Assembly: GCF_005144885.1 (NCBI RefSeq)
Contig: NZ_CP039690.1
Span: forward strand, 2,989,001 to 3,053,000
Length of the DNA stretch: 64,000 nt
Source of the DNA: Phreatobacter stygius
GTDB taxonomy: Bacteria > Pseudomonadota > Alphaproteobacteria > Rhizobiales > Phreatobacteraceae
Reading direction: 5' to 3'
The notes beneath the pieces were generated by a model. That model ran no database searches, was not told the origin of the DNA, and saw only the letters and a list, made by a program, of their open reading frames with translations. Below are positions 1 to 64,000 of the stretch, one piece after another. A program made the position numbers and the translations under genes. Position 1 is the stretch's first letter. The number at the start of each line of letters is the position of its first letter.

Positions 1-1012
1 TGATGTCGAAGGGCAGCGGCCGCAGGTCCTCCGCACCGTCGAACAACAGGTCATAGACGCGGATATGGGCCGGGAAATCGGCCAGCATGGCGGCCGAGAC
101 CTGTTTGCGGTTGAGCCGCTGCTGCAGCACGTTGAAACTCTGCACCCGGTTGTCGCGCAGGATCAGCAGTTCGCCGTCGAGCACGCCGTCGAAATCCATC
201 GCCTCGATCAGATCCGGAAAGCCGCCGGATATGTCTTCGCCGGTGCGTGAATAGAGCCTGGCGACGCGCCGGCCGTCGGTGCGGGTGCCGGCCGCCGCCT
301 GGACACGGATGCCGTCCCATTTCCATTCGGCGGCGAAATCGGCCGGCTGCAACCTGTCGAAATCCTGGTCTTCCAGTGCATGGGCGAGCATGGGCGGGCG
401 GAACGGCGCGGGATCACGCGCCTCGGGTTTTGCGGCCCGGCCTTCGACCCAGGCGAACAGCTCCTCATAGGGCGGCGTCAGGCCGGGCCAGACCAGTTCG
501 ATCTCGTCCGGGTCCTTGGCGCCGAGATCGGCGACCGCCGTCTTGGCGAGCCGCGCCGAGACGCCGATGCGCATGGCCCCGGTGATCAGTTTCAACAGCG
601 CCCACCGGCCGGTCTCGTCGAGCTGGTCGAGCCAGGAGGCGACGCGCTTCGGCAGCGCCAGCTTGCCCGTCGTGGCAAGCCCCTGGACCACTTCGGACAA
701 GCTCGGCCCGGGCGGATTGTTGTGCTCGCGTGGCTCCGCTGGTCGCGGCCAGATCAGCGCCACGGTTTCCGAGAGGTCGCCGACATAGTCGTAGGACAGC
801 TCGAACAGAACCGGGTCGACCCGCTCGGTGATCAGCGTCCGGATCAACCCGGCCTTGGCGTGCTGGAAGCTCAGCGCGCCGGTCATCGCGGCCAGCGCGA
901 AGCCGCGCTCGGGATCGGGCGTCGAACGGAGATAGTCGGTGATCAGCCGGAGCTTGGCATTGCGCCGGGGTTCATAGGCGAGGCGATCGAGCAGGGCGGC
1001 GAAGCGGTTCAT
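1..1012 (-). CDS. ATP-dependent DNA ligase, cisplatin-response type (3' end cut by window edge)
   Basis: Joins DNA nicks using ATP. The frame is open from the ATG at 1012 to the window edge, giving about 337 residues of a longer protein. The adenylation motif KWDG, with the lysine that is adenylated, lies near residue 230 (about 308-328), and an N-terminal all-helical ligase domain precedes it. The start shares ATGA with the stop of the upstream exonuclease gene, so the two are translationally coupled. In many Proteobacteria these two sit with a large helicase and a PdeM-type phosphoesterase, which would lie left of the window. The family is clear; the C-terminal OB domain is not visible. Confidence 0.93.
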   Translation of the reverse strand, partial: MNRFAALLDRLAYEPRRNAKLRLITDYLRSTPDPERGFALAAMTGALSFQHAKAGLIRTLITERVDPVLFELSYDYVGDLSETVALIWPRPAEPREHNNPPGPSLSEVVQGLATTGKLALPKRVASWLDQLDETGRWALLKLITGAMRIGVSARLAKTAVADLGAKDPDEIELVWPGLTPPYEELFAWVEGRAAKPEARDPAPFRPPMLAHALEDQDFDRLQPADFAAEWKWDGIRVQAAAGTRTDGRRVARLYSRTGEDISGGFPDLIEAMDFDGVLDGELLILRDNRVQSFNVLQQRLNRKQVSAAMLADFPAHIRVYDLLFDGAEDLRPLPFDI

Positions 1013-2052
1013 CCGGCGGTCTCCGCGGCCGGTGCCTCGGCTTCGCCCTCGTCGCCATAACCGACCAGCCTGAGCGGCTTCGCCTTGAGGCCCCGCGTGC
1101 CGCACCAATGGACCAGCGCGTCCTCCTGGCCATGGGTGACCCAGACCTCGCCGGCGCCGGTATCGAGAACGGTCCGCCCGAGCTCGTCCCAGTCGGCATG
1201 ATCGGAGATGACCAGCGGCAGTTCCACCCCGCCCTGCTTGGCCCTGGCGCGCACCCGCATCCAGCCCGAGGCGAAGGCCGTCACCGGATCGGGAAAACGC
1301 CGGGCCCACAGGTCCTTCATCGATCCCGGCGGGCAGATGATGATGGCGCCGCCGAGCTCTCCTTTTTCGGCATCCCTGGCGAGCCTGACGTCACCGAAAT
1401 CGAAACCCTCGCTTTCATAGAAGCGGGTCAGCTTTTCCATGGCGCCATGCAGGTAGATCGGCCGGTCATGGCCGGCTTGCCGGACCAGCGCCATGACGCG
1501 CTGTGCCTTGCCGAGCGAATAGGCGCCGACCATGTGGGCGCGCTCCGGGAACAGCGCGACGGAAGCGAGAAGCCTGGCGACTTCGTCGCTCGCGTCGGGA
1601 TGGCGGAACACCGGCAGGCCGAAGGTCGCTTCCGTGATGAAGACATCGCAGGGCACCACCTCGAAGCCTTCGGCGGTCGGATCGGCCGCCCGTTTGTAGT
1701 CGCCCGACACGACGATCTTCAGTCCGCCGTGCTCGACCGCGATCTGGGCCGAGCCGTGGATATGGCCGGCCGGATGGAAGCTGAACCTGACCCCGTTGAT
1801 GGTCACCGGATCGTGCCATGTTGCCGCCTGGGTGGCGCCGGCGAAATCCTCGCCATAACGGATCGCCATGACCTTCAGCGTCGCTTCGGTCGCCATCACC
1901 GCGTCATGGCCGGCGCGGGCATGGTCGGAATGGCCATGGGTGATCAAGGCGCGCCTGACCGGCCTCAGCGGATCGATATGCACGCCGGCGGGCGGACAAT
2001 AGAGGCCCTGCGGCGTCGGCTGGAGCAGGTCTTCAGGACGCATGGCAAGCAA
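1009..2052 (-). CDS. Ligase-associated DNA exonuclease, metallo-beta-lactamase fold
   Basis: A predicted metal-dependent nuclease of the beta-CASP-like/SNM1-like group that partners the downstream DNA ligase in DNA damage repair. The metal-binding signature HGHSDHARAGH sits near residues 39-49, with further conserved stretches SGDYKR and ISDHADWDEL toward the C-terminus. At 347 residues it matches the family. An in-frame ATG three codons in (2043) is an alternative start. The stop overlaps the ligase start by 4 bp. Older annotations call such proteins mRNA 3'-end processing factors; the operon context favours a DNA repair role. Confidence 0.92.
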   Translation of the reverse strand: MLAMRPEDLLQPTPQGLYCPPAGVHIDPLRPVRRALITHGHSDHARAGHDAVMATEATLKVMAIRYGEDFAGATQAATWHDPVTINGVRFSFHPAGHIHGSAQIAVEHGGLKIVVSGDYKRAADPTAEGFEVVPCDVFITEATFGLPVFRHPDASDEVARLLASVALFPERAHMVGAYSLGKAQRVMALVRQAGHDRPIYLHGAMEKLTRFYESEGFDFGDVRLARDAEKGELGGAIIICPPGSMKDLWARRFPDPVTAFASGWMRVRARAKQGGVELPLVISDHADWDELGRTVLDTGAGEVWVTHGQEDALVHWCGTRGLKAKPLRLVGYGDEGEAEAPAAETAG

Positions 2053-2139
2053 TTAAGTACTCCCTGCCGTGACGAAAAGAGCCGGAAAATCTCGACCCCG
2101 TGTTTTGCGTTGTGGCTCCGGCTCGCCTAAATAAGACGC

Positions 2140-2310
2140 ATGAGCTTCGACACCGCTGACAACGCCACCGATCGGACACCGCGCCTGGCGCGCTGGGCGC
2201 TGGGCGGCGGCGTGGCCGCGCTCATGCTGACCGCCGGCCTGTTGTGGTGGACTCAAGGGTCGAAAGTGTTTCTCGACACGCTCGCCGCCGGCCTTGCCTG
2301 GTGTTTCTGA
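2140..2310 (+). CDS. Small single-pass membrane protein upstream of sco
   Basis: This 56-residue ORF begins MSFDTADN and has one hydrophobic segment at about residues 24-40 (LGGGVAALMLTAGLLWW), followed by a short tail. It ends 7 bp before the Sco start on the same strand, so co-transcription is likely. Coding potential is inferred from the clean start, the membrane segment and the tight spacing. No function is recognised; a role linked to copper delivery or cytochrome oxidase assembly would be inference from position only. Confidence 0.55.
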   Translation: MSFDTADNATDRTPRLARWALGGGVAALMLTAGLLWWTQGSKVFLDTLAAGLAWCF

Positions 2311-2317
2311 GATCGAC

Positions 2318-2941
2318 ATGACCCAAACGACCCCGCCAGCCGGGCAGCGCCCCCGCTCCGCCGCCTTGATCCTGTCCTTCGCCCTGCTCATCGCCGGCTT
2401 GAGCGCGCTCGCCGTGGTGGTCTGGCTGACCATGCCGCGCGGCGGCGCGGTGGCGACCGGCTCGTCGGCCATCGGCGGCGCCTTCTCGCTGACCGATCAG
2501 GCCGGCAAGCCGGTGACCGAGAAGGATTTCGCGGGCAAGCCGACGCTGGTCTTTTTCGGTTTCACCCATTGCCCTGACGTCTGTCCGACCAAGCTGTTCG
2601 AAATGACCCAGGTGCTCGACAAGCTCGGTCCCGACGCCCAGCGGGTCAATGTCGCCTTCGTAACCGTCGACCCGGCGCGCGACACCAAGGAACTGCTGTC
2701 GACCTATCTCGGCAGCTTCCATCCGCGCATCCTCGGCCTGACCGGCACCGAGGAGCAGGTCGCCCAGGCCATGCGCGCCTATCGCGCCTTTGCCCGCAAG
2801 GTGCCGCAGGACGGCGGCAACTACACCATGGACCATACGGTGTTCGTCTATCTGATGGACCGCAACGGCCAGTTCGTCTCGACCTTCGACGTCCAGCGCG
2901 ATCCGGCGGTCGCGGCGCGCGACCTGCGCCGCTATATGTAA
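2318..2941 (+). CDS. SCO1/SenC family copper chaperone
   Basis: Membrane-anchored thioredoxin-fold protein that delivers copper to the CuA site of cytochrome c oxidase. It has 207 residues, with one N-terminal transmembrane segment (about residues 15-40), the copper-binding CxxxC in HCPDVCPTK and the conserved distal histidine in MDHTVFVYL. The ATG at 2318 is preferred to an upstream in-frame start at 2294, because that one would overlap the small membrane ORF. SenC is often linked to regA in phototrophic Rhodobacter; here regBA lies about 23 kb away. Confidence 0.93.
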   Translation: MTQTTPPAGQRPRSAALILSFALLIAGLSALAVVVWLTMPRGGAVATGSSAIGGAFSLTDQAGKPVTEKDFAGKPTLVFFGFTHCPDVCPTKLFEMTQVLDKLGPDAQRVNVAFVTVDPARDTKELLSTYLGSFHPRILGLTGTEEQVAQAMRAYRAFARKVPQDGGNYTMDHTVFVYLMDRNGQFVSTFDVQRDPAVAARDLRRYM

Positions 2942-3003
2942 ATTCGTCAACCACGTTCCCGCTTCGTTCGCAAGCGCCGCCCGAATCGGCTAGGCTTGCG
3001 GCC

Positions 3004-4188
3004 ATGTCCGATATCGTTCTCGTCATCGCTGGCCGGCCGATCGCAGCGGGCGAAGTCGTGCTCGCGCTGCTCGGCCTTGCGGTCGTTCTGCTGCTGGTCA
3101 TGTTCGTCGCCCTGCGCCGGCAGGCGGCGACCCGCGCGATGGAGGCCGAACGCGCCATCATCCACGCCCAGGAGCTCGAGGAGCGCATGGGCGAGATGAA
3201 TCGCGCCCAGTCCGAGATGACCGGCCGGATGCAGGCCATGGTCGAGGGCCTGCATGCCCGCCAGTTCGACCTGTCGAAATCGCTCGGCGAGCGGCTCGAC
3301 GGCATGAGCACCCGGCTCGGCCTGTCGCTGGAGGGCCAGACCCGCACGACGGTTGAAAATCTCGGCAAGCTGAACGAGCGCCTGGCGGTGATCGATTCGG
3401 CGCAGAAGAACCTGACCGACCTCGCCGGCCAGGTGGTGTCGCTGAAGGACGTGCTGGCCAACAAGCAGGCCCGCGGCGCCTTCGGCCAGGGCCGGATGGA
3501 GGCGATCCTCCAGGACGGCCTGCCGCGCAACGGTTATGAGCTGCAGCCGACGCTCACGTCAGGCAAGCGCCCCGACGCGATGATCCGGCTCGCCGGCGAT
3601 CCGCGCGGCCTGGTCGTCGACGCCAAGTTCCCGCTCGAATCGATCACGCTCTGGCGCGAAGCCAAGGCCGAGGAATTGCGCCGTATGGCGGCCCAGCGCC
3701 TGCGCCAGGACCTCGCGGTGCATGTGAAGGACATTTCCGAGAAATACCTGATCCCGGGCGAGACCCAGGAGGTGGCGCTGATGTTCGTGCCCTCCGAAGG
3801 CATCTATGCCGACCTGCACGAACATTTCGACGACGTCATGCAGAAGGCCTTCCGGGCCCGCGTCATGGTGGTCTCGCCGTCGCTGCTGATGCTGGCCGTG
3901 CAGGTGGTGCAGGGCCTGCTGAAGGACGAGCGCATGCGCGACGAGGCCCGCGTCATCCAGAAGGAGGTCAGCCTCCTGCTCGACGACGTCTCGCGCCTGT
4001 CCGACCGGGTCTTGAACCTGCAGCGCCATTTCGGCCAGGCCCATGACGACCTCGGCCAGATCCTGACCTCAGCCGACAAGATCGCCAAGCGCGGCGGTCG
4101 CATCGAAGCGCTTGAATTCGACGAGCCGCCGGCTTCGGCCGAGGCCCTGGCCAAGCTGCCGCTCAAGGGCTCGCTCGCGGCGGAGTAA
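3004..4188 (+). CDS. rmuC: DNA recombination protein RmuC
   Basis: A 394-residue protein with an N-terminal transmembrane segment (about residues 10-35), a long coiled coil (about 38-150) and the RmuC nuclease-like core, including RGAFGQGRMEAIL and DAKFPLES. E. coli RmuC limits inversion at short inverted repeats, and RmuC proteins are thought to act as structure-specific nucleases. Length and domain order are typical. The gene converges on the unknown gene at 4202 with only a 13-bp gap, marking the left boundary of the accessory zone. Confidence 0.95.
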   Translation: MSDIVLVIAGRPIAAGEVVLALLGLAVVLLLVMFVALRRQAATRAMEAERAIIHAQELEERMGEMNRAQSEMTGRMQAMVEGLHARQFDLSKSLGERLDGMSTRLGLSLEGQTRTTVENLGKLNERLAVIDSAQKNLTDLAGQVVSLKDVLANKQARGAFGQGRMEAILQDGLPRNGYELQPTLTSGKRPDAMIRLAGDPRGLVVDAKFPLESITLWREAKAEELRRMAAQRLRQDLAVHVKDISEKYLIPGETQEVALMFVPSEGIYADLHEHFDDVMQKAFRARVMVVSPSLLMLAVQVVQGLLKDERMRDEARVIQKEVSLLLDDVSRLSDRVLNLQRHFGQAHDDLGQILTSADKIAKRGGRIEALEFDEPPASAEALAKLPLKGSLAAE

Positions 4189-4201
4189 GCGTTAGTTCGC
4201 T

Positions 4202-4966
4202 TTATTCTTTTCGAAAAAGATCGGGCTGGCGTCCCTCGTCTTTCGTTCCGTCCGTTTCGTCTGGACGGGTGACAGAATCCCTATGCCGTTCGACAAGAAG
4301 CTTGCGCACTAGGTCTCTGGCCAAGATGAACTTCTCGACATCCTCCCGGAGTTCACTATCCGTCAAAAGCTGATAGTCCCCCCTCATCCACAACTCAGAA
4401 TCCCGCTCTCCCTCTTTCGATTTAGGAAAGAAAAGCATCTCTCCTGGGCTGTTTTGAAAGTCAGTGAGCGAAAAGTACGCGTCCTCGTAGATCGTAACTA
4501 ACAATCTGCGCTGCCGAGTCGTGAGCGGGAGTTTCGACCAGCCGCAGAGAAACACGGGTACAATCTGGCGCTCCTCAACGATAACGGACAACGCCTCAAC
4601 CGGCACAAGAATGTCGCGCGAGACGCGAAAATACTCTCGTGCGGATTGCATCGGATTTCGTGCCGAGTAGCGACGATCTTGATCGTATTCAAAGAATGCT
4701 CTTACAAGCGAGGAATTACTTCCTCGGCCGGCCGGCGCTCCTGAACGATCAACAGCTGTCAAGCCATCCCGAAGTGATATTCCAAGTTCTATTCTATCTT
4801 TGCAAACTCTAGCAGCCGGTTGATAGGTGAACGGTGGAATCGCTCGTATCCAGCGAAGTATGGCTTTCGCGGTCGAGTGCTCATCATCCCCGATAAAGCG
4901 GACCCAGTTCGGGGCGGATGGAGGTTTATCAAGCTTCGCAAGAATCTTGCTGATAGAGGAATCCAT
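4202..4966 (-). CDS. Unknown protein, candidate partner (toxin?) of Panacea-domain protein
   Basis: I do not recognise this 254-residue soluble protein. It has no signal peptide or membrane segment. Features seen are an N-terminal MDSSISKIL stretch, a charged middle with EYDQDRRYSARNP, and a hydrophilic tail rich in D, E and R ending QPDLFRKE. Its ATG overlaps the stop of the Panacea gene as TAATG, so the two are almost certainly translationally coupled. Base composition and codon use are AT-richer than the surrounding genes. In PanAT systems the gene paired with a Panacea antitoxin is often a toxin of unrelated fold; that role here is inference from context only. Confidence 0.75.
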   Translation of the reverse strand: MDSSISKILAKLDKPPSAPNWVRFIGDDEHSTAKAILRWIRAIPPFTYQPAARVCKDRIELGISLRDGLTAVDRSGAPAGRGSNSSLVRAFFEYDQDRRYSARNPMQSAREYFRVSRDILVPVEALSVIVEERQIVPVFLCGWSKLPLTTRQRRLLVTIYEDAYFSLTDFQNSPGEMLFFPKSKEGERDSELWMRGDYQLLTDSELREDVEKFILARDLVRKLLVERHRDSVTRPDETDGTKDEGRQPDLFRKE

Positions 4967-5454
4967 TAGTGTCTCGCGGCGCTATTGAACCAACTGCGAA
5001 TCGAATCGTCACTAATGCGCATAGTAGGATTAGACAGCGTATCATAATTCCAGGTTCTGTCCCACGGACCATCTTTCTCATGTGAAAGAGCCACAAGGGC
5101 GGCGGCCGATAGTCGAATATACCTGGGCAGTATCTGGTCGATAAGATTACGGTCCGATAGTGCGATATCGGGCGCGTCAATAGTTCCCAATCCGGTATTT
5201 AAATCAATCTTGCGCGCGCGCGTTGATATTGGCTTGTCTTTATGAATTCTGAATTCACGATATATTTCGCGAAAGACGGGACCATGCTCCCAAGCTTCGA
5301 TCTTTGCTGTAATAAGAGGTTTATTTGATTCGACCACAAAATGAGCGTGTAGAAAATATATAAGCTTGTTAATAGCAATATTAGTCAGCGGGACGTGAAG
5401 CTTGTCAGCGACATCCAATATGTAGTTTGCAATATCGCGAACGTCGTACGTCAT
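4966..5454 (-). CDS. Panacea domain protein (DUF4065/SocA-like), candidate antitoxin
   Basis: A 162-residue Panacea-domain protein. Diagnostic parts are the start YDVRDIANYILDVA, the stretch INKLIYFLHAHF, the motif EAWEHGPVFREIYREF and the C-terminal LSHEKDGPWDRTWN. Panacea domains serve as antitoxins in PanAT pairs, as SocA proteolytic adaptor in Caulobacter, and occur in mobile-element proteins. The gene is the upstream member of a coupled pair and the DNA is clearly AT-richer than its neighbours, a sign of horizontal transfer. The domain assignment is strong; the antitoxin role is inferred. Confidence 0.88.
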   Translation of the reverse strand: MTYDVRDIANYILDVADKLHVPLTNIAINKLIYFLHAHFVVESNKPLITAKIEAWEHGPVFREIYREFRIHKDKPISTRARKIDLNTGLGTIDAPDIALSDRNLIDQILPRYIRLSAAALVALSHEKDGPWDRTWNYDTLSNPTMRISDDSIRSWFNSAARH

Positions 5455-6024
5455 GGTCTTGGAATCAAAGCATATTCATGATTTGTTCACAAGAAGCATC
5501 GGGGCTACTATCCCCAGTAGCCTCTGCGGAACTCACCTCAGGCACGGTAAATGCCGCAGATTTTCGTAGCTGACTCTCCGCAGGTTTTCCTACGATAGCT
5601 GGCTGGCGGCGGAGAAGTGCCCGATCACGTCGCCCGGCCGATTGCGCACACCAAGCCCTCACGATCTGCGCGACGGTCTCGGCGACCGGCATCCGGCGAT
5701 CAAAGTCTGCGAGCAGCACGGCGCCTTGCCATTGGGCTGCCCTCCGAGCCTGCCGCGTATCGGCGCGAGGGCCACAGGTCTCGCGCGACCTGATCGACGG
5801 CGATGCGGTGCCGTGCCGCAGCGACAAAACGGCGCTATGGCGTCCGACATCGATCGGTTTGGCCGTTTCCATCATTGCGATCGTTCGGAATTGGCGCACG
5901 CCGCCTGCGCCGAATACCGATTTCGTGTTGCCGGCAGCGCCCCTAGGCTATCGGCCAAGATCGTGCGATCGATGCGATCAGCAATCAGAAAACCGACGCA
6001 CTTGACGTCTGGGAGGGAATGGGA
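5455..6024. other. Intergenic stretch with tetR remnant and permease leader
   Basis: About 570 bp without an intact gene. The left part is AT-rich leader DNA of the Panacea gene. The middle holds a TetR C-terminal remnant, listed separately. The right part leads into the permease and ends with the Shine-Dalgarno GGGAGG at 6011-6016. The long open frame on the minus strand across it (5465-5899) is explained by the remnant plus chance. Confidence 0.6.
5624..5776 (-). pseudogene. TetR-family regulator C-terminal remnant
   Basis: Translating the minus strand gives AQWQGAVLLADFDRRMPVAE and then RAWCAQSAGRR, which closely match AQWQGAVLLAGFDRRRPVAE and KAWCRAIGRQ in the intact TetR at 14265-14831. 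DNA similarity is also evident, for example AGCACGGCGCCTTGCCATTG in both. No DNA-binding domain is present, so this is a 3' fragment of a tetR gene. It lies on the opposite side of the barbiturate cluster from the intact copy and in the same orientation. Confidence 0.8.
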
Positions 6025-7389
6025 ATGGGAACGTCGGATCGTGTTCATCCAGTTGACGAAGTGCTGCCGCTTCCGAAAATGTTCGCGTTGGGGCTCCAGC
6101 ACGTCCTGGTCATGTATGCCAGCGCAATAACAATTCCGCTCATCATCGGCTCCGCGCTCAAATTGCCGAGAGAGGACATCGCCCTGCTGATCAGCGCGGA
6201 TCTGTTTACCTGCGGTATCGTCACTATTCTGCAAAGTGTCGGTATCTGGGGCATCGGCATCCGCCTTCCCGTCATCATGGGTGTGACCTTTATTGCCGTC
6301 GGACCGATGCTTGCCATCGGCGCCAATCCGGAACTGGGCCTGCTCGGCATCTTCGGCTCGGCACTCGCCGCCGGCCTGATCGGCTTCCTGATCGCGCCGC
6401 TCGTCGGCCGGTTGCTGCCGCTGTTCCCCTCCGTCGTGACCGGGATCGTCATCCTGATGATCGGCATTTCGCTGATGCGGGTTGGCATCAATTGGGCCGG
6501 CGGCGGCCTGGACAATCCGAATTTCGGCAAGCCGCTCTATCTCGGCATGACCGCCATGCTGCTCCTGCTGATGCTCGCCATCGTCAAGTTCGGACGCGGC
6601 TTCATGGTCAATCTGGCGGTCCTGCTCGGCATCATCGTCGGCTTTCTCGCCGCGATCCCGCTCGGCGAGGTCAATTTTGCTGGCCTGGGCGAGGCCAAGT
6701 GGGTCGCCGTGATCACGCCATTCCAGTTCGGCTGGCCGAAATTCGACTTCTGGGCCATCGCCACCATGACCACTGCGATGCTGGTGGTGTTCATCGAATC
6801 GACCGGTGTCTTCCTGGGGCTCGGCCAGCTCACCGGCAAGCCGATCGGCGAGCGCGAGATCACCCGCGGCCTGCGGGCCGATGGCCTGGGCGCCAGCATC
6901 GGCGCGGTCTTCAACACGTTCCCCTACACGACCTTCTCGCAGAACATGGGATTGGTCGCGCTGACCGGCGTGCGCAGCCGCTGGGTGACGGCAACCGCCG
7001 GCGTCATTCTCATTGTCCTCGGCCTGGTGCCGAAAATGGGCCATGTCATTGCCGCCGTGCCGCTGTTCGTGCTTGGCGCCGCCGGCATCTTGATGTTCGG
7101 ACTGATCGTCGCCACCGGCATCAAGGTCCTGTCCGCGGTCGACTACACAAATAACAAATACAATCTGTATATTGTGGCGATCTCGGTCGCCGTCGGCATG
7201 ATCCCGCTGGTCTCGCCCGGCTTCTTCAAGCACATGCCGAAAGAACTGGCGCCGCTCCTGCACAGCGGGATCCTGATCTCGGCGATCACCGCGGTTGCTC
7301 TCAATCTGATCCTGAATGGTCTGCGCCGGGCCGAGGATGCCCGGGCCGAAGCTGTCGCGTCGATGATGAAGGCCGATACGCCGCACTGA
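6025..7389 (+). CDS. NCS2-family nucleobase permease (uracil/xanthine type)
   Basis: Inner-membrane nucleobase:cation symporter with 12-14 hydrophobic segments. The family signature QNMGLVALTGVRSR appears in the C-terminal third, and the conserved QH of the first helix is in GLQHVLVMYAS. There are about 454 residues from the ATG at 6025, which is 8 nt after GGGAGG; the ATG at 6019 is too close to that ribosome binding site. It is the first gene of the barbiturate cluster, so the cargo is predicted to be barbiturate or a related pyrimidine. Specificity cannot be read from sequence, and xanthine or uric acid remain possible. Confidence 0.92.
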   Translation: MGTSDRVHPVDEVLPLPKMFALGLQHVLVMYASAITIPLIIGSALKLPREDIALLISADLFTCGIVTILQSVGIWGIGIRLPVIMGVTFIAVGPMLAIGANPELGLLGIFGSALAAGLIGFLIAPLVGRLLPLFPSVVTGIVILMIGISLMRVGINWAGGGLDNPNFGKPLYLGMTAMLLLLMLAIVKFGRGFMVNLAVLLGIIVGFLAAIPLGEVNFAGLGEAKWVAVITPFQFGWPKFDFWAIATMTTAMLVVFIESTGVFLGLGQLTGKPIGEREITRGLRADGLGASIGAVFNTFPYTTFSQNMGLVALTGVRSRWVTATAGVILIVLGLVPKMGHVIAAVPLFVLGAAGILMFGLIVATGIKVLSAVDYTNNKYNLYIVAISVAVGMIPLVSPGFFKHMPKELAPLLHSGILISAITAVALNLILNGLRRAEDARAEAVASMMKADTPH

Positions 7390-7390
7390 T

Positions 7391-7429
7391 CCGGGGTGCC
7401 GACCGCGATATTGTTCGCGTCGGCCCCGG
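7391..7429 (+). terminator. Hairpin after permease gene
   Basis: Starts 2 nt after the permease stop. Arms CCGGGG-T-GCCGA-C-CGCGA and TCGCG-TCGGC-CCCGG pair with two single-base bulges around the loop TATTGT. No U-tract follows, so it may be a terminator without U-run or an mRNA-stabilising stem that separates permease from lysR. Confidence 0.5.
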
Positions 7430-7474
7430 GGTGTAGGTCTGCGGTTGCGGTCCTCCGAATTCGACATGTGCAAT

Positions 7475-7502
7475 GCCAGCTACAGAGGCCGCTGTAGCTG
7501 GC
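7475..7502. promoter_or_regulatory. Perfect 11-bp inverted repeat upstream of lysR
   Basis: GCCAGCTACAG, spacer AGGCCG, then CTGTAGCTGGC. It ends 22 bp before the lysR ATG and is not followed by a U-tract. Position and symmetry suggest a LysR autoregulatory site or a hairpin in the lysR leader. Confidence 0.5.
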
Positions 7503-7524
7503 GTTTCATTGATTGCGCGGCCCC

Positions 7525-8484
7525 ATGCGTTTCGACCTCTTCGACCTGCAGCTTTTCGTGGCGATCGCCGAAGCCGGCAATCTCACGCAGGCGTCCAACA
7601 AGCTGCATATCGTGCCCTCCGCATCGAGCGCGCGGATCAAGCAGCTCGAAGACAGTTTCGGCGTGCGCCTGTTCCACCGTGCGAGCACCGGCCTCAGCCT
7701 GACGCCGGCCGGGCAGGCCATGCTGTTTCATGCCCGGCGCATCCTGCTTCGGGCCAACCGGATGCGCGACGAACTGTCCGAGTTCTCGCGCGGGCTCCAG
7801 GGTGTGGTTCGCATCTTCTCGATTTCGATCGGCGCGACCGTCTATCTGCCCAAGGCGCTGAGCAGCTTCCTGACCAAACATGCGCAGGTCTCGGTCGAGA
7901 TCGAGGAACATATCAGCGACGACATCATTCGCGCCGTGCGCGAATATCGGGCCGATATCGGCATTATCGGCGGCAAGTTCGCGGTCGACGAATTGCAGAT
8001 CTTCCCCTATGCGAACGAACGCCTGGTCGTTCTCGCCTCCGTCGACCATCCGATCTGCGCGCGGCCGGACATCTCGTTTGAGGAAGCGCTCGATCTCGAC
8101 TTCATCGGGCTCAATCCGCACAACACCTTGAACCTGTTCCTGATCCGTCAGGCCAACCAGGTCGGCAAGACGTTCCGCACGCGCGCGCTGGTCCGCGGCC
8201 CCTATGAGGCGAGCGCCATGGTGGTCGGCAATGCCGGCATTACCATCGTCGAGGAATCGGTGGCGCGGCAGTGCGCGCTGACCATGCCGCTCCGCGCGAT
8301 CCCGCTGTCGGACCCCTGGGCGCTGCGCGAGATGCAGATCTGCGTCCGGAATCTCGGCGAGTTGCCGCCCTTCGCGCGTGATCTGGTCGCGATGCTGCGG
8401 GCCGACGGAACCTCCTTGACGCCGGCTTCCGCTGGCGCTGCGGCTCCTTCGCCGATTTCGAATGCGCCATCCGGAATTGACTGA
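7525..8484 (+). CDS. LysR-family transcriptional regulator of the barbiturate cluster
   Basis: A 319-residue LysR regulator. The winged helix-turn-helix lies at about residues 1-60 (MRFDLFDLQLFVAIAEAG start, then ARIKQLEDSFGVRLFHR), with an effector-binding domain at about 90-300. The ATG at 7525 fits the family N-terminus; the TTG at 7513 would add four atypical residues. Unusually for LysR, the gene is codirectional with its presumed targets: it sits between the permease and the hydrolase. Likely effectors are barbiturate or malonate pathway intermediates (inference). Confidence 0.93.
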   Translation: MRFDLFDLQLFVAIAEAGNLTQASNKLHIVPSASSARIKQLEDSFGVRLFHRASTGLSLTPAGQAMLFHARRILLRANRMRDELSEFSRGLQGVVRIFSISIGATVYLPKALSSFLTKHAQVSVEIEEHISDDIIRAVREYRADIGIIGGKFAVDELQIFPYANERLVVLASVDHPICARPDISFEEALDLDFIGLNPHNTLNLFLIRQANQVGKTFRTRALVRGPYEASAMVVGNAGITIVEESVARQCALTMPLRAIPLSDPWALREMQICVRNLGELPPFARDLVAMLRADGTSLTPASAGAAAPSPISNAPSGID

Positions 8485-8586
8485 TGGCGAGGCGCAAGGC
8501 TCTTCCATAGCGTCCCCGGCAACGGTCGGGTGGTTCTGATGCGCGCATGCGCTTCACCCGGCACAGGCTTTACCGGGAGAAACGTG

Positions 8587-9681
8587 ATGGCCATCGAAGT
8601 TGCCAAGATCGAGATCAAAAGCGTCGCCGATGCCGCCGGGCTGGCCGATTGCATCCGGGGCGGCGGCATGGCCGCCAATGAGGTGGTCGCGGTGATCGGC
8701 AAGACCGAAGGCAATGGCGGCGTCAACGACTTCACCCGCATTCTGGCCGACCAGGCCTTCCGCGGCGTTCTGATGAAGCACGGCACGCGGAGCGAGGCCG
8801 AGATCCATCAGATTCCGATGGTCTGGTCGGGTGGCTGCGATGGCGTCATCACGCCGCATGCCACTGTCTTCGCGCGCAACGGCCAGACCGGCACGGCCGG
8901 CAAGTCGCGCCTCGTCATGGGCGTGGCGATGAGCCCGAAGATCCTGCCCGAAGATATCGGCCGGCCGGCCATGGTGGAAAAGATCGCCGAAGGCGTGCGC
9001 ATGGCGATGAAGGATGCCGGCATCACCAATCCGGCGGATGTCCACTATGTCCAGACCAAGACGCCGCTCCTGACCATCGACACCATCCAGGACGCCCATC
9101 GCCGCGGTCACGACGCGTTCTGCGAAGTGCATGAATCGATGGGTGTCTCGAACGGCACCACCGGGCTCGGCATTGCGGTAGCCCTCGGCGAAGTCGCCAG
9201 ATACCGGGCCGAAGACATTTGCCGGAACCTCGATCTCTATTCCTCGGTCGCGTCCTGCTCGTCGGGCGTCGAGCTCGACTGTGGCCAGATCGTCCTGTTC
9301 GGCAACAAGGACGGTGCCGGCGGCCGCTATCGCATCGGCCATAGCGTGATGAAGGACGCGCTCGATATCGACGGCATTTACGATGCCATCCGCAATGCCG
9401 GCCTCGAACTGCCGGAGCGGCCACGCGCCGCCGATCTCAACGGCAAGCTGGTCAACTGCTTCATCAAGTGTGAGGCCGACCGCACCGCGAAATTGCGCGG
9501 CCGCCGGCAGATCATGCTCGACGATTCCGATGTGCACCATCATCGCCACGCCAAGGGTGCGGTCGGCGGCGTGGCGGCGGCGGCGATCGGCGATGCGGCG
9601 GTGTTCGTCTCGGTCGATGCCATGCACCAGGGGCCGCAGGGTGGCGGACCGGTCATCGCCATCGTTGACGTCGGCGAATAA
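8587..9681 (+). CDS. Ring-opening amidohydrolase, barbiturase (cyanuric acid hydrolase family)
   Basis: A 364-residue member of the barbiturase/cyanuric acid hydrolase family, built from three similar domains. The three Ser-Lys pairs of the family can be placed: Lys39 (GKTEGNGG), Ser81 (WSGGCDG), Lys158 (QTKTPLL), Ser226 (SCSSGVEL), Lys294 (IKCEADR) and Ser342 (VSVDAMHQG). The ATG at 8587 follows the ribosome binding site GGGAGA; upstream in-frame starts lack one. The family opens either barbiturate (to ureidomalonate) or cyanurate. The presence of malonyl-CoA synthetase and decarboxylase downstream argues for barbiturate; reading alone cannot exclude cyanurate. Confidence 0.9.
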
Positions 9682-9730
9682 TCGACGCGTCCCGGCGCGT
9701 TCCCTCCTTGAACCCCTGTGGTCGAGACCG

Positions 9731-11146
9731 ATGAGCATCAACAGCGACATTGCGGCACTGGCGGCGCGGCACCAGGCCGACCTGATCCGCGCCGGGGAGA
9801 TCAGCGCGGTCGAGGTGCTGGATGCCGCCCTGGCGCGCATCGAGAAGCTCAATCCGAAGCTGAACGCGATCGTGACCCTGCTCGAAGGCCAGGCCCGCGC
9901 CGCCGCGCTCCAGGCCGACCAGGCGGTTCGCGCCGGCGAGCCGCTCGGCCTGCTGCACGGCCTGCCGCTGGTGGTGAAGGACGTGACCGACGTCGCCGCG
10001 GTGCCGACCACCTATGGATCACCCCTGTTCCGCGACAATGTCGCGGAACAGGATGCCGAAGTGATTGCCCGCCTGCGCCGGGCCGGCGCGATCTTTCTCG
10101 GCAAGACCAACACGCCGGAATTCGCCACCGGCGCCAATACCGTCAACGACCTGTTCGGCGCCACGCTGAACCCGTGGAATCCCGAACTCAGCCCGGCCGG
10201 GTCTTCCGGCGGATCGGCGGTGGCGGTGGCGACCGGCATGGCGCCGCTGGCGCAGGGCACCGACTTTGGCTGCTCGATCCGCATTCCCGCATCCTTCTGC
10301 GGCATTGTTGGCCTCAGGACGACGCCCGGGCTGATCCCGAACGACCCGATGAATCTCTATTGGGATCCTGGCCAGGTTCACGGTCCGATGGCCCGCTCGG
10401 CCGAGGATGCCGCCTTGATGCTCGACGCCATGACCGGCTTCGATCCTTACTGGCCGATTTCGATCGCGCCGTCCTGGACGAGCGCCCTCGATGTGGTTTC
10501 GCGCACCGAGGACGCCAGGGGGCTGAAGATCGCCTATGCGCCGGACATTGCCGGTATCGGCGTCGATGCCGAGGTCGACCAGATCTGCCGCCAGGCCGCC
10601 CGGCGGCTGTCGCGCCATGGCGCCGAGGTCGACGAGATCGACTTCGATGTCTCCGAGGGCCGCGAGGCCTATATGACCTGGCGCGGCGAATGGATGATCG
10701 GGCAGCGGCTGCAACAGCTCGACCTGATCGATCGCTTCGGGCCGAACCTCGCCGGCAATCTCAAGGCCGGGCTTCAGATCGACGCGCTCGACCGGGCGGA
10801 TGGCCAGCATGTCCGTCAGGCGGTGTGGCGCAAGTACCGGGCGCTGCTGACACGATACGACTACCTCGTCACGCCGGCCGCGCCCGTGCCGCCCTATCCG
10901 GTGTCGCAGAATTTCCCGGATCGCATCGGCGGCAAGCAGCTCGAGAACTATGTCGACTGGATTGCCGGCGCCTATCTCGTCACGCTGGTCGGATTTCCGG
11001 CGGGCTCGGTGCCCGCTGGCCTGACCGCCAGCCGGCTGCCGGTCGGCCTGCAGATCATCGGCCGCCGGCTCGCCGACGCCAATATCCTTGGTCTCGCAAA
11101 GCTTGTCGCTGCCGACAGCGCGATCGGTTCGCCACCGGCGAATTGA
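9731..11146 (+). CDS. Amidase-signature hydrolase, candidate ureidomalonase
   Basis: A 471-residue amidase-signature enzyme with the full Ser-cisSer-Lys triad: Lys83 (VVKDV), a cis-serine at 158/159 (AGSSGGSAVAVATG) and the nucleophile Ser182 (TDFGCSIRIPASFCG). It starts 49 bp after the barbiturase gene. In the known oxidative pyrimidine pathway, ureidomalonase cleaves ureidomalonate to malonate plus urea or its breakdown products. Position next to barbiturase and just before malonate-activating genes supports that role. Biuret or allophanate hydrolase (AtzE/AtzF-like) is the main alternative. A perfect 29-bp palindrome lies within the gene at 10024-10052. Confidence 0.85.
   Translation: MSINSDIAALAARHQADLIRAGEISAVEVLDAALARIEKLNPKLNAIVTLLEGQARAAALQADQAVRAGEPLGLLHGLPLVVKDVTDVAAVPTTYGSPLFRDNVAEQDAEVIARLRRAGAIFLGKTNTPEFATGANTVNDLFGATLNPWNPELSPAGSSGGSAVAVATGMAPLAQGTDFGCSIRIPASFCGIVGLRTTPGLIPNDPMNLYWDPGQVHGPMARSAEDAALMLDAMTGFDPYWPISIAPSWTSALDVVSRTEDARGLKIAYAPDIAGIGVDAEVDQICRQAARRLSRHGAEVDEIDFDVSEGREAYMTWRGEWMIGQRLQQLDLIDRFGPNLAGNLKAGLQIDALDRADGQHVRQAVWRKYRALLTRYDYLVTPAAPVPPYPVSQNFPDRIGGKQLENYVDWIAGAYLVTLVGFPAGSVPAGLTASRLPVGLQIIGRRLADANILGLAKLVAADSAIGSPPAN
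10024..10052. repeat. Perfect 14-bp inverted repeat inside the amidase gene
   Basis: CCTGTTCCGCGACA, one base, then TGTCGCGGAACAGG. It encodes LFRDNVAEQD of the amidase, a segment before the catalytic serines. The mRNA would form a very stable stem with almost no loop, so as DNA it behaves as a cruciform-type palindrome. Confidence 0.7.
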
Positions 11147-11223
11147 ACCGTCGACGCCGCGCCGGCGGCGGTCGCCAGGTCACGACGAGGCGCTGGGCCA
11201 GGCCGCCATCATCAGGCGCTGAC

Positions 11224-11240
11224 GGCCCGCCCGGCGGGCC
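11224..11240. repeat. Palindrome in amidase-decarboxylase gap
   Basis: GGCCCGCC-C-GGCGGGCC, an 8-bp inverted repeat with a 1-nt centre, sits in the 129-bp gap (11147-11275) before the malonyl-CoA decarboxylase gene. It could be an operator or a site of mRNA processing. No U-tract follows. Confidence 0.4.
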
Positions 11241-11275
11241 ATCGAACGCCGCTGCTTGCCGCTCACCAGGAGGCG

Positions 11276-12670
11276 ATGATGAAACCGCTGAAGTCGAGGA
11301 CCTCGGATGTCACGCCCGTCTTCGTCAGCGAGCTGATCGAGACGCTGACCCGGCGCGGCCTGGCGCTGTTCGGCCGCAGGGACGCCAGGGGGGAGGTGGC
11401 GCAGGCGCGCGATCTGGCGGCACTCGGCGAGCTGCTTCTGTCGCGCCGCGGCGAGGCGTCCGGCGTCACGCTGGCCGAGACCCTGCTGGCCGCCTTCGCC
11501 GCGGCAAGCGCGGCCGAGCGCCTGACCTTCCTGCTGGCGCTGGCGGACCGCTTCGGCCCGGACCCTGCCGCGGTTCAGCGCGCGATCGCCGCTGTCCTTG
11601 ACATCTCCGAAACCGGCGCCCTGGAAAAACTGCATGCGGCGTCCGAGCCGCGCCGTCAGGCGCTGTTCAGGCGGCTGAACCTTGCGCCAGGCGGCACCAC
11701 CGCGCTGCTGCGCATGCGCGAGGACCTGCTCGGACACCTGTCCGACCATCCCCGGCTGAAGCTGGTCGACGACGATTTCGTCCATCTGTTCTCGTCCTGG
11801 TTCAATCGCGGCTTCCTCGCGCTTCGGCGCATCGACTGGACGACGTCGCCGAACATCCTGGAACGGATCATCCGCTACGAGGCGGTCCATGCCATCCGGG
11901 ACTGGGACGATCTGCGCAACCGGCTCGCCCCGGAAGATCGGCGCTGTTACGGCTTCTTCCACCCGCAACTGGTCGACGAGCCCCTGATCTTCGTCGAGGT
12001 CGCGCTGACCAGGGACATCCCGCCGGCGGTCGGCCCCCTGCTCGATCTGGCCCGGACGCCAATCGCCGCGGCCGAGGCGACGACGGCGGTGTTCTATTCG
12101 ATCTCGAACACGCAGCGCGGCCTCGGAAGCGTTTCCTTCGGCAATTTCCTGATCAAGCAGGTCGTCGAAGACCTGAAACGCGAACTGCCCAATGTGAAGA
12201 CGTCGGTCACGCTGTCGCCGGTGCCCGGCTTCGCCTCCTGGCTGGCGGGGCAACGGAAAGCCGAGGTCGCCTGGCTCGACGCGGCGACACAGGCGGAACT
12301 TGGCCTCGTCGACGAGCACGGTTGGCATGCCGATGCCGGCAAGGCCGAGCGGGTGCGCGCGGTGCTGCTGCCCATTGCCGTGCGCTACTTGCTCGCGGCC
12401 AAGACCGCAGGCGGGCGTCCGGTCGATCCGGTGGCGCGCTTTCATCTGGGCAATGGCGCCCGGCTCGAACGGCTCAATTTCCTTGGCGACGTGTCGGCCA
12501 AGGGCCTGAAACAATCCCACGGGCTGATGGTCAACTATCTCTATGCGCTCGACGAAATCGAGGTGAACCACGAAGCCTTCGCCGAGAAGGGCGTCATTGC
12601 GGCCGCGCCGGCCGTGCGCCAGCTGGCGCCTGCCGACAAATCCTCTCGAAGCACCGTCCCGGCGCCGTGA
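11276..12670 (+). CDS. Malonyl-CoA decarboxylase (cluster copy)
   Basis: Converts malonyl-CoA to acetyl-CoA and CO2. It has 464 residues with an N-terminal helical domain and a C-terminal GNAT-like catalytic domain. The conserved VTLSPVPGF and VARFHLGNGARLERLN carry the serine and histidine thought to be catalytic in the family. The ribosome binding site AGGAGG directly precedes the ATG at 11276. It corresponds to MatA of rhizobial mat operons and lies just before a MatB-like synthetase. A second, divergent paralogue occurs at 32966-34294. Confidence 0.95.
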   Translation: MMKPLKSRTSDVTPVFVSELIETLTRRGLALFGRRDARGEVAQARDLAALGELLLSRRGEASGVTLAETLLAAFAAASAAERLTFLLALADRFGPDPAAVQRAIAAVLDISETGALEKLHAASEPRRQALFRRLNLAPGGTTALLRMREDLLGHLSDHPRLKLVDDDFVHLFSSWFNRGFLALRRIDWTTSPNILERIIRYEAVHAIRDWDDLRNRLAPEDRRCYGFFHPQLVDEPLIFVEVALTRDIPPAVGPLLDLARTPIAAAEATTAVFYSISNTQRGLGSVSFGNFLIKQVVEDLKRELPNVKTSVTLSPVPGFASWLAGQRKAEVAWLDAATQAELGLVDEHGWHADAGKAERVRAVLLPIAVRYLLAAKTAGGRPVDPVARFHLGNGARLERLNFLGDVSAKGLKQSHGLMVNYLYALDEIEVNHEAFAEKGVIAAAPAVRQLAPADKSSRSTVPAP

Positions 12671-12724
12671 TCGGCAGCTTGTCTCGACCCCTGTCCCCCT
12701 CTAACGGCCCCTTTTCCAGGTGCG

Positions 12725-14242
12725 ATGCCCATGACCGCCAACCTGTTCGACCGCCTGTGCGGAACCGTCGCCGATCCCGCCAAGATCGCCGTGGAAACGG
12801 CGAGCGGTGGGCGCGTCTCCTATGCCGCTCTTGTCGCCTGGTCCGGGCGCATGGCGAATGCGCTCGTCGCGCGCGGGCTGAAGCCGGGCGATCGCGTGGC
12901 GGTCCAGGTCGAGAAGTCCCTGGCGGCCCTCGTCGTCTATCTGGCAACCATTCGCGCCGGCGGTGTGTTCCTGCCGCTCAACACCGCCTATACCCCGGCC
13001 GAGATCGACTATTTTCTGAGCGATTCCGAGCCGGTGGTCTTCGTCTGCGATCCGGCGAGCCAGGCCGATCTGCAGCCGATCGCCGCCCGGGTGGGCGCCG
13101 CGCTTTTCACGCTCGATGCCGCGGGGCAGGGCAGTCTCGCCGGCGCGGCGCAAGGCGCGCCGGCGGATTTTGCGACGGTCACGCGGGAGCCGCACGATCT
13201 CGCCGCGATGCTTTACACCTCGGGCACGACCGGGCGCGCGAAGGGCGCCATGCTGTCGCACGACAATCTTGCCTCGAATGCCGAGGCGCTCAGGCAAGCC
13301 TGGCGTTTCAGCGCTGGCGACGTGCTGATCCATGCGCTGCCGATCTTCCACACCCATGGGCTGTTCGTCGCCTCGAACATCGCGCTGCTGTCAGGTGCAT
13401 CCATGGTCCTGCTGCCGAAATTCGACGTCGACCAGATCTTCGGTGTGATGGCGCGCGCCACCTGCCTGATGGGCGTGCCGACCTTCTATGTCCGCCTGCT
13501 GAAGGACGCGCGGCTGACACCGGCAGCGACGAAGCACATGCGGCTGTTCGTCTCCGGCTCGGCGCCGCTGCTGGCCGAAACCCATCGGGACTGGCAGGGC
13601 CGGACCGGCCACGCGATCCTCGAGCGTTATGGCATGACCGAAACCAACATGATCACGTCGAACCCTTATGACGGCGAGCGGCTGCCCGGCACCGTCGGCC
13701 TGCCCTTGGCCGGGGTCGATGTCAGGATCACCGCTCCGGAGGGCGGCGGGGAACTGGCGCGGGGCGAGATCGGCATGATCGAGATCAAGGGTCGCAACGT
13801 GTTTCGAGGTTACTGGCGCATGCCCGAGAAGACCGCGGCTGAATTCCGCGACGATGGTTTCTTCATCTCCGGCGATCTCGGCCGGATCGACCAACGCGGT
13901 TATCTCCATATCGTCGGACGCGGCAAGGATCTCATCATCACCGGCGGCTACAACGTCTACCCGAAGGAGGTCGAGGGCGAGATCGACGGCATTCCGGGCG
14001 TGGTGGAAAGCGCGGTCATTGGTTTGCCCCATCGCGATTTCGGCGAGGCGGTGACCGCCGTCGTGGTCGCCGGCACGGCGGCCGCGCTGACGGAAGCGGC
14101 GATCCTGGACGCGCTCCGGCCGAGGCTTGCCCGCTACAAGCTGCCGAAGCGCGTGATCTTCAGTGCCGATCTGCCGCGCAACGCCATGGGCAAGGTGCAG
14201 AAGAACCTGCTGCGCAGCGCCCATGACGGGCTCTACGGCTGA
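12725..14242 (+). CDS. Malonyl-CoA synthetase (MatB-like)
   Basis: An AMP-forming acyl-CoA synthetase of 505 residues. The P-loop TSGTTGRAKGAMLSH, the YGMTET motif, the hinge GRGKDLIITGGYNVYPKEVE and the C-terminal catalytic lysine region NAMGKVQKN are all present. Overall similarity to MatB and its place directly after a malonyl-CoA decarboxylase make malonate the likely substrate. It would activate malonate released by the amidase. An ATG at 12731 is an alternative start. This is the last gene of the cluster; it ends 22 bp from the convergent tetR. Confidence 0.92.
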   Translation: MPMTANLFDRLCGTVADPAKIAVETASGGRVSYAALVAWSGRMANALVARGLKPGDRVAVQVEKSLAALVVYLATIRAGGVFLPLNTAYTPAEIDYFLSDSEPVVFVCDPASQADLQPIAARVGAALFTLDAAGQGSLAGAAQGAPADFATVTREPHDLAAMLYTSGTTGRAKGAMLSHDNLASNAEALRQAWRFSAGDVLIHALPIFHTHGLFVASNIALLSGASMVLLPKFDVDQIFGVMARATCLMGVPTFYVRLLKDARLTPAATKHMRLFVSGSAPLLAETHRDWQGRTGHAILERYGMTETNMITSNPYDGERLPGTVGLPLAGVDVRITAPEGGGELARGEIGMIEIKGRNVFRGYWRMPEKTAAEFRDDGFFISGDLGRIDQRGYLHIVGRGKDLIITGGYNVYPKEVEGEIDGIPGVVESAVIGLPHRDFGEAVTAVVVAGTAAALTEAAILDALRPRLARYKLPKRVIFSADLPRNAMGKVQKNLLRSAHDGLYG

Positions 14243-14264
14243 GGCCGGCATCGGCCGGCCCGGG

Positions 14265-14831
14265 TCAGGCCTGACGCCCGATCGCCCGGCACCAGGCCTT
14301 GAGGTCCGCTTCGACGGTTTCGGCGACCGGCCTGCGGCGGTCGAAGCCGGCGAGTAGCACGGCGCCTTGCCATTGCGCCACCATCAGCCGTCCGAGATCG
14401 GGCCGCGGACCCGCTGCATCGCCGAGGCAGTCGCCGAGGATCGTCGCGATGGTCTCGAACCAGGCGACGCCGCGCTGGCGGAGCGCCGGATCGATCAGGT
14501 CCTCGCGCAACACCAGCAGCCCGTCGGCATAGTCGTCGCCATCGCCATAACCGCCCGACAGCGCCACCAGCCAGGCGACCGCGCCTGCGGGGTTGCGCGT
14601 CACCGTGGCGCCTTCGGCCGCGGTGCGCACCTCGAGCGCGCTCCAGGCATGGGCAAGGGTCGCTTCGAGCAGGCCGGCCTTGCTGCCGAAACGCTGCACC
14701 AGGGTTGCCGGAGAAAGTCCGATCTCGGCGGTCAGCGCCGCGAAGCTGACGCCCTCCGGCCCGGCCCGGCGCATCAGCACGAGGGCCTGGTCGAGCACGA
14801 TCTGGTCGGGGATGGAACGCGGACGGGCCAT
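14265..14831 (-). CDS. TetR-family regulator
   Basis: A 188-residue TetR regulator. The helix-turn-helix is in the first 50 residues (FAALTAEIGLSPATLVQRFG), with a ligand domain after it. The start MARPRSIPD at 14831 fits the family; the upstream ATG at 14882 would overlap the operator. It diverges from the DHFR-like gene with a palindrome between them, so it probably represses both. Its 3' third is duplicated as a remnant at 5624-5776. Confidence 0.93.
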   Translation of the reverse strand: MARPRSIPDQIVLDQALVLMRRAGPEGVSFAALTAEIGLSPATLVQRFGSKAGLLEATLAHAWSALEVRTAAEGATVTRNPAGAVAWLVALSGGYGDGDDYADGLLVLREDLIDPALRQRGVAWFETIATILGDCLGDAAGPRPDLGRLMVAQWQGAVLLAGFDRRRPVAETVEADLKAWCRAIGRQA

Positions 14832-14845
14832 GGTTGCTCTATTGT

Positions 14846-14861
14846 AAATGAACGTTCGTTT
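14846..14861. promoter_or_regulatory. Probable TetR operator
   Basis: AAATGAACGTTCGTTT is a near-perfect palindrome (one mismatch) centred on AACGTT. It lies in the 71-bp gap between the divergent tetR and DHFR-like genes. The half-site resembles the AACGAACG/ATGAACG sites of many TetR regulators. Confidence 0.75.
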
Positions 14862-14902
14862 ATATATGGCGCAGAACGCCATTCAACAGGAGACCTGAAG
14901 CC

Positions 14903-15442
14903 ATGGCCCGCATCCTCGGCTATGTCGGCATGAGCGTCGACGGCTATATCGCGTCACCCGACGGCACGCTCGACTGGCTGCGCAAATACGACACGATCGA
15001 TTTCGGCCCATTCGCCTTCGAGACGTTCCTCGAGGGCATCCGCACCATCGTCATGGGGCGGGCAACCTATGACGTGGTCGCCGATCATCCCGGGCCATGG
15101 GCCTATGCCGGCAAGCGTGTCTTCGTGGTGACGTCGCGGCCCATCGACCGGCCGATCGGCGATGTCGAGCTCTGGACCGGCGGTATCGACGCGCTGGTCG
15201 GCCACCTGCGCGCGCTCGATGACGGCGATGTCTGGATGGTCGGCGGCGGGCTTCTGCAGCAGGCCTTCATCGCCTGCGGCGCCCTCGACCAGCTCGAGCT
15301 CTATGTCGTGCCCGAGATCGTCGGGGCCGGCATTCCCTTGTTTCCGGCCAACGGCTTTTCGCGCAGCATCAAGCTCGTCTCGACCGACGTGCTGCCGGAG
15401 GGGTGTGTCAGACTGTTCTACGAATTCGGGGCAACCGCCTGA
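14903..15442 (+). CDS. Dihydrofolate reductase-family (RibD C-terminal) protein
   Basis: A 179-residue protein with the RibD-C/DHFR-like fold. It opens ILGYVGMSVDGYIASPDG, contains the MGRATYD segment, and has the nucleotide-binding VWMVGGG in the second half. The family binds NADPH, but most members have no known substrate. The ribosome binding site AGGAGA precedes the ATG. It is divergent from and probably controlled by the TetR gene. Resistance or detoxification roles are guesses. Confidence 0.88.
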   Translation: MARILGYVGMSVDGYIASPDGTLDWLRKYDTIDFGPFAFETFLEGIRTIVMGRATYDVVADHPGPWAYAGKRVFVVTSRPIDRPIGDVELWTGGIDALVGHLRALDDGDVWMVGGGLLQQAFIACGALDQLELYVVPEIVGAGIPLFPANGFSRSIKLVSTDVLPEGCVRLFYEFGATA

Positions 15443-15451
15443 CCGGCGATC

Positions 15452-16597
15452 TTAGCCTTCCTTGCTGGCCAGCCCGTCCCAGAACGCCTTGGCCTTGGCG
15501 AAGAAGCCCGCGGTTTCCGGCTGGGTGTCCTTCGAGCTCTCCTTGTCGAACTCGGCGAGCAGTTCCTTCTGGCGCTTGGTCAGGTTGCGCGGGGTCTCGA
15601 CGTCGACCTGGACATAGAGGTCGCCGGTGACCTTGGAGCGCAGCACCGGCATGCCTTTGCCGGACAGGCGGAAGCGCTTGCCCGATTGGGTGCCTTCGGG
15701 AACCTTGACCTGCGCCCGGCCGCCGTCGACGGTCGGCACCTCGAAGGCGCCGCCGAGCGTGGCGGTGACCAGCGAGACCGGCGCCCGGCAATAGAGATCC
15801 TGGCCGTCGCGCTGGAAGAAGGAGTGCGGCTGGATCGACAGGAAAATATAGAGATCGCCCGACGGGCCGCCGCGGAAACCGGCCTCGCCTTCATTGGCAA
15901 GCCGGATGCGCGTGCCGTCCTCGACGCCCGCGGGGATGTTGACCGACAGGACCCGCTCCTTGGTCACCCGGCCGGCGCCGCCGCAATTGGCGCAAGGGTC
16001 TTCGATCACCTGGCCGCGGCCCTGGCAGGTCGGGCAGGTCCGTTCGATCGAGAAGAAACCCTGGCTGGCGCGCACCCGGCCGTGGCCGCCGCAGGTGCCG
16101 CAGGTCTTCGGCTTGGAGCCGGCCTTGGCGCCCGAGCCCGAACAGACCTCGCAGGTCGCGGTCGTCGGAATGCGCAGCTGGGCGGACTTGCCGTGAAAGG
16201 CTTCCTCCAGCGTGATGTCCATGTTGTAGCGAAGATCGGCGCCGCGCTCGCGGCCACCCCCGCCGCCGGCACCCCTGCGGCGGCCGCCGGCCATGCCGAA
16301 CAATTCTTCGAAGATGTCGGACATGGACGACGAGAAGTCGCCGCCGAAGCCCTGGGGCCCGCCGCCGCCATTCTCGAAAGCCTGGTGGCCGAACCGGTCA
16401 TAGGCCGCGCGCTTCTGGCCGTCGGACAAGACCTGATAGGCTTCGTTCAGTTCCTTGAACTGGTGCTCGGCTTCGGAATTGTTCGGGTTGCGGTCGGGAT
16501 GATACTGCATCGCCTTCTTGCGGAAGGCCGATTTCAGCGCGGCATCATCGGCATCGCGGCCGCATCCCAGAATGTCGTAATAGTCGCGCTTGGACAT
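15452..16597 (-). CDS. dnaJ: Chaperone protein DnaJ
   Basis: A 381-residue class I J-protein that stimulates the DnaK ATPase and holds unfolded substrates. The J domain (1-70) has the HPD motif at 33-35. A Gly/Phe- and Gly/Arg-rich linker runs about 75-120. Four CxxCxGxG zinc motifs follow ([32 protein letters not shown]), then the C-terminal substrate-binding domains. The start is 10 bp after the stop of the DUF3995 gene, so it is read with that gene and probably also from the dnaK promoter. Confidence 0.97.
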
Positions 16598-16607
16598 CTT
16601 GCTCTGA

Positions 16608-17048
16608 TCACCAATGGCCGCGGGCCGCCAAGATGATGGCGGTCATGCCCAGGAACAGGCAAAGCGGCGAATAATAAGCCGTGTCAAGGCGGGCAAAGAC
16701 CGAACCGTTCGGCTTCTTGAAGAAACCGACCAGGTTGAAGTCGCCAATGGCCCGACTGATGAATGCAAGGCCGGCGAGGCCAATTGCGATGGTTGGCAGG
16801 ATCGGCGGCAGAAGGCCCAACCGGATCACCCCGCCAGCCAAAAGGAACAGCACGCCGAGGCCCGCGATCAGCACGGCGACCAGCGCTGTCAGTGATTGGC
16901 CCGGCACGAAGCTCGGCCGCCCTTCGAGGCTCGGGATCGCCGCCTGCAGGCCGGCCTGGCCGCCCAGCGCCCAATAGCCGTGAAGCCCCGCCGTCACGAA
17001 CAGAACCAGCCCTGCGATGAGCGTCATGCATGTGACGACTGTCGCCAT
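16608..17048 (-). CDS. DUF3995 membrane protein between dnaK and dnaJ
   Basis: A 146-residue inner-membrane protein with four predicted transmembrane helices: [17 protein letters not shown] onward, [32 protein letters not shown] and [14 protein letters not shown]. The pattern HGYWALGG and [14 protein letters not shown] suits DUF3995. The start at 17048 is chosen because the upstream ATG at 17084 would overlap the dnaK terminator hairpin. It is inserted between dnaK and dnaJ, which are usually adjacent. Function unknown. Confidence 0.82.
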
Positions 17049-17067
17049 CGAAGGCCCCTCGATCAAA

Positions 17068-17095
17068 CGCCCGGGGTTTTTCAAGCCCCCGGGCG
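17068..17095 (-). terminator. Hairpin after dnaK
   Basis: On the minus strand CGCCCGGGG and CCCCGGGCG form a 9-bp stem around the loop GCTTGAAAAA, followed by TTTG. It lies 17 nt after the dnaK stop and would lower transcription into the DUF3995-dnaJ pair. Confidence 0.7.
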
Positions 17096-17111
17096 ATCCG
17101 TTGAAGTCGTA

Positions 17112-19013
17112 TCAGGCCGACTTCTTGTTGTTCTTGTCGTCCTTCACTTCCGTGAAGTCGGCATCGACCACATCGTCCTTCTTCGGCGCGGCGCCGGCCT
17201 CGGCCTCGCCGCTCTGCGCGGCATACATGGCCTCGCCGAGCTTCATCGAGGCCTGCGCCAGCGCATTGGCCTTTTCCTTCAGCGCCTCGGCATCTTCGCC
17301 CTTGGCTGCTTCCTTGACGGCCGCAAGCGCGTCCTCGATGGCCTTGCGGTCGGCTTCGCCGACCTTGGCGCCATGTTCGGCCAGCGCCTTCTCGGTGGAG
17401 TGAACGAGGCCGTCGGCCTGGTTCCTGGCTTCCGCCAGCTCCTTGCGCTGCTTGTCCTCGGCGGCGTGGGCCTCGGCGTCCTTGACCATCTTTTCGATGT
17501 CGTTGTCGGACAGGCCGCCGGAGGCCTGGATGCGGATCTGCTGTTCCTTGCCGGTGCCCTTGTCCTTGGCCTGGACATTGACGATGCCGTTGGCATCGAT
17601 GTCGAAGGTCACCTCGATCTGCGGAATGCCGCGCGGCGCCGGCGGAATGCCCATCAGATCGAACTGGCCGAGGATCTTGTTGTCGGCGGCCATCTCGCGC
17701 TCGCCCTGGAAGACCCGGATCGTCACCGCGTTCTGATTGTCGTCGGCGGTGGAGAAGACCTGGCTCTTCTTGGTCGGGATCGTGGTGTTGCGGTCGATCA
17801 GGCGGGTGAACACGCCACCCAGCGTCTCGATGCCGAGCGACAGCGGCGTCACGTCGAGCAGCAGCACGTCCTTGACGTCGCCCTGCAGCACGCCGGCCTG
17901 GATCGCCGCGCCCATGGCGACGACCTCATCCGGGTTGACGCCCTTGTGCGGCTCCTTGCCGAAGAACTGCTTCACCACTTCCTGGATCTTCGGCATGCGG
18001 GTCATGCCGCCGACCAGGACCACTTCGTCGATCTGACCGGCCGACAGGCCGGCATCCTTCAGCGCCTTGCGGCAGGGTTCGACGGTGCGCTGCACGAGAT
18101 CGTCGACCAGCGCCTCGAACTTGGCGCGGGTGAGCTTCAACTGCAGGTGTTTCGGACCCGAGGCGTCGGCCGTGATGAACGGCAGGTTGATTTCGGTCTG
18201 GGTCGAGGACGACAGCTCGATCTTGGCCTTCTCGGCGGCTTCCTTCAGCCGCTGCAGCGCCAGCTTGTCCTTGCGCAGGTCGATGCCCTGCTCCTTCTGG
18301 AACTCGGCCGCCAGATAGTCGACCAGACGCATGTCGAAGTCTTCACCGCCCAGGAACGTGTCGCCATTGGTCGATTTGACCTCGAACACGCCGTCGCCGA
18401 TCTCCAGGATCGACACGTCGAACGTGCCGCCACCGAGGTCGTAGACCGCGATCGTGCCGGAGGTCTTCTTGTCGAGGCCATAAGCGAGCGCCGCCGCGGT
18501 CGGCTCGTTGATGATGCGCAGCACCTCGAGGCCGGCGATCTTGCCGGCATCCTTGGTCGCCTGGCGCTGGGCGTCGTTGAAATAGGCGGGAACCGTGATC
18601 ACCGCCTGGTCGACGGTCTGACCGAGATAGGATTCGGCGGTTTCCTTCATCTTCTGCAGGATGAAGGCCGAGATCTGCGAGGGCGAGTAGCTCTTGCCCT
18701 CGGCCTCGACCCAGGCGTCGCCATTGCCGGCCCGCGCGATCTTGTAGGGGACCAGCTTCTGGTCCTTGGCAACGGTCGGGTCATCATAGCGGCGGCCGAT
18801 CAGGCGCTTCACCGCGAAAATCGTCCGCTCGGGATTGGTCACCGCCTGGCGCTTGGCCGGCTGGCCGACGAGGCGTTCCTCATCGGTGAAGGCCACGATG
18901 GACGGCGTCGTATTGGCGCCTTCCGAATTGATGATCACCTTCGGCGTCGTGCCTTCCATCACCGCGACGCATGAATTGGTCGTGCCGAGGTCGATGCCGA
19001 TGACCTTGCCCAT
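17112..19013 (-). CDS. dnaK: Chaperone protein DnaK (Hsp70)
   Basis: Hsp70 chaperone of 633 residues. It begins [20 protein letters not shown], has the nucleotide-binding loop [19 protein letters not shown] and the linker region [14 protein letters not shown], and ends in the usual acidic, flexible tail. It acts with DnaJ and GrpE in protein folding and heat shock. The leader carries an RpoH-like promoter. grpE is not in this window. Confidence 0.98.
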
Positions 19014-19408
19014 AATCTTCTCCTCACTCTAAGCGGGTCGGCAGGGCCCGAAGCACCCTTGAACGCGACAAGACAGCACGGGCGGGGCGCCCGTCGGAAC
19101 TTGTTTGCGCCGACCCCTTTTCATCCTGGGGTTTTGAAGTGAACGAAAGCGGCGAAACCCTCGAAGCTCTCGTTGGTTGTTCGCGATATAGGGACAGGCT
19201 TTTCAGCATGCAAGAACTGCTGTCGCATCGCAGCCGGGAATTCGCTCCCTCAAACCCGCCGGTTCTCCGCCGGAACCGGCCCGCGGGACACGACTGCGGC
19301 TGAACGGCAACAATGCCGGACCGACACGTTCCTGGCCGCTTCACGCGACGTGACCCGGCGCTGCCGGCGCGCTATGTGACAGGAGTTCAACGATTATCGG
19401 ATCTCTCG
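19014..19408. other. dnaK leader and intergenic region
   Basis: About 395 bp between divergent dnaK and the secreted protein gene. It holds the RpoH-like dnaK promoter (19182-19214). I see no CIRCE inverted repeat (TTAGCACTC/GAGTGCTAA), so HrcA control of dnaK is not supported. Confidence 0.6.
19182..19214 (-). promoter_or_regulatory. RpoH (sigma32)-type heat-shock promoter of dnaK
   Basis: On the minus strand CTTG (19214-19211) and CCTATATCG (19192-19184) are separated by 18 nt. This fits the alphaproteobacterial heat-shock pattern CTTG-N17/18-CYTATNT. It lies about 170 bp before the dnaK ATG. Confidence 0.6.
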
Positions 19409-20275
19409 ATGAAGCGTTTCGGTTTCCTCCTGGCGATTTCCGCCCTGGTCGCCTTTGGCGGCCTGGAGGCCCGCGCGCAAATGCAATTGCCCGGCGCCGT
19501 GGCTCCGACGCCACAGGGCGCCACCGTGCCGTCGGGACGGCCGCCGGCCGCCCGGGGCGGCGGTGTCGGCCAGTCGGGCCAGCGCGGGCCGGCCGGGCCG
19601 CCGCCACGGCGCGGCGAGGAGACCTTGCCGGGCCGCAACCTGCGCTATCTCGGCCGGCAGGGCTCCATGGTGATTACCCGCGTCGGCCCGCCGACCCAGC
19701 AGAGCTTCACCATTGCCGCGACCGGCGCCGGCCGACGCGGCAATGATATCCGCAGCATCTGCACGCCGGACCTGAATGCCGGCCAGACCGTCACCCTGAA
19801 GCCGCTCGGCCGGCCGGCAGGCCTGTCGCGCTTCGAGGCTGCCTTCCCCGGCTGCACCATGGTCATCGACCTGCTGTCCGATGCGGCCATCGTGACCGCG
19901 CCCGACGGCGTCTGCCGGTTCACCGAAGAATGTATCGTCGACCCGACCGGCATCTGGGGACCGGTCGACCGGGAAATGCCCTCCGACGCCGAGATCGAGC
20001 GGGCACGCGGCGCCGCCGACCGGCGGCTCAACGAGGCGCGCCGCACCTTGCAGGCGCGGCTGCGCACGACCCCCGAGGGGCGGGCCTTCCTGCAGGAACA
20101 GGCCGGTTTTGGCGCCAATCGCGAGCGGGTCTGCCGCAATTACGGTACTTCGGATGCGGGTCTCGGCTATTGCGCGCTGAAATATACCGAGGCGCGGGCG
20201 GCAGCTCTCGAGGCGCGCGTGGCAACGCCGGCGCCGGCCGAGGCCTCGACCGCGCGGCGTCCGCCGTCGCGATGA
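19409..20275 (+). CDS. Secreted protein with LprI-like C-terminal region
   Basis: A 288-residue exported protein. The signal peptide MKRFGFLLAISALVAFGGLE ends near ARAQ (residue 24). A Pro/Gly/Arg-rich linker (about 30-70) leads to a domain with three cysteines. The C-terminal part, with EQAGFGANRERVCRNYG and YCALKYTEARAAAL, recalls LprI/DUF1311 proteins. The start at 19409 is preferred to 19313 because it places the signal peptide at the N-terminus. The stop overlaps the alkB start as ATGA. Exact role unknown. Confidence 0.82.
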   Translation: MKRFGFLLAISALVAFGGLEARAQMQLPGAVAPTPQGATVPSGRPPAARGGGVGQSGQRGPAGPPPRRGEETLPGRNLRYLGRQGSMVITRVGPPTQQSFTIAATGAGRRGNDIRSICTPDLNAGQTVTLKPLGRPAGLSRFEAAFPGCTMVIDLLSDAAIVTAPDGVCRFTEECIVDPTGIWGPVDREMPSDAEIERARGAADRRLNEARRTLQARLRTTPEGRAFLQEQAGFGANRERVCRNYGTSDAGLGYCALKYTEARAAALEARVATPAPAEASTARRPPSR

Positions 20276-20892
20276 CCGCCGTCCCGGTCGTTCCGGGCTG
20301 CGTCTGGTACCCGGGCTATCTGGATGGCCCGGCGCAGGCCGGGCTCGCTGCGACCTTGCGCGGGCTGATCGGCGAGGCGCCCCTGTTCCAGCCGGTCATG
20401 CCGCGCACCGCCAAGCCCTTCTCGGTCCGGATGACCAATGCCGGACCGCTCGGCTGGGTCTCGGACGTTGCCGGCTATCGGTACCAGCAGCTGCATCCGG
20501 TGACCGGCAAGCCCTGGCCGCCGATCCCGGAGATGGTCATGGCGGCCTGGCGGGAGCTTTCCGGTTACCCGCACGCCCCCGAAGCCTGCCTGGTCAACTG
20601 GTACGCGCCCGGCGCCCGGATGAGCCTGCACCAGGATCGCGACGAGCAGAATTTCGACGCGCCGGTGGTCTCGCTGTCGCTCGGTGACACCGGCCTGTTC
20701 CGGATCGGTGGCAGCGCGCGCGGCGGCAAGACCGTCTCGGTCAAGCTCGCCTCGGGCGATGCCCTGGTGTTCGGCGGCGCCGCCCGGCTCGCCTTTCACG
20801 GCGTCGACCGGCTGCTGCCGGGCACCAGCACGCTGCTCAGGGACGGCGGCCGGATCAACCTGACGCTTCGCCGCGTCACCCCGGCCGCCTGA
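20272..20892 (+). CDS. alkB: Alpha-ketoglutarate-dependent DNA repair dioxygenase AlkB
   Basis: A 206-residue Fe(II)/2-oxoglutarate dioxygenase that removes alkyl groups from 1-methyladenine and 3-methylcytosine. The metal-binding HxD is in SLHQDRDEQN, the distal histidine in LAFHGVDRL, and the 2-oxoglutarate-binding RxNxTxR motif in GGRINLTLRRV. NWYAPGARM matches the AlkB core. It is coupled to the secreted protein gene by a 4-bp overlap and converges on the VOC gene with a 9-bp gap. Confidence 0.95.
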   Translation: MTAVPVVPGCVWYPGYLDGPAQAGLAATLRGLIGEAPLFQPVMPRTAKPFSVRMTNAGPLGWVSDVAGYRYQQLHPVTGKPWPPIPEMVMAAWRELSGYPHAPEACLVNWYAPGARMSLHQDRDEQNFDAPVVSLSLGDTGLFRIGGSARGGKTVSVKLASGDALVFGGAARLAFHGVDRLLPGTSTLLRDGGRINLTLRRVTPAA

Positions 20893-20901
20893 ACCGGACC
20901 G

Positions 20902-21282
20902 TCAGTTGGTCGGGGTGGCGATCGGCGTCAGCCAGCCGATGACGCAGCCCGACGGGTCGGCGATGATGGCGATGCGGCCGACACCGGGAATGTCGAAGGG
21001 TTCCTGCAGCAACTGGCCGCCGGCTGCGGTGACGGCCTGGGTGCGCTGGTCGACATTGTCGATTTCGACATAAGACAGCCAGCCCGGCGTCGCCTCCGGA
21101 TCATCCGCGGGCATCGACATGATGCCGGCGGCGGGCGACCCGTCGGAAGCGTGCGCGATCCAGTATTCGGCATCCGGCATGGGAAACTTCTGGTAGGTCC
21201 AGCCGGCGGTCGCGGCGTAGAAGGCCTTGGCCTTCTCGACATCGTCGGTCATCAATTCGTTCCAGTTGAACTTCCCGTGCAT
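20902..21282 (-). CDS. VOC-family (glyoxalase-like) protein
   Basis: A 126-residue vicinal-oxygen-chelate protein. It starts MHGKFNWNELMTDDVEKAKA and contains the FYAATAGWTYQ helix typical of CFP32-like proteins, GWLSYVEIDNVDQ, and a closing DPSGCVIGW strand. It is possibly a metal-dependent lyase or a stress-linked binding protein; its substrate is unknown. The ATG at 21282 gives a full-length single domain. Three tandem 16-bp repeats lie 63-110 bp upstream and may be regulatory. Confidence 0.88.
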   Translation of the reverse strand: MHGKFNWNELMTDDVEKAKAFYAATAGWTYQKFPMPDAEYWIAHASDGSPAAGIMSMPADDPEATPGWLSYVEIDNVDQRTQAVTAAGGQLLQEPFDIPGVGRIAIIADPSGCVIGWLTPIATPTN

Positions 21283-21344
21283 GCCTGCCTCCCGTGTGGT
21301 CTTCGAGGATCGTCGATGAGGCGGCGCGCCGCCATGTGACTTTT

Positions 21345-21392
21345 GGTCCGAGTAACGTGTCGTCCGAGTAACGTGTGGCCCGAGTGACTTAT
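21345..21392. repeat. Three tandem 16-bp repeats upstream of VOC gene
   Basis: GGTCCGAGTAACGTGT, CGTCCGAGTAACGTGT and GGCCCGAGTGACTTAT follow one another without gaps, and GGTCGAAT continues as a partial fourth copy. They lie between hrcA and the VOC gene. The 16-bp period and conserved CCGAGTRAC core suggest binding sites for a regulator. Confidence 0.75.
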
Positions 21393-21452
21393 GGTCGAAT
21401 TGCCTGCAGGCGGAAATGCGGCGGTGACTGCGCGAGCGGGCCCTGTGAACGA

Positions 21453-22535
21453 TCAGCCGATCAGCCGCGACAGCACCTTGGCGGTGTAGTCGACCATCGG
21501 CACGATCCGGGCATAGTTGAGCCGGGTCGGCCCGATCACGCCGAGCACGCCGACGATGCGGCTCTGGCCGTCGCGATAGGGTGCGACGATCATCGACGAA
21601 CCGGACAGCGAGAACAGCTTGTTCTCCGAGCCGATGAAGATGCGCACGCCCTCCGCCGTCTCGGCGCGGTCGAGCAGGTCGACCAGGTCGCGTTTCGATT
21701 CCAGGTCGTCGAACAGGAGCCGGATGCGCTCCAGATCCTCCAGCGCCTTGAGGTCGCCGAGCAGGTTGGCCTGGCCGCGCACGATCAGCTGGCGGTCGGC
21801 CGGGTCGCCGCCCGACCAGGAGGCGAAGCCGGCCTCGACCAGCTTCTGGGTGAGGCCGTCGAGTTCGGCCTTGGCGGTGGCCAGGCCCCGCTGCAGCTCG
21901 ACCCGCGCCTCGGTCAGCGTCCGTCCGCGAATGCGCGCATTGAGGAAATTGGAGGCTTCCACCAGCGCCGAGGGCGGCAGGCCGGGCGGGATCGGCACGA
22001 TGCGGTTCTCGACCTGGCCATCCTCGGAGACCAGCACGACCAGGGCCTTCTCCAGTTCGATGCGGACGAATTCGACATGTTTCAGCCGGGCGTTGGATTT
22101 CGAGGTCAGCACCACGCCGGCGCCGCGCGACATGCCGGACAGGAGCTGCGAGGCGTCCGCCAGCACCGTCTCCATCGAGCGGTCGGGACCGGAGGCGGCG
22201 ACCTGGGCCTCGATGGCATTGCGCTCGGATTCGGCGAGATCGCCGAATTGCATCAAGGCGTCGACGAAGAAGCGCAGGCCGGTTTCGGTCGGCAGCCGCC
22301 CGGCCGAGGTATGCGGCGCGAAGATCAGGCCGGCTTCCTCCAGATCGTGCATGACATTGCGGATCGACGCCGGCGACAGCGTCATCGGGATGATCCGTGA
22401 CAGGTTGCGCGAACCGACCGGCTCGCCGGTGGCCAGATAGCTTTCGACGATCTGCCGGAAAATCTCGCGCGAACGCTCGTCGAGCTGGGCGAGCGCGGAC
22501 AGGGTGGCTTGGGAACGCGGGGTTTCGGCGGACAA
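21453..22535 (-). CDS. hrcA: Heat-inducible transcription repressor HrcA
   Basis: A 360-residue repressor that binds CIRCE elements at groESL in many Alphaproteobacteria. It has an N-terminal winged helix ([20 protein letters not shown], then [17 protein letters not shown]) and a C-terminal dimer and regulatory domain. It diverges from rph, a common rhizobial arrangement. The grpE gene that often follows hrcA is missing; a VOC gene lies downstream instead. Confidence 0.96.
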
Positions 22536-22684
22536 GGCTGGACCTCCAAGCGGCGAATTTGGGCCGTGGGGGCCGCCTGATCAAGCCTCGAAGCCTATCA
22601 CGGCTCGGCCCTGCCGGTGGGCTCGTTCTTGTTCTTCGGCCCGGCTCGCCGTAAGAACCGCAATCATTTGACCAGGAACCCGCC

Positions 22685-23398
22685 ATGCGTCCCTCCAAAC
22701 GCGCGCCCGACGCGCTGCGCCCCGTCTCGCTCGAACGCGCGGTTGCCCGCTATGCCGAAGGCTCCTGTTTCGTGAAATTCGGCAATACCCATGTGCTGTG
22801 CACCGCGAGCCTGGAAGAAAAGCCGCCATCCTGGCTGCGCGGCCAGGGTCGCGGCTGGGTGACCGCGGAATATTCCATGCTGCCGCGCGCGACGCTGGAG
22901 CGCACGCGCCGGGAATCGACCGCCGGCAAGCCGTCCGGCCGCACCATGGAGATCCAGCGGCTGATCGGCCGGGCGCTGCGCACGGTGGTCGACCTGCCGG
23001 CGCTGGGCGAACGGCAGATCACCATCGACTGCGACGTGATCCAGGCTGATGGCGGCACGCGCACCGCCGCGATCACCGGCGCCTGGGTGGCGCTGCATGA
23101 TTGCATCGCCTGGATGAAGGCCCGCGACATGGTCAAGGCGAACCCGCTGAAGGACCATATCGCCGCCATTTCCTGCGGTATCTACAAGGGGACGCCGGTG
23201 CTCGACCTCGACTATGCCGAGGATTCGGAAGCCGATACCGACGCGAATTTCGTGCTGACCGGCGCCGGCGGCATTGTCGAGATCCAGGGCACCGCCGAGA
23301 AGACGCCGTTCTCGGAAGCCGAGCTGCTGCAGCTCCTGGCGCTCGCCAAGACCGGCTGCACCAAGCTGGTCGACCTGCAGAAGACGGCGGTCGCGTGA
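22685..23398 (+). CDS. rph: Ribonuclease PH
   Basis: A 237-residue phosphorolytic 3'-5' exonuclease that trims tRNA 3' ends. It starts [19 protein letters not shown], with [18 protein letters not shown] and the phosphate-site stretch [18 protein letters not shown]. The length is standard. The stop overlaps the rdgB start as GTGA, so rph-rdgB-hemW form one operon divergent from hrcA. Confidence 0.98.
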
Positions 23399-24057
23399 CC
23401 GGCCGCAAGCTCAGCGCCGGCACCCGGCTGGTGGTTGCCACCCACAACAAGGGCAAGCTCGCCGAATTCCGCGACCTGATGGGCCCGCATGGCATCGAGC
23501 TGGTCTCCGCCGGCGAGCTCGGCCTGCCCGAGCCCGCCGAGATCGGCACGCTTTATGCCGAGAACGCCGCCATCAAGGCGCGCGCCGCCACCGCCGCCAC
23601 CGGATTGCCGGCGGTTGCCGATGATTCCGGCCTGGCCATCGACGCGCTCGACGGCGCCCCCGGCCTGTTCACCGCCGACTGGGCCGGCAACCCGCGCGAC
23701 TTCGCCGCCGCCATGGCCCGCGTCGATCGCGAGCTGGCCTTGCGCGGCGTCGCCACCGCCGGCGCCCGGGCCCATTTCGTTTCGGCCCTGTCGCTGACCT
23801 GGCCCGACGGCGAAGAGGCGATCTTCGAGGGACGGGTGTTCGGCACGCTGGCCTGGCCGCCGCGCGGCGCGCAAGGTTTCGGTTACGACCCGATGTTTGT
23901 GCCCGACGGCCTGGCACTGACCTTCGGCGAGATCGGGCCGGAAGCCAAACATGGCCTGCCGCCCCATGGCCAGGGCCTGTCGCACCGCGCCCGCGCCTTC
24001 ATGCGGCTCGCCGAAACGGTCCTGCCGCCGCTTCAAAACCTGGCCGGAAAGGCCTAG
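23395..24057 (+). CDS. rdgB: dITP/XTP pyrophosphatase (RdgB/HAM1)
   Basis: Cleans the nucleotide pool of dITP and XTP. It has 220 residues, with the family start [28 protein letters not shown] and [15 protein letters not shown] start at 23395 gives the 4-bp overlap with rph. It is followed 9 bp later by hemW in the same operon. Confidence 0.97.
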
Positions 24058-24066
24058 ATACGGGCC

Positions 24067-25248
24067 ATGACGACATTTCGACCTCCCGGCGGCGGCGGCA
24101 CGGACGATCCCGGATTCGGGGTCTATGTCCATTGGCCGTTCTGCGCCTCGAAATGTCCCTATTGCGATTTCAACAGCCATGTCCGCCATGTCGCGCCCGA
24201 CCAGGAGCGCTTCGTTGCGGCGTTTGCCCGCGAATTGAGGACGACCGCCGCGCGTGTGCCCGGCCGCCGCGTGTCGTCGATCTTCCTCGGTGGCGGCACG
24301 CCCTCGCTGATGTTGCCGGCAACGGTTGGCGCCGTGCTCGACGAGATCGCCAGGCTCTGGACCGTCGGTGCCGATTGCGAGGTGACGCTGGAGGCCAATC
24401 CGACCAGCGTCGAGGCCGAGCGCTTCAAGGGTTTTCGCGCCGCCGGCGTCAACCGGGTCTCGCTCGGCGTCCAGGCGCTCGACGATGCCGACCTGAAAAG
24501 TCTCGGCCGGATGCATTCGGTCGACGAGGCGCTGCGCGCTGTCGACGTCGCGCGCCGGCATTTCGACCGCTATTCCTTCGATCTCATCTATGCCCGCACC
24601 GACCAGACCCCTCAGGCCTGGGAGGCCGAGCTCCGGCGGGCCATTGCGGAAGCCGCCGAACATCTCTCGCTCTACCAGCTCACCATTGAGCCCGGCACGG
24701 TGTTCGAGGCCCTGCACCGCGCCGGCAAGCTGAAGGTCCCGGACGCCGAAATGGGCCGGGTTCTTTACGACCTGACCCAGCAGATTTGCAGCGAGGCCGG
24801 GCTGCCGGCCTATGAGATTTCCAACCACGCCCGCCCCGGCGCCGAGTGCCGGCACAACATGATCTATTGGCGTTCGGGCGATTTCGCCGGCGTCGGGCCC
24901 GGCGCCCATGGCCGGCTGACGCTTGGCAACGGCCGGGTCGCGACATCAACCGAAAAGCATCCGGAAACCTGGCTCGGCCTGGTCGAGGCCCAGGGTTCCG
25001 GCGTCATTGCCGAGGAGCGGCTGGTCCAGGAAGAGACCGCGGACGAATTCCTGGTCATGGGCCTGAGGCTCGCCGAAGGCATTGACCTGAAGCGCTATGA
25101 GGCCCTGTCCGGCCGCGTGCTGGATCCCGAGCGCATTGCCTTCCTGGAGGGCGAAGGTTTCCTGGCGCGCCTGCCCGGCGATCGCCTCAAGGTGACCCCG
25201 GCGGGTTTCCCGGTGCTCGACGCCGTGGTCGCCGATCTCGCGATGTGA
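24067..25248 (+). CDS. hemW: HemW-type radical SAM protein (heme chaperone)
   Basis: A 393-residue HemN-like radical SAM protein. The cluster motif CASKCPYCDF provides the CxxxCxxC cysteines at about residues 28-35. Length and the C-terminal HemN domain suit HemW, which binds and transfers heme, rather than true coproporphyrinogen dehydrogenase, which is longer. It is the last gene of the rph-rdgB-hemW operon and is followed by a hairpin. Confidence 0.93.
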   Translation: MTTFRPPGGGGTDDPGFGVYVHWPFCASKCPYCDFNSHVRHVAPDQERFVAAFARELRTTAARVPGRRVSSIFLGGGTPSLMLPATVGAVLDEIARLWTVGADCEVTLEANPTSVEAERFKGFRAAGVNRVSLGVQALDDADLKSLGRMHSVDEALRAVDVARRHFDRYSFDLIYARTDQTPQAWEAELRRAIAEAAEHLSLYQLTIEPGTVFEALHRAGKLKVPDAEMGRVLYDLTQQICSEAGLPAYEISNHARPGAECRHNMIYWRSGDFAGVGPGAHGRLTLGNGRVATSTEKHPETWLGLVEAQGSGVIAEERLVQEETADEFLVMGLRLAEGIDLKRYEALSGRVLDPERIAFLEGEGFLARLPGDRLKVTPAGFPVLDAVVADLAM

Positions 25249-25284
25249 GCCGTCTTCGGCTCGGCTCGGTTTGGGCGCCGTCGC

Positions 25285-25312
25285 GCCGCATGGCTTTTCC
25301 AGCCCATGCGGC
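25285..25312 (+). terminator. Hairpin after hemW
   Basis: GCCGCATGG and CCATGCGGC form a 9-bp perfect stem with a 10-nt loop, 37 nt after the hemW stop and 13 bp before the regB start. There is no clear U-tract, so termination is only likely. Confidence 0.5.
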
Positions 25313-25325
25313 CTAGGTTCCGCCG

Positions 25326-26717
25326 ATGCGGATGAATCTCAGGCTCAACCTGCTGACTGAAACCACCACCTGGCGGCGCAGCGTCCGGCTGGAGACGCTG
25401 ATCCGGCTGCGCTGGTTCGCGCTCGCCGGCCAGACCGCGGCGATCTTCACGGTATTCTGGGGTCTTGATTCCTCGCTGCCGATCGAATGGTGCCTGATCG
25501 CGGTCGGCGCCTCGGCCTGGCTCAACATTTCGCTCCGGCTGCGTTATCCGGCCAATCACCGGCTGGACGCGCCGGAAGCCGGCGCGTCGCTCGCCTGGGA
25601 CATCCTGCAGCTGGCCTTCCTGTTGTTCCTCACCGGCGGCTTGGAAAATCCCTTTGCCTTCCTGTTCCTCGCCCCGGTGCTGATCTCGGCCACCTCGCTG
25701 CCGCCGCGCATGACCCTGTCGATCGGCGTCCTGGCGGTGGCTTGCGCCAGTGTCGTCGCCTTCGTGCATTTGCCGCTGCCGTGGGAATGGCGCGACGACC
25801 TGCGTCTGCCGACGCTCTACCTCTTCGGCGTCTGGGCGGCGCTGGTGCTCTGCATTTCCTTCATCGGGCTCTATGCCTGGCAGGTCGCCGAGGAATCGCG
25901 CCAGTTCACCGACGCGCTCGCCGCCACCGAACTGGTGCTGGCGCGCGAGCTGCACCTGTCGCAGCTCGACGGCCTGGCCGCCGCCGCCGCGCATGAACTC
26001 GGCACGCCGCTCGCGACCATTGCGCTGGTCACCAAGGAGCTCGCCGGCGAATTGCCCAAGGACGGGCCGATCGGCGAGGACATGGCGCTGCTCGGCGAGC
26101 AGGTCAAACGCTGCCGCGAGATTCTGGCCAAACTGAAGAGCCTGTCGGGCGGCGACGCGCCGTTCGACACCATGCCGCTGGCCCAGCTGATCGAGGAGGT
26201 GGTCCAGCCACACCGTTTCTTCGACGTCGCCATCACCGTCGACCTGCCTGAGAACCGCGAGGGCGGCCCGGTGATCCAGCGCAACCCGGCGGTGCTCTAC
26301 GGGCTCGGCAATATTGTCGAAAACGCCGTCGATTTCGCCCGCTCGTCGGTGGCGATCAAGGCGCATTGGGACAATAGCCAGGTGGCCGTCATCATTGCCG
26401 ACGACGGCCCGGGCTTCCCGCCCGATATCGTCGACCGCATTGGCGAGCCCTATCTCACCCGGCGCGGCAAGGGCCGCAGCCGGCGCGCGGCGGACGAGGA
26501 GCAGATCGGCGAGGAGCCGTCGGGCATGGGGCTCGGCGTGTTCATCGCCAAGACATTGCTGGAACGGTCCGGCGCGCGTATCACCTTCCGCAACAGGACG
26601 GCGCCCGAAACCGGCGCCATCGTCGAGGTGGTCTGGCCGCGCGCGGCCTTCCGCGACGGCCTCTCCGGTCCGGCGCCCAGGGCCGTTCCGGTGCAGCCGG
26701 CGCAGACCGAGACTTGA
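25326..26717 (+). CDS. regB: Redox sensor histidine kinase RegB/PrrB/ActS
   Basis: A 463-residue membrane kinase with six N-terminal transmembrane helices. The quinone-binding signature GGLENPFAFLFLAPV lies in the membrane part. The phosphorylated histidine is in AAAAHELGTPLATIAL, and a candidate redox cysteine is in EQVKRCREILAKL of the dimerisation region. The ATP-binding ADDGPGFPPD and GMGLGVFIAKTLLE complete the catalytic domain. It signals respiratory redox state to RegA, encoded 70 bp downstream. Confidence 0.95.
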   Translation: MRMNLRLNLLTETTTWRRSVRLETLIRLRWFALAGQTAAIFTVFWGLDSSLPIEWCLIAVGASAWLNISLRLRYPANHRLDAPEAGASLAWDILQLAFLLFLTGGLENPFAFLFLAPVLISATSLPPRMTLSIGVLAVACASVVAFVHLPLPWEWRDDLRLPTLYLFGVWAALVLCISFIGLYAWQVAEESRQFTDALAATELVLARELHLSQLDGLAAAAAHELGTPLATIALVTKELAGELPKDGPIGEDMALLGEQVKRCREILAKLKSLSGGDAPFDTMPLAQLIEEVVQPHRFFDVAITVDLPENREGGPVIQRNPAVLYGLGNIVENAVDFARSSVAIKAHWDNSQVAVIIADDGPGFPPDIVDRIGEPYLTRRGKGRSRRAADEEQIGEEPSGMGLGVFIAKTLLERSGARITFRNRTAPETGAIVEVVWPRAAFRDGLSGPAPRAVPVQPAQTET

Positions 26718-26787
26718 GTGGCGCCGCCGACATCCTAGATAAGGAAGACGGCACTGGTGCCGAAATCGCCGACCGGAGGTGCATCAC

Positions 26788-27360
26788 ATGCTCGAGAATG
26801 AATCCGCCACTCACACGGCATCGGTCGAATTGCCGGCGGATCGCTCGCTCCTGGTCGTCGATGACGACAAGCCATTCCTGCAGCGCTTGTGCCGGGCCAT
26901 GGAGGCCCGCGGCTTCGCGGTCACGCCGGCCGAAAGCGTGGCCCAGGGCCTGGCCGTGGTCGCGGCGCGCCCGCCGGCCTTCGCCGTGGTCGACATGCGG
27001 CTCGGCGACGGCAACGGCCTCGATGTCATCTCGGCCTTGAAGACGGCGCGCCCCGACGCGCGCGGCGTCATCCTGACCGGCTATGGCAATATCGCCACCG
27101 CGGTGAACGCGGTGAAGCTTGGCGCCGTCGACTATCTGGCCAAGCCCGCCGACGCCGACGACGTGTTCGCAGCCCTTCTGGCGGTGGCGCGGCCGATGAG
27201 CGACCTGCCGGAAAACCCGATGTCGGCCGACCGGGTGCGCTGGGAACATATCCAGCGGGTTTATGAGCTGTGCAGCCGCAACGTCTCCGAGACCGCCCGC
27301 CGGCTCGGCATGCACCGGCGCACCCTGCAGCGCATCCTGGCCAAGCGCGCGCCGCGCTGA
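26788..27360 (+). CDS. regA: Redox response regulator RegA/PrrA/ActR
   Basis: A 190-residue response regulator. Its receiver domain has LLVVDDDKPFL, the phosphoacceptor aspartate in VDMRLGDGNGLDV and the lysine in DYLAKPADADD. The C-terminal Fis-type helix-turn-helix is NVSETARRLGMHRRTLQRIL. The ATG at 26788 stands 7 nt after GGAGGT; the GTG at 26779 overlaps that site. It globally controls energy and carbon metabolism in related bacteria. Confidence 0.96.
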   Translation: MLENESATHTASVELPADRSLLVVDDDKPFLQRLCRAMEARGFAVTPAESVAQGLAVVAARPPAFAVVDMRLGDGNGLDVISALKTARPDARGVILTGYGNIATAVNAVKLGAVDYLAKPADADDVFAALLAVARPMSDLPENPMSADRVRWEHIQRVYELCSRNVSETARRLGMHRRTLQRILAKRAPR

Positions 27361-27367
27361 TCCGGCC

Positions 27368-27859
27368 TCACAGGTCCCAATTGCCGCGCGCCAGCGGGTC
27401 GTGCAGCAGGGTCAGCCGGCCGGCGGCGGCGCGGGCGAAGCGCAGCAGCATGGCCTTGCGGGTTGCCGCCGCCAGCGGCGTGGCGATGCCGTCGCGCAGC
27501 AGTTCGGCGCCATGGGCGTCGGCCAGGATCAGGCCGGCCTCGTCCGGCAGGATCGCGGTCGGGAAATCCGGCGCGACCGCAAACAGCACCCGGTCGGCAT
27601 GGGCGCGATAGTCGCCCCATTTGCGATCGGTGCGGAAATCATCGATCGAGGATTTGACCTCGATGATCCACAGCGTTCCCGCCGGATTGAGCGCCACCAG
27701 GTCGGCGCGCCGGCCGGACGGCAAGGGCAATTCGGCGACCACGGCGAAATCGAGCGCCGCCATCAGCCGGGTCGTGCCGCGGGCAATGGCCAGCGCCCGT
27801 TCCGACTGACGGCCGTCGACGGGAGGCTGGGGCAGGGTGGCGGAGGGGCTTCGGTCCAT
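27368..27859 (-). CDS. mmcB: MmcB-family DNA repair protein (PD-(D/E)XK nuclease-like)
   Basis: A 163-residue protein of the MmcB family, required for resistance to mitomycin C in Caulobacter. The nuclease-like core is visible as RRADLVALNP followed by WIIEVKSSIDDFRTDRKW, giving the D and ExK residues. It converges on regA with a 7-bp gap. Confidence 0.85.
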   Translation of the reverse strand: MDRSPSATLPQPPVDGRQSERALAIARGTTRLMAALDFAVVAELPLPSGRRADLVALNPAGTLWIIEVKSSIDDFRTDRKWGDYRAHADRVLFAVAPDFPTAILPDEAGLILADAHGAELLRDGIATPLAAATRKAMLLRFARAAAGRLTLLHDPLARGNWDL

Positions 27860-28104
27860 GGCTCATCATGCGGCGATTCAGGCCCGGCGTGGAAGCCTGC
27901 GGCCGGTCCCCGGGGGGCGAACCACCGTATCGCTTCCCTTTGCGCCGTTTTCGTGTATAAGCCGCGCCTTCGGTGGCACGATCTGTACCACCGGGTCCGC
28001 ACCGGCGCTCATTCCCTGTTCATTGCCCGCGGAGCCATTCGACCACGCTGGACGACATCCCGGCGCGGCCGCAAGACCAACACTCATGAATAAGGATTTG
28101 ACCG

Positions 28105-28374
28105 ATGTCGGTTTCTGACGCCCGTAAGGCCGAGCTCATCAAGGAATATGCCCTGAAGGCCGGCGACACTGGTTCGCCTGAGGTCCAGGTTGCGATCCTC
28201 ACCGAGCGCATCACCAATCTGACCGAGCATTTCAAGAGCCACGTGAAGGACAACCATTCCCGCCGTGGTCTTCTGAAGATGGTTTCGCAGCGCCGTTCGC
28301 TTCTCGACTATGTGAAGCGCAAGGACGAGCCGCGCTACAAGGCGCTGATCGAGCGCCTCGGCATCCGTCGCTGA
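28105..28374 (+). CDS. rpsO: 30S ribosomal protein S15
   Basis: An 89-residue S15 primary rRNA-binding protein that binds the central domain of 16S rRNA. It has [19 protein letters not shown] and the C-terminal [12 protein letters not shown] typical of the family. The ribosome binding site AAGGA precedes the ATG. It lies before pnp, the classic rpsO-pnp order. Confidence 0.98.
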
Positions 28375-28384
28375 CATCCGGACC

Positions 28385-28414
28385 GGCCCTGCCGCTTGAA
28401 CAGCGGGCGGGGCC
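28385..28414 (+). terminator. rpsO-pnp intergenic hairpin
   Basis: GGCCCTGCCGC and GCGGGCGGGGCC form an imperfect GC-rich stem around TTGAACA, followed by GTTT, 10 nt after the rpsO stop. It probably terminates or attenuates transcription between rpsO and pnp. Confidence 0.65.
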
Positions 28415-28627
28415 GTTTCGCATTCGAGAGGCCTTCCCATCCCGGGAGCCTCCGCACCGAAGGCCGCGCAGGGTCGCGGTCCTGGCTAGACAAGGCCACA
28501 CACTGGACAGACCGATCGCCATGGCAGGATCGCAAGGGGCTCGGGGCGCGTGACGCCGCGATACGAGCCTCTTGCCGTCTTGCCCATGGCTATTTGCCGT
28601 CCGTAGGTCCGAGAAAGGAAAAAAGCC

Positions 28628-30769
28628 ATGTTCGATATTCATCGCGAGGAGATCACCTGGGGTGGTCGCAAGCTGGTCCTCGAGACCGGCAAGATCGCCC
28701 GCCAGGCGCACGGCGCCGTGCTCGCCACCTATGGCGAGACCACCGTGCTCGCCACCGTCGTGTCCAATTTCGAGCCGAAGGCCGGCATCGACTTCTTCCC
28801 GCTGACGGTCAACTATCAGGAAAAATACTTCGCGGCCGGTCGCATTCCCGGCGGCTATTTCAAGCGTGAAGGCCAGCCGACCGAGCGCGAGACGCTGGTG
28901 TCGCGCCTGATCGACCGGCCGATCCGGCCGCTGTTCGTCGACGGCTACAAGAACGAGACGCAGGTGATCGTCACCACGCTCTCGCACGACATGGAAAACG
29001 ATCCCGACATCGTCGCCATGGTCGCCGCTTCCGCGGCGTTGACCCTGTCCGGCGTGCCCTTCATGGGCCCGGTGGGTGCCGCCCGCGTCGGTTACATCGA
29101 CGGCGAATACGTGCTCAACCCCTATGTCGACGACATCAAGGATTCGAAGCTCGATCTGGTCGTCGCCGGCACCGCCGACGCCGTGCTGATGGTTGAATCG
29201 GAAGCCCAGGAGCTGTCCGAAGAGGTCATGCTCGGCGCCGTCATGTTCGGCCACAAATATTTCCAGCCGGTCATCAACGCGATCATCGCGCTGGCCGAGA
29301 AGGCCGCCAAGGAACCGCGCGACTTCACCCCGCCCGACTATTCGGCGCTGGAGAAGGACATGCTGGCGCTGGTCGAGAAGGACCTGCGCGCCGCCTATTC
29401 GATCCGCGAGAAGACCGCCCGTTATGCCGCGGTCGGCGAAGTCAAGAAGACGGCGCTGGCCCAGTTCGCCGGCGATGCCGCCGAAGGCAAGCTGGACAAG
29501 CAGGTGGTTGCCGGCGTGTTCAAGGAGCTCGAAGCCAAGGTCGTTCGCCTGAACATCCTCGACACCGGCTCGCGCATCGACGGCCGTGACCTGAAGACCG
29601 TCCGTCCGATCGTCTCGGAAGTCGGCATCCTGCCGCGCACCCATGGTTCGGCCGTGTTCACCCGCGGCGAGACCCAGGCACTGGTGGTCACCACGCTCGG
29701 CACCGCGGAAGACGAGCAGTTCATCGACGCGCTCAACGGCACCTACAAGGAAAACTTCCTGCTGCACTACAACTTCCCCCCCTATTCGGTGGGTGAAGCC
29801 GGCCGCATGGGCCGTCCGGGCCGCCGCGAAGTCGGCCACGGCAAGCTTGCCTGGCGCGCGGTGCGTCCGATGCTGCCGGAGAAGCACGAGTTCCCCTACA
29901 CCATCCGCGTCGTTTCCGAGGTCACCGAGTCCAACGGTTCCTCGTCGATGGCCACCGTCTGCGGCGCCTCGCTGGCGCTGATGGACGCCGGCGTGCCGAT
30001 CAAGCGTCCGATCGCCGGTATCGCCATGGGCCTGATCCTCGAGGGCGAGCGCTTCGCGGTGCTGTCCGACATCCTCGGCGACGAGGATCACCTCGGCGAC
30101 ATGGACTTCAAGGTGGCCGGTTCGTCCGAGGGCATCACCTCGCTCCAGATGGACATCAAGATCGCCGGCATCACCGAGGAGATCATGAAGGTCGCCCTCG
30201 GCCAGGCCAAGGACGGCCGCGCCCATATCCTGGGCGAGATGGCCAATGCGCTCACCGCCGCCCGTTCGGAGCTCGGCGAACATGCGCCGCGCATCGAGAG
30301 CTTCAAGATCCCGACCGACAAGATCCGCGAAGTGATCGGCACCGGCGGCAAGGTGATCCGCGAGATCGTCGAGAAGACCGGCGCCAAGATCAATATCGAG
30401 GACGACGGCACCGTGAAGGTGGCGTCGGCCAATGGCGAATCGATCCGCGCCGCGGTCAACTGGATCAAGTCGATCACCCAGGAGCCCGAGCTCGGCCAGA
30501 TCTATGACGGCACCGTCGTCAAGGTTGTCGATTTCGGCGCCTTCGTGAACTTCTTCGGCTCGCGTGACGGCCTCGTCCACATCTCGCAGCTCGCCAATCA
30601 GCGGGTCGGCAAGGTGACCGACGTGGTCAAGGAAGGCGACAAGGTCAAGGTGAAGCTGCTCGGCTTCGACGATCGCGGCAAGACCCGCCTGTCGATGAAG
30701 ATCGTCGACCAGACGACCGGCGAAGACCTCGAGAAGAAGCAGAAGGAAGAGGGCGACGCCGCCGAGTGA
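28628..30769 (+). CDS. pnp: Polyribonucleotide nucleotidyltransferase (PNPase)
   Basis: A 713-residue phosphorolytic 3'-5' exoribonuclease of the degradosome. It has two RNase PH domains (about 1-210 and 310-540, the second with [12 protein letters not shown] and [10 protein letters not shown]), then a KH domain (about 550-615, [18 protein letters not shown]) and an S1 domain (about 620-690, [16 protein letters not shown]). Length and domain order are standard. A strong terminator follows. Confidence 0.98.
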
Positions 30770-30815
30770 GCGGTGCGCTGAAAGGCCTTCTTTGGCCGAC
30801 GGATGAATTCAAGGA

Positions 30816-30840
30816 GGGCGGCCGAAAGGCCGCCCTTTTT
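30816..30840 (+). terminator. Rho-independent terminator of pnp
   Basis: GGGCGGCC-GAAA-GGCCGCCC with a GNRA-like tetraloop and a TTTTT tail, 46 nt after the pnp stop. It is a textbook intrinsic terminator. Confidence 0.95.
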
Positions 30841-31004
30841 GCTGGGCGCCGGCAGGATCGGCCATGCGGCCGAGGCGCTCGCCCGGTCGTTTCTTTCGAC
30901 GCAACGCAATTTCTCAAGAGGTGCAAGACCGCGGAAACATGGCCGTGCTGAAACTGAAGGGGATGGCAGCGCCGCTGCCGCCAAGCTGACGGTTTTTTTA
31001 GGTG

Positions 31005-32123
31005 ATGACCAGCACGGCGATTTCAGGGCACCGGTTGCCGACCCAATATGTCCTGGCCGCCGGCTGCGTGCTCGCCGCGATCCTGCTCATGGTGGTTGGC
31101 CAACATATCGACCGGCGCCTCGGCCGCCGTGTCGACCGGATCGCGGCCGGCATCGTCTCGATCGATCCGGCACGGCTGAACCCGGCCCATGACGGCCGCC
31201 TCGTTCATGTCACCGGCATCGTCACGGCCCAGGCGCCGGTGGTCGATCCCGACACCGGCTTTCAGGCCGACGGCCTCAAGCTGACGCGCCAGGTCGAGAT
31301 GTTCCAGTGGATGCGCCTCACCGGCGCCGATTCCGCCAGCCGGACCATCGCGGCCCGCTGGCTCGGCTTCGGTTATCCGACCATGCTCCTGAGCATCGAC
31401 GGCAAGCCCGACGGGCGCAGCAATCCGCCCATGCCGCTGATGTCACGGACCATGCTCGCGCCGGGCATGCTGATCGGCGACCTGCCGCTCGACCCGCGGC
31501 TTGCCGAGCGCATTGCCCCTGTCGTCCGCCAGCCGGTATCGGCCGGGGCCTTGCCGGCGCTGGCCGCCAGGCTCGGGCGGAACGATCTGCGCCTGGTCGG
31601 CGGACGCATCGTTTCGGCCGTCGATCCCGCGGCGCCCGAGGTCGGCGATCTCGCGATATCCTATAGCCTGGAGGTCGCCGGCCCCGCCCCGGTGAGCCTG
31701 ATCGCGCGCCAGCAGGGTGACCGCCTGGTGCCGGTCTCGGCCGATGAGGCGCGGATATTGCCGGTCACGATGGCCGGCGGCGTCCACGACGCCGGCTATT
31801 TCGCGGCCCAGGCGCGCGCCGCCGTCGGCCATGACTGGAGCTGGACGATGCGTCTTCTGGCGCTCGGCCTCGTCGCCATGGGGTGCTGTGTCGTCATCTA
31901 TTGGGGCGCCGATCTCACCGGTCGGGACCATGAGATCGGCGGCATCCTCCTGATGATCCCGGTGCTGCTGGTCGCCGCGCCGGTCTGGGGACTGGCCATG
32001 CTCCTTGCCCTCGTCATGGGCCTGACCTGGTGGGCGCTGGCGCTCGGCATGGCCGGCTGCCTCGCCGTCATGGTCTGGCTGACCCTGCACTGGCTCGATC
32101 GCGGCCCGGGACAGCAGGCCTGA
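31005..32123 (+). CDS. TMEM43-family membrane protein
   Basis: A 372-residue membrane protein with one N-terminal transmembrane helix, a large extracytoplasmic domain and three or four C-terminal helices. The family hallmark KLTRQVEMFQWMR lies near residue 95. The ATG at 31005 is chosen; a GTG immediately before it (31002) is possible. The human relative TMEM43 is a nuclear membrane organiser, but the bacterial role is unknown. A proposed link to membrane stress would be speculation. Confidence 0.85.
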   Translation: MTSTAISGHRLPTQYVLAAGCVLAAILLMVVGQHIDRRLGRRVDRIAAGIVSIDPARLNPAHDGRLVHVTGIVTAQAPVVDPDTGFQADGLKLTRQVEMFQWMRLTGADSASRTIAARWLGFGYPTMLLSIDGKPDGRSNPPMPLMSRTMLAPGMLIGDLPLDPRLAERIAPVVRQPVSAGALPALAARLGRNDLRLVGGRIVSAVDPAAPEVGDLAISYSLEVAGPAPVSLIARQQGDRLVPVSADEARILPVTMAGGVHDAGYFAAQARAAVGHDWSWTMRLLALGLVAMGCCVVIYWGADLTGRDHEIGGILLMIPVLLVAAPVWGLAMLLALVMGLTWWALALGMAGCLAVMVWLTLHWLDRGPGQQA

Positions 32124-32170
32124 CCGTCAGCCCGCTTCCGGACGAAGCGAACCGACGGCCGGTCGCGGTC

Positions 32171-32818
32171 TCAATTCGTCGCGAAGCAGTAGAACAGGCC
32201 GTTGCCACCGGTCGCCTTCAAGGCGTCGATGCCGCAGCCGCGCGACGGATGGGAGGTGTTCCACGACAGCGCCGGCGGCTCGGTGTTCAGGCCCTGGCGG
32301 TCATGATGGCCAACCATGGCGGAGCCCTCGCCGCTCTTGGTCCAGTTGCCGCAGGTGCGATCGTCGGCGCCGGCAAAGGCGGTGCCGTCGGTCTGCGAGC
32401 CGGTCAGGATGTCATGCATGTTGGGCGTGTCGCCGCGGCCGTTCACCAGCTCGCCTTTTTCGGTCAGCGCCGTCTGCTTGTTGAGATTGTTGGTGCCGTG
32501 CAGTTCGGCGACGTCCTTGGCGATGACCGCGCCGCGGGCATTCTGCCAGGGGCCGCGGCCGATCCGGTCGCGCGCATTCACGGCGCCCGCCCCTTGCGTC
32601 GACAGATAGGCCCGCCAGGTGCGGGTTCCGGCCCCTGCGGCCTGGGCGAGCGCCTGGCAATGCCGGTCGGCGCCTTCGAGCCCGCCGAGGTCGGCGCCCC
32701 GTCCGGGTCCCTGAGAGGTGATGAAGAAGGTCATGTTGGCGGGCTGGGCGACCGCCGGCGCCCCCATCAGGGCAAGGGCTGCGGCAGCGGCGAGAAGGCT
32801 GGTCTGGCAGCGGGTCAT
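32171..32818 (-). CDS. Secreted lectin-like (endostatin/C-type-lectin fold) protein
   Basis: A 215-residue exported protein with a signal peptide (ALALMGAPAVAQ cleavage region near residue 25). The mature part has GADRHCQALAQAAG, NARDRIGRGPWQNARGAVIA, DRTCGNWTKSG and a final RGCGIDALKATGGNGLFYCF. This matches the collagen XV/endostatin-like lectin fold seen in proteobacterial secreted proteins. Four conserved cysteines probably form two disulfides. Ligand unknown. Confidence 0.7.
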   Translation of the reverse strand: MTRCQTSLLAAAAALALMGAPAVAQPANMTFFITSQGPGRGADLGGLEGADRHCQALAQAAGAGTRTWRAYLSTQGAGAVNARDRIGRGPWQNARGAVIAKDVAELHGTNNLNKQTALTEKGELVNGRGDTPNMHDILTGSQTDGTAFAGADDRTCGNWTKSGEGSAMVGHHDRQGLNTEPPALSWNTSHPSRGCGIDALKATGGNGLFYCFATN

Positions 32819-32965
32819 GGGGCTTCCTCCGGGTCGTTATGACGAGCCGCGCTTTGCCGCGCGGCTTCGCTTAAACCCTAGGGAGAGAAGATTTTTCCGC
32901 CAAAACACAGGTCGGTGAGACATGTAACCATGTTGCATTGGAACCGGCCGTGCCCGGCCGGCCCG

Positions 32966-34294
32966 TCAGCTCTTGCTTGCGGCGAGCTTTTTCACCGCCG
33001 CGCTGGTCACCACCGCGCGCCGCTCGGCATAGGCCTCGTGGTTCTCTTCGATCCGCGGCAGGTCATAGAGATAGTTGACCATCACGCCATGGGATTGCCT
33101 GAGGCCCGAGGCCGACAGGTCGGCGCCGGGATTGATCCGCTCGAGCCTGGCGCCATTGCCGAGATGGAAACGGGCGACCGGATCGAGCGGCCGCCCGCCC
33201 GGCGATTTGGCCGCGACGAAATAGCGGGCGGCGGCGCGCGCCAGCACCCGGTCGACCCATTCGGCGGCCAGGGTGTTGGCGCGCCAGTCGGGCTTGTCCA
33301 GGAGCTGCAGCGCCTCGCGGTCTTCCGCCGCGAGCTCCGAGGGTTCGGCCTCGCGCTCCTGTTTCAGCCAGCGCGCGAAACCCGGCACCGGCGACAGCGT
33401 CACGAAGGTCGCGAGCTTCGGCAGCTCCCGTTTCAGCTCCTCCACCACCTGCTTGATCAGGAACGAGCCGAAGGAAATGCCGGCAAGCCCGTCCTGGCAG
33501 TTGGAGATCGAATAGAACACCGCCACCCGGGCCTCGTCGGCGGCCACCGGCATGCCGCCTTCGGCGATCAGCGGCCCGATCGCGCCGGGGATTTCGGTGG
33601 TTAGCGCCACCTCGACGAAGATCAGCGGCTCGTCGTCGAGCTGGGGATGGAAGAAGGCATAGCAGCGCCGGTCTTCCGGCTGCAGCCTGCGGCGCAGGTC
33701 GTCCCAGTCCCTGATCGCGTGGACCGCCTCGTAGCGGATGATCTTTTCCAGGATATTGGCCGGCGTCGACCAGTCGATGCGCCGGACCACCAGGAAACCG
33801 CGATTGAACCAGGATGAGAACAGGTGGACGAGATCGCTGTCGAGCACCTTCAGTTCCGGGTGGTCGGGCAGTCGTGCCAGCAGGTCCTCGCGCAGCCTGA
33901 CCAGCGACAGCGTGCCGCCCGGCGCCAGGTTGAGCCGGCGGACCAGTTCCTGGCGGCGCGGTTCGGCGGCGACATGCAGCTGGGCGGTGGCCGCGGCCGT
34001 CGGGTCGGCCTGGTAGTCGGCGATCGCCGCCTGCAGCTTGTCATGGTCGGCGGCGAAACGTTCGGCGACCGCGCCGAGCACGGCCGTGCGGCCCTTGGCG
34101 TCGAGCGCGCGATAGCTGGAAATGATGTCGCGGGCGAGCGCCACGCCCGAAGCCTCGCCCCGGCGGGACAGGAGCTGGTCGGCCAGTTGCAGGATATCGG
34201 CGGGCGAGCGCCTGGTGGTCTCCTCCGGACCCCAGCCGATCAGCTGGCGGCTGCGCCGGGTGACGGTTGCGAGCAGATCAGTCACGAAGGTCAT
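32966..34294 (-). CDS. Malonyl-CoA decarboxylase, second paralogue
   Basis: A 442-residue malonyl-CoA decarboxylase with the same landmarks as the copy at 11276: LNLAPGGTLSLVRLREDLL, HLFSSWFNRGFL, VTLSPVPGF and DPVARFHLGNGARLERIN. It is similar along its length yet diverged in the N-terminal helices and C-terminus. It stands outside any malonate cluster, so this is probably the housekeeping copy that regulates malonyl-CoA. Confidence 0.94.
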   Translation of the reverse strand: MTFVTDLLATVTRRSRQLIGWGPEETTRRSPADILQLADQLLSRRGEASGVALARDIISSYRALDAKGRTAVLGAVAERFAADHDKLQAAIADYQADPTAAATAQLHVAAEPRRQELVRRLNLAPGGTLSLVRLREDLLARLPDHPELKVLDSDLVHLFSSWFNRGFLVVRRIDWSTPANILEKIIRYEAVHAIRDWDDLRRRLQPEDRRCYAFFHPQLDDEPLIFVEVALTTEIPGAIGPLIAEGGMPVAADEARVAVFYSISNCQDGLAGISFGSFLIKQVVEELKRELPKLATFVTLSPVPGFARWLKQEREAEPSELAAEDREALQLLDKPDWRANTLAAEWVDRVLARAAARYFVAAKSPGGRPLDPVARFHLGNGARLERINPGADLSASGLRQSHGVMVNYLYDLPRIEENHEAYAERRAVVTSAAVKKLAASKS

Positions 34295-34468
34295 GCGGCC
34301 GGTCTCCAGCGGCCGGCGGCGCCGGCCTCAGGACATGATCCGAAGTTCCCGGGCATCGGGGCGCCGAGGCCCGGTCCCTTTGATCATGCCTCACTCCAAT
34401 GGTCGTGATGGTGCCACAGATTGTTGCGCTGCGGCGAGGCCGTTTTCACACCTTCGCGCGATCGGCCA

Positions 34469-34756
34469 TCAGGCCGCCGGCCGCCAGTCGATATGCAGCT
34501 CCTCGCGAAAGGCGAAGCGCTTCAGGTGGTCCTCGACGACCTGTTCGAGGGTTTGCAGCCGCTCGGTTGTCGCATCGAGGCGCAAGGACAGAATGTCGCC
34601 ATTGGCAGTGAGGATCAGTCGCGCTTCCTCGCTGAACGGGATCTTGCCCGTATGGGCATCGAACTCGACCTGGAACTTGTGGCTCCAATGCTTGCACAGC
34701 TGCTGCAAGTAGCGGCTGGCATTGGCGGTGGCAACGTCGGCGAGAGAAACAGGCAT
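34469..34756 (-). CDS. DUF2218 protein
   Basis: A 95-residue protein matching DUF2218: ANASRYLQQLCKHWSHKFQV at the start and VEDHLKRFAFREELHIDW at the end. The ATG at 34756 has GAAGGA 6 nt upstream on the coding strand; an upstream ATG at 34789 would only add 11 residues. Function unknown, though relatives occur near siderophore or iron genes in other bacteria. Confidence 0.82.
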   Translation of the reverse strand: MPVSLADVATANASRYLQQLCKHWSHKFQVEFDAHTGKIPFSEEARLILTANGDILSLRLDATTERLQTLEQVVEDHLKRFAFREELHIDWRPAA

Positions 34757-35033
34757 ATCAATTCCTTCGAGGATCTTGGCCTCGATCATGAACGTCCGTG
34801 CGGCGATGAAAAGGCATGCGGGCATGCGGTGCCGCAGGGCTCCCGCGCGCCCAGAGCATTTCCCGCCGGCCTGGATCGGCTTGCCAACCCCGCCGGCCGT
34901 GAAACAGGCGGGTCCCAAGCCGGGCGGAAATTGCGCGAGAGCATGGCGCGGCCTTGGCGACACGCGTCGCGGCTGGCCGGAAACCTGTCGCTTAAGGATC
35001 GGGCTTCGAGCCGGCGTCGGCAGGCTCGGCCGG

Positions 35034-35819
35034 TCAGCGGTTCTTGAAGTCGGCCGGCCGCTTCTCGGCGAAGGCTGCCATGCCTTCCTTCTGGTCGGCC
35101 ATGGCGAACATCGCGTGGAACACCCGGCGTTCGAAACGCACGCCCTCGGCGAGCGTCGTCTCATAGGACCGGTTGACCGATTCCTTGGTCATCATGACGG
35201 CCGGCAGCGACAGGTCGGCGATCTGGGCTGCGACCTTCATCGCCTCAGCGACCAGGTCGGCGGCCGGAACGATGCGCGAGACGAGGCCGACCCGCTCGGC
35301 CTCGGCCGCGTCCATCAGGCGGCCGGTCAGGCACATTTCCATGGCCTTGGACTTGCCGACGAAACGGGTCAGGCGCTGCGTGCCGCCGGCGCCCGGCATG
35401 ACGCCGAGCTTGATTTCGGGCTGGCCGAACTTGGCGGTATCGGCCGCCAGGATGAAATCGCACATCATGGCGAGCTCGCAGCCGCCGCCCAGCGCATAAC
35501 CGGCCACCGCCGCGATGATCGGCTTGCGCCGCTGGCCGATGCGATCCCAGGTGGTGATGAAGTCTTCCAGATAGCTTTCCGGATAGGTCTTGGCCTTCAT
35601 CTCCAGGATGTCGGCGCCGGCGGCAAAGGCCTTTTCCGAGCCGGTGATGACGATGGCGCCGATGCCGGGATCCCTCTCGAAGCCGTCCAGCACCGCATTG
35701 ATCTCGCCGATCACCTGGCTGTTCAACGCGTTCAGCGCCTTCGGCCGGTTGAGTGTGACCAGGCCGACCTTGCCGCGGGTTTCGACGATGATGGTCTCGT
35801 AGGACACGGGCGTTTCCAT
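35034..35819 (-). CDS. Enoyl-CoA hydratase (crotonase family)
   Basis: A 261-residue crotonase. The oxyanion-hole segments [11 protein letters not shown] and [18 protein letters not shown] are present. The two catalytic glutamates lie in GGCELAM and [15 protein letters not shown]. Length and motifs match short-chain enoyl-CoA hydratases (FadB/PaaF-like). The ATG at 35819 fits the family; the longer frame to 35879 adds unlike residues. Confidence 0.95.
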
Positions 35820-35884
35820 GGACGTTTCCTCAAGGCTCGGGATGTCGCGACAGCTAGCCGAAGGCTGCGGCGCTGTCATCTTGT

Positions 35885-35912
35885 CCGATGGGATGGTTTT
35901 TCATCCCATCGG
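35885..35912 (-). terminator. Inverted repeat between coaA and enoyl-CoA hydratase gene
   Basis: CCGATGGGATG and CATCCCATCGG form an 11-bp perfect stem with a 6-nt loop, and a third GATGGGATGG copy follows at 35912-35921. It lies 26 bp after the coaA stop. There is no U-tract on the minus strand, so it may be a terminator or a binding site. Confidence 0.45.
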
Positions 35913-35938
35913 ATGGGATGGCATCGCCGGCGGCGGCG

Positions 35939-36934
35939 TCACACCCGTCGCAGGCTGACGCTCTCGATCTGGTGGTTGCGATCCTTCTTCAGGATCAGCT
36001 TGGCGCGCTGGCGGGTGGGCAGGATGTTGTCGCGCAGGTTGACCAGGTTGATGCCGTACCAGAAGCCGAGCGCCGTCTTCAGCGCCTCGAACTCGGTCTT
36101 TTCGGCATAACGGCGGAAATAGCTCTGCGGATCGCGGAAGGCGGTTTCACGCAGCCGCATGAAGCGCTCGATATACCATTGTTCCAGCACGTCCTCCTCG
36201 GCGTCGATGAACACCGAGAAGTCGAAATAGTCGGAGACATAGGGAATGGCCTTGCCGTCGCGTGGCGGCCGGCCGGTCTGCAGCACGTTCAGGCCCTCGA
36301 CGATCAGGATGTCCGGCCGCTCGACCGTGATGCTGCCGCCCGGCACCACGTCATAGACGGTGTGGGAATAGATCGGTGCCTTGACGTGGCGCTTGCCGGC
36401 CTTGACGTCGGCCAGGAAGCGCAGCAGCGACTTGGTGTCGTAGCTCTCCGGAAAGCCCTTTTTCTTCATCAGGTCTTCGCGTTCCAGATAGGCGTTCGGG
36501 AACAGGAAGCCGTCGGTGGTGACCAGGTCGACCTTTGGCGTGTTCGACCAGCGCGACAGCAGCGCCTGGAGCACGCGCGAGGTGGTCGATTTGCCGACCG
36601 CGACCGAACCGGCGACGCCGATGACGAAGGGGATCTTCACATCGGTCGCGCCGAGGAAGGTCTGGCTGGCGCGCGACAGCTTCTGCTGGGCCGCGACATA
36701 AAAGGACAAGAGGCGCGAGATCGGCAGATAGATCGCCTCGACCTCGTCGATCGACAATTGGTCGGTGAACGACTTGAGCTTGGTCACCTCGTCAGGCGTC
36801 AAGGTCATTGGCGTGTCGGCGCGCTTGGCCGCCCATTGCGCGCGGGTGAACACGCGATAGGGCGAGGGAGCGTCGACCTCGTGCACCATGGTGGTGGCTC
36901 CGATCATGTCGTCGAGCAGGGGACCTTCGTTCAT
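35939..36934 (-). CDS. coaA: Type I pantothenate kinase CoaA
   Basis: Phosphorylates pantothenate in the first step of CoA synthesis. It has 331 residues, with the P-loop [12 protein letters not shown], the substrate region [14 protein letters not shown] and [12 protein letters not shown]. The ATG at 36934 overlaps the hisE stop as ATGA. The hisE-coaA pair is common in rhizobia. Confidence 0.97.
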
Positions 36935-37272
36935 CGGCCGGCTCCCGCAGGCTTTTCGCCGCGCGATGCCTTTTCCGCATGGCCCGACTGATGGGTGCGG
37001 CGGCCGAGCTCGGCCATCACGGCATCCAGCGTGATGCCGCGGCTTTTCCACACCACCAGGAGATGGAACAGCAGGTCGGCGCTTTCGGCGATCAGCGCGT
37101 TCGGCTCGCCCTCGGTCGCCGCGATGACGGTCTCGACCGCTTCCTCGCCGAATTTCTTGGCGCAATGCACCGGGCCTTTGGCGATCAGCGAGGCGGTGTA
37201 GCTTTGCTCGGACGCAGCGGCGGCGCGCGCCGCCACGACGGTCTCGAGATCGGCGAGCGTGAAGGAACTCAT
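36931..37272 (-). CDS. hisE: Phosphoribosyl-ATP pyrophosphatase HisE
   Basis: A 113-residue MazG-like enzyme for the second step of histidine synthesis. The metal-binding motif is [18 protein letters not shown] followed by [11 protein letters not shown]. The ATG at 37272 ([10 protein letters not shown]) fits the family; the longer frame to 37350 lacks similarity. It is coupled to coaA, but no other his genes lie upstream in this window. Confidence 0.95.
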
Positions 37273-37477
37273 CGGCACATCGCTCTGGGTGGCCCCGTCC
37301 GCGACAGGGACAGGCTCCAAGATCGCGGCATCTTGCAGAAAACGCGACAAATGTCACGAGTGGCGGATTGGGGGATGGCGGCCCGGCCGGAATCGGCCGG
37401 CCGCCATGGCGCTCAGGCGCGCAGCAGGGCGGCGATCGCCAGGTCTTTTGTCGCCAGGTTTCGGGTCGTCATGACCG

Positions 37478-37969
37478 TCACAACGGGTTGATCGCAGCAA
37501 GCAGGCCAGCCGCCACGATGATCACCGCCATGCTTGCGGCGACGAAGCCCGGCAGGCCCAGGAGCGGGATACCGACGCCCGGCCGGGTGCCCTGCCTGCC
37601 GGCTCTGCCGGTCGAGGCGGGGGCAACCAATGCGCTGGCGCGGGTGGTCCCGGGCACCGTGGCGGATCGCGGCCACGCGCCATGGTCGCCATCGCTCGGT
37701 CTTGTCGCTGGCGCGGCAGGGCCCTGCACGGGCCAGTCGGGGCGCGGGCGGAAGTCCAGTTCGACGGTGCCGCCGACGAACATCACGTCCACCGGTTCGC
37801 CGCCGTTCTCGGTCATCGCTTCGTCCAGCGCCGCATCCCGCGACGGGAACAGCGAGCCATAACCGCCGTCGACGCTTTGCAGCACCCAGAGGCCGGCGCT
37901 GTTGCGCCCGCAGATGAGACGGAACGGCTGCGACACGGGTCGGGACAGGGTGGATAGTAGCGAAGACAT
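37478..37969 (-). CDS. Hypothetical protein with C-terminal membrane anchor
   Basis: A 163-residue protein. The first 60 residues resemble a small ligand or phage-like fold with FRLICGRNSAGLWVLQSVDG and the repeat-like SRDAALDEAM. A Pro/Ala/Arg-rich low-complexity linker runs about 80-135, then a hydrophobic C-terminal segment (FVAASMAVIIVAAGLLAAI). The ATG at 37969 is preferred. Not recognised as a known family; overlapping frames make it uncertain. Confidence 0.5.
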   Translation of the reverse strand: MSSLLSTLSRPVSQPFRLICGRNSAGLWVLQSVDGGYGSLFPSRDAALDEAMTENGGEPVDVMFVGGTVELDFRPRPDWPVQGPAAPATRPSDGDHGAWPRSATVPGTTRASALVAPASTGRAGRQGTRPGVGIPLLGLPGFVAASMAVIIVAAGLLAAINPL

Positions 37970-38078
37970 GACCGTCTCCCTCGGCACTGCGGAACCGGCT
38001 TGTCATAGGCCCGGACGCCGTAAGGGAGCGATCGGAATTGCGGCCCGCCAAGGTAAGGATTCCATAAGGATCGGGCGG

Positions 38079-38591
38079 TCAGCCGCGGGTCGGACGCACC
38101 ATCAGGCGGGCGGCCGCGTCATAGCTCGCGAGCTTGTCGGCAAGCGCGGGATCGGTGACCACCGAAAAGCCGTGGCGCTGCCAGAAGCCCTGCGAGTTGT
38201 TGACCGCCACCAGCGACAGGTCGGGCAAGCCCTCGGCGACGGCCTGGCCGACCAGGATGGCCACGATCGCGGATGCGGCGCCGCTGCCGCGCGCCGCCGG
38301 CAACAGCGCGAGGTCATGAATGTAATAGGTCGACCGGTCGTCCGGGAGTTTCGTCAGCAATGCGTTGAGCGCCGGCAACTGTCCCGATCGCCAGGGATGG
38401 CTGACGACATAACCGGCCGGGCTGCCGGCGGCCTCGAGCATCAGGCAGCCCTCAGGGTAGAGCGCCAGCCGTTCCGCGAACACCGCGTCGTCCTCGGGGA
38501 AATCCGGATGCACTTCCGCCGCGATCGCCGCCACGCGGCCAAGGTCGCCGGGCCGCATCGGCCGCCATGTGTGGCCGCTTGCGATCGCCAT
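38079..38591 (-). CDS. GNAT-family N-acetyltransferase
   Basis: A 170-residue GNAT protein. The acetyl-CoA-binding motif A is in IHDLALLPAARGSGAASAIV, and motif B in LVAVNNSQGFWQRHGF. The substrate is unknown. It lies 6 bp after the LysE exporter gene on the same strand, so the two probably form an operon, perhaps acting on the same amine or amino acid (inference). Confidence 0.88.
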   Translation of the reverse strand: MAIASGHTWRPMRPGDLGRVAAIAAEVHPDFPEDDAVFAERLALYPEGCLMLEAAGSPAGYVVSHPWRSGQLPALNALLTKLPDDRSTYYIHDLALLPAARGSGAASAIVAILVGQAVAEGLPDLSLVAVNNSQGFWQRHGFSVVTDPALADKLASYDAAARLMVRPTRG

Positions 38592-38597
38592 GCCGGA

Positions 38598-39227
38598 TCA
38601 GTTCCGCTGCTGCAGGGCGAGCTGGATGCCGAGCCCGACATAGATGCTGCCGATCACCTTGCCCTGCCAGCGCCCGATCGCCCGGTTGCGGCTGATCCAG
38701 CCGGCCGCCGGCGCCGCCATCAGCGCCAGGACCGAGGTGAAGGCGGCGCTCATCGCGACGAAGATCGCGCCGAGCATGACGAGCTGCAGGGCGGCGGAGC
38801 CGCGCTCGGGATGGACGAATTGCGGCAGGAAGGACAGGAAGAACAGCGCGGTCTTCGGATTGAGCATCTCGGTCAGGATGGCCTGGCGGAACGCGGTTGC
38901 ACCCGACACCCTGGCAACCCTGGGCATGTCGAGATTGCCGCCACGCTCGCGCCAGGCGCAGTAGCCGAGATAGATCAGATAGGCCGCGCCGCAATATTTG
39001 ACGATGTCGAAGGCAAGCGCCGAGGTCATCAGGATGGCCGACAGGCCGAGCACCGCCATCAGGGTGTGCAGGGCATCGCCCGCCGCGATGCCGAGCCCGG
39101 TGGCGATGCCGGAGCGGGCGCCGCCCTTGATGCTGCGTGCGAGCGTCAGCAGAACCGCCGGGCCGGGCACCAGGAACAGGGCCAGGACCACCGCCATATA
39201 GGTGCCGATTTCCACCAGGCTGAACAT
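38598..39227 (-). CDS. LysE-family amino acid exporter
   Basis: A 209-residue inner-membrane exporter with about six helices. The RhtB/LysE hallmark VPGPAVLLTLARSIKGGARSG is near residue 20, and LNPKTALFFLSFLPQFV near residue 115. Cargo is probably an amino acid or derivative. It precedes a GNAT gene. Confidence 0.92.
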   Translation of the reverse strand: MFSLVEIGTYMAVVLALFLVPGPAVLLTLARSIKGGARSGIATGLGIAAGDALHTLMAVLGLSAILMTSALAFDIVKYCGAAYLIYLGYCAWRERGGNLDMPRVARVSGATAFRQAILTEMLNPKTALFFLSFLPQFVHPERGSAALQLVMLGAIFVAMSAAFTSVLALMAAPAAGWISRNRAIGRWQGKVIGSIYVGLGIQLALQQRN

Positions 39228-39322
39228 CGCCGTCTCCCGCTGCGCCGGCCGGCCGCCGGCTGCGCGGCGATCAAGCCCGTGCCGGATTTACCTGTCAATG
39301 CGGTGTCCGGTGGGCTTCGGGC

Positions 39323-40087
39323 TTAGACGCCCGCCCAGGCCCGCCTGACCGCCCCGGGCGTGACGGCGAAGGCCTTGGCACCGGCGCGGGTCACCGCCCG
39401 CTCCAGCCGGATATGGCGGGCGGCGATGCGGGCGAGCTTGTGTCCGGGGGCGGCTTCCCGGCGCAGCCGCTGGGCCAGGAGGTCGAGGTCGCGGATCGAC
39501 CCCATCAGTTCACCCAACTGGTCGAGCTTGCCGGGTTTCGGACTGGCGCCTTTGGGCCTGACGTCATCCAGGGCCTCGACCAGATGCAGGCAGTCCTTGA
39601 TGCGTTTGCGCGCCTCGTGCAGCGGTTCCGGCTGGGGCGCCGCCTCATAGGTGTGGAAAGCCCGGCGGGCCCGCCCATAGGCCCGCCGCATGGCCTTGGC
39701 CAGGAACTGCCGGGGCGAGGCTTGGAGCGGCAGGCGGGCAATCACCTTGGCCTGGCGTTGCAGCGCCTGGCCGAGTGCCGCGAGATCGAGCGTGCCGGCC
39801 TGGGTGACCACCGGGCCGGTCGCTCCCACCGCCTGGGCCGCTTCGTCGAGCGCATGGGCGTCGCGGAGCGGCGCCAGGGCGTGGGCGAAGGCGCGCAGCA
39901 GGGCGTTTTCGCGCGTCACCGCTTCCGCCGCCAGGGGTTTCAGCGCACGCAACAGGCTGCGCGCGCGCTTGATGTGGCGCCGGGCGTGATGCACGGCCTT
40001 CACGTGGTCGGGTTCCGAGGCGATCAGCCGGCCGGCGGCGCGGGCATGGGCCGCTGCCGCGCCGGCCAGATATTGCGCGTCGGTCAT
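39323..40087 (-). CDS. CHAD domain protein
   Basis: A 254-residue CHAD domain protein. Conserved histidine- and basic-rich helices are seen in VKAVHHARRHIKRARSLLRA and EPLHEARKRIKDCLHLVEAL, which bind polyphosphate in known members. The ATG at 40087 gives the clean domain. It lies 5 bp after the msrA stop and is probably co-transcribed. Confidence 0.9.
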   Translation of the reverse strand: MTDAQYLAGAAAAHARAAGRLIASEPDHVKAVHHARRHIKRARSLLRALKPLAAEAVTRENALLRAFAHALAPLRDAHALDEAAQAVGATGPVVTQAGTLDLAALGQALQRQAKVIARLPLQASPRQFLAKAMRRAYGRARRAFHTYEAAPQPEPLHEARKRIKDCLHLVEALDDVRPKGASPKPGKLDQLGELMGSIRDLDLLAQRLRREAAPGHKLARIAARHIRLERAVTRAGAKAFAVTPGAVRRAWAGV

Positions 40088-40092
40088 CCGCC

Positions 40093-40743
40093 TCACGCGG
40101 CCACTCCGGTGCCGATCGGGCAGGCGACGCCGGTGCCGCCGAGCCCGCAATAGCCGCGCGGATTCTTGGCCAGATATTGCTGGTGGTAGTCCTCGGCGAA
40201 ATAGAATTCCGGCGCGTCGAGGATCTCGGTGGTGATCGGCCCGTAACCCTTGCCGCCGAGCGCCTGGCCGTAGGCCGCCTTGGACGTTTCCGCCGCGGTC
40301 CGCTGCGCCGCGCTGGTCAGGTAGAGACCCGAGCGGTATTGCGTGCCGACGTCGTTGCCCTGGCGCATGCCCTGGGTCGGGTCGTGGCTCTCCCAGAAGG
40401 TCTTCAGGACCGCCTCGGTCGACACCTGGGCCGGGTCATAGACCACCAGCACCACCTCGTTATGGCCGGTCATGCCGGAGCAGACCTCCTCATAGGTCGG
40501 GTTCGGCGTCAGTCCCGCAGCATAACCGACCGCCGTCACCCAGACGCCCGGCAATTCCCAGAACTTGCGTTCGGCGCCCCAGAAGCAGCCGAGCCCGACG
40601 ATCATCGTCTCGTGGCCGTCCGGATAGGGCCCTTTCAGCGGCCGGCCATTGACGAAATGACGCTCGGCGGTGGGGATGGCGGTGGTGCGGCCCGGCAGCG
40701 CCTCGCGGGCGGCGGGCACGGCGAGCTTCTTGAACGAGAACAT
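40093..40743 (-). CDS. msrA: Peptide methionine sulfoxide reductase MsrA
   Basis: Reduces S-methionine sulfoxide in proteins. It has 216 residues with the catalytic [12 protein letters not shown] and conserved [18 protein letters not shown] and EDYHQQYL. Cysteines in GYCGLGG and GVACPIG near the C-terminus can serve as resolving residues. The ATG at 40743 is chosen over 40794 because the extra residues are unlike the family. Confidence 0.96.
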
Positions 40744-40893
40744 GGGAAACCTCCTGTAGGCCTTAGGGTCCATACTCGATGACGGCAGGGTCACCCCTCG
40801 TTCGCGCGACGATGGTCAAACGTTACCCGAGCGGAACGCCGGAGTGAACAAGCTTGCGCAAGAGCCGATCTCGCGCATGGCGGGTTTGCGTGG

Positions 40894-41217
40894 TCAGCGC
40901 CGGCCGATGACACCGATCTGCGGTTCATATTTGCGCCCCGCGATCATCAGGAGGGCGCCGAGCCCAAGTCCGGCGAGCGCGGTCGGCAGGATCAGCACGG
41001 TCAGCATGACCGGGTCCCACAGCCAGGCGAGACCGGCCTTTTCCAGCGCCGGCTGCACCGCCTGCAGGCTGTCGGAATGCAGCGTGCGCCAGGTCTCGCC
41101 GATGACCGTATAGATCAGCCGGCCGCCGGCGATCGACTTGGTCCCGTCGATGACCAGCGCGATAAAGCCCAGGGCCACCAAAATAAACCCGACGAGGCGC
41201 AAGACGAAGCGGATCAT
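40894..41217 (-). CDS. Small two-helix membrane protein
   Basis: A 107-residue protein with an N-terminal hydrophobic segment (VLRLVGFILVALGFIALVI) and a second one (VMLTVLILPTALAGLGLGAL), separated by a soluble loop with SDSLQAVQPALEKAGLAWLW. It is a common unnamed Hyphomicrobiales protein type. Function unknown. Confidence 0.65.
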   Translation of the reverse strand: MIRFVLRLVGFILVALGFIALVIDGTKSIAGGRLIYTVIGETWRTLHSDSLQAVQPALEKAGLAWLWDPVMLTVLILPTALAGLGLGALLMIAGRKYEPQIGVIGRR

Positions 41218-41319
41218 GGCAAGCGACAAATCCTGTCTCGACGCCAGATAACCATGCCGTGGCCCGACCGCAAGCCGGGCGAAACCGCCGGATGAATCAA
41301 ACGGCCACGCCGGTGCCGG

Positions 41320-41442
41320 CTACCCGCCGGCCAATGGCGCGCCCGCGGTGAAGAACAGCCAGGTGACCAGGATGAACAGGGGCACCAGGATCGCCATCGA
41401 CCAGGCCATGTAGCCGAAGAGGGCCGGCATCTTCACGCCCAT
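41320..41442 (-). CDS. 40-residue single-pass membrane peptide
   Basis: It starts [18 protein letters not shown] and is mostly hydrophobic, with one helix. It is on the same strand as its downstream neighbour at 40894-41217, with about 100 bp between them. The clean start and membrane segment suggest a real small protein, but no homologue is recognised. Confidence 0.4.
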
Positions 41443-41553
41443 GCTCCAACCGCCGGCCGTCCTCTCGACAATGCAAGCTCTCGCGCAACGGCGATTGCCG
41501 AGGCAATCACGATCCGCTAAAGACGTGACACCGACGCACTGCGTCGCCGGCTT

Positions 41554-41630
41554 GCACCCATAGCTCAGCTGGATAGAGCGTTGCCCTCCGAAGGCAAAGG
41601 TCTCAGGTTCGAATCCTGATGGGTGCGCCA
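41554..41630 (+). tRNA. tRNA-Arg (anticodon CCG)
   Basis: Acceptor GCACCCA pairs with TGGGTGC, and encoded CCA follows a G discriminator. The D arm has GCTCAGCTGGATAGAGC, the anticodon stem TTGCC/GGCAA surrounds loop CTCCGAA (anticodon CCG, reading CGG), and the T arm contains GGTTCGAATCC. The gene is 77 nt and complete. Confidence 0.97.
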
Positions 41631-41796
41631 TTTTTCCGTCCCATCAGAAAACGCGCGAACGCACGGCTGCTGTTGTGTGGGTTTCGGACCGAGCTCCGGG
41701 CAGACCTGCCCCGCTTCTCGGGCTGGCGCCAAAACCATCATCCACCAACTCTTGCCGCGACCATCCGGTCGGGCCGGGTCAATGGCTTCAGGCAGT

Positions 41797-42618
41797 TCAG
41801 CTATTGAGGTGGGACACACGCCGGTATTCGCGCGGCGTAAAGCCGATCTTGTTTTTGAAGAAGCGCGAGAAGTGTCCTGGCGCGGCGAAGCCGAGATCAA
41901 GAGAAATGTCGCTGGCCGGCCGATCGGTGCCGATCAGCTGCTCAATCGCGTATTCCACCCGTAGCGTGTCGTTGTAGACGCTGGGGGTCATCCCCATGCT
42001 GGCGCCAAACTGCTCAAAGAAGCGTGACCGAGACAGGCCGACCGACTGCGCGAGGACATCAAGATTGTGCGGCTTTGCCGGTTCCGCTCGCATCAGGCCG
42101 ACGGCTCTGCGAATGCGGCGGTCGACCGCCCTGGGCTCGATGGGGGTGAGATCGGCCGCTGAGTTCGCCGAGAGCACCCGTTGGAGCAGCTCGAGAATGT
42201 CTGCTTCCAGCTCGTCTTCGCCTGCCGGCATCGCAGCATCGGCAATGGTCGCGGCGATCTTGGCGACCAGTGCCCGCATGGGGGTGTCGACGGTCGCCGA
42301 CTGGCGATTGAACGGGCGCCGAGCCAGGAAGCTGCCGCCACGCACGAGCCAGCCGGCTTCCAGGTAGAGCGCCAGGATGGTGATGGGGGGATCGTTGACA
42401 TCCCGCCAGTTGGCGTGTGGCACCCAAGGATTGATGAGCACCATTTCATCATCGGTGATCGGGCAGAGCGCGCCGTTGACCTGGTAGGCGCCGTCCTTGC
42501 CATCGACCTTGATCAGCGCATGCACATGCGGATGGGCGTGGACATGAACGGGCTGGTTGGTGCGGAAAAGCGTCACCCGGCCGAACAGGCCCTGATGGAC
42601 GCCGATGACGCCGGTCAT
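41797..42618 (-). CDS. AraC-family transcriptional regulator
   Basis: A 273-residue AraC regulator with a cupin-like N-terminal sensing domain (HVHAHPHVHALIKVDG) and a C-terminal double helix-turn-helix (LAQSVGLSRSRFFEQF; DISLDLGFAAPGHFSRFFKN). The ATG at 42618 gives the family length. It diverges from the NIPSNAP-cupin genes, which it likely controls. Confidence 0.93.
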   Translation of the reverse strand: MTGVIGVHQGLFGRVTLFRTNQPVHVHAHPHVHALIKVDGKDGAYQVNGALCPITDDEMVLINPWVPHANWRDVNDPPITILALYLEAGWLVRGGSFLARRPFNRQSATVDTPMRALVAKIAATIADAAMPAGEDELEADILELLQRVLSANSAADLTPIEPRAVDRRIRRAVGLMRAEPAKPHNLDVLAQSVGLSRSRFFEQFGASMGMTPSVYNDTLRVEYAIEQLIGTDRPASDISLDLGFAAPGHFSRFFKNKIGFTPREYRRVSHLNS

Positions 42619-42684
42619 GCTTCCTCCTTCGCCTGCTCTGTCTGGCAAGGCTTTCCCGGCATCATCCACTAAATCGGACGGAAA

Positions 42685-42695
42685 GGTAAGTTACC
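42685..42695. promoter_or_regulatory. Short palindrome between araC and NIPSNAP gene
   Basis: GGTAAGTTACC, a 5-bp inverted repeat with a 1-nt centre, in the 193-bp divergent spacer. It is a possible AraC or other regulator site; the evidence is symmetry and position only. Confidence 0.3.
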
Positions 42696-42811
42696 GGACA
42701 CGACGGTAAGCCGCCGATGCGGCCGACCTGTACGATCCCTGGCGAATAGCGGCGCCCTGCTTCGGTTCAGAGGGCCTCCTGAGCATCTCTTCGACCCGGA
42801 AATGACGCATC

Positions 42812-43144
42812 ATGATCGTAGAGGAAAGAATTTATACGCTGATGGCCGGGAAGGTAGCCGACTATCTCAAGGTTTATGAGAACGAGGGTTTGGCCATCCA
42901 GAAGGACATGCTCGGAACTATGGTCGGGTATTTCTCAACGGAGTTCGGTCCACTCAACCAGATCGTGCATCTGTGGGCCTATCGCGATCTTGCCGACCGG
43001 GAGACCCGTCGGCGCCGGCTGGCCGCCGGTCCCGGCTGGCAGGCCTATGTGGCGAAGATCCGCCCATGGGTGGTGAACCAGGAGAACAAGCTCCTGATCC
43101 CGGCCGCTTTTTCCCCGAAGCTGATCCATGAGGATGCCGCATGA
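42812..43144 (+). CDS. NIPSNAP family protein
   Basis: A 110-residue ferredoxin-like-fold protein. It begins MIVEERIYTLMAGKVADYLK and has GYFSTEFGPLNQIVHLWAY and NQENKLLIPA, all typical of NIPSNAP. Small bacterial NIPSNAPs occur next to aromatic or C4 metabolism genes but have no settled function. The stop overlaps the cupin start by 4 bp. Confidence 0.92.
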   Translation: MIVEERIYTLMAGKVADYLKVYENEGLAIQKDMLGTMVGYFSTEFGPLNQIVHLWAYRDLADRETRRRRLAAGPGWQAYVAKIRPWVVNQENKLLIPAAFSPKLIHEDAA

Positions 43145-43800
43145 CCACGCCCGCCATGGAACTGAGGCTCGTCGAGGACGTGATCGCCTCGGGAGCGCGG
43201 CTGTCATTGCCGAACGATGGCGTCCATCGTGTCTGCTATGTCGTTCACGGGGAGATCGAAGCCGCTGGCACCTCCCTGCGCGACGACCAGGCGATCCTGC
43301 TGCCCGGACCTGCCCAGGTGAAAGCGGCAGCAGCCGGCGCGACGGTCTGGCGCTACGAACTCGCGCCCGAGGCAGCGCGCGTCGTCCCGTTGTCGACAGA
43401 AGCGGGCGTCACGCGCGAGAAGTTGCGCCGGCGCATTGTCTGGCCGGTCGCCGACGAGATCCTGATCCGCGCCGACAGCGTCTCCTTCCCGCCGGGCGGC
43501 TGCGCCTACCTGCACACGCATCAGGGGCCAGGCATCCGCTGCCTGATCGATGGCGGCATCCGCATCGACACCGCGGGCCATTCGGCAAGCTTCGGTCCCG
43601 GCGCCGCATGGTTCGAAAGCGGCCCCGATCCCGTCTTCGCACAGGCGGCGGGCGATCGTGCCAGCCGCTTCATCCGCGTCATGGTGCTGCCGGCCGCCCT
43701 CTTGGGCCGCAGCTCCATCGCCTATGTCAACGCGGAAGATCGCGAGAAGCCGAAGTCGCAGGTCTACACGGGCTACGTGGACCAGATTGTCCGCGCCTGA
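43141..43800 (+). CDS. Cupin-domain protein
   Basis: A 219-residue cupin. A first barrel covers about 25-75 (VCYVVHGEIEAAG), and a second contains the metal-type motif PGGCAYLHTHQGPGIRCLID, with two histidines, plus GPGAAWFESGPDP. It may be a dioxygenase or an isomerase acting on the same compound as its NIPSNAP partner; not known. The start overlaps the NIPSNAP stop as ATGA. Confidence 0.82.
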   Translation: MTTPAMELRLVEDVIASGARLSLPNDGVHRVCYVVHGEIEAAGTSLRDDQAILLPGPAQVKAAAAGATVWRYELAPEAARVVPLSTEAGVTREKLRRRIVWPVADEILIRADSVSFPPGGCAYLHTHQGPGIRCLIDGGIRIDTAGHSASFGPGAAWFESGPDPVFAQAAGDRASRFIRVMVLPAALLGRSSIAYVNAEDREKPKSQVYTGYVDQIVRA

Positions 43801-43805
43801 CCGCC

Positions 43806-43961
43806 GGAGCCGTTGCGGGAGCGACGCATGTCGAGCTCATCGAAAGTGCGGGGAGGCGGCCGTCGGCCCTGGCATCGGCAAAGGCCTCGCTGATCGAAAT
43901 CATCGTCGAGCCGGAGGCGCTGACGCCGAGACAGAGCTTCAGCGAGATTCGCAAGGCCGCC
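43806..43961 (+). pseudogene. Thiamine-diphosphate enzyme C-terminal remnant
   Basis: The +1 frame shows THVELIESAG, then ASLIEIIVEPEALTPRQSFS and EIRKAA. This looks like the C-terminal end of an acetolactate synthase-like ThDP enzyme, where a LIEV-x(2)-PEALTPRQ pattern ends the chain. No upstream ThDP domains occur in this frame, so it appears to be the leftover end of a deleted gene between the cupin and the Bug protein. Confidence 0.55.
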
Positions 43962-44020
43962 CGGTCGTCAAGAAGCAGTCCCGAAGACTGCCGCGCAGGA
44001 AACAAGATGGAGGAATCGTG

Positions 44021-45007
44021 ATGGACATTCGCCGCAGAACCGCTCTTGCCGGCCTCGCCATGATCGCCGCCGCCGGCCTCGCCGGAGCGCCGGCCATGGC
44101 GCAAGGCGCCTATCCCGAACGACCCATCCGGGTCATCGTGCCCTTCGCCGCCGGCAGCGCTTCGGACATTGTCGGACGCATCGTGCTCGAGAAGATGGCG
44201 GATGATCTCGGCCACCGCTTCGTGGTGGAGAACCAGGCCGGTGCCAGCGGCAATCTCGGTACGGCGGCCGTGGCCCGTGCAGAACCGGATGGCTACACGA
44301 TCCTGGTCTCGGCCTCCGGGCCGCTGGCAGTCAATCAGTCGCTCTTTCCCAGGATCGGCTATGATCCGCTGGCCGACTTCGAGCCGATCTCGCTGATCGC
44401 CACCCTGCCGAACGTCATCGTGGTCAATGCCGACCAGCCGCTGCGATCGGTGTCCGACCTCATCGCCGCGGCCAAGACGGAACCGGGCAAGCTGCACTAC
44501 GGCAGCATCGGCAACGGCAGTTCGCAGCATCTCGCGGCCGCCTATTTCGAGCAGGTCACCGGAACGCGCATGGCGCACATTCCCTACCGGGTGACGGGAC
44601 AGCTCGTGAGCGACCTCGTCGGCGGACAGTTGCAGGTCTCCTTCCAGCTCATCCCCAATGTGCTCGGGCAGATCCAGGGTGGTCAGCTGCGCCCCCTCGC
44701 GATTACCGCAAACAAGCGTTCCGAGGTGCTGCCTGAGGTGCCGACGGTCGCGGAGGTCGGCATGATCGGCTACGAGGCCTATGGCTGGTTCGCCATGCTC
44801 GCGCCGAAGAACACGCCAGCTCCGATCGTCGCGCGCCTGCACGCCGCCTACATGAAGGCCATGTCCGATCCCGCGACGCGCCGCCGGATCGTCGAGGTCG
44901 GCGCCGAGCCGGCCACGTCGACGCCAGCGGAGTTGCGCGCATTCATGCAGGCCGAGGCCAGGAAATGGGGCGACATCATTCGCGCCAACAATATCAAGCC
45001 CAACTAG
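44021..45007 (+). CDS. Bug-family tripartite tricarboxylate substrate-binding protein
   Basis: A 328-residue periplasmic binding protein with a Tat-like or Sec signal (MDIRRRTALAGLAMIAAAGL), then AYPERPIRVIVPFAAGSASD, HYGSIGNGSSQHLAAAYFE and VPTVAEVGMIGYEAYGWFAM. The ribosome binding site GGAGG precedes the ATG at 44021. No TctA/TctB permease genes lie nearby, as is common for orphan Bug proteins. Ligand unknown. Confidence 0.93.
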   Translation: MDIRRRTALAGLAMIAAAGLAGAPAMAQGAYPERPIRVIVPFAAGSASDIVGRIVLEKMADDLGHRFVVENQAGASGNLGTAAVARAEPDGYTILVSASGPLAVNQSLFPRIGYDPLADFEPISLIATLPNVIVVNADQPLRSVSDLIAAAKTEPGKLHYGSIGNGSSQHLAAAYFEQVTGTRMAHIPYRVTGQLVSDLVGGQLQVSFQLIPNVLGQIQGGQLRPLAITANKRSEVLPEVPTVAEVGMIGYEAYGWFAMLAPKNTPAPIVARLHAAYMKAMSDPATRRRIVEVGAEPATSTPAELRAFMQAEARKWGDIIRANNIKPN

Positions 45008-45092
45008 ACGGCGTTCCAAGCGGCCCGGCCGAGCCCGCTGGATCGTTCGAGGATCGCAGCCGAATGAGGGACGGCCCGGACGCGCTTCAATG

Positions 45093-45113
45093 GGGGCGGA
45101 TCAAACCCGCCCC
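45093..45113 (+). terminator. Hairpin after Bug gene
   Basis: GGGGCGG and CCGCCCC form a 7-bp stem 86 nt after the Bug stop. There is no U-tract, so termination is uncertain. The rest of 45008-45262 shows no gene. Confidence 0.4.
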
Positions 45114-45262
45114 GCTACCCCATGATTCACCGGGCAATGGCGATTGGACGACGTGTCGCTTTGGCGGCGCCAACGTGAGGCCGAAGCCGATATCCGATCC
45201 CGATTTTGCCGGTGACAGCTGCGATCCCCAACGGGCTGATGGAAAGAGCCCGATGCGGTTTG

Positions 45263-45706
45263 TCAGGTGGTCGCGTCCCGCATCCCATCCCGCAGTTTCT
45301 GCACCTTTTGGTTCAGGTCGATCATGTCCGGCACGGTGAAACCCGAATGCTTCAGCAGAGCATCGGTCAGGCAGCCGGTTTTCACATGAAGATCGCGGCC
45401 CTTCGCGGTCAGGTGGACCTGCACCTGCCGCTCGTCCACCACGCTGCGCTGCCGGCCGAGAAAACCCGCCGCTTCCAGCCGCTTCACCGCCGGCGTGATG
45501 GTGCTGGGCTCGAGACCCAGCCGGTCGGCGATAACAGAGATCGTCAGGCCGTCCTTTTCCCACAATGTGCTCAGGACCAGATACTGCGTGTAGGTGACGC
45601 CCAAGGCATCGAGCATCGGCTTGTAGGCCCGGTTGATGGCGATCGAAGCCGAATAGATCGAGAAGCAGAGTTGGCTGTCCAGCGGCAGCGTGGGGGCGTC
45701 GGGCAT
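45263..45706 (-). CDS. MarR-family regulator, OhrR-like
   Basis: A 147-residue MarR regulator. The N-terminal segment LCFSIYSASIAINRAYKPML carries a cysteine at the position of the peroxide-sensing Cys of OhrR, followed by GVTYTQYLVLSTLWEKDG. The winged helix is ISVIADRLGLEPSTITPAVK. The ATG at 45706 has GGAG 6 nt upstream. It diverges from an alpha/beta hydrolase with three palindromic sites between them. Confidence 0.9.
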   Translation of the reverse strand: MPDAPTLPLDSQLCFSIYSASIAINRAYKPMLDALGVTYTQYLVLSTLWEKDGLTISVIADRLGLEPSTITPAVKRLEAAGFLGRQRSVVDERQVQVHLTAKGRDLHVKTGCLTDALLKHSGFTVPDMIDLNQKVQKLRDGMRDATT

Positions 45707-45751
45707 CAGGGTCTCCAATGGGTGCCGCAGGTTCGGCATCGCGAAAAATGA

Positions 45752-45827
45752 TATCGCGATAAAAAAGAGCTTTACAAGGGAATCGGATGTCCGTATAGGA
45801 TGATTATCGCGATAATGATTATCGCGG
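45752..45827. promoter_or_regulatory. Three TATCGCGATA operators between OhrR-like gene and hydrolase gene
   Basis: TATCGCGATA at 45752-45761, TTATCGCGATAA at 45804-45815 and TTATCGCGG at 45819-45827. The first two are perfect palindromes. The third is a partial copy 15 bp from the second. Their place in the divergent promoter region makes them strong candidates for MarR binding sites. Confidence 0.8.
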
Positions 45828-45851
45828 AATCAAGCCCAAGGGAGATCCGAA

Positions 45852-46562
45852 ATGACCAGCATCCTCAGCACCTCCGCCTCCGTCGCCAAGAATGTCGTGC
45901 TTGTTCATGGCGGCTTCGTCGACGGTTCGGGCTGGCAGGGCGTCTACGACATTCTGAAGAAGGACGGTTACAACGTCACCATCGTGCAGAATCCGACCAC
46001 CTCGCTTGCCGACGATGTTGCGGTCACCAGGCGTGCCATCGCGCAGCAGGATGGACCGGTCGTTCTTGTCGGCCACTCCTATGGCGGCGTGGTCGTCTCC
46101 GAAGCCGGAACCGCCGAAAAGGTGAAGGCTGCCGTCTATATCGCGGCTTTCGCGCCGGACCAGGGCGAGTCGGTCTCCACCCTGATCGCCAACCCGCCGG
46201 CTGGCGCGCCCGTGCCGCCGATCATGCCCCCTGTCGACGGCTTCCTCTTTCTCGACAAGGCGAAGTTCGCTGCCTCCTTCGCGGCCGATGTCGACCCCAA
46301 GACCGCGGCCTTCATGGCCGACTCCCAGGTGCCGTGGGGTGTCGAAGCGCTGACCGGCGCCGTGACCGTCCCGGCCTGGAAGACGAAGCCGAGCTACTAT
46401 CTGGTTGCCGCGGACGACCGCATGATCCCCCCGGCGGCCCAGCGCATGATGGCAGAGCGTGCCGGTGCGACGGTTGTCGAGACCGCCGGTAGCCATGCGG
46501 TCTATGTCTCGAAGCCCGAGGCGGTCGCCAGGCTCATCGCGCAGGCCGCCGAAGCGAAGTAA
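45852..46562 (+). CDS. Alpha/beta hydrolase
   Basis: A 236-residue esterase-like hydrolase. The oxyanion region is VVLVHGGFVDGSGW, the nucleophile elbow GHSYGG near residue 75, the acid is in AADDRMIPP and the histidine in GSHAVYVS. Relatives include salicylate and cocaine esterase-like enzymes. It is divergent from and probably repressed by the OhrR-like regulator, so it may respond to organic peroxides or xenobiotics (inference). Confidence 0.9.
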   Translation: MTSILSTSASVAKNVVLVHGGFVDGSGWQGVYDILKKDGYNVTIVQNPTTSLADDVAVTRRAIAQQDGPVVLVGHSYGGVVVSEAGTAEKVKAAVYIAAFAPDQGESVSTLIANPPAGAPVPPIMPPVDGFLFLDKAKFAASFAADVDPKTAAFMADSQVPWGVEALTGAVTVPAWKTKPSYYLVAADDRMIPPAAQRMMAERAGATVVETAGSHAVYVSKPEAVARLIAQAAEAK

Positions 46563-46580
46563 AGGCGATAACCGATAGGC

Positions 46581-46610
46581 GCCCCCGGACGCACCGCGCC
46601 CGGGGGCTTT
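46581..46610 (+). terminator. Terminator after alpha/beta hydrolase
   Basis: GCCCCCGG and CCGGGGGC form an 8-bp stem with an 11-nt loop and a TTT tail, 18 nt after the stop. Confidence 0.75.
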
Positions 46611-46854
46611 CGCGTTCGAATGCGCGAGGACGGTGCGCTATCGTCAGCCTGCGGATCACGAGAGGATGAAGCGCAGCAGCGCCATGGATAGCGCGCCGAT
46701 GGCAATTCCGAAAAAAGAGCGAACCACACCCGATAGCCGGCCAGCCACAGGCCTGATGCGGCCAAGTGCCCGCACCAGCCCGGCTTGCGCGCCCATGATC
46801 CCGATCTCGGCGCGGTTCACCCCCTTCGACGCGCCGGGCAAGTCCCGGCTCACA
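46611..46854. other. Intergenic region without clear gene
   Basis: About 244 bp between the hydrolase terminator and the AHSA1 gene stop. A possible minus-strand 46-residue hydrophobic peptide (46656-46796) has no supporting ribosome binding site that I can see. I see nothing else. Confidence 0.5.
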
Positions 46855-47265
46855 TCAATCCATCCGCGCCAGGGTCTGCTCGAGGTTTGCCAGGAACTGC
46901 CGCCACCCGGCCTTGGCGCCCTGATAGGCCTGCCGCTGGTCCGGCCGGAAGCCCGATTGCTCCATGCGCAGATGGGTCCCCGCGCTGGTCGGGGTGAGGG
47001 TCCAGGTGACGACGCTCTCCAGGCCATAGGCCGCCCAGGTGTAGGACAGCGTCTTGTGCGGCTCGACCGCCATGACCTGGCAGTCGACCGCGCCCCAGTC
47101 CGCGCGAAGATTGAACCGGTGGTCGACGACCGGCATGAAATCGTTCTTCATCAGCCACTCCTCGATCAGGTGTGGCTGGGTCAGCGCGCGCCAGATCTTC
47201 TCCGGCGGAAACGGGATCTCTCGTTCGACGACAACGGACTGGGTCTCGGTCGCGTGCTGGTTCAT
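46855..47265 (-). CDS. SRPBCC/AHSA1-domain protein
   Basis: A 136-residue START-like hydrophobic-ligand-binding protein. It has the family start VVEREIPFPPEKIWRALTQP and ends in the C-terminal helix GWRQFLANLEQTL. It is the last gene of the ArsR-DUF1801-DUF1801-AHSA1 operon, a grouping frequent in Proteobacteria. Function unknown; co-occurrence with ArsR regulators is common. Confidence 0.9.
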   Translation of the reverse strand: MNQHATETQSVVVEREIPFPPEKIWRALTQPHLIEEWLMKNDFMPVVDHRFNLRADWGAVDCQVMAVEPHKTLSYTWAAYGLESVVTWTLTPTSAGTHLRMEQSGFRPDQRQAYQGAKAGWRQFLANLEQTLARMD

Positions 47266-47288
47266 GGGTCTATTCCTTTTCGAGGAGA

Positions 47289-47714
47289 TCACGTCCGAGG
47301 GCGGGCCCGGCCGGCCCGCGCTGACGTGTTCAGGGCCGCGGCGGCGCGAATGAGCGCTTTCAACGCCGCTTCATCGATCGTGTCGCCTTCATGGAAATCG
47401 ATGGCACGCCTGGTATTGCTTTCGAGGCTGGCGTTGAACAGGCCTGAAGGATCCTCCAGCGCGGCGCCCTTGGCGAAGGTCAGCTTCACCGCAGTCTTGT
47501 AGGTCTCACCGGTGCAGATCATTCCGGCCTGCGACCAGACCGGAACGCCCCGCCACTTCCACTCCTCGATCACTTCGGGGCAGGCCTGCTTGATGAGATT
47601 GCGGACCCGGGCGAGCGTCTCGCCCCGCCAATCTTTCAGCTCGCCGATGCGCGCATCGATCAGCTCCGAGGCAGAGACGTCTGCTTCCTGTCCGTCCTTG
47701 GCGTCGCTCTTCAT
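47289..47714 (-). CDS. DUF1801 protein
   Basis: A 141-residue YdhG-like protein with CPEVIEEWKWRGVPVWSQAG and AVKLTFAKGAALEDP. It lies between another DUF1801 gene and the AHSA1 gene on the same strand. The function is not established, though some relatives bind iron or DNA ends. Confidence 0.85.
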   Translation of the reverse strand: MKSDAKDGQEADVSASELIDARIGELKDWRGETLARVRNLIKQACPEVIEEWKWRGVPVWSQAGMICTGETYKTAVKLTFAKGAALEDPSGLFNASLESNTRRAIDFHEGDTIDEAALKALIRAAAALNTSARAGRARPRT

Positions 47715-47814
47715 GCTTGCTGTCGCTTTCGTCCTGGTTGTCGTCGCTCACCCGCATGTGCGGGCTGATGATCCGGCGTCCGCTCACGCCCCGCAGCCGC
47801 CGCGCATTGGTCGC

Positions 47815-48369
47815 TCACATTCGCTCGCCGGGCAACTGGCTGGCTTGCTGCACCCAGGCGGCGAGCTGCGCTTCATCGAGCTGGTCGTGCTCATGGATGT
47901 CGAGGTAGCGGGTGTCCTGGCTCTTGGATGCGCCGGGCGGGACAGGGCGCAGCGACGCGCCGCGGAAGAAGGCCAGCTTGACGTATTTCGCGAAGCAATG
48001 GACGCCGAGGAACCAGCCCTGGCCCTCGACGCCATAGAGCGGCGAGTTCCATTTGACCGCCTTGTGCACGCCGGGGACGGTGCGCGAGATGAGCGCGTCG
48101 AGGCGGCGCCCAACCTCGCTTTTCCAGCCCGGCATGGCCGCGATATAGGCCTGCACGGGGGCGTCGCCATAACCCTTGGCGATCTGCGGATTGCCGCCCG
48201 CGAGCAGGGCCGGCTTGGCGGCCTTGTCGGATTGCGGCTCCGGTGCCGTCTTGCGCGGCTTGGCCGCCGTCGCGGCGGCCTTCTTTGCGACCGTCTTGGC
48301 GGCCTTCGCCGGCGTCTTGGGCGTCCTCTCGACAATGACGGAGAGCGTTTCGATTGCCGCCTTGCTCAT
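47815..48369 (-). CDS. DUF1801 protein with histone H1-like N-terminal tail
   Basis: A 184-residue protein. Residues about 15-60 are rich in Lys, Ala and Pro (TPAKAAKTVAKKAAATAAKP), like histone H1 or AlgP tails, and may bind nucleic acid. The rest is a DUF1801 domain with VKWNSPLYGVEGQGWF and YVKLAFFRGASL. The start overlaps the ArsR stop by 4 bp. Confidence 0.85.
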   Translation of the reverse strand: MSKAAIETLSVIVERTPKTPAKAAKTVAKKAAATAAKPRKTAPEPQSDKAAKPALLAGGNPQIAKGYGDAPVQAYIAAMPGWKSEVGRRLDALISRTVPGVHKAVKWNSPLYGVEGQGWFLGVHCFAKYVKLAFFRGASLRPVPPGASKSQDTRYLDIHEHDQLDEAQLAAWVQQASQLPGERM

Positions 48370-48689
48370 TGGTCCATCCTCTTGAGCAGATCTTCCAGGT
48401 CGTCGAACCGGTTTTGCCAGAAGCCGGCCATTTGGCTTGTCCAGTCGATCAGTGGGGCGAGCGCGCCGAGCTGCGCGCTATAATGTGTGTGGCGACCTTC
48501 GTGGCGGTCGCGCACCAGGCCGGCCAGTTTCAGCGCGCCGAGATGTTTCGAGACGACCGGTTGCGAGACCCCGGCCCGGGCCGTCAGATCCCCGACCGTC
48601 TTCTCGCCTTCGCGGCACAGCCGTTCGAACAAGGCCCGCCGGGTTGGATCGGCGAGCGTTTTGAAGAGCACATCGTGAGCCTTTGACAT
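48366..48689 (-). CDS. ArsR-family regulator
   Basis: A 107-residue ArsR repressor with the winged helix LFKTLADPTRRALFERLCRE, LTARAGVSQPVVSKHLGALK and RHEGRHTHYSAQ. No metal-binding cysteines are visible, as in many ArsR-AHSA1 pairs. It heads the operon of two DUF1801 genes and an AHSA1 gene; inverted repeats lie just upstream. Confidence 0.93.
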   Translation of the reverse strand: MSKAHDVLFKTLADPTRRALFERLCREGEKTVGDLTARAGVSQPVVSKHLGALKLAGLVRDRHEGRHTHYSAQLGALAPLIDWTSQMAGFWQNRFDDLEDLLKRMDQ

Positions 48690-48710
48690 TTGGGATCGAT
48701 ACCCCGCTGG

Positions 48711-48795
48711 CTATTGATCGACCAATAGCTACAGAGCTATGTGTCTGTCAAGCAGGGACATCAACGCGAGCTGATTGCATAGTCAATCGACTATG
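48711..48795. promoter_or_regulatory. Two inverted repeats upstream of arsR
   Basis: CTATTG-ATCGAC-CAATAG (48711-48728) and CATAGT-CAATCG-ACTATG (48778-48795), both with 6-bp arms and 6-nt spacers and related half-sites. They are probable operators of the ArsR operon. Confidence 0.65.
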
Positions 48796-48863
48796 TGTCA
48801 GCCGGTCATGAACGCCGGGTCGTGGATGTGAGCGCTGCCCGCATGGGCAATCGCGGCACCCGG

Positions 48864-49866
48864 TCAGGCGCTCGCGGCCAGCGGCGCGTCCTGCCTTATC
48901 TCGTGATAACGCCGGCAGCGCACCCGATGATCAGGCGCGACCTCCTCGAGCGCCGGCGTCGCCGTCGCCCGGCACAGGTCGCGCGCCTCGGGGCAGCGCG
49001 GATGAAAACCGCAGCCGGCCGGCAGGTTGAGCGGGTTGGGCAGCTCGCCGGTGATCTTGGTGCCCCGGCTGCGCTTGAACGGGTCGGGAATCGCGGCGAT
49101 CAGTGCACGCGTATAGGGATGCCCCGGCCGCGTGAAAATGTCTTCCCAGGCGCCGGTCTCGACGATCCGGCCGAGATACATCACCGCGACACGGTCGCTC
49201 ATGTGCTCGACGACGCCGAGGTCATGGCTGATCATGATGTAGGAGAGCCCGAGCGTCTCTTTCAGTTCGAGCAGGAGATTGATGATCTGCGCCCGGATCG
49301 AGACGTCGAGCGCGGAAACCGGTTCGTCGAGAATGACGATCTGCGGCTCGAGGATCAGCGCGCGTGCGATGCCGATGCGCTGGCGCTGGCCGCCGGAAAA
49401 TTCGTGCGGATAACGTTCGGCCGCCTCCGGGCGCAGGCCGACACGGGCCAGCATGCCCTGGACGCGCGCGTCGATCTCGCTCTTCGCCGTCACGCCGTGG
49501 AGGCGCAGCGGGCCTTCCAGCGTCGCGCGCACGGTCTGGCGCGGGTTCAGCGACGAATAGGGATCCTGGAACACCATCTGGGCGACCCGGGCGCGTGCCT
49601 TGCGGTCCATGCCGGCGGTTCCGAGTTCGTGTCCGCCGACCACGATGCGGCCTTGCGTCGGCGGCTGCAGCCCGAGGATCGCGAGCGCCAGCGTCGACTT
49701 TCCGCAGCCGGACTCGCCGACCAGGCCCAGGCATTCGCCCCGCTTCAGCGCGAGATCGACGCCGTTGACGGCGTGGACGAGGCGCCGCGGTCCGCCGAGC
49801 AGCCCCCCGCCGAGCGGGAAATGAACCGTGAGGTTCTCGACCTGCAGGATCGTTTCGGCCGATCGT

Positions 49867-49874
<8 letters not shown>
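48864..49874 (-). CDS. dppF: Peptide ABC transporter ATP-binding protein DppF
   Basis: A 336-residue ATPase with Walker A GESGCGKSTL, signature SGGQRQRIGIA and Walker B VILDEPVSALD. The C-terminal oligopeptide-transporter extension includes the FHPRCPEARDLC cysteine segment. It is the last gene of a dppABCDF operon and overlaps dppD by 8 bp. Confidence 0.95.
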
Positions 49875-50843
<969 letters not shown>

Positions 50844-50847
<4 letters not shown>

Positions 50848-51665
50848 GACCGCCGGCTCCGCGATTGCGGGTCGAGAATGTCGCGCAGGCCGTCGCCGAG
50901 CAGGTTCAAGCCCAGCACGGTGACGAAGATCGCCAGCCCGGGGAAAACCGAGATCCAGGGCGCCGTGGTGATCTGGTCGCGCGCGTCCGACAGCATGCTG
51001 CCCCAGCTCGGGAATGGCGGCCGGATGCCGAGGCCGAGGAACGACAGCGTCGCCTCCGCCAGCACCGCCCCGCCGATGCCGAGCGTGGCGATCACGATGA
51101 TCGGGCCGAGCATGTTGGGCAGGAGCTGGGTCAGCATGATGCGAATGTCGCCATAACCGAGCGTCTTGGCCGCCTGGACATAACCCTGGCTCTTCAGCGA
51201 CAGGGTCGAGGCCCGTGCCAGCCGGCAGGTGAACGACCAGTTGGTCAGGCCGAGAGCGATCAGGAGGCTGGTCAACCCCGGGTTGAGGATCGCCATGATC
51301 GCCAGGGCGAAGATCAGCGAGGGGATCGACAACATCATATTGGTCAGGCCGCTGACGAAATCGTCCCACCAGCCGCCCCAATAGCCCGCGGAGACGCCGA
51401 GAGCCACGCCGATCACCGTATTGATCAGCTGCGAGACGATGCCCACCGTCAGCGAGATCTGGGCGCCGTAGAGGACGCGGCTGTAGATGTCGCGGCCCTG
51501 CGCATCGGTGCCGAACCAGAACTCCTTGCCCGGCGGCAGTTCGGCATTCATCAGATCGGCGTCCAGCACCGGGTCGGTATGGGCGAGCCAGGGCGCGAAC
51601 AGCCCGGCGACCACCACCGTGGTCAAGGCGACGCCACCGATGATGAGACTGACATTCAGCTTCAT
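50844..51665 (-). CDS. dppC: Peptide ABC transporter permease DppC
   Basis: A 273-residue inner-membrane permease with about six helices. The coupling-helix region has VQAAKTLGYGDIRIMLTQLL and EATLSFLGLGIRPPFPSWG, the family hallmark. Its N-terminal periplasmic loop holds LMNAELPPGKEFWFGTDAQG. Next to dppB and dppD. Confidence 0.95.
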
Positions 51666-51675
51666 GGGGCCGCCC

Positions 51676-52611
51676 TCAGCTATATTTGATACGCGGATCG
51701 ATCATCGCGCACAGCACGTCGACGATCGTGTTGATCAGGAGAAACAGCAGGACGATGAACAGGATCGTGCCTTGCACGACCGGGATGTCGCGCAGGGTCA
51801 CGCTGTCGACCAGCAGCGACCCGAGGCCCGGCCAGGCGAACAGCTTTTCGACCACCACGGCCTGGCCGATCACCGATCCGAACTGCAGCCCGATCGTGGT
51901 CAGCACGATGACCAAGGCATTGCGCGCCAGGTGCCATTGCACCACGCGGCGCTCGCTCATGCCCTTGGAGCGGGCGGTGCGGACGAAATCGGCGTTCATG
52001 ATATCGAGCACCGCCGCCCGGGTGGTGCGGGCGAGCAGCGCGAGCGGCGCGACGCCGAGCGTCACCGCCGGCAGGATCAGGTGGCTGAGACCGCCATTGC
52101 CGTAGCCGAAACTCGGGAACCAGCCCAGTTGCAGCGCGAACAGGTACATCAGCAGCAGGCCGAGCCAGAATTTCGGCAGCGACAGCCCGGAAACGGCGCC
52201 GATCATCGAGACGGTGTCGATCCAGCTGCCCGGCCGCATGGCGGCGATGAAGCCGAGCGTGACGCCGAAGACCATGGCGAAGAGCATCGCGGCGAAGGTC
52301 AGCTGCGCGGTCGGCCAGAGCCGCGCGGCCAGCATGGATGTCACGGATTGCCGCGTGCGGAACGACGTGCCGAGATCGAGCTGGGCGAGTTTGGCGACAT
52401 ATTTGCCGAAGCGGACATAGACCGGATCGTCGAGCCCCAGTTCCTTGTTCATGCGCGCCATGACCTCGGCATCGACGACGTTGCGGCCGTCGTCGCCGAG
52501 GCTCGCGGCGAACGTGCCGGGGATCACGCTGAACAAGAGGAAGATCAGGGCCGCGACGGCCAGGATGATCGGCACCGCCTGCAGGAGACGCCGCACAATG
52601 AACTGGATCAT
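51676..52611 (-). CDS. dppB: Peptide ABC transporter permease DppB
   Basis: A 311-residue permease beginning MIQFIVRRLLQAVPIILAVA. It has DFVRTARSKGMSERRVVQWH, typical of DppB, and GSVIGQAVVVEKLFAWPGLG. The ATG at 52611 gives the family start. Forms the channel with DppC. Confidence 0.95.
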   Translation of the reverse strand: MIQFIVRRLLQAVPIILAVAALIFLLFSVIPGTFAASLGDDGRNVVDAEVMARMNKELGLDDPVYVRFGKYVAKLAQLDLGTSFRTRQSVTSMLAARLWPTAQLTFAAMLFAMVFGVTLGFIAAMRPGSWIDTVSMIGAVSGLSLPKFWLGLLLMYLFALQLGWFPSFGYGNGGLSHLILPAVTLGVAPLALLARTTRAAVLDIMNADFVRTARSKGMSERRVVQWHLARNALVIVLTTIGLQFGSVIGQAVVVEKLFAWPGLGSLLVDSVTLRDIPVVQGTILFIVLLFLLINTIVDVLCAMIDPRIKYS

Positions 52612-52691
52612 GAGAGGCTCCACCCGGGCGCTCCGGAACGACGTCCGGGGCGCCGGAACCACAGGTCAGGAAAGGCCGGCCTGGTCGGGGC

Positions 52692-54311
52692 CTATTTGGC
52701 CGGCGAGGTTTCGTCGATCCAGATGTCCTCGAAATTCTGCACCGCGAGCTCGGTGGCGTTCGGTTGCAGCCCTCTCAGCCAGGGCTGATAGGCCATCACC
52801 GCCTTGTTGTAGTTGAACCACCACATCGGAACCTCTTCGAGGAGGATGGCATTGGCCTTGCGCAGGTTTTCGGCTCGGACAGCCGGATCGTCGGTCCGGC
52901 CGGCCTCGTCCAGCAGCCGGTCGAATTCGGGGTTCTTGAACAGCGCGTAATTGCAGGCCGACTGCGGGGTTGCCGAGTGGAAGCAGCGCAGCGCCGTTGC
53001 CGGATCGGGCCCTGAGACCATCGAATACATGAAGGCCTGGAACTGTCCGCTGCGCAGGACCTCGGCCAGCACGGTCGATTCGACCGGCTTGATGGTGACC
53101 TTGATGCCGGCCCTCTGGAGCATCGGGATGATCGCCTCGACCACCGGGATGCCCCAGCTTTCGTTCGAGGTCGCGGTGATCTCGAACTCGATGCCATTCG
53201 GATAGCCGGCCTCGGTCAGAAGCTGCCTGGCCTTGGCCGGATCAAAGGCATAGGGCCTCAGATTGGCGTCATAGGCGGGCGACGAGATCGGCAGCCAGCT
53301 GGTCGCCCGGAAGGCCTTTTCCCTGAGCAGCCGCCTGATGATCAGATCGGCGTCGATGGCGTAGCCGATCGCCTGGCGCACGCGCCGGTCGGCGAAAGGC
53401 TTGAAGTTCGGGTTCATGCCGATGACCCGGGTGAACACCTCGGGGACCTCGAGGATCCCCCGCGACAGCTGCGGGTCGGCCCGATAGGCGACATATTGCG
53501 CCGCGCCGAGGATGGAGGCATCGATCTCCCGGCTGCGGAACGCGACGTCGCGCGCGGCGGCTTCGCCCATGATCGAGATCACCACCCGGTCGGCATAGGG
53601 CCTGCCGGCTTTGTAGAACCGCTCCCAGCGCTCCCCGACGATGCGTGATCCCGGGACATATTCGACGAACTTATAGGGACCGAGGCCGATCGGCCGGGCG
53701 GCGAAGCTCTCGCTATTGCCCTCGCCCACCGGATAGATCGAGGTCACCGCCTGGTAGAAATTGAACCCCGGCTCGATCCGTTCGGTCAGCGTCATCTCGA
53801 GCGTGAAGTCGTCGATCTTGCGCAAGCCGGAGATCTCCCGCGCCTGGCCCTTTTCGACCTCGATCGCCCCTTTGATCAGGCGGGCGTAGCGCGCGCCCGG
53901 AAAGGCCTTGGCGCCGTCCATCAGCCGGGTATAGGTCCAGATGATGTCGTCGGCGGTCATCCGGCGGCCATTGTGGAAATAGGCGTCGTCACGCAGCTTG
54001 AAGGTATGGACGAGGCCGCCGCCCGAGACCGTCACCTCCCTGGCGAGTTCGAGCACCGGCTTGTTGGCGGCCGCGTCCCAGCTATAGAGCGTGCGGTGGA
54101 TGGCGCGCGCCCAGATCTCGTCCTGCGAGCGCGGCGTGGTGTGAATGTCGAGACTGGCGAAGCTCGAGCCGTAAGGCGCGGTGAACCGGATCGTGCCGCC
54201 CCGGCGCGGCGTCTGCGCTTCGGCGGCGTCGGCCAGAAGGCCCGCTGCCCCCAAGCTCACGGCCCCCATCACGGCGGCAAGCGTGGTCGCGATAACCCAT
54301 TTCTTCAGCAC
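52692..54311 (-). CDS. Peptide ABC transporter substrate-binding protein DppA
   Basis: A 539-residue periplasmic binding protein of the SBP5 family. It has a Sec signal (KKWVIATTLAAVMGAVSLGA, cleavage near EAQ), then RRGGTIRFTAPYGSSF, FKLRDDAYFHNGRRMTADDI and ADRRVRQAIGYAIDADLIIR. The GTG start at 54311 follows GGGGAGG. It heads the operon; substrate could be peptides or other small compounds. Confidence 0.93.
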   Translation of the reverse strand: MLKKWVIATTLAAVMGAVSLGAAGLLADAAEAQTPRRGGTIRFTAPYGSSFASLDIHTTPRSQDEIWARAIHRTLYSWDAAANKPVLELAREVTVSGGGLVHTFKLRDDAYFHNGRRMTADDIIWTYTRLMDGAKAFPGARYARLIKGAIEVEKGQAREISGLRKIDDFTLEMTLTERIEPGFNFYQAVTSIYPVGEGNSESFAARPIGLGPYKFVEYVPGSRIVGERWERFYKAGRPYADRVVISIMGEAAARDVAFRSREIDASILGAAQYVAYRADPQLSRGILEVPEVFTRVIGMNPNFKPFADRRVRQAIGYAIDADLIIRRLLREKAFRATSWLPISSPAYDANLRPYAFDPAKARQLLTEAGYPNGIEFEITATSNESWGIPVVEAIIPMLQRAGIKVTIKPVESTVLAEVLRSGQFQAFMYSMVSGPDPATALRCFHSATPQSACNYALFKNPEFDRLLDEAGRTDDPAVRAENLRKANAILLEEVPMWWFNYNKAVMAYQPWLRGLQPNATELAVQNFEDIWIDETSPAK

Positions 54312-54645
54312 GGCTGATCCTCCCCGGTCTTTTCTGGCGTCGTTTCCCCGGCGACCGGTGGTCCGGCCGCACTTTTTTGTTGTGGCGACACCGTAGAGCC
54401 TTTGTGCCCAAAAATGCGACACGCATTTCAGAACAATCCCCTATGCAGTAAACGGGTCGCCGGCGGCGGCCATGGCGTGGGGCTTGCGATCTCTCCGGCG
54501 ACCGGTGGAACAGCAACGACGCGAGCGCGTTGGATCGCAGACGGGGATCACGCCACGATCCCCGGGCCGCGCTTGCCCGGCGTCGAATGAGCACCGCGAT
54601 CATGCGTCTCGAGCACCGGGGGGCGGCTTCAAAGCGGAGGCTGTC
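54312..54645. other. Intergenic region between dppA and gene at 54646
   Basis: About 334 bp. It holds an operator-like palindrome at 54412-54428 and the leaders of two divergent genes. No gene is seen. Confidence 0.5.
54412..54428. promoter_or_regulatory. Palindrome upstream of dppA
   Basis: AAATGCG-ACA-CGCATTT, perfect 7-bp arms with a 3-nt centre, 100 bp before the dppA start. It is a likely regulator binding site. Confidence 0.55.
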
Positions 54646-55089
54646 ATGAAGCACGAGAGCTTAGCCGAAATCAGACAGGTCGCCGACATTTTCTCCCTTG
54701 GGCGAGATGTCCCGCGACTGTCTCACCGCGAGCGTCTGGAACGTTGGGCCGCGGTTCTCGACCAGCATGAGGGCCAGGTCGTGCCGCTGGTCCGGATCGA
54801 GGACTACGCGCCGCGGGAGCGCGACAACCTGCGCGGCGACAAGACGCCGCTATCGGTCGCCTTTTCAGATCCGATCCTGCGCGCCGACGGCCTCCTCAGC
54901 GACCGGCTGGGCGACGCCGTGGGTTTCTTCGGCCTGGGACATGCCGAGGCCCATCGGCTTCTCTGTGACTGTCATTATCGCGGCACCATGACGGCGCCGA
55001 AGGTCGCGGCGCGGCTGCGCGCGATCGCCAGGGGTGGGATCATGCAAAGGATCTGGGACTGGACGACCCGGCGGGTGGCTGCCGGTTAG
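54646..55089 (+). CDS. Hypothetical protein
   Basis: A 147-residue soluble protein beginning MKHESLAEIRQVADIFSLGR, with a helical RLSHRERLERWAAVLDQHEG and GFFGLGHAEAHRLLCDCHY. A good ribosome binding site (GGAGG) precedes the ATG at 54646. The family is seen in Bradyrhizobium-like genomes but has no known role, as far as I recognise. Confidence 0.75.
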   Translation: MKHESLAEIRQVADIFSLGRDVPRLSHRERLERWAAVLDQHEGQVVPLVRIEDYAPRERDNLRGDKTPLSVAFSDPILRADGLLSDRLGDAVGFFGLGHAEAHRLLCDCHYRGTMTAPKVAARLRAIARGGIMQRIWDWTTRRVAAG

Positions 55090-55175
55090 GCATCGCCGCC
55101 GCCCATGCGACCGGCTCGATGAGGTGCCGGATCACCGGCGCGCCGGTGCGCGCCGGTCGATCATGTGCTTCGCCC

Positions 55176-55772
55176 TCAGGTGAAGTCGGTTCCCCGCCCA
55201 TCCGGCGCCAGGAAGCCGAACAGGTGCAGCGACCGGTCGGCGGTGTCGACCAGCCGGGTCATGATCGCGCGCAACATATCGAATTCTTCCGCGGTCAGGT
55301 CGGCGAACAGGGCGTCGTTGACCGGTGCCTGCACCACGGTCAGCTCGTCGAGCAGGGCGCGCGCCTTGGCCGTGATGGTCAGGTTGACCCGGCGGCGATC
55401 CTCCAGGCTGGTCTCCTTGGACACGAGCTTCCTGGCCACCAGCTTGTTGACCTCGATGGTCACGAAGGCGCCGCTCAGGTGCACGTGCTCGGCAACCGCA
55501 TTGATGCCGACGCCGGCCGGCCCGTGCAGATGGGCAATGGTGATCAGGATGGTATATTGCGTGCTGGTCAGGCCGATCAGCCCGCCGAGCCGGCCGCGCA
55601 CCTCCTGGATCCGCGCCGAAAAGGCCAGCGTATCGTGGACGAAGTGGCGAAAGGCCTTGTCGGAGCCGTCCCTGAGCAATTCCGGTCTGGACACGGTCAG
55701 GGGCCGCCCGGCCGGAGGTGCCAAGTCTTTTTGGGGCGCAATCTCATGCGTCGCTGAGAGCTTTCTCGCCAT
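55176..55772 (-). CDS. MarR-family regulator of the flavin monooxygenase genes
   Basis: A 198-residue MarR regulator with LIGLTSTQYTILITIAHLHG, VAEHVHLSGAFVTIEVNKLV and the wing SLEDRRRVNLTITAKA. ATG candidates are at 55772 and 55799. It diverges from the HpaC-HpaB-cupin genes; palindromes lie in the spacer. Confidence 0.9.
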   Translation of the reverse strand: MARKLSATHEIAPQKDLAPPAGRPLTVSRPELLRDGSDKAFRHFVHDTLAFSARIQEVRGRLGGLIGLTSTQYTILITIAHLHGPAGVGINAVAEHVHLSGAFVTIEVNKLVARKLVSKETSLEDRRRVNLTITAKARALLDELTVVQAPVNDALFADLTAEEFDMLRAIMTRLVDTADRSLHLFGFLAPDGRGTDFT

Positions 55773-56116
55773 GTCCGACCGCCCGGCCGCCCTCCGCATT
55801 TCATCGTCGTTGTCCCGCTCGTCCTCGCTCGCGCCGGATGCCGCGCGTCGGCCTGGGACAGTGACACGACGGCGCCACCTATAGCGCAGTTTCGGCACGG
55901 TCAACACCGCGGATAGCCCGCCGATGCGGCCCACGCGGCTGGCCGGTGCCGCCGCGGGCCGGCGCCTGCCATTGCCTGGCGCCTCGGCCGTACTGTCGGG
56001 AAATGCAGCGTTCACAGGGCGTTACGCCTCCGATGGCGGTCGTCGCGAAGCCACTTGACAGTGAATGCTTGATCAAGATAGCTTTCTTTATAAGCTAATT
56101 AACAAAGATACTTTCC
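55773..56116. other. Divergent promoter region marR/hpaC-like
   Basis: About 344 bp. The half near the reductase is AT-rich and contains two palindromes and TTGACA at 56055-56060. The half near marR is GC-rich, with no gene seen. Confidence 0.5.
56068..56097. promoter_or_regulatory. MarR operator candidates
   Basis: CTTGATCAAG (56068-56077), a perfect 10-bp palindrome, and TAGCTT-TCTTTAT-AAGCTA (56079-56097) lie just upstream of the flavin reductase gene in an AT-rich tract. Confidence 0.55.
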
Positions 56117-56689
56117 ATGGCCAACGAAGCTGGATCCCATCTGTCGGCGTCGTCAGGCGCTGCGGCTTTCGATGCCCGCGCGTTTCGCCGCGCGCTCGGC
56201 CAGTTCGCCACCGGGGTTGCCATCGTCACGGCCCATGGCGGCGCCGGCGAGGCCATCGGGCTGACCATGAGTTCGTTCAATTCGGTGTCGATCGATCCGC
56301 CGCTGATCCTGTTCAGCGCCGACCGCAAGGCTTTGAGCCTGCCGGCCATGCTCGTCGCCAGGGGCTATGCGGTGAACATTCTGAGCCGGGGGCAGGAACA
56401 TCTGTCCAACCAGTTCGCCCGGGCGCAGGCCGACAAATGGGCCGCGGTCGCCTCGGCGCCGGGTCACGCCGAAGCGCCCTTGCTGCACGGTGCGCTCGCC
56501 CATTTCGAATGCGAACCCTATGCCCATTACGACGGCGGCGACCACGTCATCTTCGTCGGCAAGGTCATTCGCTTCTCGACGCCGGCCGACCTCGAAACCC
56601 AGCCGCTGCTGTTCTTTCGCGGCAAATATCACGGCGTCGATGGCGAGGGCGAGCGGGCGCCGCTCTGGCCGCTGCCGATCCACTACTAG
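56117..56689 (+). CDS. Flavin reductase (HpaC-like)
   Basis: A 190-residue FMN/FAD reductase of the HpaC/flavin reductase-like family. It has FRRALGQFATGVAIVTAHG, the flavin-binding GLTMSSFNSVSIDPPLILF and FRGKYHGVDG. It would supply reduced flavin to the monooxygenase encoded 53 bp downstream. The alternative start at 56065 lacks support. Confidence 0.93.
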   Translation: MANEAGSHLSASSGAAAFDARAFRRALGQFATGVAIVTAHGGAGEAIGLTMSSFNSVSIDPPLILFSADRKALSLPAMLVARGYAVNILSRGQEHLSNQFARAQADKWAAVASAPGHAEAPLLHGALAHFECEPYAHYDGGDHVIFVGKVIRFSTPADLETQPLLFFRGKYHGVDGEGERAPLWPLPIHY

Positions 56690-56742
56690 CCAGCCGAACC
56701 ATCCGCAACGACCGGATCATTTTGCCTCAGGGAGGTCATGTC

Positions 56743-58230
56743 ATGATGAAGAACGGGAAAGACCATATCGCGTCGCTGCGCGATGGCCGCGAGGTCTATA
56801 TCGACGGCAGGCGGGTCAATGATGTCACCAGCCATCCGGCCTATCGCAATGCGGTCAGGTCGACCGGCAAGCTGTTCGACTTCCACGCGGCACCCGCCAA
56901 CCAGGACCTGATGACCTTCGTGGCGCCGGATTCGGGCGTCAGGGCGAACCGCATCTGGCAATTGCCCGGGTCCTATGAGGAACTGGTCGTCAGGCGCAAG
57001 GCGCTGGAGGCCTGGACCGAACTGCATGGCGGCTTCATGGGGCGCGCGCCCGACCACGTCGCCTCCTGCATCGCCGGCATGTATATGGGCCTCGAGGTGT
57101 TCGAGGCCTATGACCCCAAGCGCGCGGCGGCCCTTGCCGACTATTACCGCTACGCCCGCGACAACGACCTCTACCTGACCTATGTCATCATCAATCCGCA
57201 GGCCGACCGCTCGAAGAGCGCGGCCCAGCAGAAGAGCGAGTTCCTGGCCGCCGGCGTGGTCGACCGCGACCGCGAGGGCATCACGGTGCGCGGCGCCAAG
57301 ATGCTGGCGACCGGCGGCATCATGGCCAATGAAGTGCTGGTCACCATCATCCAGCCGCTGCAGCCGGGCGAAGAGAAATACGCCTATTCCTTCGCCATTC
57401 CGATGAACACCAAGGGTCTGAAGATCCTGTCGCGCAAGTCCTATGAGGCGGCCGCGCCCTCGGTGTTCGACAACCCCTTGTCGAGCCGCTTCGACGAGAA
57501 TGACGCGGTGCTCTATTTCGACGACGTCAAGGTGCCGTGGGACCGGGTCTTCGTCGTCGACAATGTCGAGATGTGCCAGAAGCAGTTCCACGCGACGCCT
57601 GCCCATGTCTATCAGAACTACCAGGCGATGATCCGCCTGGCGGTGAAGCTGCGCTTCCTGACCGGCATCGCCCGGCGCACCGCCGAGATGAACGGCGTGG
57701 TCAATTTCCCGCAGGTGCGCGAGACGCTCGGACAGCTGGCGGCCGAGGTCGGCATGGTCGATGCGCTGGTCGCCTGCATGGAGGTGCAGGGATCGCAGCG
57801 CGGGGCCTATTTCGTGCCGCACACCCATACGCTCTACGCGGCGCAGACCCTGACCCAGCAGCTCTATCCCAAGGTGATGACGACGCTCCGCGAGCTCGCC
57901 GGCGGCGGCATGATCATGCTGCCGTCGTCGGTTGAGGACTTCCGGAACCCGGAGCTTGCCGGCCTGATCGGGAAGACCCAGCAGTCGCCGGCGGCAAGTG
58001 CCGTCGACAAGGTGAAGTTCTACAAGCTCGCCTGGGACGCGGTCGGTTCGGAATTCGCCTCGCGCCACACCCAATACGAGATGTTCTACGCCGGTGCGAC
58101 CTTCGTCACCAAGGGTCATTCCTTCCGCAGCTACGACTGGGCCCGGGCCGATCGCGCGCTCAACCTGATGCTCGATGGCTATGCGCTCGGCGACGAAGTT
58201 CCCGGGCTCGCCGAAGCCCCCGCCGCCTGA
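56743..58230 (+). CDS. 4-hydroxyphenylacetate 3-monooxygenase-type oxygenase (HpaB-like)
   Basis: A 495-residue two-component flavin monooxygenase, oxygenase subunit. HpaB-type features include VDDVTS-like N-terminus (RVNDVTSHPAYRNAVRST), YVIINPQADRSKSAAQQ, MLATGGIMANEVLVT, VLYFDDVKVPWDRVFV and TAHYPKV-like QQLYPKVMTTLRELAGGGM. It hydroxylates aromatic compounds; chlorophenol or 4-hydroxyphenylacetate-type substrates are possible. The ATG at 56743 follows GGAGG. A FAD-dependent partner of the preceding reductase. Confidence 0.92.
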   Translation: MMKNGKDHIASLRDGREVYIDGRRVNDVTSHPAYRNAVRSTGKLFDFHAAPANQDLMTFVAPDSGVRANRIWQLPGSYEELVVRRKALEAWTELHGGFMGRAPDHVASCIAGMYMGLEVFEAYDPKRAAALADYYRYARDNDLYLTYVIINPQADRSKSAAQQKSEFLAAGVVDRDREGITVRGAKMLATGGIMANEVLVTIIQPLQPGEEKYAYSFAIPMNTKGLKILSRKSYEAAAPSVFDNPLSSRFDENDAVLYFDDVKVPWDRVFVVDNVEMCQKQFHATPAHVYQNYQAMIRLAVKLRFLTGIARRTAEMNGVVNFPQVRETLGQLAAEVGMVDALVACMEVQGSQRGAYFVPHTHTLYAAQTLTQQLYPKVMTTLRELAGGGMIMLPSSVEDFRNPELAGLIGKTQQSPAASAVDKVKFYKLAWDAVGSEFASRHTQYEMFYAGATFVTKGHSFRSYDWARADRALNLMLDGYALGDEVPGLAEAPAA

Positions 58231-58261
58231 CCACCAGAAACCGTCTTCCAGGGAGCCGAGC

Positions 58262-58642
58262 ATGGCCATCAACAAGCTGCACGACGAATTCCACACCCTC
58301 GACATGACCGCCGGCTGGGAGGTCCCCGAGGGCTATCCCTCGGGCATCAAGCAGAAGGTTCTCTCGGGGGCGCTCGACGAGCCGAACCGCCTGGGCAGCC
58401 GCACGCGGCTGTTGAAATTCGATGCCGGCACCTTCACCACCAAACCCTTCGTTCACGACTATTGGGAAGAGGTGTTCCTGGTGTCGGGCGACCTGACGGT
58501 CGGCAATGACGAGGCCGGCAAGGGCGGCACGCCGTTCCAGCCCTTCACCTATGCCTGCCGCCCGCCCGGCGCCTTCCACGGCCCGTTCAAGTCGGAGGCC
58601 GGCTGCCTTCTGCTCGAGATCCACTATTTCGATCCGGCCTGA
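58262..58642 (+). CDS. Cupin protein following the monooxygenase
   Basis: A 126-residue single cupin. The metal-like motif lies in KPFVHDYWEEVFLVSGDL and CRPPGAFHGPFKSEAG. It probably stands in one operon with the flavin reductase and monooxygenase (31-bp gap). Function unknown; a role in the same aromatic compound's processing is inferred. Confidence 0.82.
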   Translation: MAINKLHDEFHTLDMTAGWEVPEGYPSGIKQKVLSGALDEPNRLGSRTRLLKFDAGTFTTKPFVHDYWEEVFLVSGDLTVGNDEAGKGGTPFQPFTYACRPPGAFHGPFKSEAGCLLLEIHYFDPA

Positions 58643-58669
58643 GCCGGCTGCCGGACCGCGCAAGCGACA

Positions 58670-58702
58670 AGGCCCGTCACGCATGTCGTGGCGGGCCTTT
58701 TT
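58670..58702 (+). terminator. Rho-independent terminator after cupin
   Basis: AGGCCCG-T-CACG and CGTG-G-CGGGCCT form a stem around loop CATGT, followed by a run of T. It ends the flavin monooxygenase operon. Confidence 0.85.
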
Positions 58703-58723
58703 CTGTGGCGCGGTCGGTTTCAC

Positions 58724-58812
58724 TTCGTCCTGGCCGTGCTTGTCACGGCCATCCACGGCTTCCGCGGGTCAAGGCATGCGTGGACGGCCGGCCGAAGGCT
58801 GGCCATGACGAA
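58724..58812. repeat. Palindromic intergenic repeat element
   Basis: Nested inverted repeats: TTCGTC/GACGAA at the ends, GGCC/GGCC next, and ACGGCCATCCACG/CGTGGACGGCC inside. About 89 bp between two operons. The CATCCACG and GGCCATGACGA words are typical of short palindromic elements scattered in Hyphomicrobiales genomes. Confidence 0.6.
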
Positions 58813-58849
58813 AAAGGGCGGCGACGGGGATCTCGTCCGCCGCCCGCCT

Positions 58850-59533
58850 TCACAACTGCCGGATGATATTGCCGCGATAGCCCGCGATATGGGCGCGCAT
58901 CGCCTGTTCGGCGGCATCGGGGTTGCGCGCCCGCATCGCCGCGACAATGGCGTGGTGCTCCTCGATGACGCGGCGGTGGTGCTCGGCGTCGCGCAGCGAC
59001 ATGAACCAGACGCGCAGCGACCGGTCGTGCAGATGCGCCAGCACCTCGGCCAGGATCGGGTTGCCTGCGCCGGTGGCGATCACCTGGTGGAACCGGCGGT
59101 CGAGCAGCATGAGCCGGGCGATGTCGCAGGCCCGCGCGGCCTCGCCGGCTTGCGTGACATTCTGCTCGAGCTCGGCGATATCCCGCGGCGTCGCCCGTTC
59201 CACCGCCAGGCGCACGCAATAGGTCTCGTTGACCAGGCGGACGCTGGCGATATCCAGCACCTCGTCCAGGCTGATCGGGCGGACCAGGATGCCCTTGCGC
59301 GCCAGCACGTCGACCAGGCCGTCGCGCTTCAGCCGGATGAAGGCCTGGTGCACCGGGGTCCGGCCATAACCGAGCTCGGCGCTGACCGCCGCCTCGCTCA
59401 GGCATTCGCCGGGCCGGTAGACGCAGGTGATCACCCGATGCTTGATCTCGGCATAAGCGAGATCATTGCATGAGGGCGCTGCGGGCGGCGGCGCCGGCCG
59501 CCCTTCGCGGTCGTCATGCGGGCCATCGGTCAC
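58850..59533 (-). CDS. GntR-family (FadR subfamily) regulator
   Basis: A 227-residue GntR regulator with the winged helix LAYAEIKHRVITCVYRPGEC, AAVSAELGYGRTPVHQAFIR and a C-terminal FCD metabolite-binding domain with three histidines (DRRFHQVI, EHHAIV, MRAHI). The GTG start at 59533 is the only in-frame start near. It lies 15 bp after the DUF2848 gene, so it belongs to the Liv-DUF2848 operon it likely controls. Confidence 0.92.
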   Translation of the reverse strand: MTDGPHDDREGRPAPPPAAPSCNDLAYAEIKHRVITCVYRPGECLSEAAVSAELGYGRTPVHQAFIRLKRDGLVDVLARKGILVRPISLDEVLDIASVRLVNETYCVRLAVERATPRDIAELEQNVTQAGEAARACDIARLMLLDRRFHQVIATGAGNPILAEVLAHLHDRSLRVWFMSLRDAEHHRRVIEEHHAIVAAMRARNPDAAEQAMRAHIAGYRGNIIRQL

Positions 59534-59548
59534 GATGCCGTGCCGGGA

Positions 59549-60238
59549 TCAGGCCAGCGGCAGGGCAATGACTTCGTAGCCATGCCGGATGCGGCGGCCG
59601 AGCACCGGATCCTCGATCTCGAAGTCGAAGCGGTCGGCCGGGCGAATGCCGCCGCGCGCGGCCAGCGTGCCGCCGAACATCGCGGTGCCCTCGGGCAAGG
59701 GTGCCCCGTTCAGATAGCCGCCGATGACGGCGTCTGGCGCCAGCATCGTATCGACCGGGCCTTCCTGATAGAGCGCGCGGGTGCCGTCGATGGTGGCCCA
59801 GGAGCGCAAGGTCAGCCGGTCCCAATGATCCGCCACGTCGTCGAACAGCCAGAGCTCGGGCGCCACCGGCTTCTCGCACATTTGCTTGGAGACGGTGACG
59901 TCATAGGTCTCGACCTGCCGGTCGGTATGGTCGGAGCCGACACCGACATAGGTGACGCCGCCGCTGCGCAGCAGCATGAACTCGACCTCGCCGCTCGACG
60001 CCCGGCCGGAAACCTCGATCCGGTCGTCGATGGTGAGCCGGCTCGAAGCCACGCGGTAATAGACCGGCGTGGTCGCCGGCCGCTTGACGCCGAGCGCTTC
60101 CAGCTCGGCGATATGTTTTTCCCGCGCCGCCGGATCGCGGCCGGTCCAGCCGGCGATCACGGCATGGTCGATCCGGAAGATCTCGGCGCTGGAGCGCTGC
60201 TGGCGCTTGACGACAAAAGGCAGGTTCGACGAGGTCAT
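59549..60238 (-). CDS. DUF2848 protein (fumarylacetoacetase-like C-terminal region)
   Basis: A 229-residue protein matching DUF2848 throughout. Its C-terminal strand-rich part, GTAMFGGTLAARGGIRPAD followed by FDFEIEDPVLGRRIRHGYEV, resembles the end of fumarylacetoacetate hydrolase domains. It probably hydrolyses an acyl or lactone-type compound imported by the adjacent Liv-type transporter. Substrate unknown. Confidence 0.82.
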   Translation of the reverse strand: MTSSNLPFVVKRQQRSSAEIFRIDHAVIAGWTGRDPAAREKHIAELEALGVKRPATTPVYYRVASSRLTIDDRIEVSGRASSGEVEFMLLRSGGVTYVGVGSDHTDRQVETYDVTVSKQMCEKPVAPELWLFDDVADHWDRLTLRSWATIDGTRALYQEGPVDTMLAPDAVIGGYLNGAPLPEGTAMFGGTLAARGGIRPADRFDFEIEDPVLGRRIRHGYEVIALPLA

Positions 60239-60294
60239 GCTGGATGTCCGCTTGTGGGTGTGGGACGGCGGGACGGTGCCCCGCCGCCGGCGCC

Positions 60295-61473
60295 TCAGGC
60301 TGCCGTGCGCTTGTCGAGCAGGACCCATTTTCCGCCCTTCACCTCGATGACATAGACCGGCTTGATGGCGTCGCCGTCGGCATCGAAGCTGATCGGCCCT
60401 TCCAGCGCCGGATAGTTCTTCAGCGCGCGCAGGGCATCGCGGATCTGCACCCGCTCCTCGGCCGCCCTGGCCGGATCGCCGGTCACCTTGGCGAGCTTCA
60501 TCGCCTCGGCATAGAGGTAGACGATGTCGTAGACCGAGGCGTCGAACTGGTTCGGCTCGGTGCGTGCGAGACCCGCGGCCTTGGCCCGCTTGGCGAAGTC
60601 CTCGGCGAAGGTACGGGTGCGCTGGTCGACGTCGCGGAAGAAGGTCGTGCCGATGGTCATGGTCTCGCCGGCGCCGTCCATGCGGGCCGGCAGGTCGGGA
60701 TCGGCAATGGTGGTGCCGCCGATCACCCGCGTGCTGACGCCTTGCCGGCGCAGTTCCTTGGCAAGGTTGATGGCGCCCTCGGGCGGCGCGCCGAGGCCGA
60801 CGATGTCGGGTTTCATCTGGGCGAGCCGCGACACCTGCGGCGACAGGTCGAAGGCGTTCAGCTGAAAATCGACCGAGCCGAGGATCGGCACGCCGTGTTT
60901 CGGCAGCAAGGTCGGCAGCACGGTGATGCCGATCGACTTCGACACCGTGTCGTCGGAGGCGAAGGCGATCGCGCTCGAACCGGCAGCGAGGCCTTTCGCT
61001 TTGATCGCGGCCAGCACCTGGTCGATCACCTGGCCTTCGTCGGTGGTGTTGCGGAAGGCGAAGCGAAAGCCCTTGGCCAGGCTCGGGGCGGACGAGGCCA
61101 TCGACATCTGCGTGATGCCGGCACGGTCGCCGGCCGGGAAGGCGACCCGGACCTCGCTCGACGAGAACGGCCCGATAATCGCCAGCGCCTTGCCGTCCTC
61201 GGCCAGCTGGCGCACTGCGAGCTGGGCCTGGCGCGGCTCGCCGCCGGTGTCGAACTTGACCACCTTCAGGCGTTTGCCGTTGATCCCGCCGGCGGCGTTG
61301 ATCTCGTCGACGGCGAAATCGACCGCGACCTCATTGGCCGCGGCGAGGCTGACATAGGGGCCGGTCTTGGCCATGGAATAACCGAGGATCAGCTCCTGCG
61401 GTCCGGCGGCTTGCGCCCGCGACATCAGCGCAAAACCCGCGCCGGCGGCTAAAACTTGACGACGTGTCTGCAC
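60295..61473 (-). CDS. Liv-type ABC transporter substrate-binding protein
   Basis: A 392-residue periplasmic binding protein of the LivJ/K type. It has a Tat-like signal (QTRRQVLAAGAGFALMSRA), then LGYSMAKTGPYVSLAAANEV and GGINGKRLKVVKFDTGGEP. A GTG start at 61473 is used. The ligand is not known; such proteins bind amino acids, ureas, aromatics or amides. Confidence 0.93.
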   Translation of the reverse strand: MQTRRQVLAAGAGFALMSRAQAAGPQELILGYSMAKTGPYVSLAAANEVAVDFAVDEINAAGGINGKRLKVVKFDTGGEPRQAQLAVRQLAEDGKALAIIGPFSSSEVRVAFPAGDRAGITQMSMASSAPSLAKGFRFAFRNTTDEGQVIDQVLAAIKAKGLAAGSSAIAFASDDTVSKSIGITVLPTLLPKHGVPILGSVDFQLNAFDLSPQVSRLAQMKPDIVGLGAPPEGAINLAKELRRQGVSTRVIGGTTIADPDLPARMDGAGETMTIGTTFFRDVDQRTRTFAEDFAKRAKAAGLARTEPNQFDASVYDIVYLYAEAMKLAKVTGDPARAAEERVQIRDALRALKNYPALEGPISFDADGDAIKPVYVIEVKGGKWVLLDKRTAA

Positions 61474-61499
61474 GGTTCGGTTCCTCTCGTGGTCGGAGC

Positions 61500-62243
<744 letters not shown>

Positions 62244-62246
62244 GGT

Positions 62247-63020
62247 TCAAACCCCTCCCGTCGCGCCGAGATAGGCCTCGCGGACTTTCGGCTCGCGCTG
62301 GATGTCGGCAAGCGAGCCCTCGGCGATCTTTTCGCCGAAGTTCAGCACCACGACGTGGTCGCAGAGGCTGTCGACGAAATGCATGTCGTGCTCGACCACC
62401 AGCAGCGTCACGCCACGCGCCTTCAGCGCGACGAGATGGTCGCGCAAGGTCACCGTCTCGCTCGGGTTGAGCCCGGCGGCGGGTTCGTCGAGCAGCAGCA
62501 GGGTTGGCTTGGCGAGCGTCGCGCGCACCAGGTCGACGCGTTTGCGCACGCCATAGGAGAGCGCGCTCACCGGTGCGTCGGCGAAGCGCTCGAGACCCCA
62601 CTCTTCCAGCGCCGCGACGGCCTCGCGCCGCCACCGGTGGCGGGGGAACAGCCGGAACGGCGAGGCGAGGTCGCGCAAGCCCCGGGTCTGCACGTGCTGG
62701 CCGACCAAGAGGTTCTCGATGACCGAGAGATGCGCCATCAGCCGGACGTTCTGGAAGCTGCGCGACAGGCCGAGGCGGATGCGCTGGCGCGACGGCACGT
62801 CGGTGATGTCGCGGCCGTCGACCGCGATCCGCCCGCCGGTGACGCCATAGACGCCGCTGATCAGGTTGAACACGGTGGTCTTGCCGGCGCCGTTCGGGCC
62901 GATCAGCGCGGTCGCCTCGCCGCGCCGGACATCGAAGCTCAGATCACGCACGACCTTGAGCGCGTTGAACGATTTCGACAGCCCGGCGACCGACAGGACG
63001 GGTTGGGAGGAAGCCGTCAT
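62247..63020 (-). CDS. livG: Liv-type ABC transporter ATP-binding protein LivG
   Basis: A 257-residue ATPase. Walker [17 protein letters not shown], signature-type [17 protein letters not shown] and Walker [16 protein letters not shown]. LivG carries the BCA_ABC_TP_C end [20 protein letters not shown]. The ATG overlaps the livM stop. Confidence 0.95.
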
Positions 63021-63856
63021 GACGCGTCTCCCGCCCGGCGCCTGAAGCGGTGGAACAGGTTGGCGGTGACGAGCCCTTGGGGCCTTGCCGCCATGATCAG
63101 GATGATGAGGGCGGCGAAGGCCGCGTAACGCCATTGCGAACTGGTGCGCAGGAGTTCCGGCAGGAGCGTGAAGAAGGCGGCGCCGACCAGCGGACCCCAG
63201 ACCGTCTGGGTGCCGCCGAGCAGCACGTAGAGCGCGGTATAGACGCTCAGCAGCACGCTGAAATGTTGCGCCTCGACGAAGCTGAAATGATGGGCGTAGA
63301 AGCCGCCGCCGATGCCGGCGATGACCGCCCCGATGGTGAAGCCGGCGACCTGCAGGCCGCGGACGTTGAGGCCGAGCAGGTCGGCGACGACGACATCGCT
63401 CTTCACCGCGGTCAGGTAGAGCGCGAAACGGGTGCGCGAGATCAGGAAGACGACCAGCACGATCACCACCGCGGCGGCGATCACCCAGGGTGCGCCGACA
63501 TAGGTGCTGACCGGATAGCCGGCGGCCGCGCCGACCGCCTCGACATTGAGGAAGACCGCCGCGATCAGCTGGCCGAGCGCGAAGGTGGCGAGCGCCAGGT
63601 AGATGCCATGGGTGCGCAGCACCGGCACGGCGACGATCAGCGCGATGAGCCCGGCCAGGAGGCCGCCGGTCGGGATGGCGAAGGCCACCGACCAGTCGAA
63701 TTCATTGGTGAGATAGGCGGCGGCATAGGCGCCGATCGCCATGAAGCCGGCAATGCCGAGATTGAGCTGGCCGGCGGCCAGCGGCAGGTAGACCGCATAG
63801 GCCGCGATGATGTTGAACGACAGGATGACCAGGATGCCGAGCTGATAACTGGTCAT
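63017..63856 (-). CDS. livM: Liv-type ABC transporter permease LivM
   Basis: A 279-residue permease with eight or more helices. Typical LivM segments are [20 protein letters not shown] and [17 protein letters not shown]. The ATG at 63856 shares TGATG with the livH stop; a GTG at 63859 is also possible. Confidence 0.94.
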
Positions 63857-64000
63857 CACAGCTTCTCCCGCGTCAGGCTGGCGCCGAGCAGGCCTTGCGG
63901 CCGGATGATCAGGATGACCAGGAGCAGGCCGTAGACGGTGATATTGACCATGTTGGCACCGAGGAAATGGATCGAAAGGACCTCGGCGAGGCCAATGATC
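63856..64000 (-). CDS. livH: Liv-type ABC transporter permease LivH (5' part outside window)
   Basis: Only the last 47 codons are in the window, ending NITVYGLLLVILIIRPQGLL, then GASLTREKL and stop. This is the standard LivH C-terminal helix and tail. The gene is upstream in the same operon. Confidence 0.88.
   Translation of the reverse strand, partial: IIGLAEVLSIHFLGANMVNITVYGLLLVILIIRPQGLLGASLTREKL

Follow-up and report, generated by a model that had tools for sequence, protein, structure and literature searches.

The question raised by this locus of Phreatobacter stygius is whether a group of neighbouring genes could together carry barbiturate, which arises when nucleobases are broken down, from uptake to acetyl-CoA. 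In the window, by which we mean the whole 64,000-nucleotide stretch that was analysed, six genes lie on the plus strand between positions 6019 and 14242, and we consider it quite likely, judging from their sequences, that they form a barbiturate-utilisation cluster. All six products score above the Pfam cut-off, with best family E-values per product ranging from 8.8e-34 (LysR, Pfam) to 9e-250 (MatB, NCBIfam), and chance is no reasonable account of the six family assignments. An earlier note on this DNA had placed the six families in a single transcription direction, which the strands and the Pfam and NCBIfam matches bear out. Of the range it gave, 6025-14242, the end stands, and 6025 proves to be the second ATG of a permease reading frame that begins at 6019. 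Its description of the arrangement as "fused" has to be dropped, because the six genes are separate; the gaps between them, from the permease through MatB, are 123, 102, 49, 129 and 54 bases.

The six genes and the route they may encode

The first gene (6019-7389, +) encodes an NCS2 nucleobase permease (PF00860, E 2.8e-101) that also passes the xanthine permease model TIGR03173 (506.8 bits, cut-off 414.15) and that would, as predicted here, import barbiturate. It is followed by a LysR-family regulator (7513-8484, +; PF03466 and PF00126), starting at TTG 7513 or at ATG 7525, whose product exceeds no NCBIfam cut-off among the matches listed (25 of 55) and which would probably regulate the cluster upon barbiturate or malonate. 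The third gene (8587-9681, +; PF09663, E 4.6e-135) encodes a predicted barbiturase of the AtzD/Bar family that would open the barbiturate ring to give ureidomalonate, and the fourth (9731-11146, +; PF01425, E 1e-104) an amidase-signature enzyme, a predicted ureidomalonase that would hydrolyse ureidomalonate to malonate with release of either urea or ammonia and CO2. The amidase likely starts at ATG 9731; the query used in the searches ran from its residue 13 (9767) onward. The last two genes encode a malonyl-CoA decarboxylase, MCD (11276-12670, +; PF05292, E 2e-103, and PF17408), and a MatB-type malonyl-CoA synthetase (12725-14242, +; NF005702, 829.3 bits, cut-off 558), of which MatB would turn malonate into malonyl-CoA and MCD would turn malonyl-CoA into acetyl-CoA. 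The GC content of the cluster genes is 0.62-0.68, against 0.66 for the window and 0.49 for an adjoining SocA-like pair. A promoter and terminator scan of the cluster returned sites no more numerous than in shuffled sequences.

The malonate end of this route resembles the rhizobial mat genes, in which a MatA decarboxylase and a MatB synthetase stand side by side for malonate use; in the window, however, MCD and MatB are joined to a barbiturase and an amidase, and are second copies. The oxidative pyrimidine pathway of Rhodococcus erythropolis, with the barbiturase Bar and a ureidomalonase (Soong 2001, 2002, as reported in the accessible parts of PMC3758960 and PMC4051656), shares with the window its ring-opening enzyme family (the 63% match to 5hwe given below) and the predicted route on to malonate. 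It differs from the window, which has Asp at site 346 and linked second copies of MCD and MatB, and whose cluster holds no source of barbiturate. The route is described as rare in the available text of PMC3758960. The atzDGEHF cyanuric acid operon of Pseudomonas sp. ADP likewise combines a hydrolase of the same fold with an amidase-signature enzyme (accessible part of PMC6219798), but the specificity residues in the window are different and malonate genes replace the further atz genes. The earlier note knew of no previous description of the arrangement, and in the literature searched on barbiturase, ureidomalonase and ring-opening amidohydrolases, which excluded most subscription papers and was in part available as excerpts, we likewise found no such cluster, no paper that brings barbiturase together with malonyl-CoA, and no named fate for the malonate of the oxidative pyrimidine route. 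Each step is of a known type; it is the side-by-side grouping that the literature searched did not show.

The same note called the route complete. From barbiturate onward this agrees with the predicted genes, but it does not hold from uracil, since the genome has no close molybdenum hydroxylase: the best of five matches to a barbiturase-linked one from another bacterium (locus L056) reaches 39%. No barbiturate-making enzyme is found among the six cluster genes, and barbiturate probably comes from outside. RutA gives six weaker matches in the genome and none over the cut-off. Two genome proteins exceed the cut-off of the D-hydantoinase/dihydropyrimidinase model, suggesting that uracil may go by the reductive route, and a match to the urease alpha subunit suggests that urea could serve as nitrogen.

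The hydrolase and its side of the AtzD/Bar family

The hydrolase matches the Amido_AtzD_TrzD profile over its full length (PF09663, positions 1-358 of 358) and has, as previously noted from the sequence, all three Ser-Lys dyads (K39/S81, K158/S223 and K294/S342), which are kept in every covering row of at least 70% identity. Its top PDB match is the barbiturase 5hwe, which we take to be the Rhodococcus enzyme, at 481 bits, whereas the highest-scoring cyanuric acid hydrolase reaches 297; the identities are 63% to 5hwe and 45% to the cyanuric acid hydrolase 6bum. The main paper on this family is said to be Seffernick 2012, and a 2017 structure paper reportedly covers further members.

Five sites distinguish cyanuric acid hydrolase from barbiturase, and group VI barbiturases read, in AtzD numbering, Asn195, His321, Lys325, Val345 and Ser/Ala346 (available text of PMC3758960). 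Four of these are matched by the hydrolase (N189, H319, K323 and V343). At the fifth, AtzD 346, it has D344, not the Ser/Ala consensus, and we therefore assign it to a distinct subclade of the barbiturase side, Asp-marked and reading NHKVD, rather than to the strict 2013 group VI. The same pattern extends to its relatives. We surveyed 80 loci, holding 80 of the 121 confirmed relatives and in many cases cut short by contig ends; NHKVD occurs in all 78 relatives that cover the five sites, and the two cut-off relatives agree with it over the sites that they do cover. In a 58-row tree, built from one in three NHKVD rows and all the other rows, the hydrolase groups with 5hwe and the actinobacterial relatives L125 and L126 (100/100; the program cautions that the two sides are joined by long branches). 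The Asp-marked rows form one group (30 rows, 97/95), whose sister is a 56% relative reading NTKVAL (L134, G305). This phylogeny and the specificity residues support the earlier assignment to the barbiturase side, with a deviation at one of the five sites, and barbiturate to ureidomalonate is the predicted activity.

The hydrolase might instead be a cyanuric acid hydrolase, with the amidase acting on biuret or allophanate and MCD and MatB as unrelated neighbours. Its public name would agree with this, as it exceeds the NCBIfam equivalog NF052395, cyanuric acid amidohydrolase (439 bits over 360), and so would the amidase, since amidase-signature enzymes act in cyanuric acid catabolism and the AtzE models match ours with scores under their cut-offs. 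However, 5hwe also passes NF052395, with 478 bits, and thus the NCBIfam name cannot separate the two activities. Cyanuric acid hydrolases have two extra Arg (R194 and R324) and the motif S-G-G-x-E-x-Q-G-P (accessible part of PMC9118981), and in one such enzyme the Glu of the SGGAEHQ loop forms a salt bridge with the substrate-binding Arg (accessible part of PMC6557486). The window hydrolase lacks both Arg (Asn189, Lys323) and the SGGxExQ motif, reading SVDAMHQ; Met346 replaces the loop Glu and Asn189 the substrate-binding Arg, and the two losses probably belong together. Met346 is present in 79 of 81 complete rows, the other two having Leu and Lys; the copy in the window is counted among the 81, and L059 is counted twice. 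The same genome also has a separate RTRGGE-type paralogue (L117) that lies with 6bum on the cyanuric side of the tree. Taken as a whole this reading is very improbable to us, and for the hydrolase itself we reject a cyanuric acid hydrolase identity on the specificity residues and the tree, despite the NCBIfam name.

Asp at site 346 makes a related ring conceivable as the substrate, for example a 5-substituted barbiturate such as 5-methylbarbiturate from thymine, with MatB taking a substituted malonate. Asp344 stands beside the hydrophobic Val343, is fixed in the 78 complete relatives and differs from the Ser/Ala of barbiturases. In addition, 26 of 83 distinct loci (the 80 together with L125, L126 and L144, the duplicates L116 and L143 dropped) carry hydantoinase A/B genes, of unexplained role, no more than 8 kb from barbiturase. 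On the other side, the remaining four specificity sites are of barbiturase type, and a cluster that includes MCD speaks for unsubstituted malonyl-CoA, as methylmalonyl-CoA would proceed by a mutase. We regard a different ring as unlikely and retain barbiturate as the predicted substrate.

The amidase and the second copies of the malonate genes

In an amidase tree of 49 rows, several of them long-branched, the window amidase and 26 rows taken from barbiturase loci form one clade (27 rows, 98/98). Eight genus paralogues (of 51) all fall outside it, as do 14 other rows from loci of the hydrolase family, which comprise a second kind resembling the shorter F14 amidase, additional amidases from those contigs, and four rows that neighbour hydrolases of the cyanuric type. 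No NCBIfam model exceeds its cut-off among the matches listed (25 of 26). Malonamidase E2, considered as the nearest amidase, was rejected, since it scores about 100 bits and the best of the 56 PDB sequences 172.6; with these scores, the substrate is not given by any solved amidase. It is the clade and the linkage that point to a ureidomalonase, which would convert ureidomalonate to malonate, and the earlier view that the amidase fits a barbiturate route gains from them. Of the 83 loci, 32 have an amidase of one kind or the other no more than 8 kb from barbiturase; the F14 kind occurs in seven of the 32, in L079 beside the first kind. These counts come from three query sequences and miss amidases unlike them.

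Both MCD domains (PF17408 and PF05292) are present in the decarboxylase, whose best PDB match is the MCD 4ksa (585.6 bits), and the synthetase matches the malonyl-CoA synthetase 4fuq (757.9 bits). A single core MCD and a single core MatB are present in every one of 12 genus genomes (MatB counted at E 1e-80 or better), the core MCD of the present genome also lying within the window (ORF 32966-34294, minus strand). A second MCD and a second MatB occur only in this genome of the 12, both in the cluster. Among the 80 other loci, MCD lies beside barbiturase in four (L007, L013, L016 and L018, on the opposite strand in L013 and L018), MatB in three (L007, L016 and L062), and one or both in five. By chance alone, the 1.15 Mb of flanking DNA should contain about 0.23 of an MCD and 0.23 of a MatB, a rough figure that borrows a one-copy-per-genome rate from the genus and treats loci of which L007/L016 and L013/L018 are related. 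The window MCD is 57-60% identical to the genus core copies and 48-53% to the barbiturase-linked ones elsewhere, and the window MatB 66-67% and 55-56%, respectively, the core copies being taken from four genus genomes per gene. Being nearer to the genus core, the window MCD and MatB appear to have joined the barbiturase-amidase pair separately. Judged by these identities rather than by a tree, MCD and MatB seem to have become linked to barbiturase on several occasions, and such recurrence speaks for function more than for inheritance.

The same identities also speak for the view that barbiturase with amidase and MCD with MatB are two independent units brought together by accident, and separate promoters would fit into the gaps of 102-129 bases. 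Yet the two pairs share a strand and a junction of 129 bases between amidase and MCD, the second copies are confined to the one barbiturase-bearing genome of the 12, MCD or MatB stands beside the same hydrolase clade in L007/L016, L013/L018 and L062, and the chemistry from barbiturate to acetyl-CoA fits. We find accidental neighbourhood slightly less likely even than a different ring. Instead, the cluster MCD and MatB look like dedicated duplicates that joined a pair, barbiturase and amidase, found widely among Proteobacteria, in keeping with the earlier claim that the malonate genes suit the pathway.

Distribution, neighbourhoods and a possible alternative second step

Within the genus, a close barbiturase and the cluster amidase are found only in the present genome of the 12, the next best matches having 43% and 42% identity. 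The corresponding site was inspected in four of the other 11 genomes. The flanking genes rmuC and dnaJ are separated by 16 bases in G007; in G003, the nearest by RmuC (93%), 5.1 kb of other DNA separates rmuC from TetR; and in G008 and G011 the rmuC side alone was matched in the stretch examined. By this differing content, the cluster occupies a variable site. Nine of 385 genomes of the class, including the window's own, have a barbiturase match at 1e-120. Gene order was considered in six of the eight others (all save G355 and G444): G435, G343 and G521 coincide in contig position with L019, L028 and L048, and G270, G250 and G305 were re-taken with long flanks as L143, L144 and L145, of which L143 is a copy of L056. 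In a plasmid collection 132 records match, two at 60-80% identity and 130 below 60%. The earlier note had proposed a search for the same gene order in other genomes; the exact six-gene order was not seen in the 80 relatives' loci, many of which end at contig ends.

A common order in the relatives is LysR, hydantoinase A, hydantoinase B, barbiturase, NMT1-type binding protein, ABC ATPase, permease and amidase. An NCS1 or NCS2 permease lies within 8 kb of barbiturase in 5 of the 83 loci, and a molybdenum hydroxylase, a candidate uracil dehydrogenase, in 12 of them; in L069 and L077 it adjoins barbiturase. L126 has a kinase, an NCS1 permease and a molybdenum hydroxylase with its barbiturase, and in L125 barbiturase alone was matched among the query set used.

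Homologues of the AllF and/or AllG transcarbamoylase occur near barbiturase in 11 of the 83 loci, none of which shows the amidase (hypergeometric 0.003, or 0.027 when restricted to the 49 loci that extend 5 kb to either side of barbiturase; neither value is corrected for relatedness). This suggests a second, ATP-conserving cleavage of ureidomalonate. In L007 one row holds barbiturase, an amino-acid-kinase-family gene, AllH, AllF, AllG, MCD and MatB, and in L016 one row holds the same genes apart from AllH, a gene sought only in L007, where it is present; the AllF homologue of L022 scores 381 bits, under the NCBIfam FdrA cut-off of 433. The kinase-family gene of L007 may be a carbamate kinase. 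Ureidomalonate is oxalurate with one additional CH2. In E. coli, where AllFGH works with a carbamate kinase, as the L007 genes might, AllFGH, the oxamic transcarbamylase, converts oxalurate to oxamate and carbamoyl phosphate (accessible part of PMC11326118); the L007 homologues differ in lying outside the window and in having ureidomalonate, not oxalurate, as predicted substrate. From this activity and the CH2 difference, phosphorolytic cleavage of ureidomalonate is predicted in L007-type loci: the transcarbamoylase would convert ureidomalonate and phosphate to malonamate and carbamoyl phosphate, and carbamate kinase would then conserve ATP. We therefore propose tentatively, at somewhat short of an even chance, that bacterial barbiturate catabolism has interchangeable second steps, amidase hydrolysis or ATP-conserving phosphorolysis of the AllFGH type, both of which can end in MatB and MCD.

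Taken with its relatives, the cluster yields a hypothesis at gene level for the route from barbiturate to acetyl-CoA, together with a candidate sequence for the ureidomalonase step. Asp344 marks a large group to which a public model gives the name cyanuric acid hydrolase, and the molybdenum hydroxylases adjoining barbiturase in other bacteria offer candidate uracil dehydrogenases. If the proposal of interchangeable second steps is true, the Asp-marked barbiturase clade would be a widespread and unrecognised entry of nucleobase carbon into acetyl-CoA.

Site of the cluster

The cluster lies within a variable site (window 4188-15458), as revealed by comparison with two other genomes of the genus, G007 and G003. 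At this site, only 16 bases separate rmuC and dnaJ in G007. In G003, rmuC is separated from the TetR gene by 5.1 kb of different DNA, whose genes include one for a PLP-dependent decarboxylase and another for an ABC ATPase. Another observation at this site is a fragment at 5622-5744 that matches the end of the TetR gene (14265-14882) with 77% identity, and its identity to the G003 relative of this gene is 82%. The TetR gene and the fragment flank the cluster on opposite sides, and by its sequence the fragment looks like the leftover of a second TetR copy. The site also carries a SocA/Panacea-like gene and an adjoining partner (4202-5454), which together have a GC content of 0.49 versus 0.66 for the window. 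The SocA/Panacea-like gene scores above the cut-off of PF13274 and under that of NF047745, while a profile search of the window assigned no Pfam family to its partner.

Related enzymes in the genus and their naming

This genome's core copy of malonyl-CoA decarboxylase is also encoded in the window (32966-34294, minus strand), and it shares 60% identity with the cluster copy. A second member of the hydrolase family is also found in this genome (L117, G000:C1:2387206-2388264), and it is of the cyanuric type (RTRGGE). Family members 39-43% identical to the window hydrolase, at least one per genome, are present in all 12 genus genomes; the specificity residues of these members were read in seven of the 12, and all seven show Arg and Gly-Gly at the specificity sites. 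The PDB Barbiturase 5hwe scores 478 bits against NF052395, the "cyanuric acid amidohydrolase" equivalog, exceeding its cut-off of 360. Because of this, NF052395 may give barbiturases the wrong name.

Neighbors of barbiturase at other loci

Homologues of AllF and/or AllG of the E. coli oxamic transcarbamylase, which may offer an alternative to the amidase step, occur within 8 kb of the barbiturase at 11 of 83 loci (L007, at 9363-18130, L016, L022, L043, L051, L052, L059, L063, L071, L074 and L078). An amino-acid-kinase-family gene is present too in L007, L016 and L022, and the amidase was not found near the barbiturase at any of the 11. One of them, L051, is a 3.7 kb contig that carries the barbiturase and an AllF homologue; it is labelled as a Klebsiella pneumoniae MAG, a label that looks doubtful. 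Hydantoinase A/B genes, mostly upstream, lie within 8 kb of the barbiturase at 26 of the 83 loci, such as L065, L040 and L054; their closest NCBIfam model is caprolactamase, with scores under the cut-off. At four loci (L069, L073, L075 and L077), molybdenum hydroxylase subunits with MoCoBD, Fer2_2 and FAD_binding_5 domains adjoin the barbiturase (at 10001) directly upstream, and this hydroxylase is a candidate uracil dehydrogenase.
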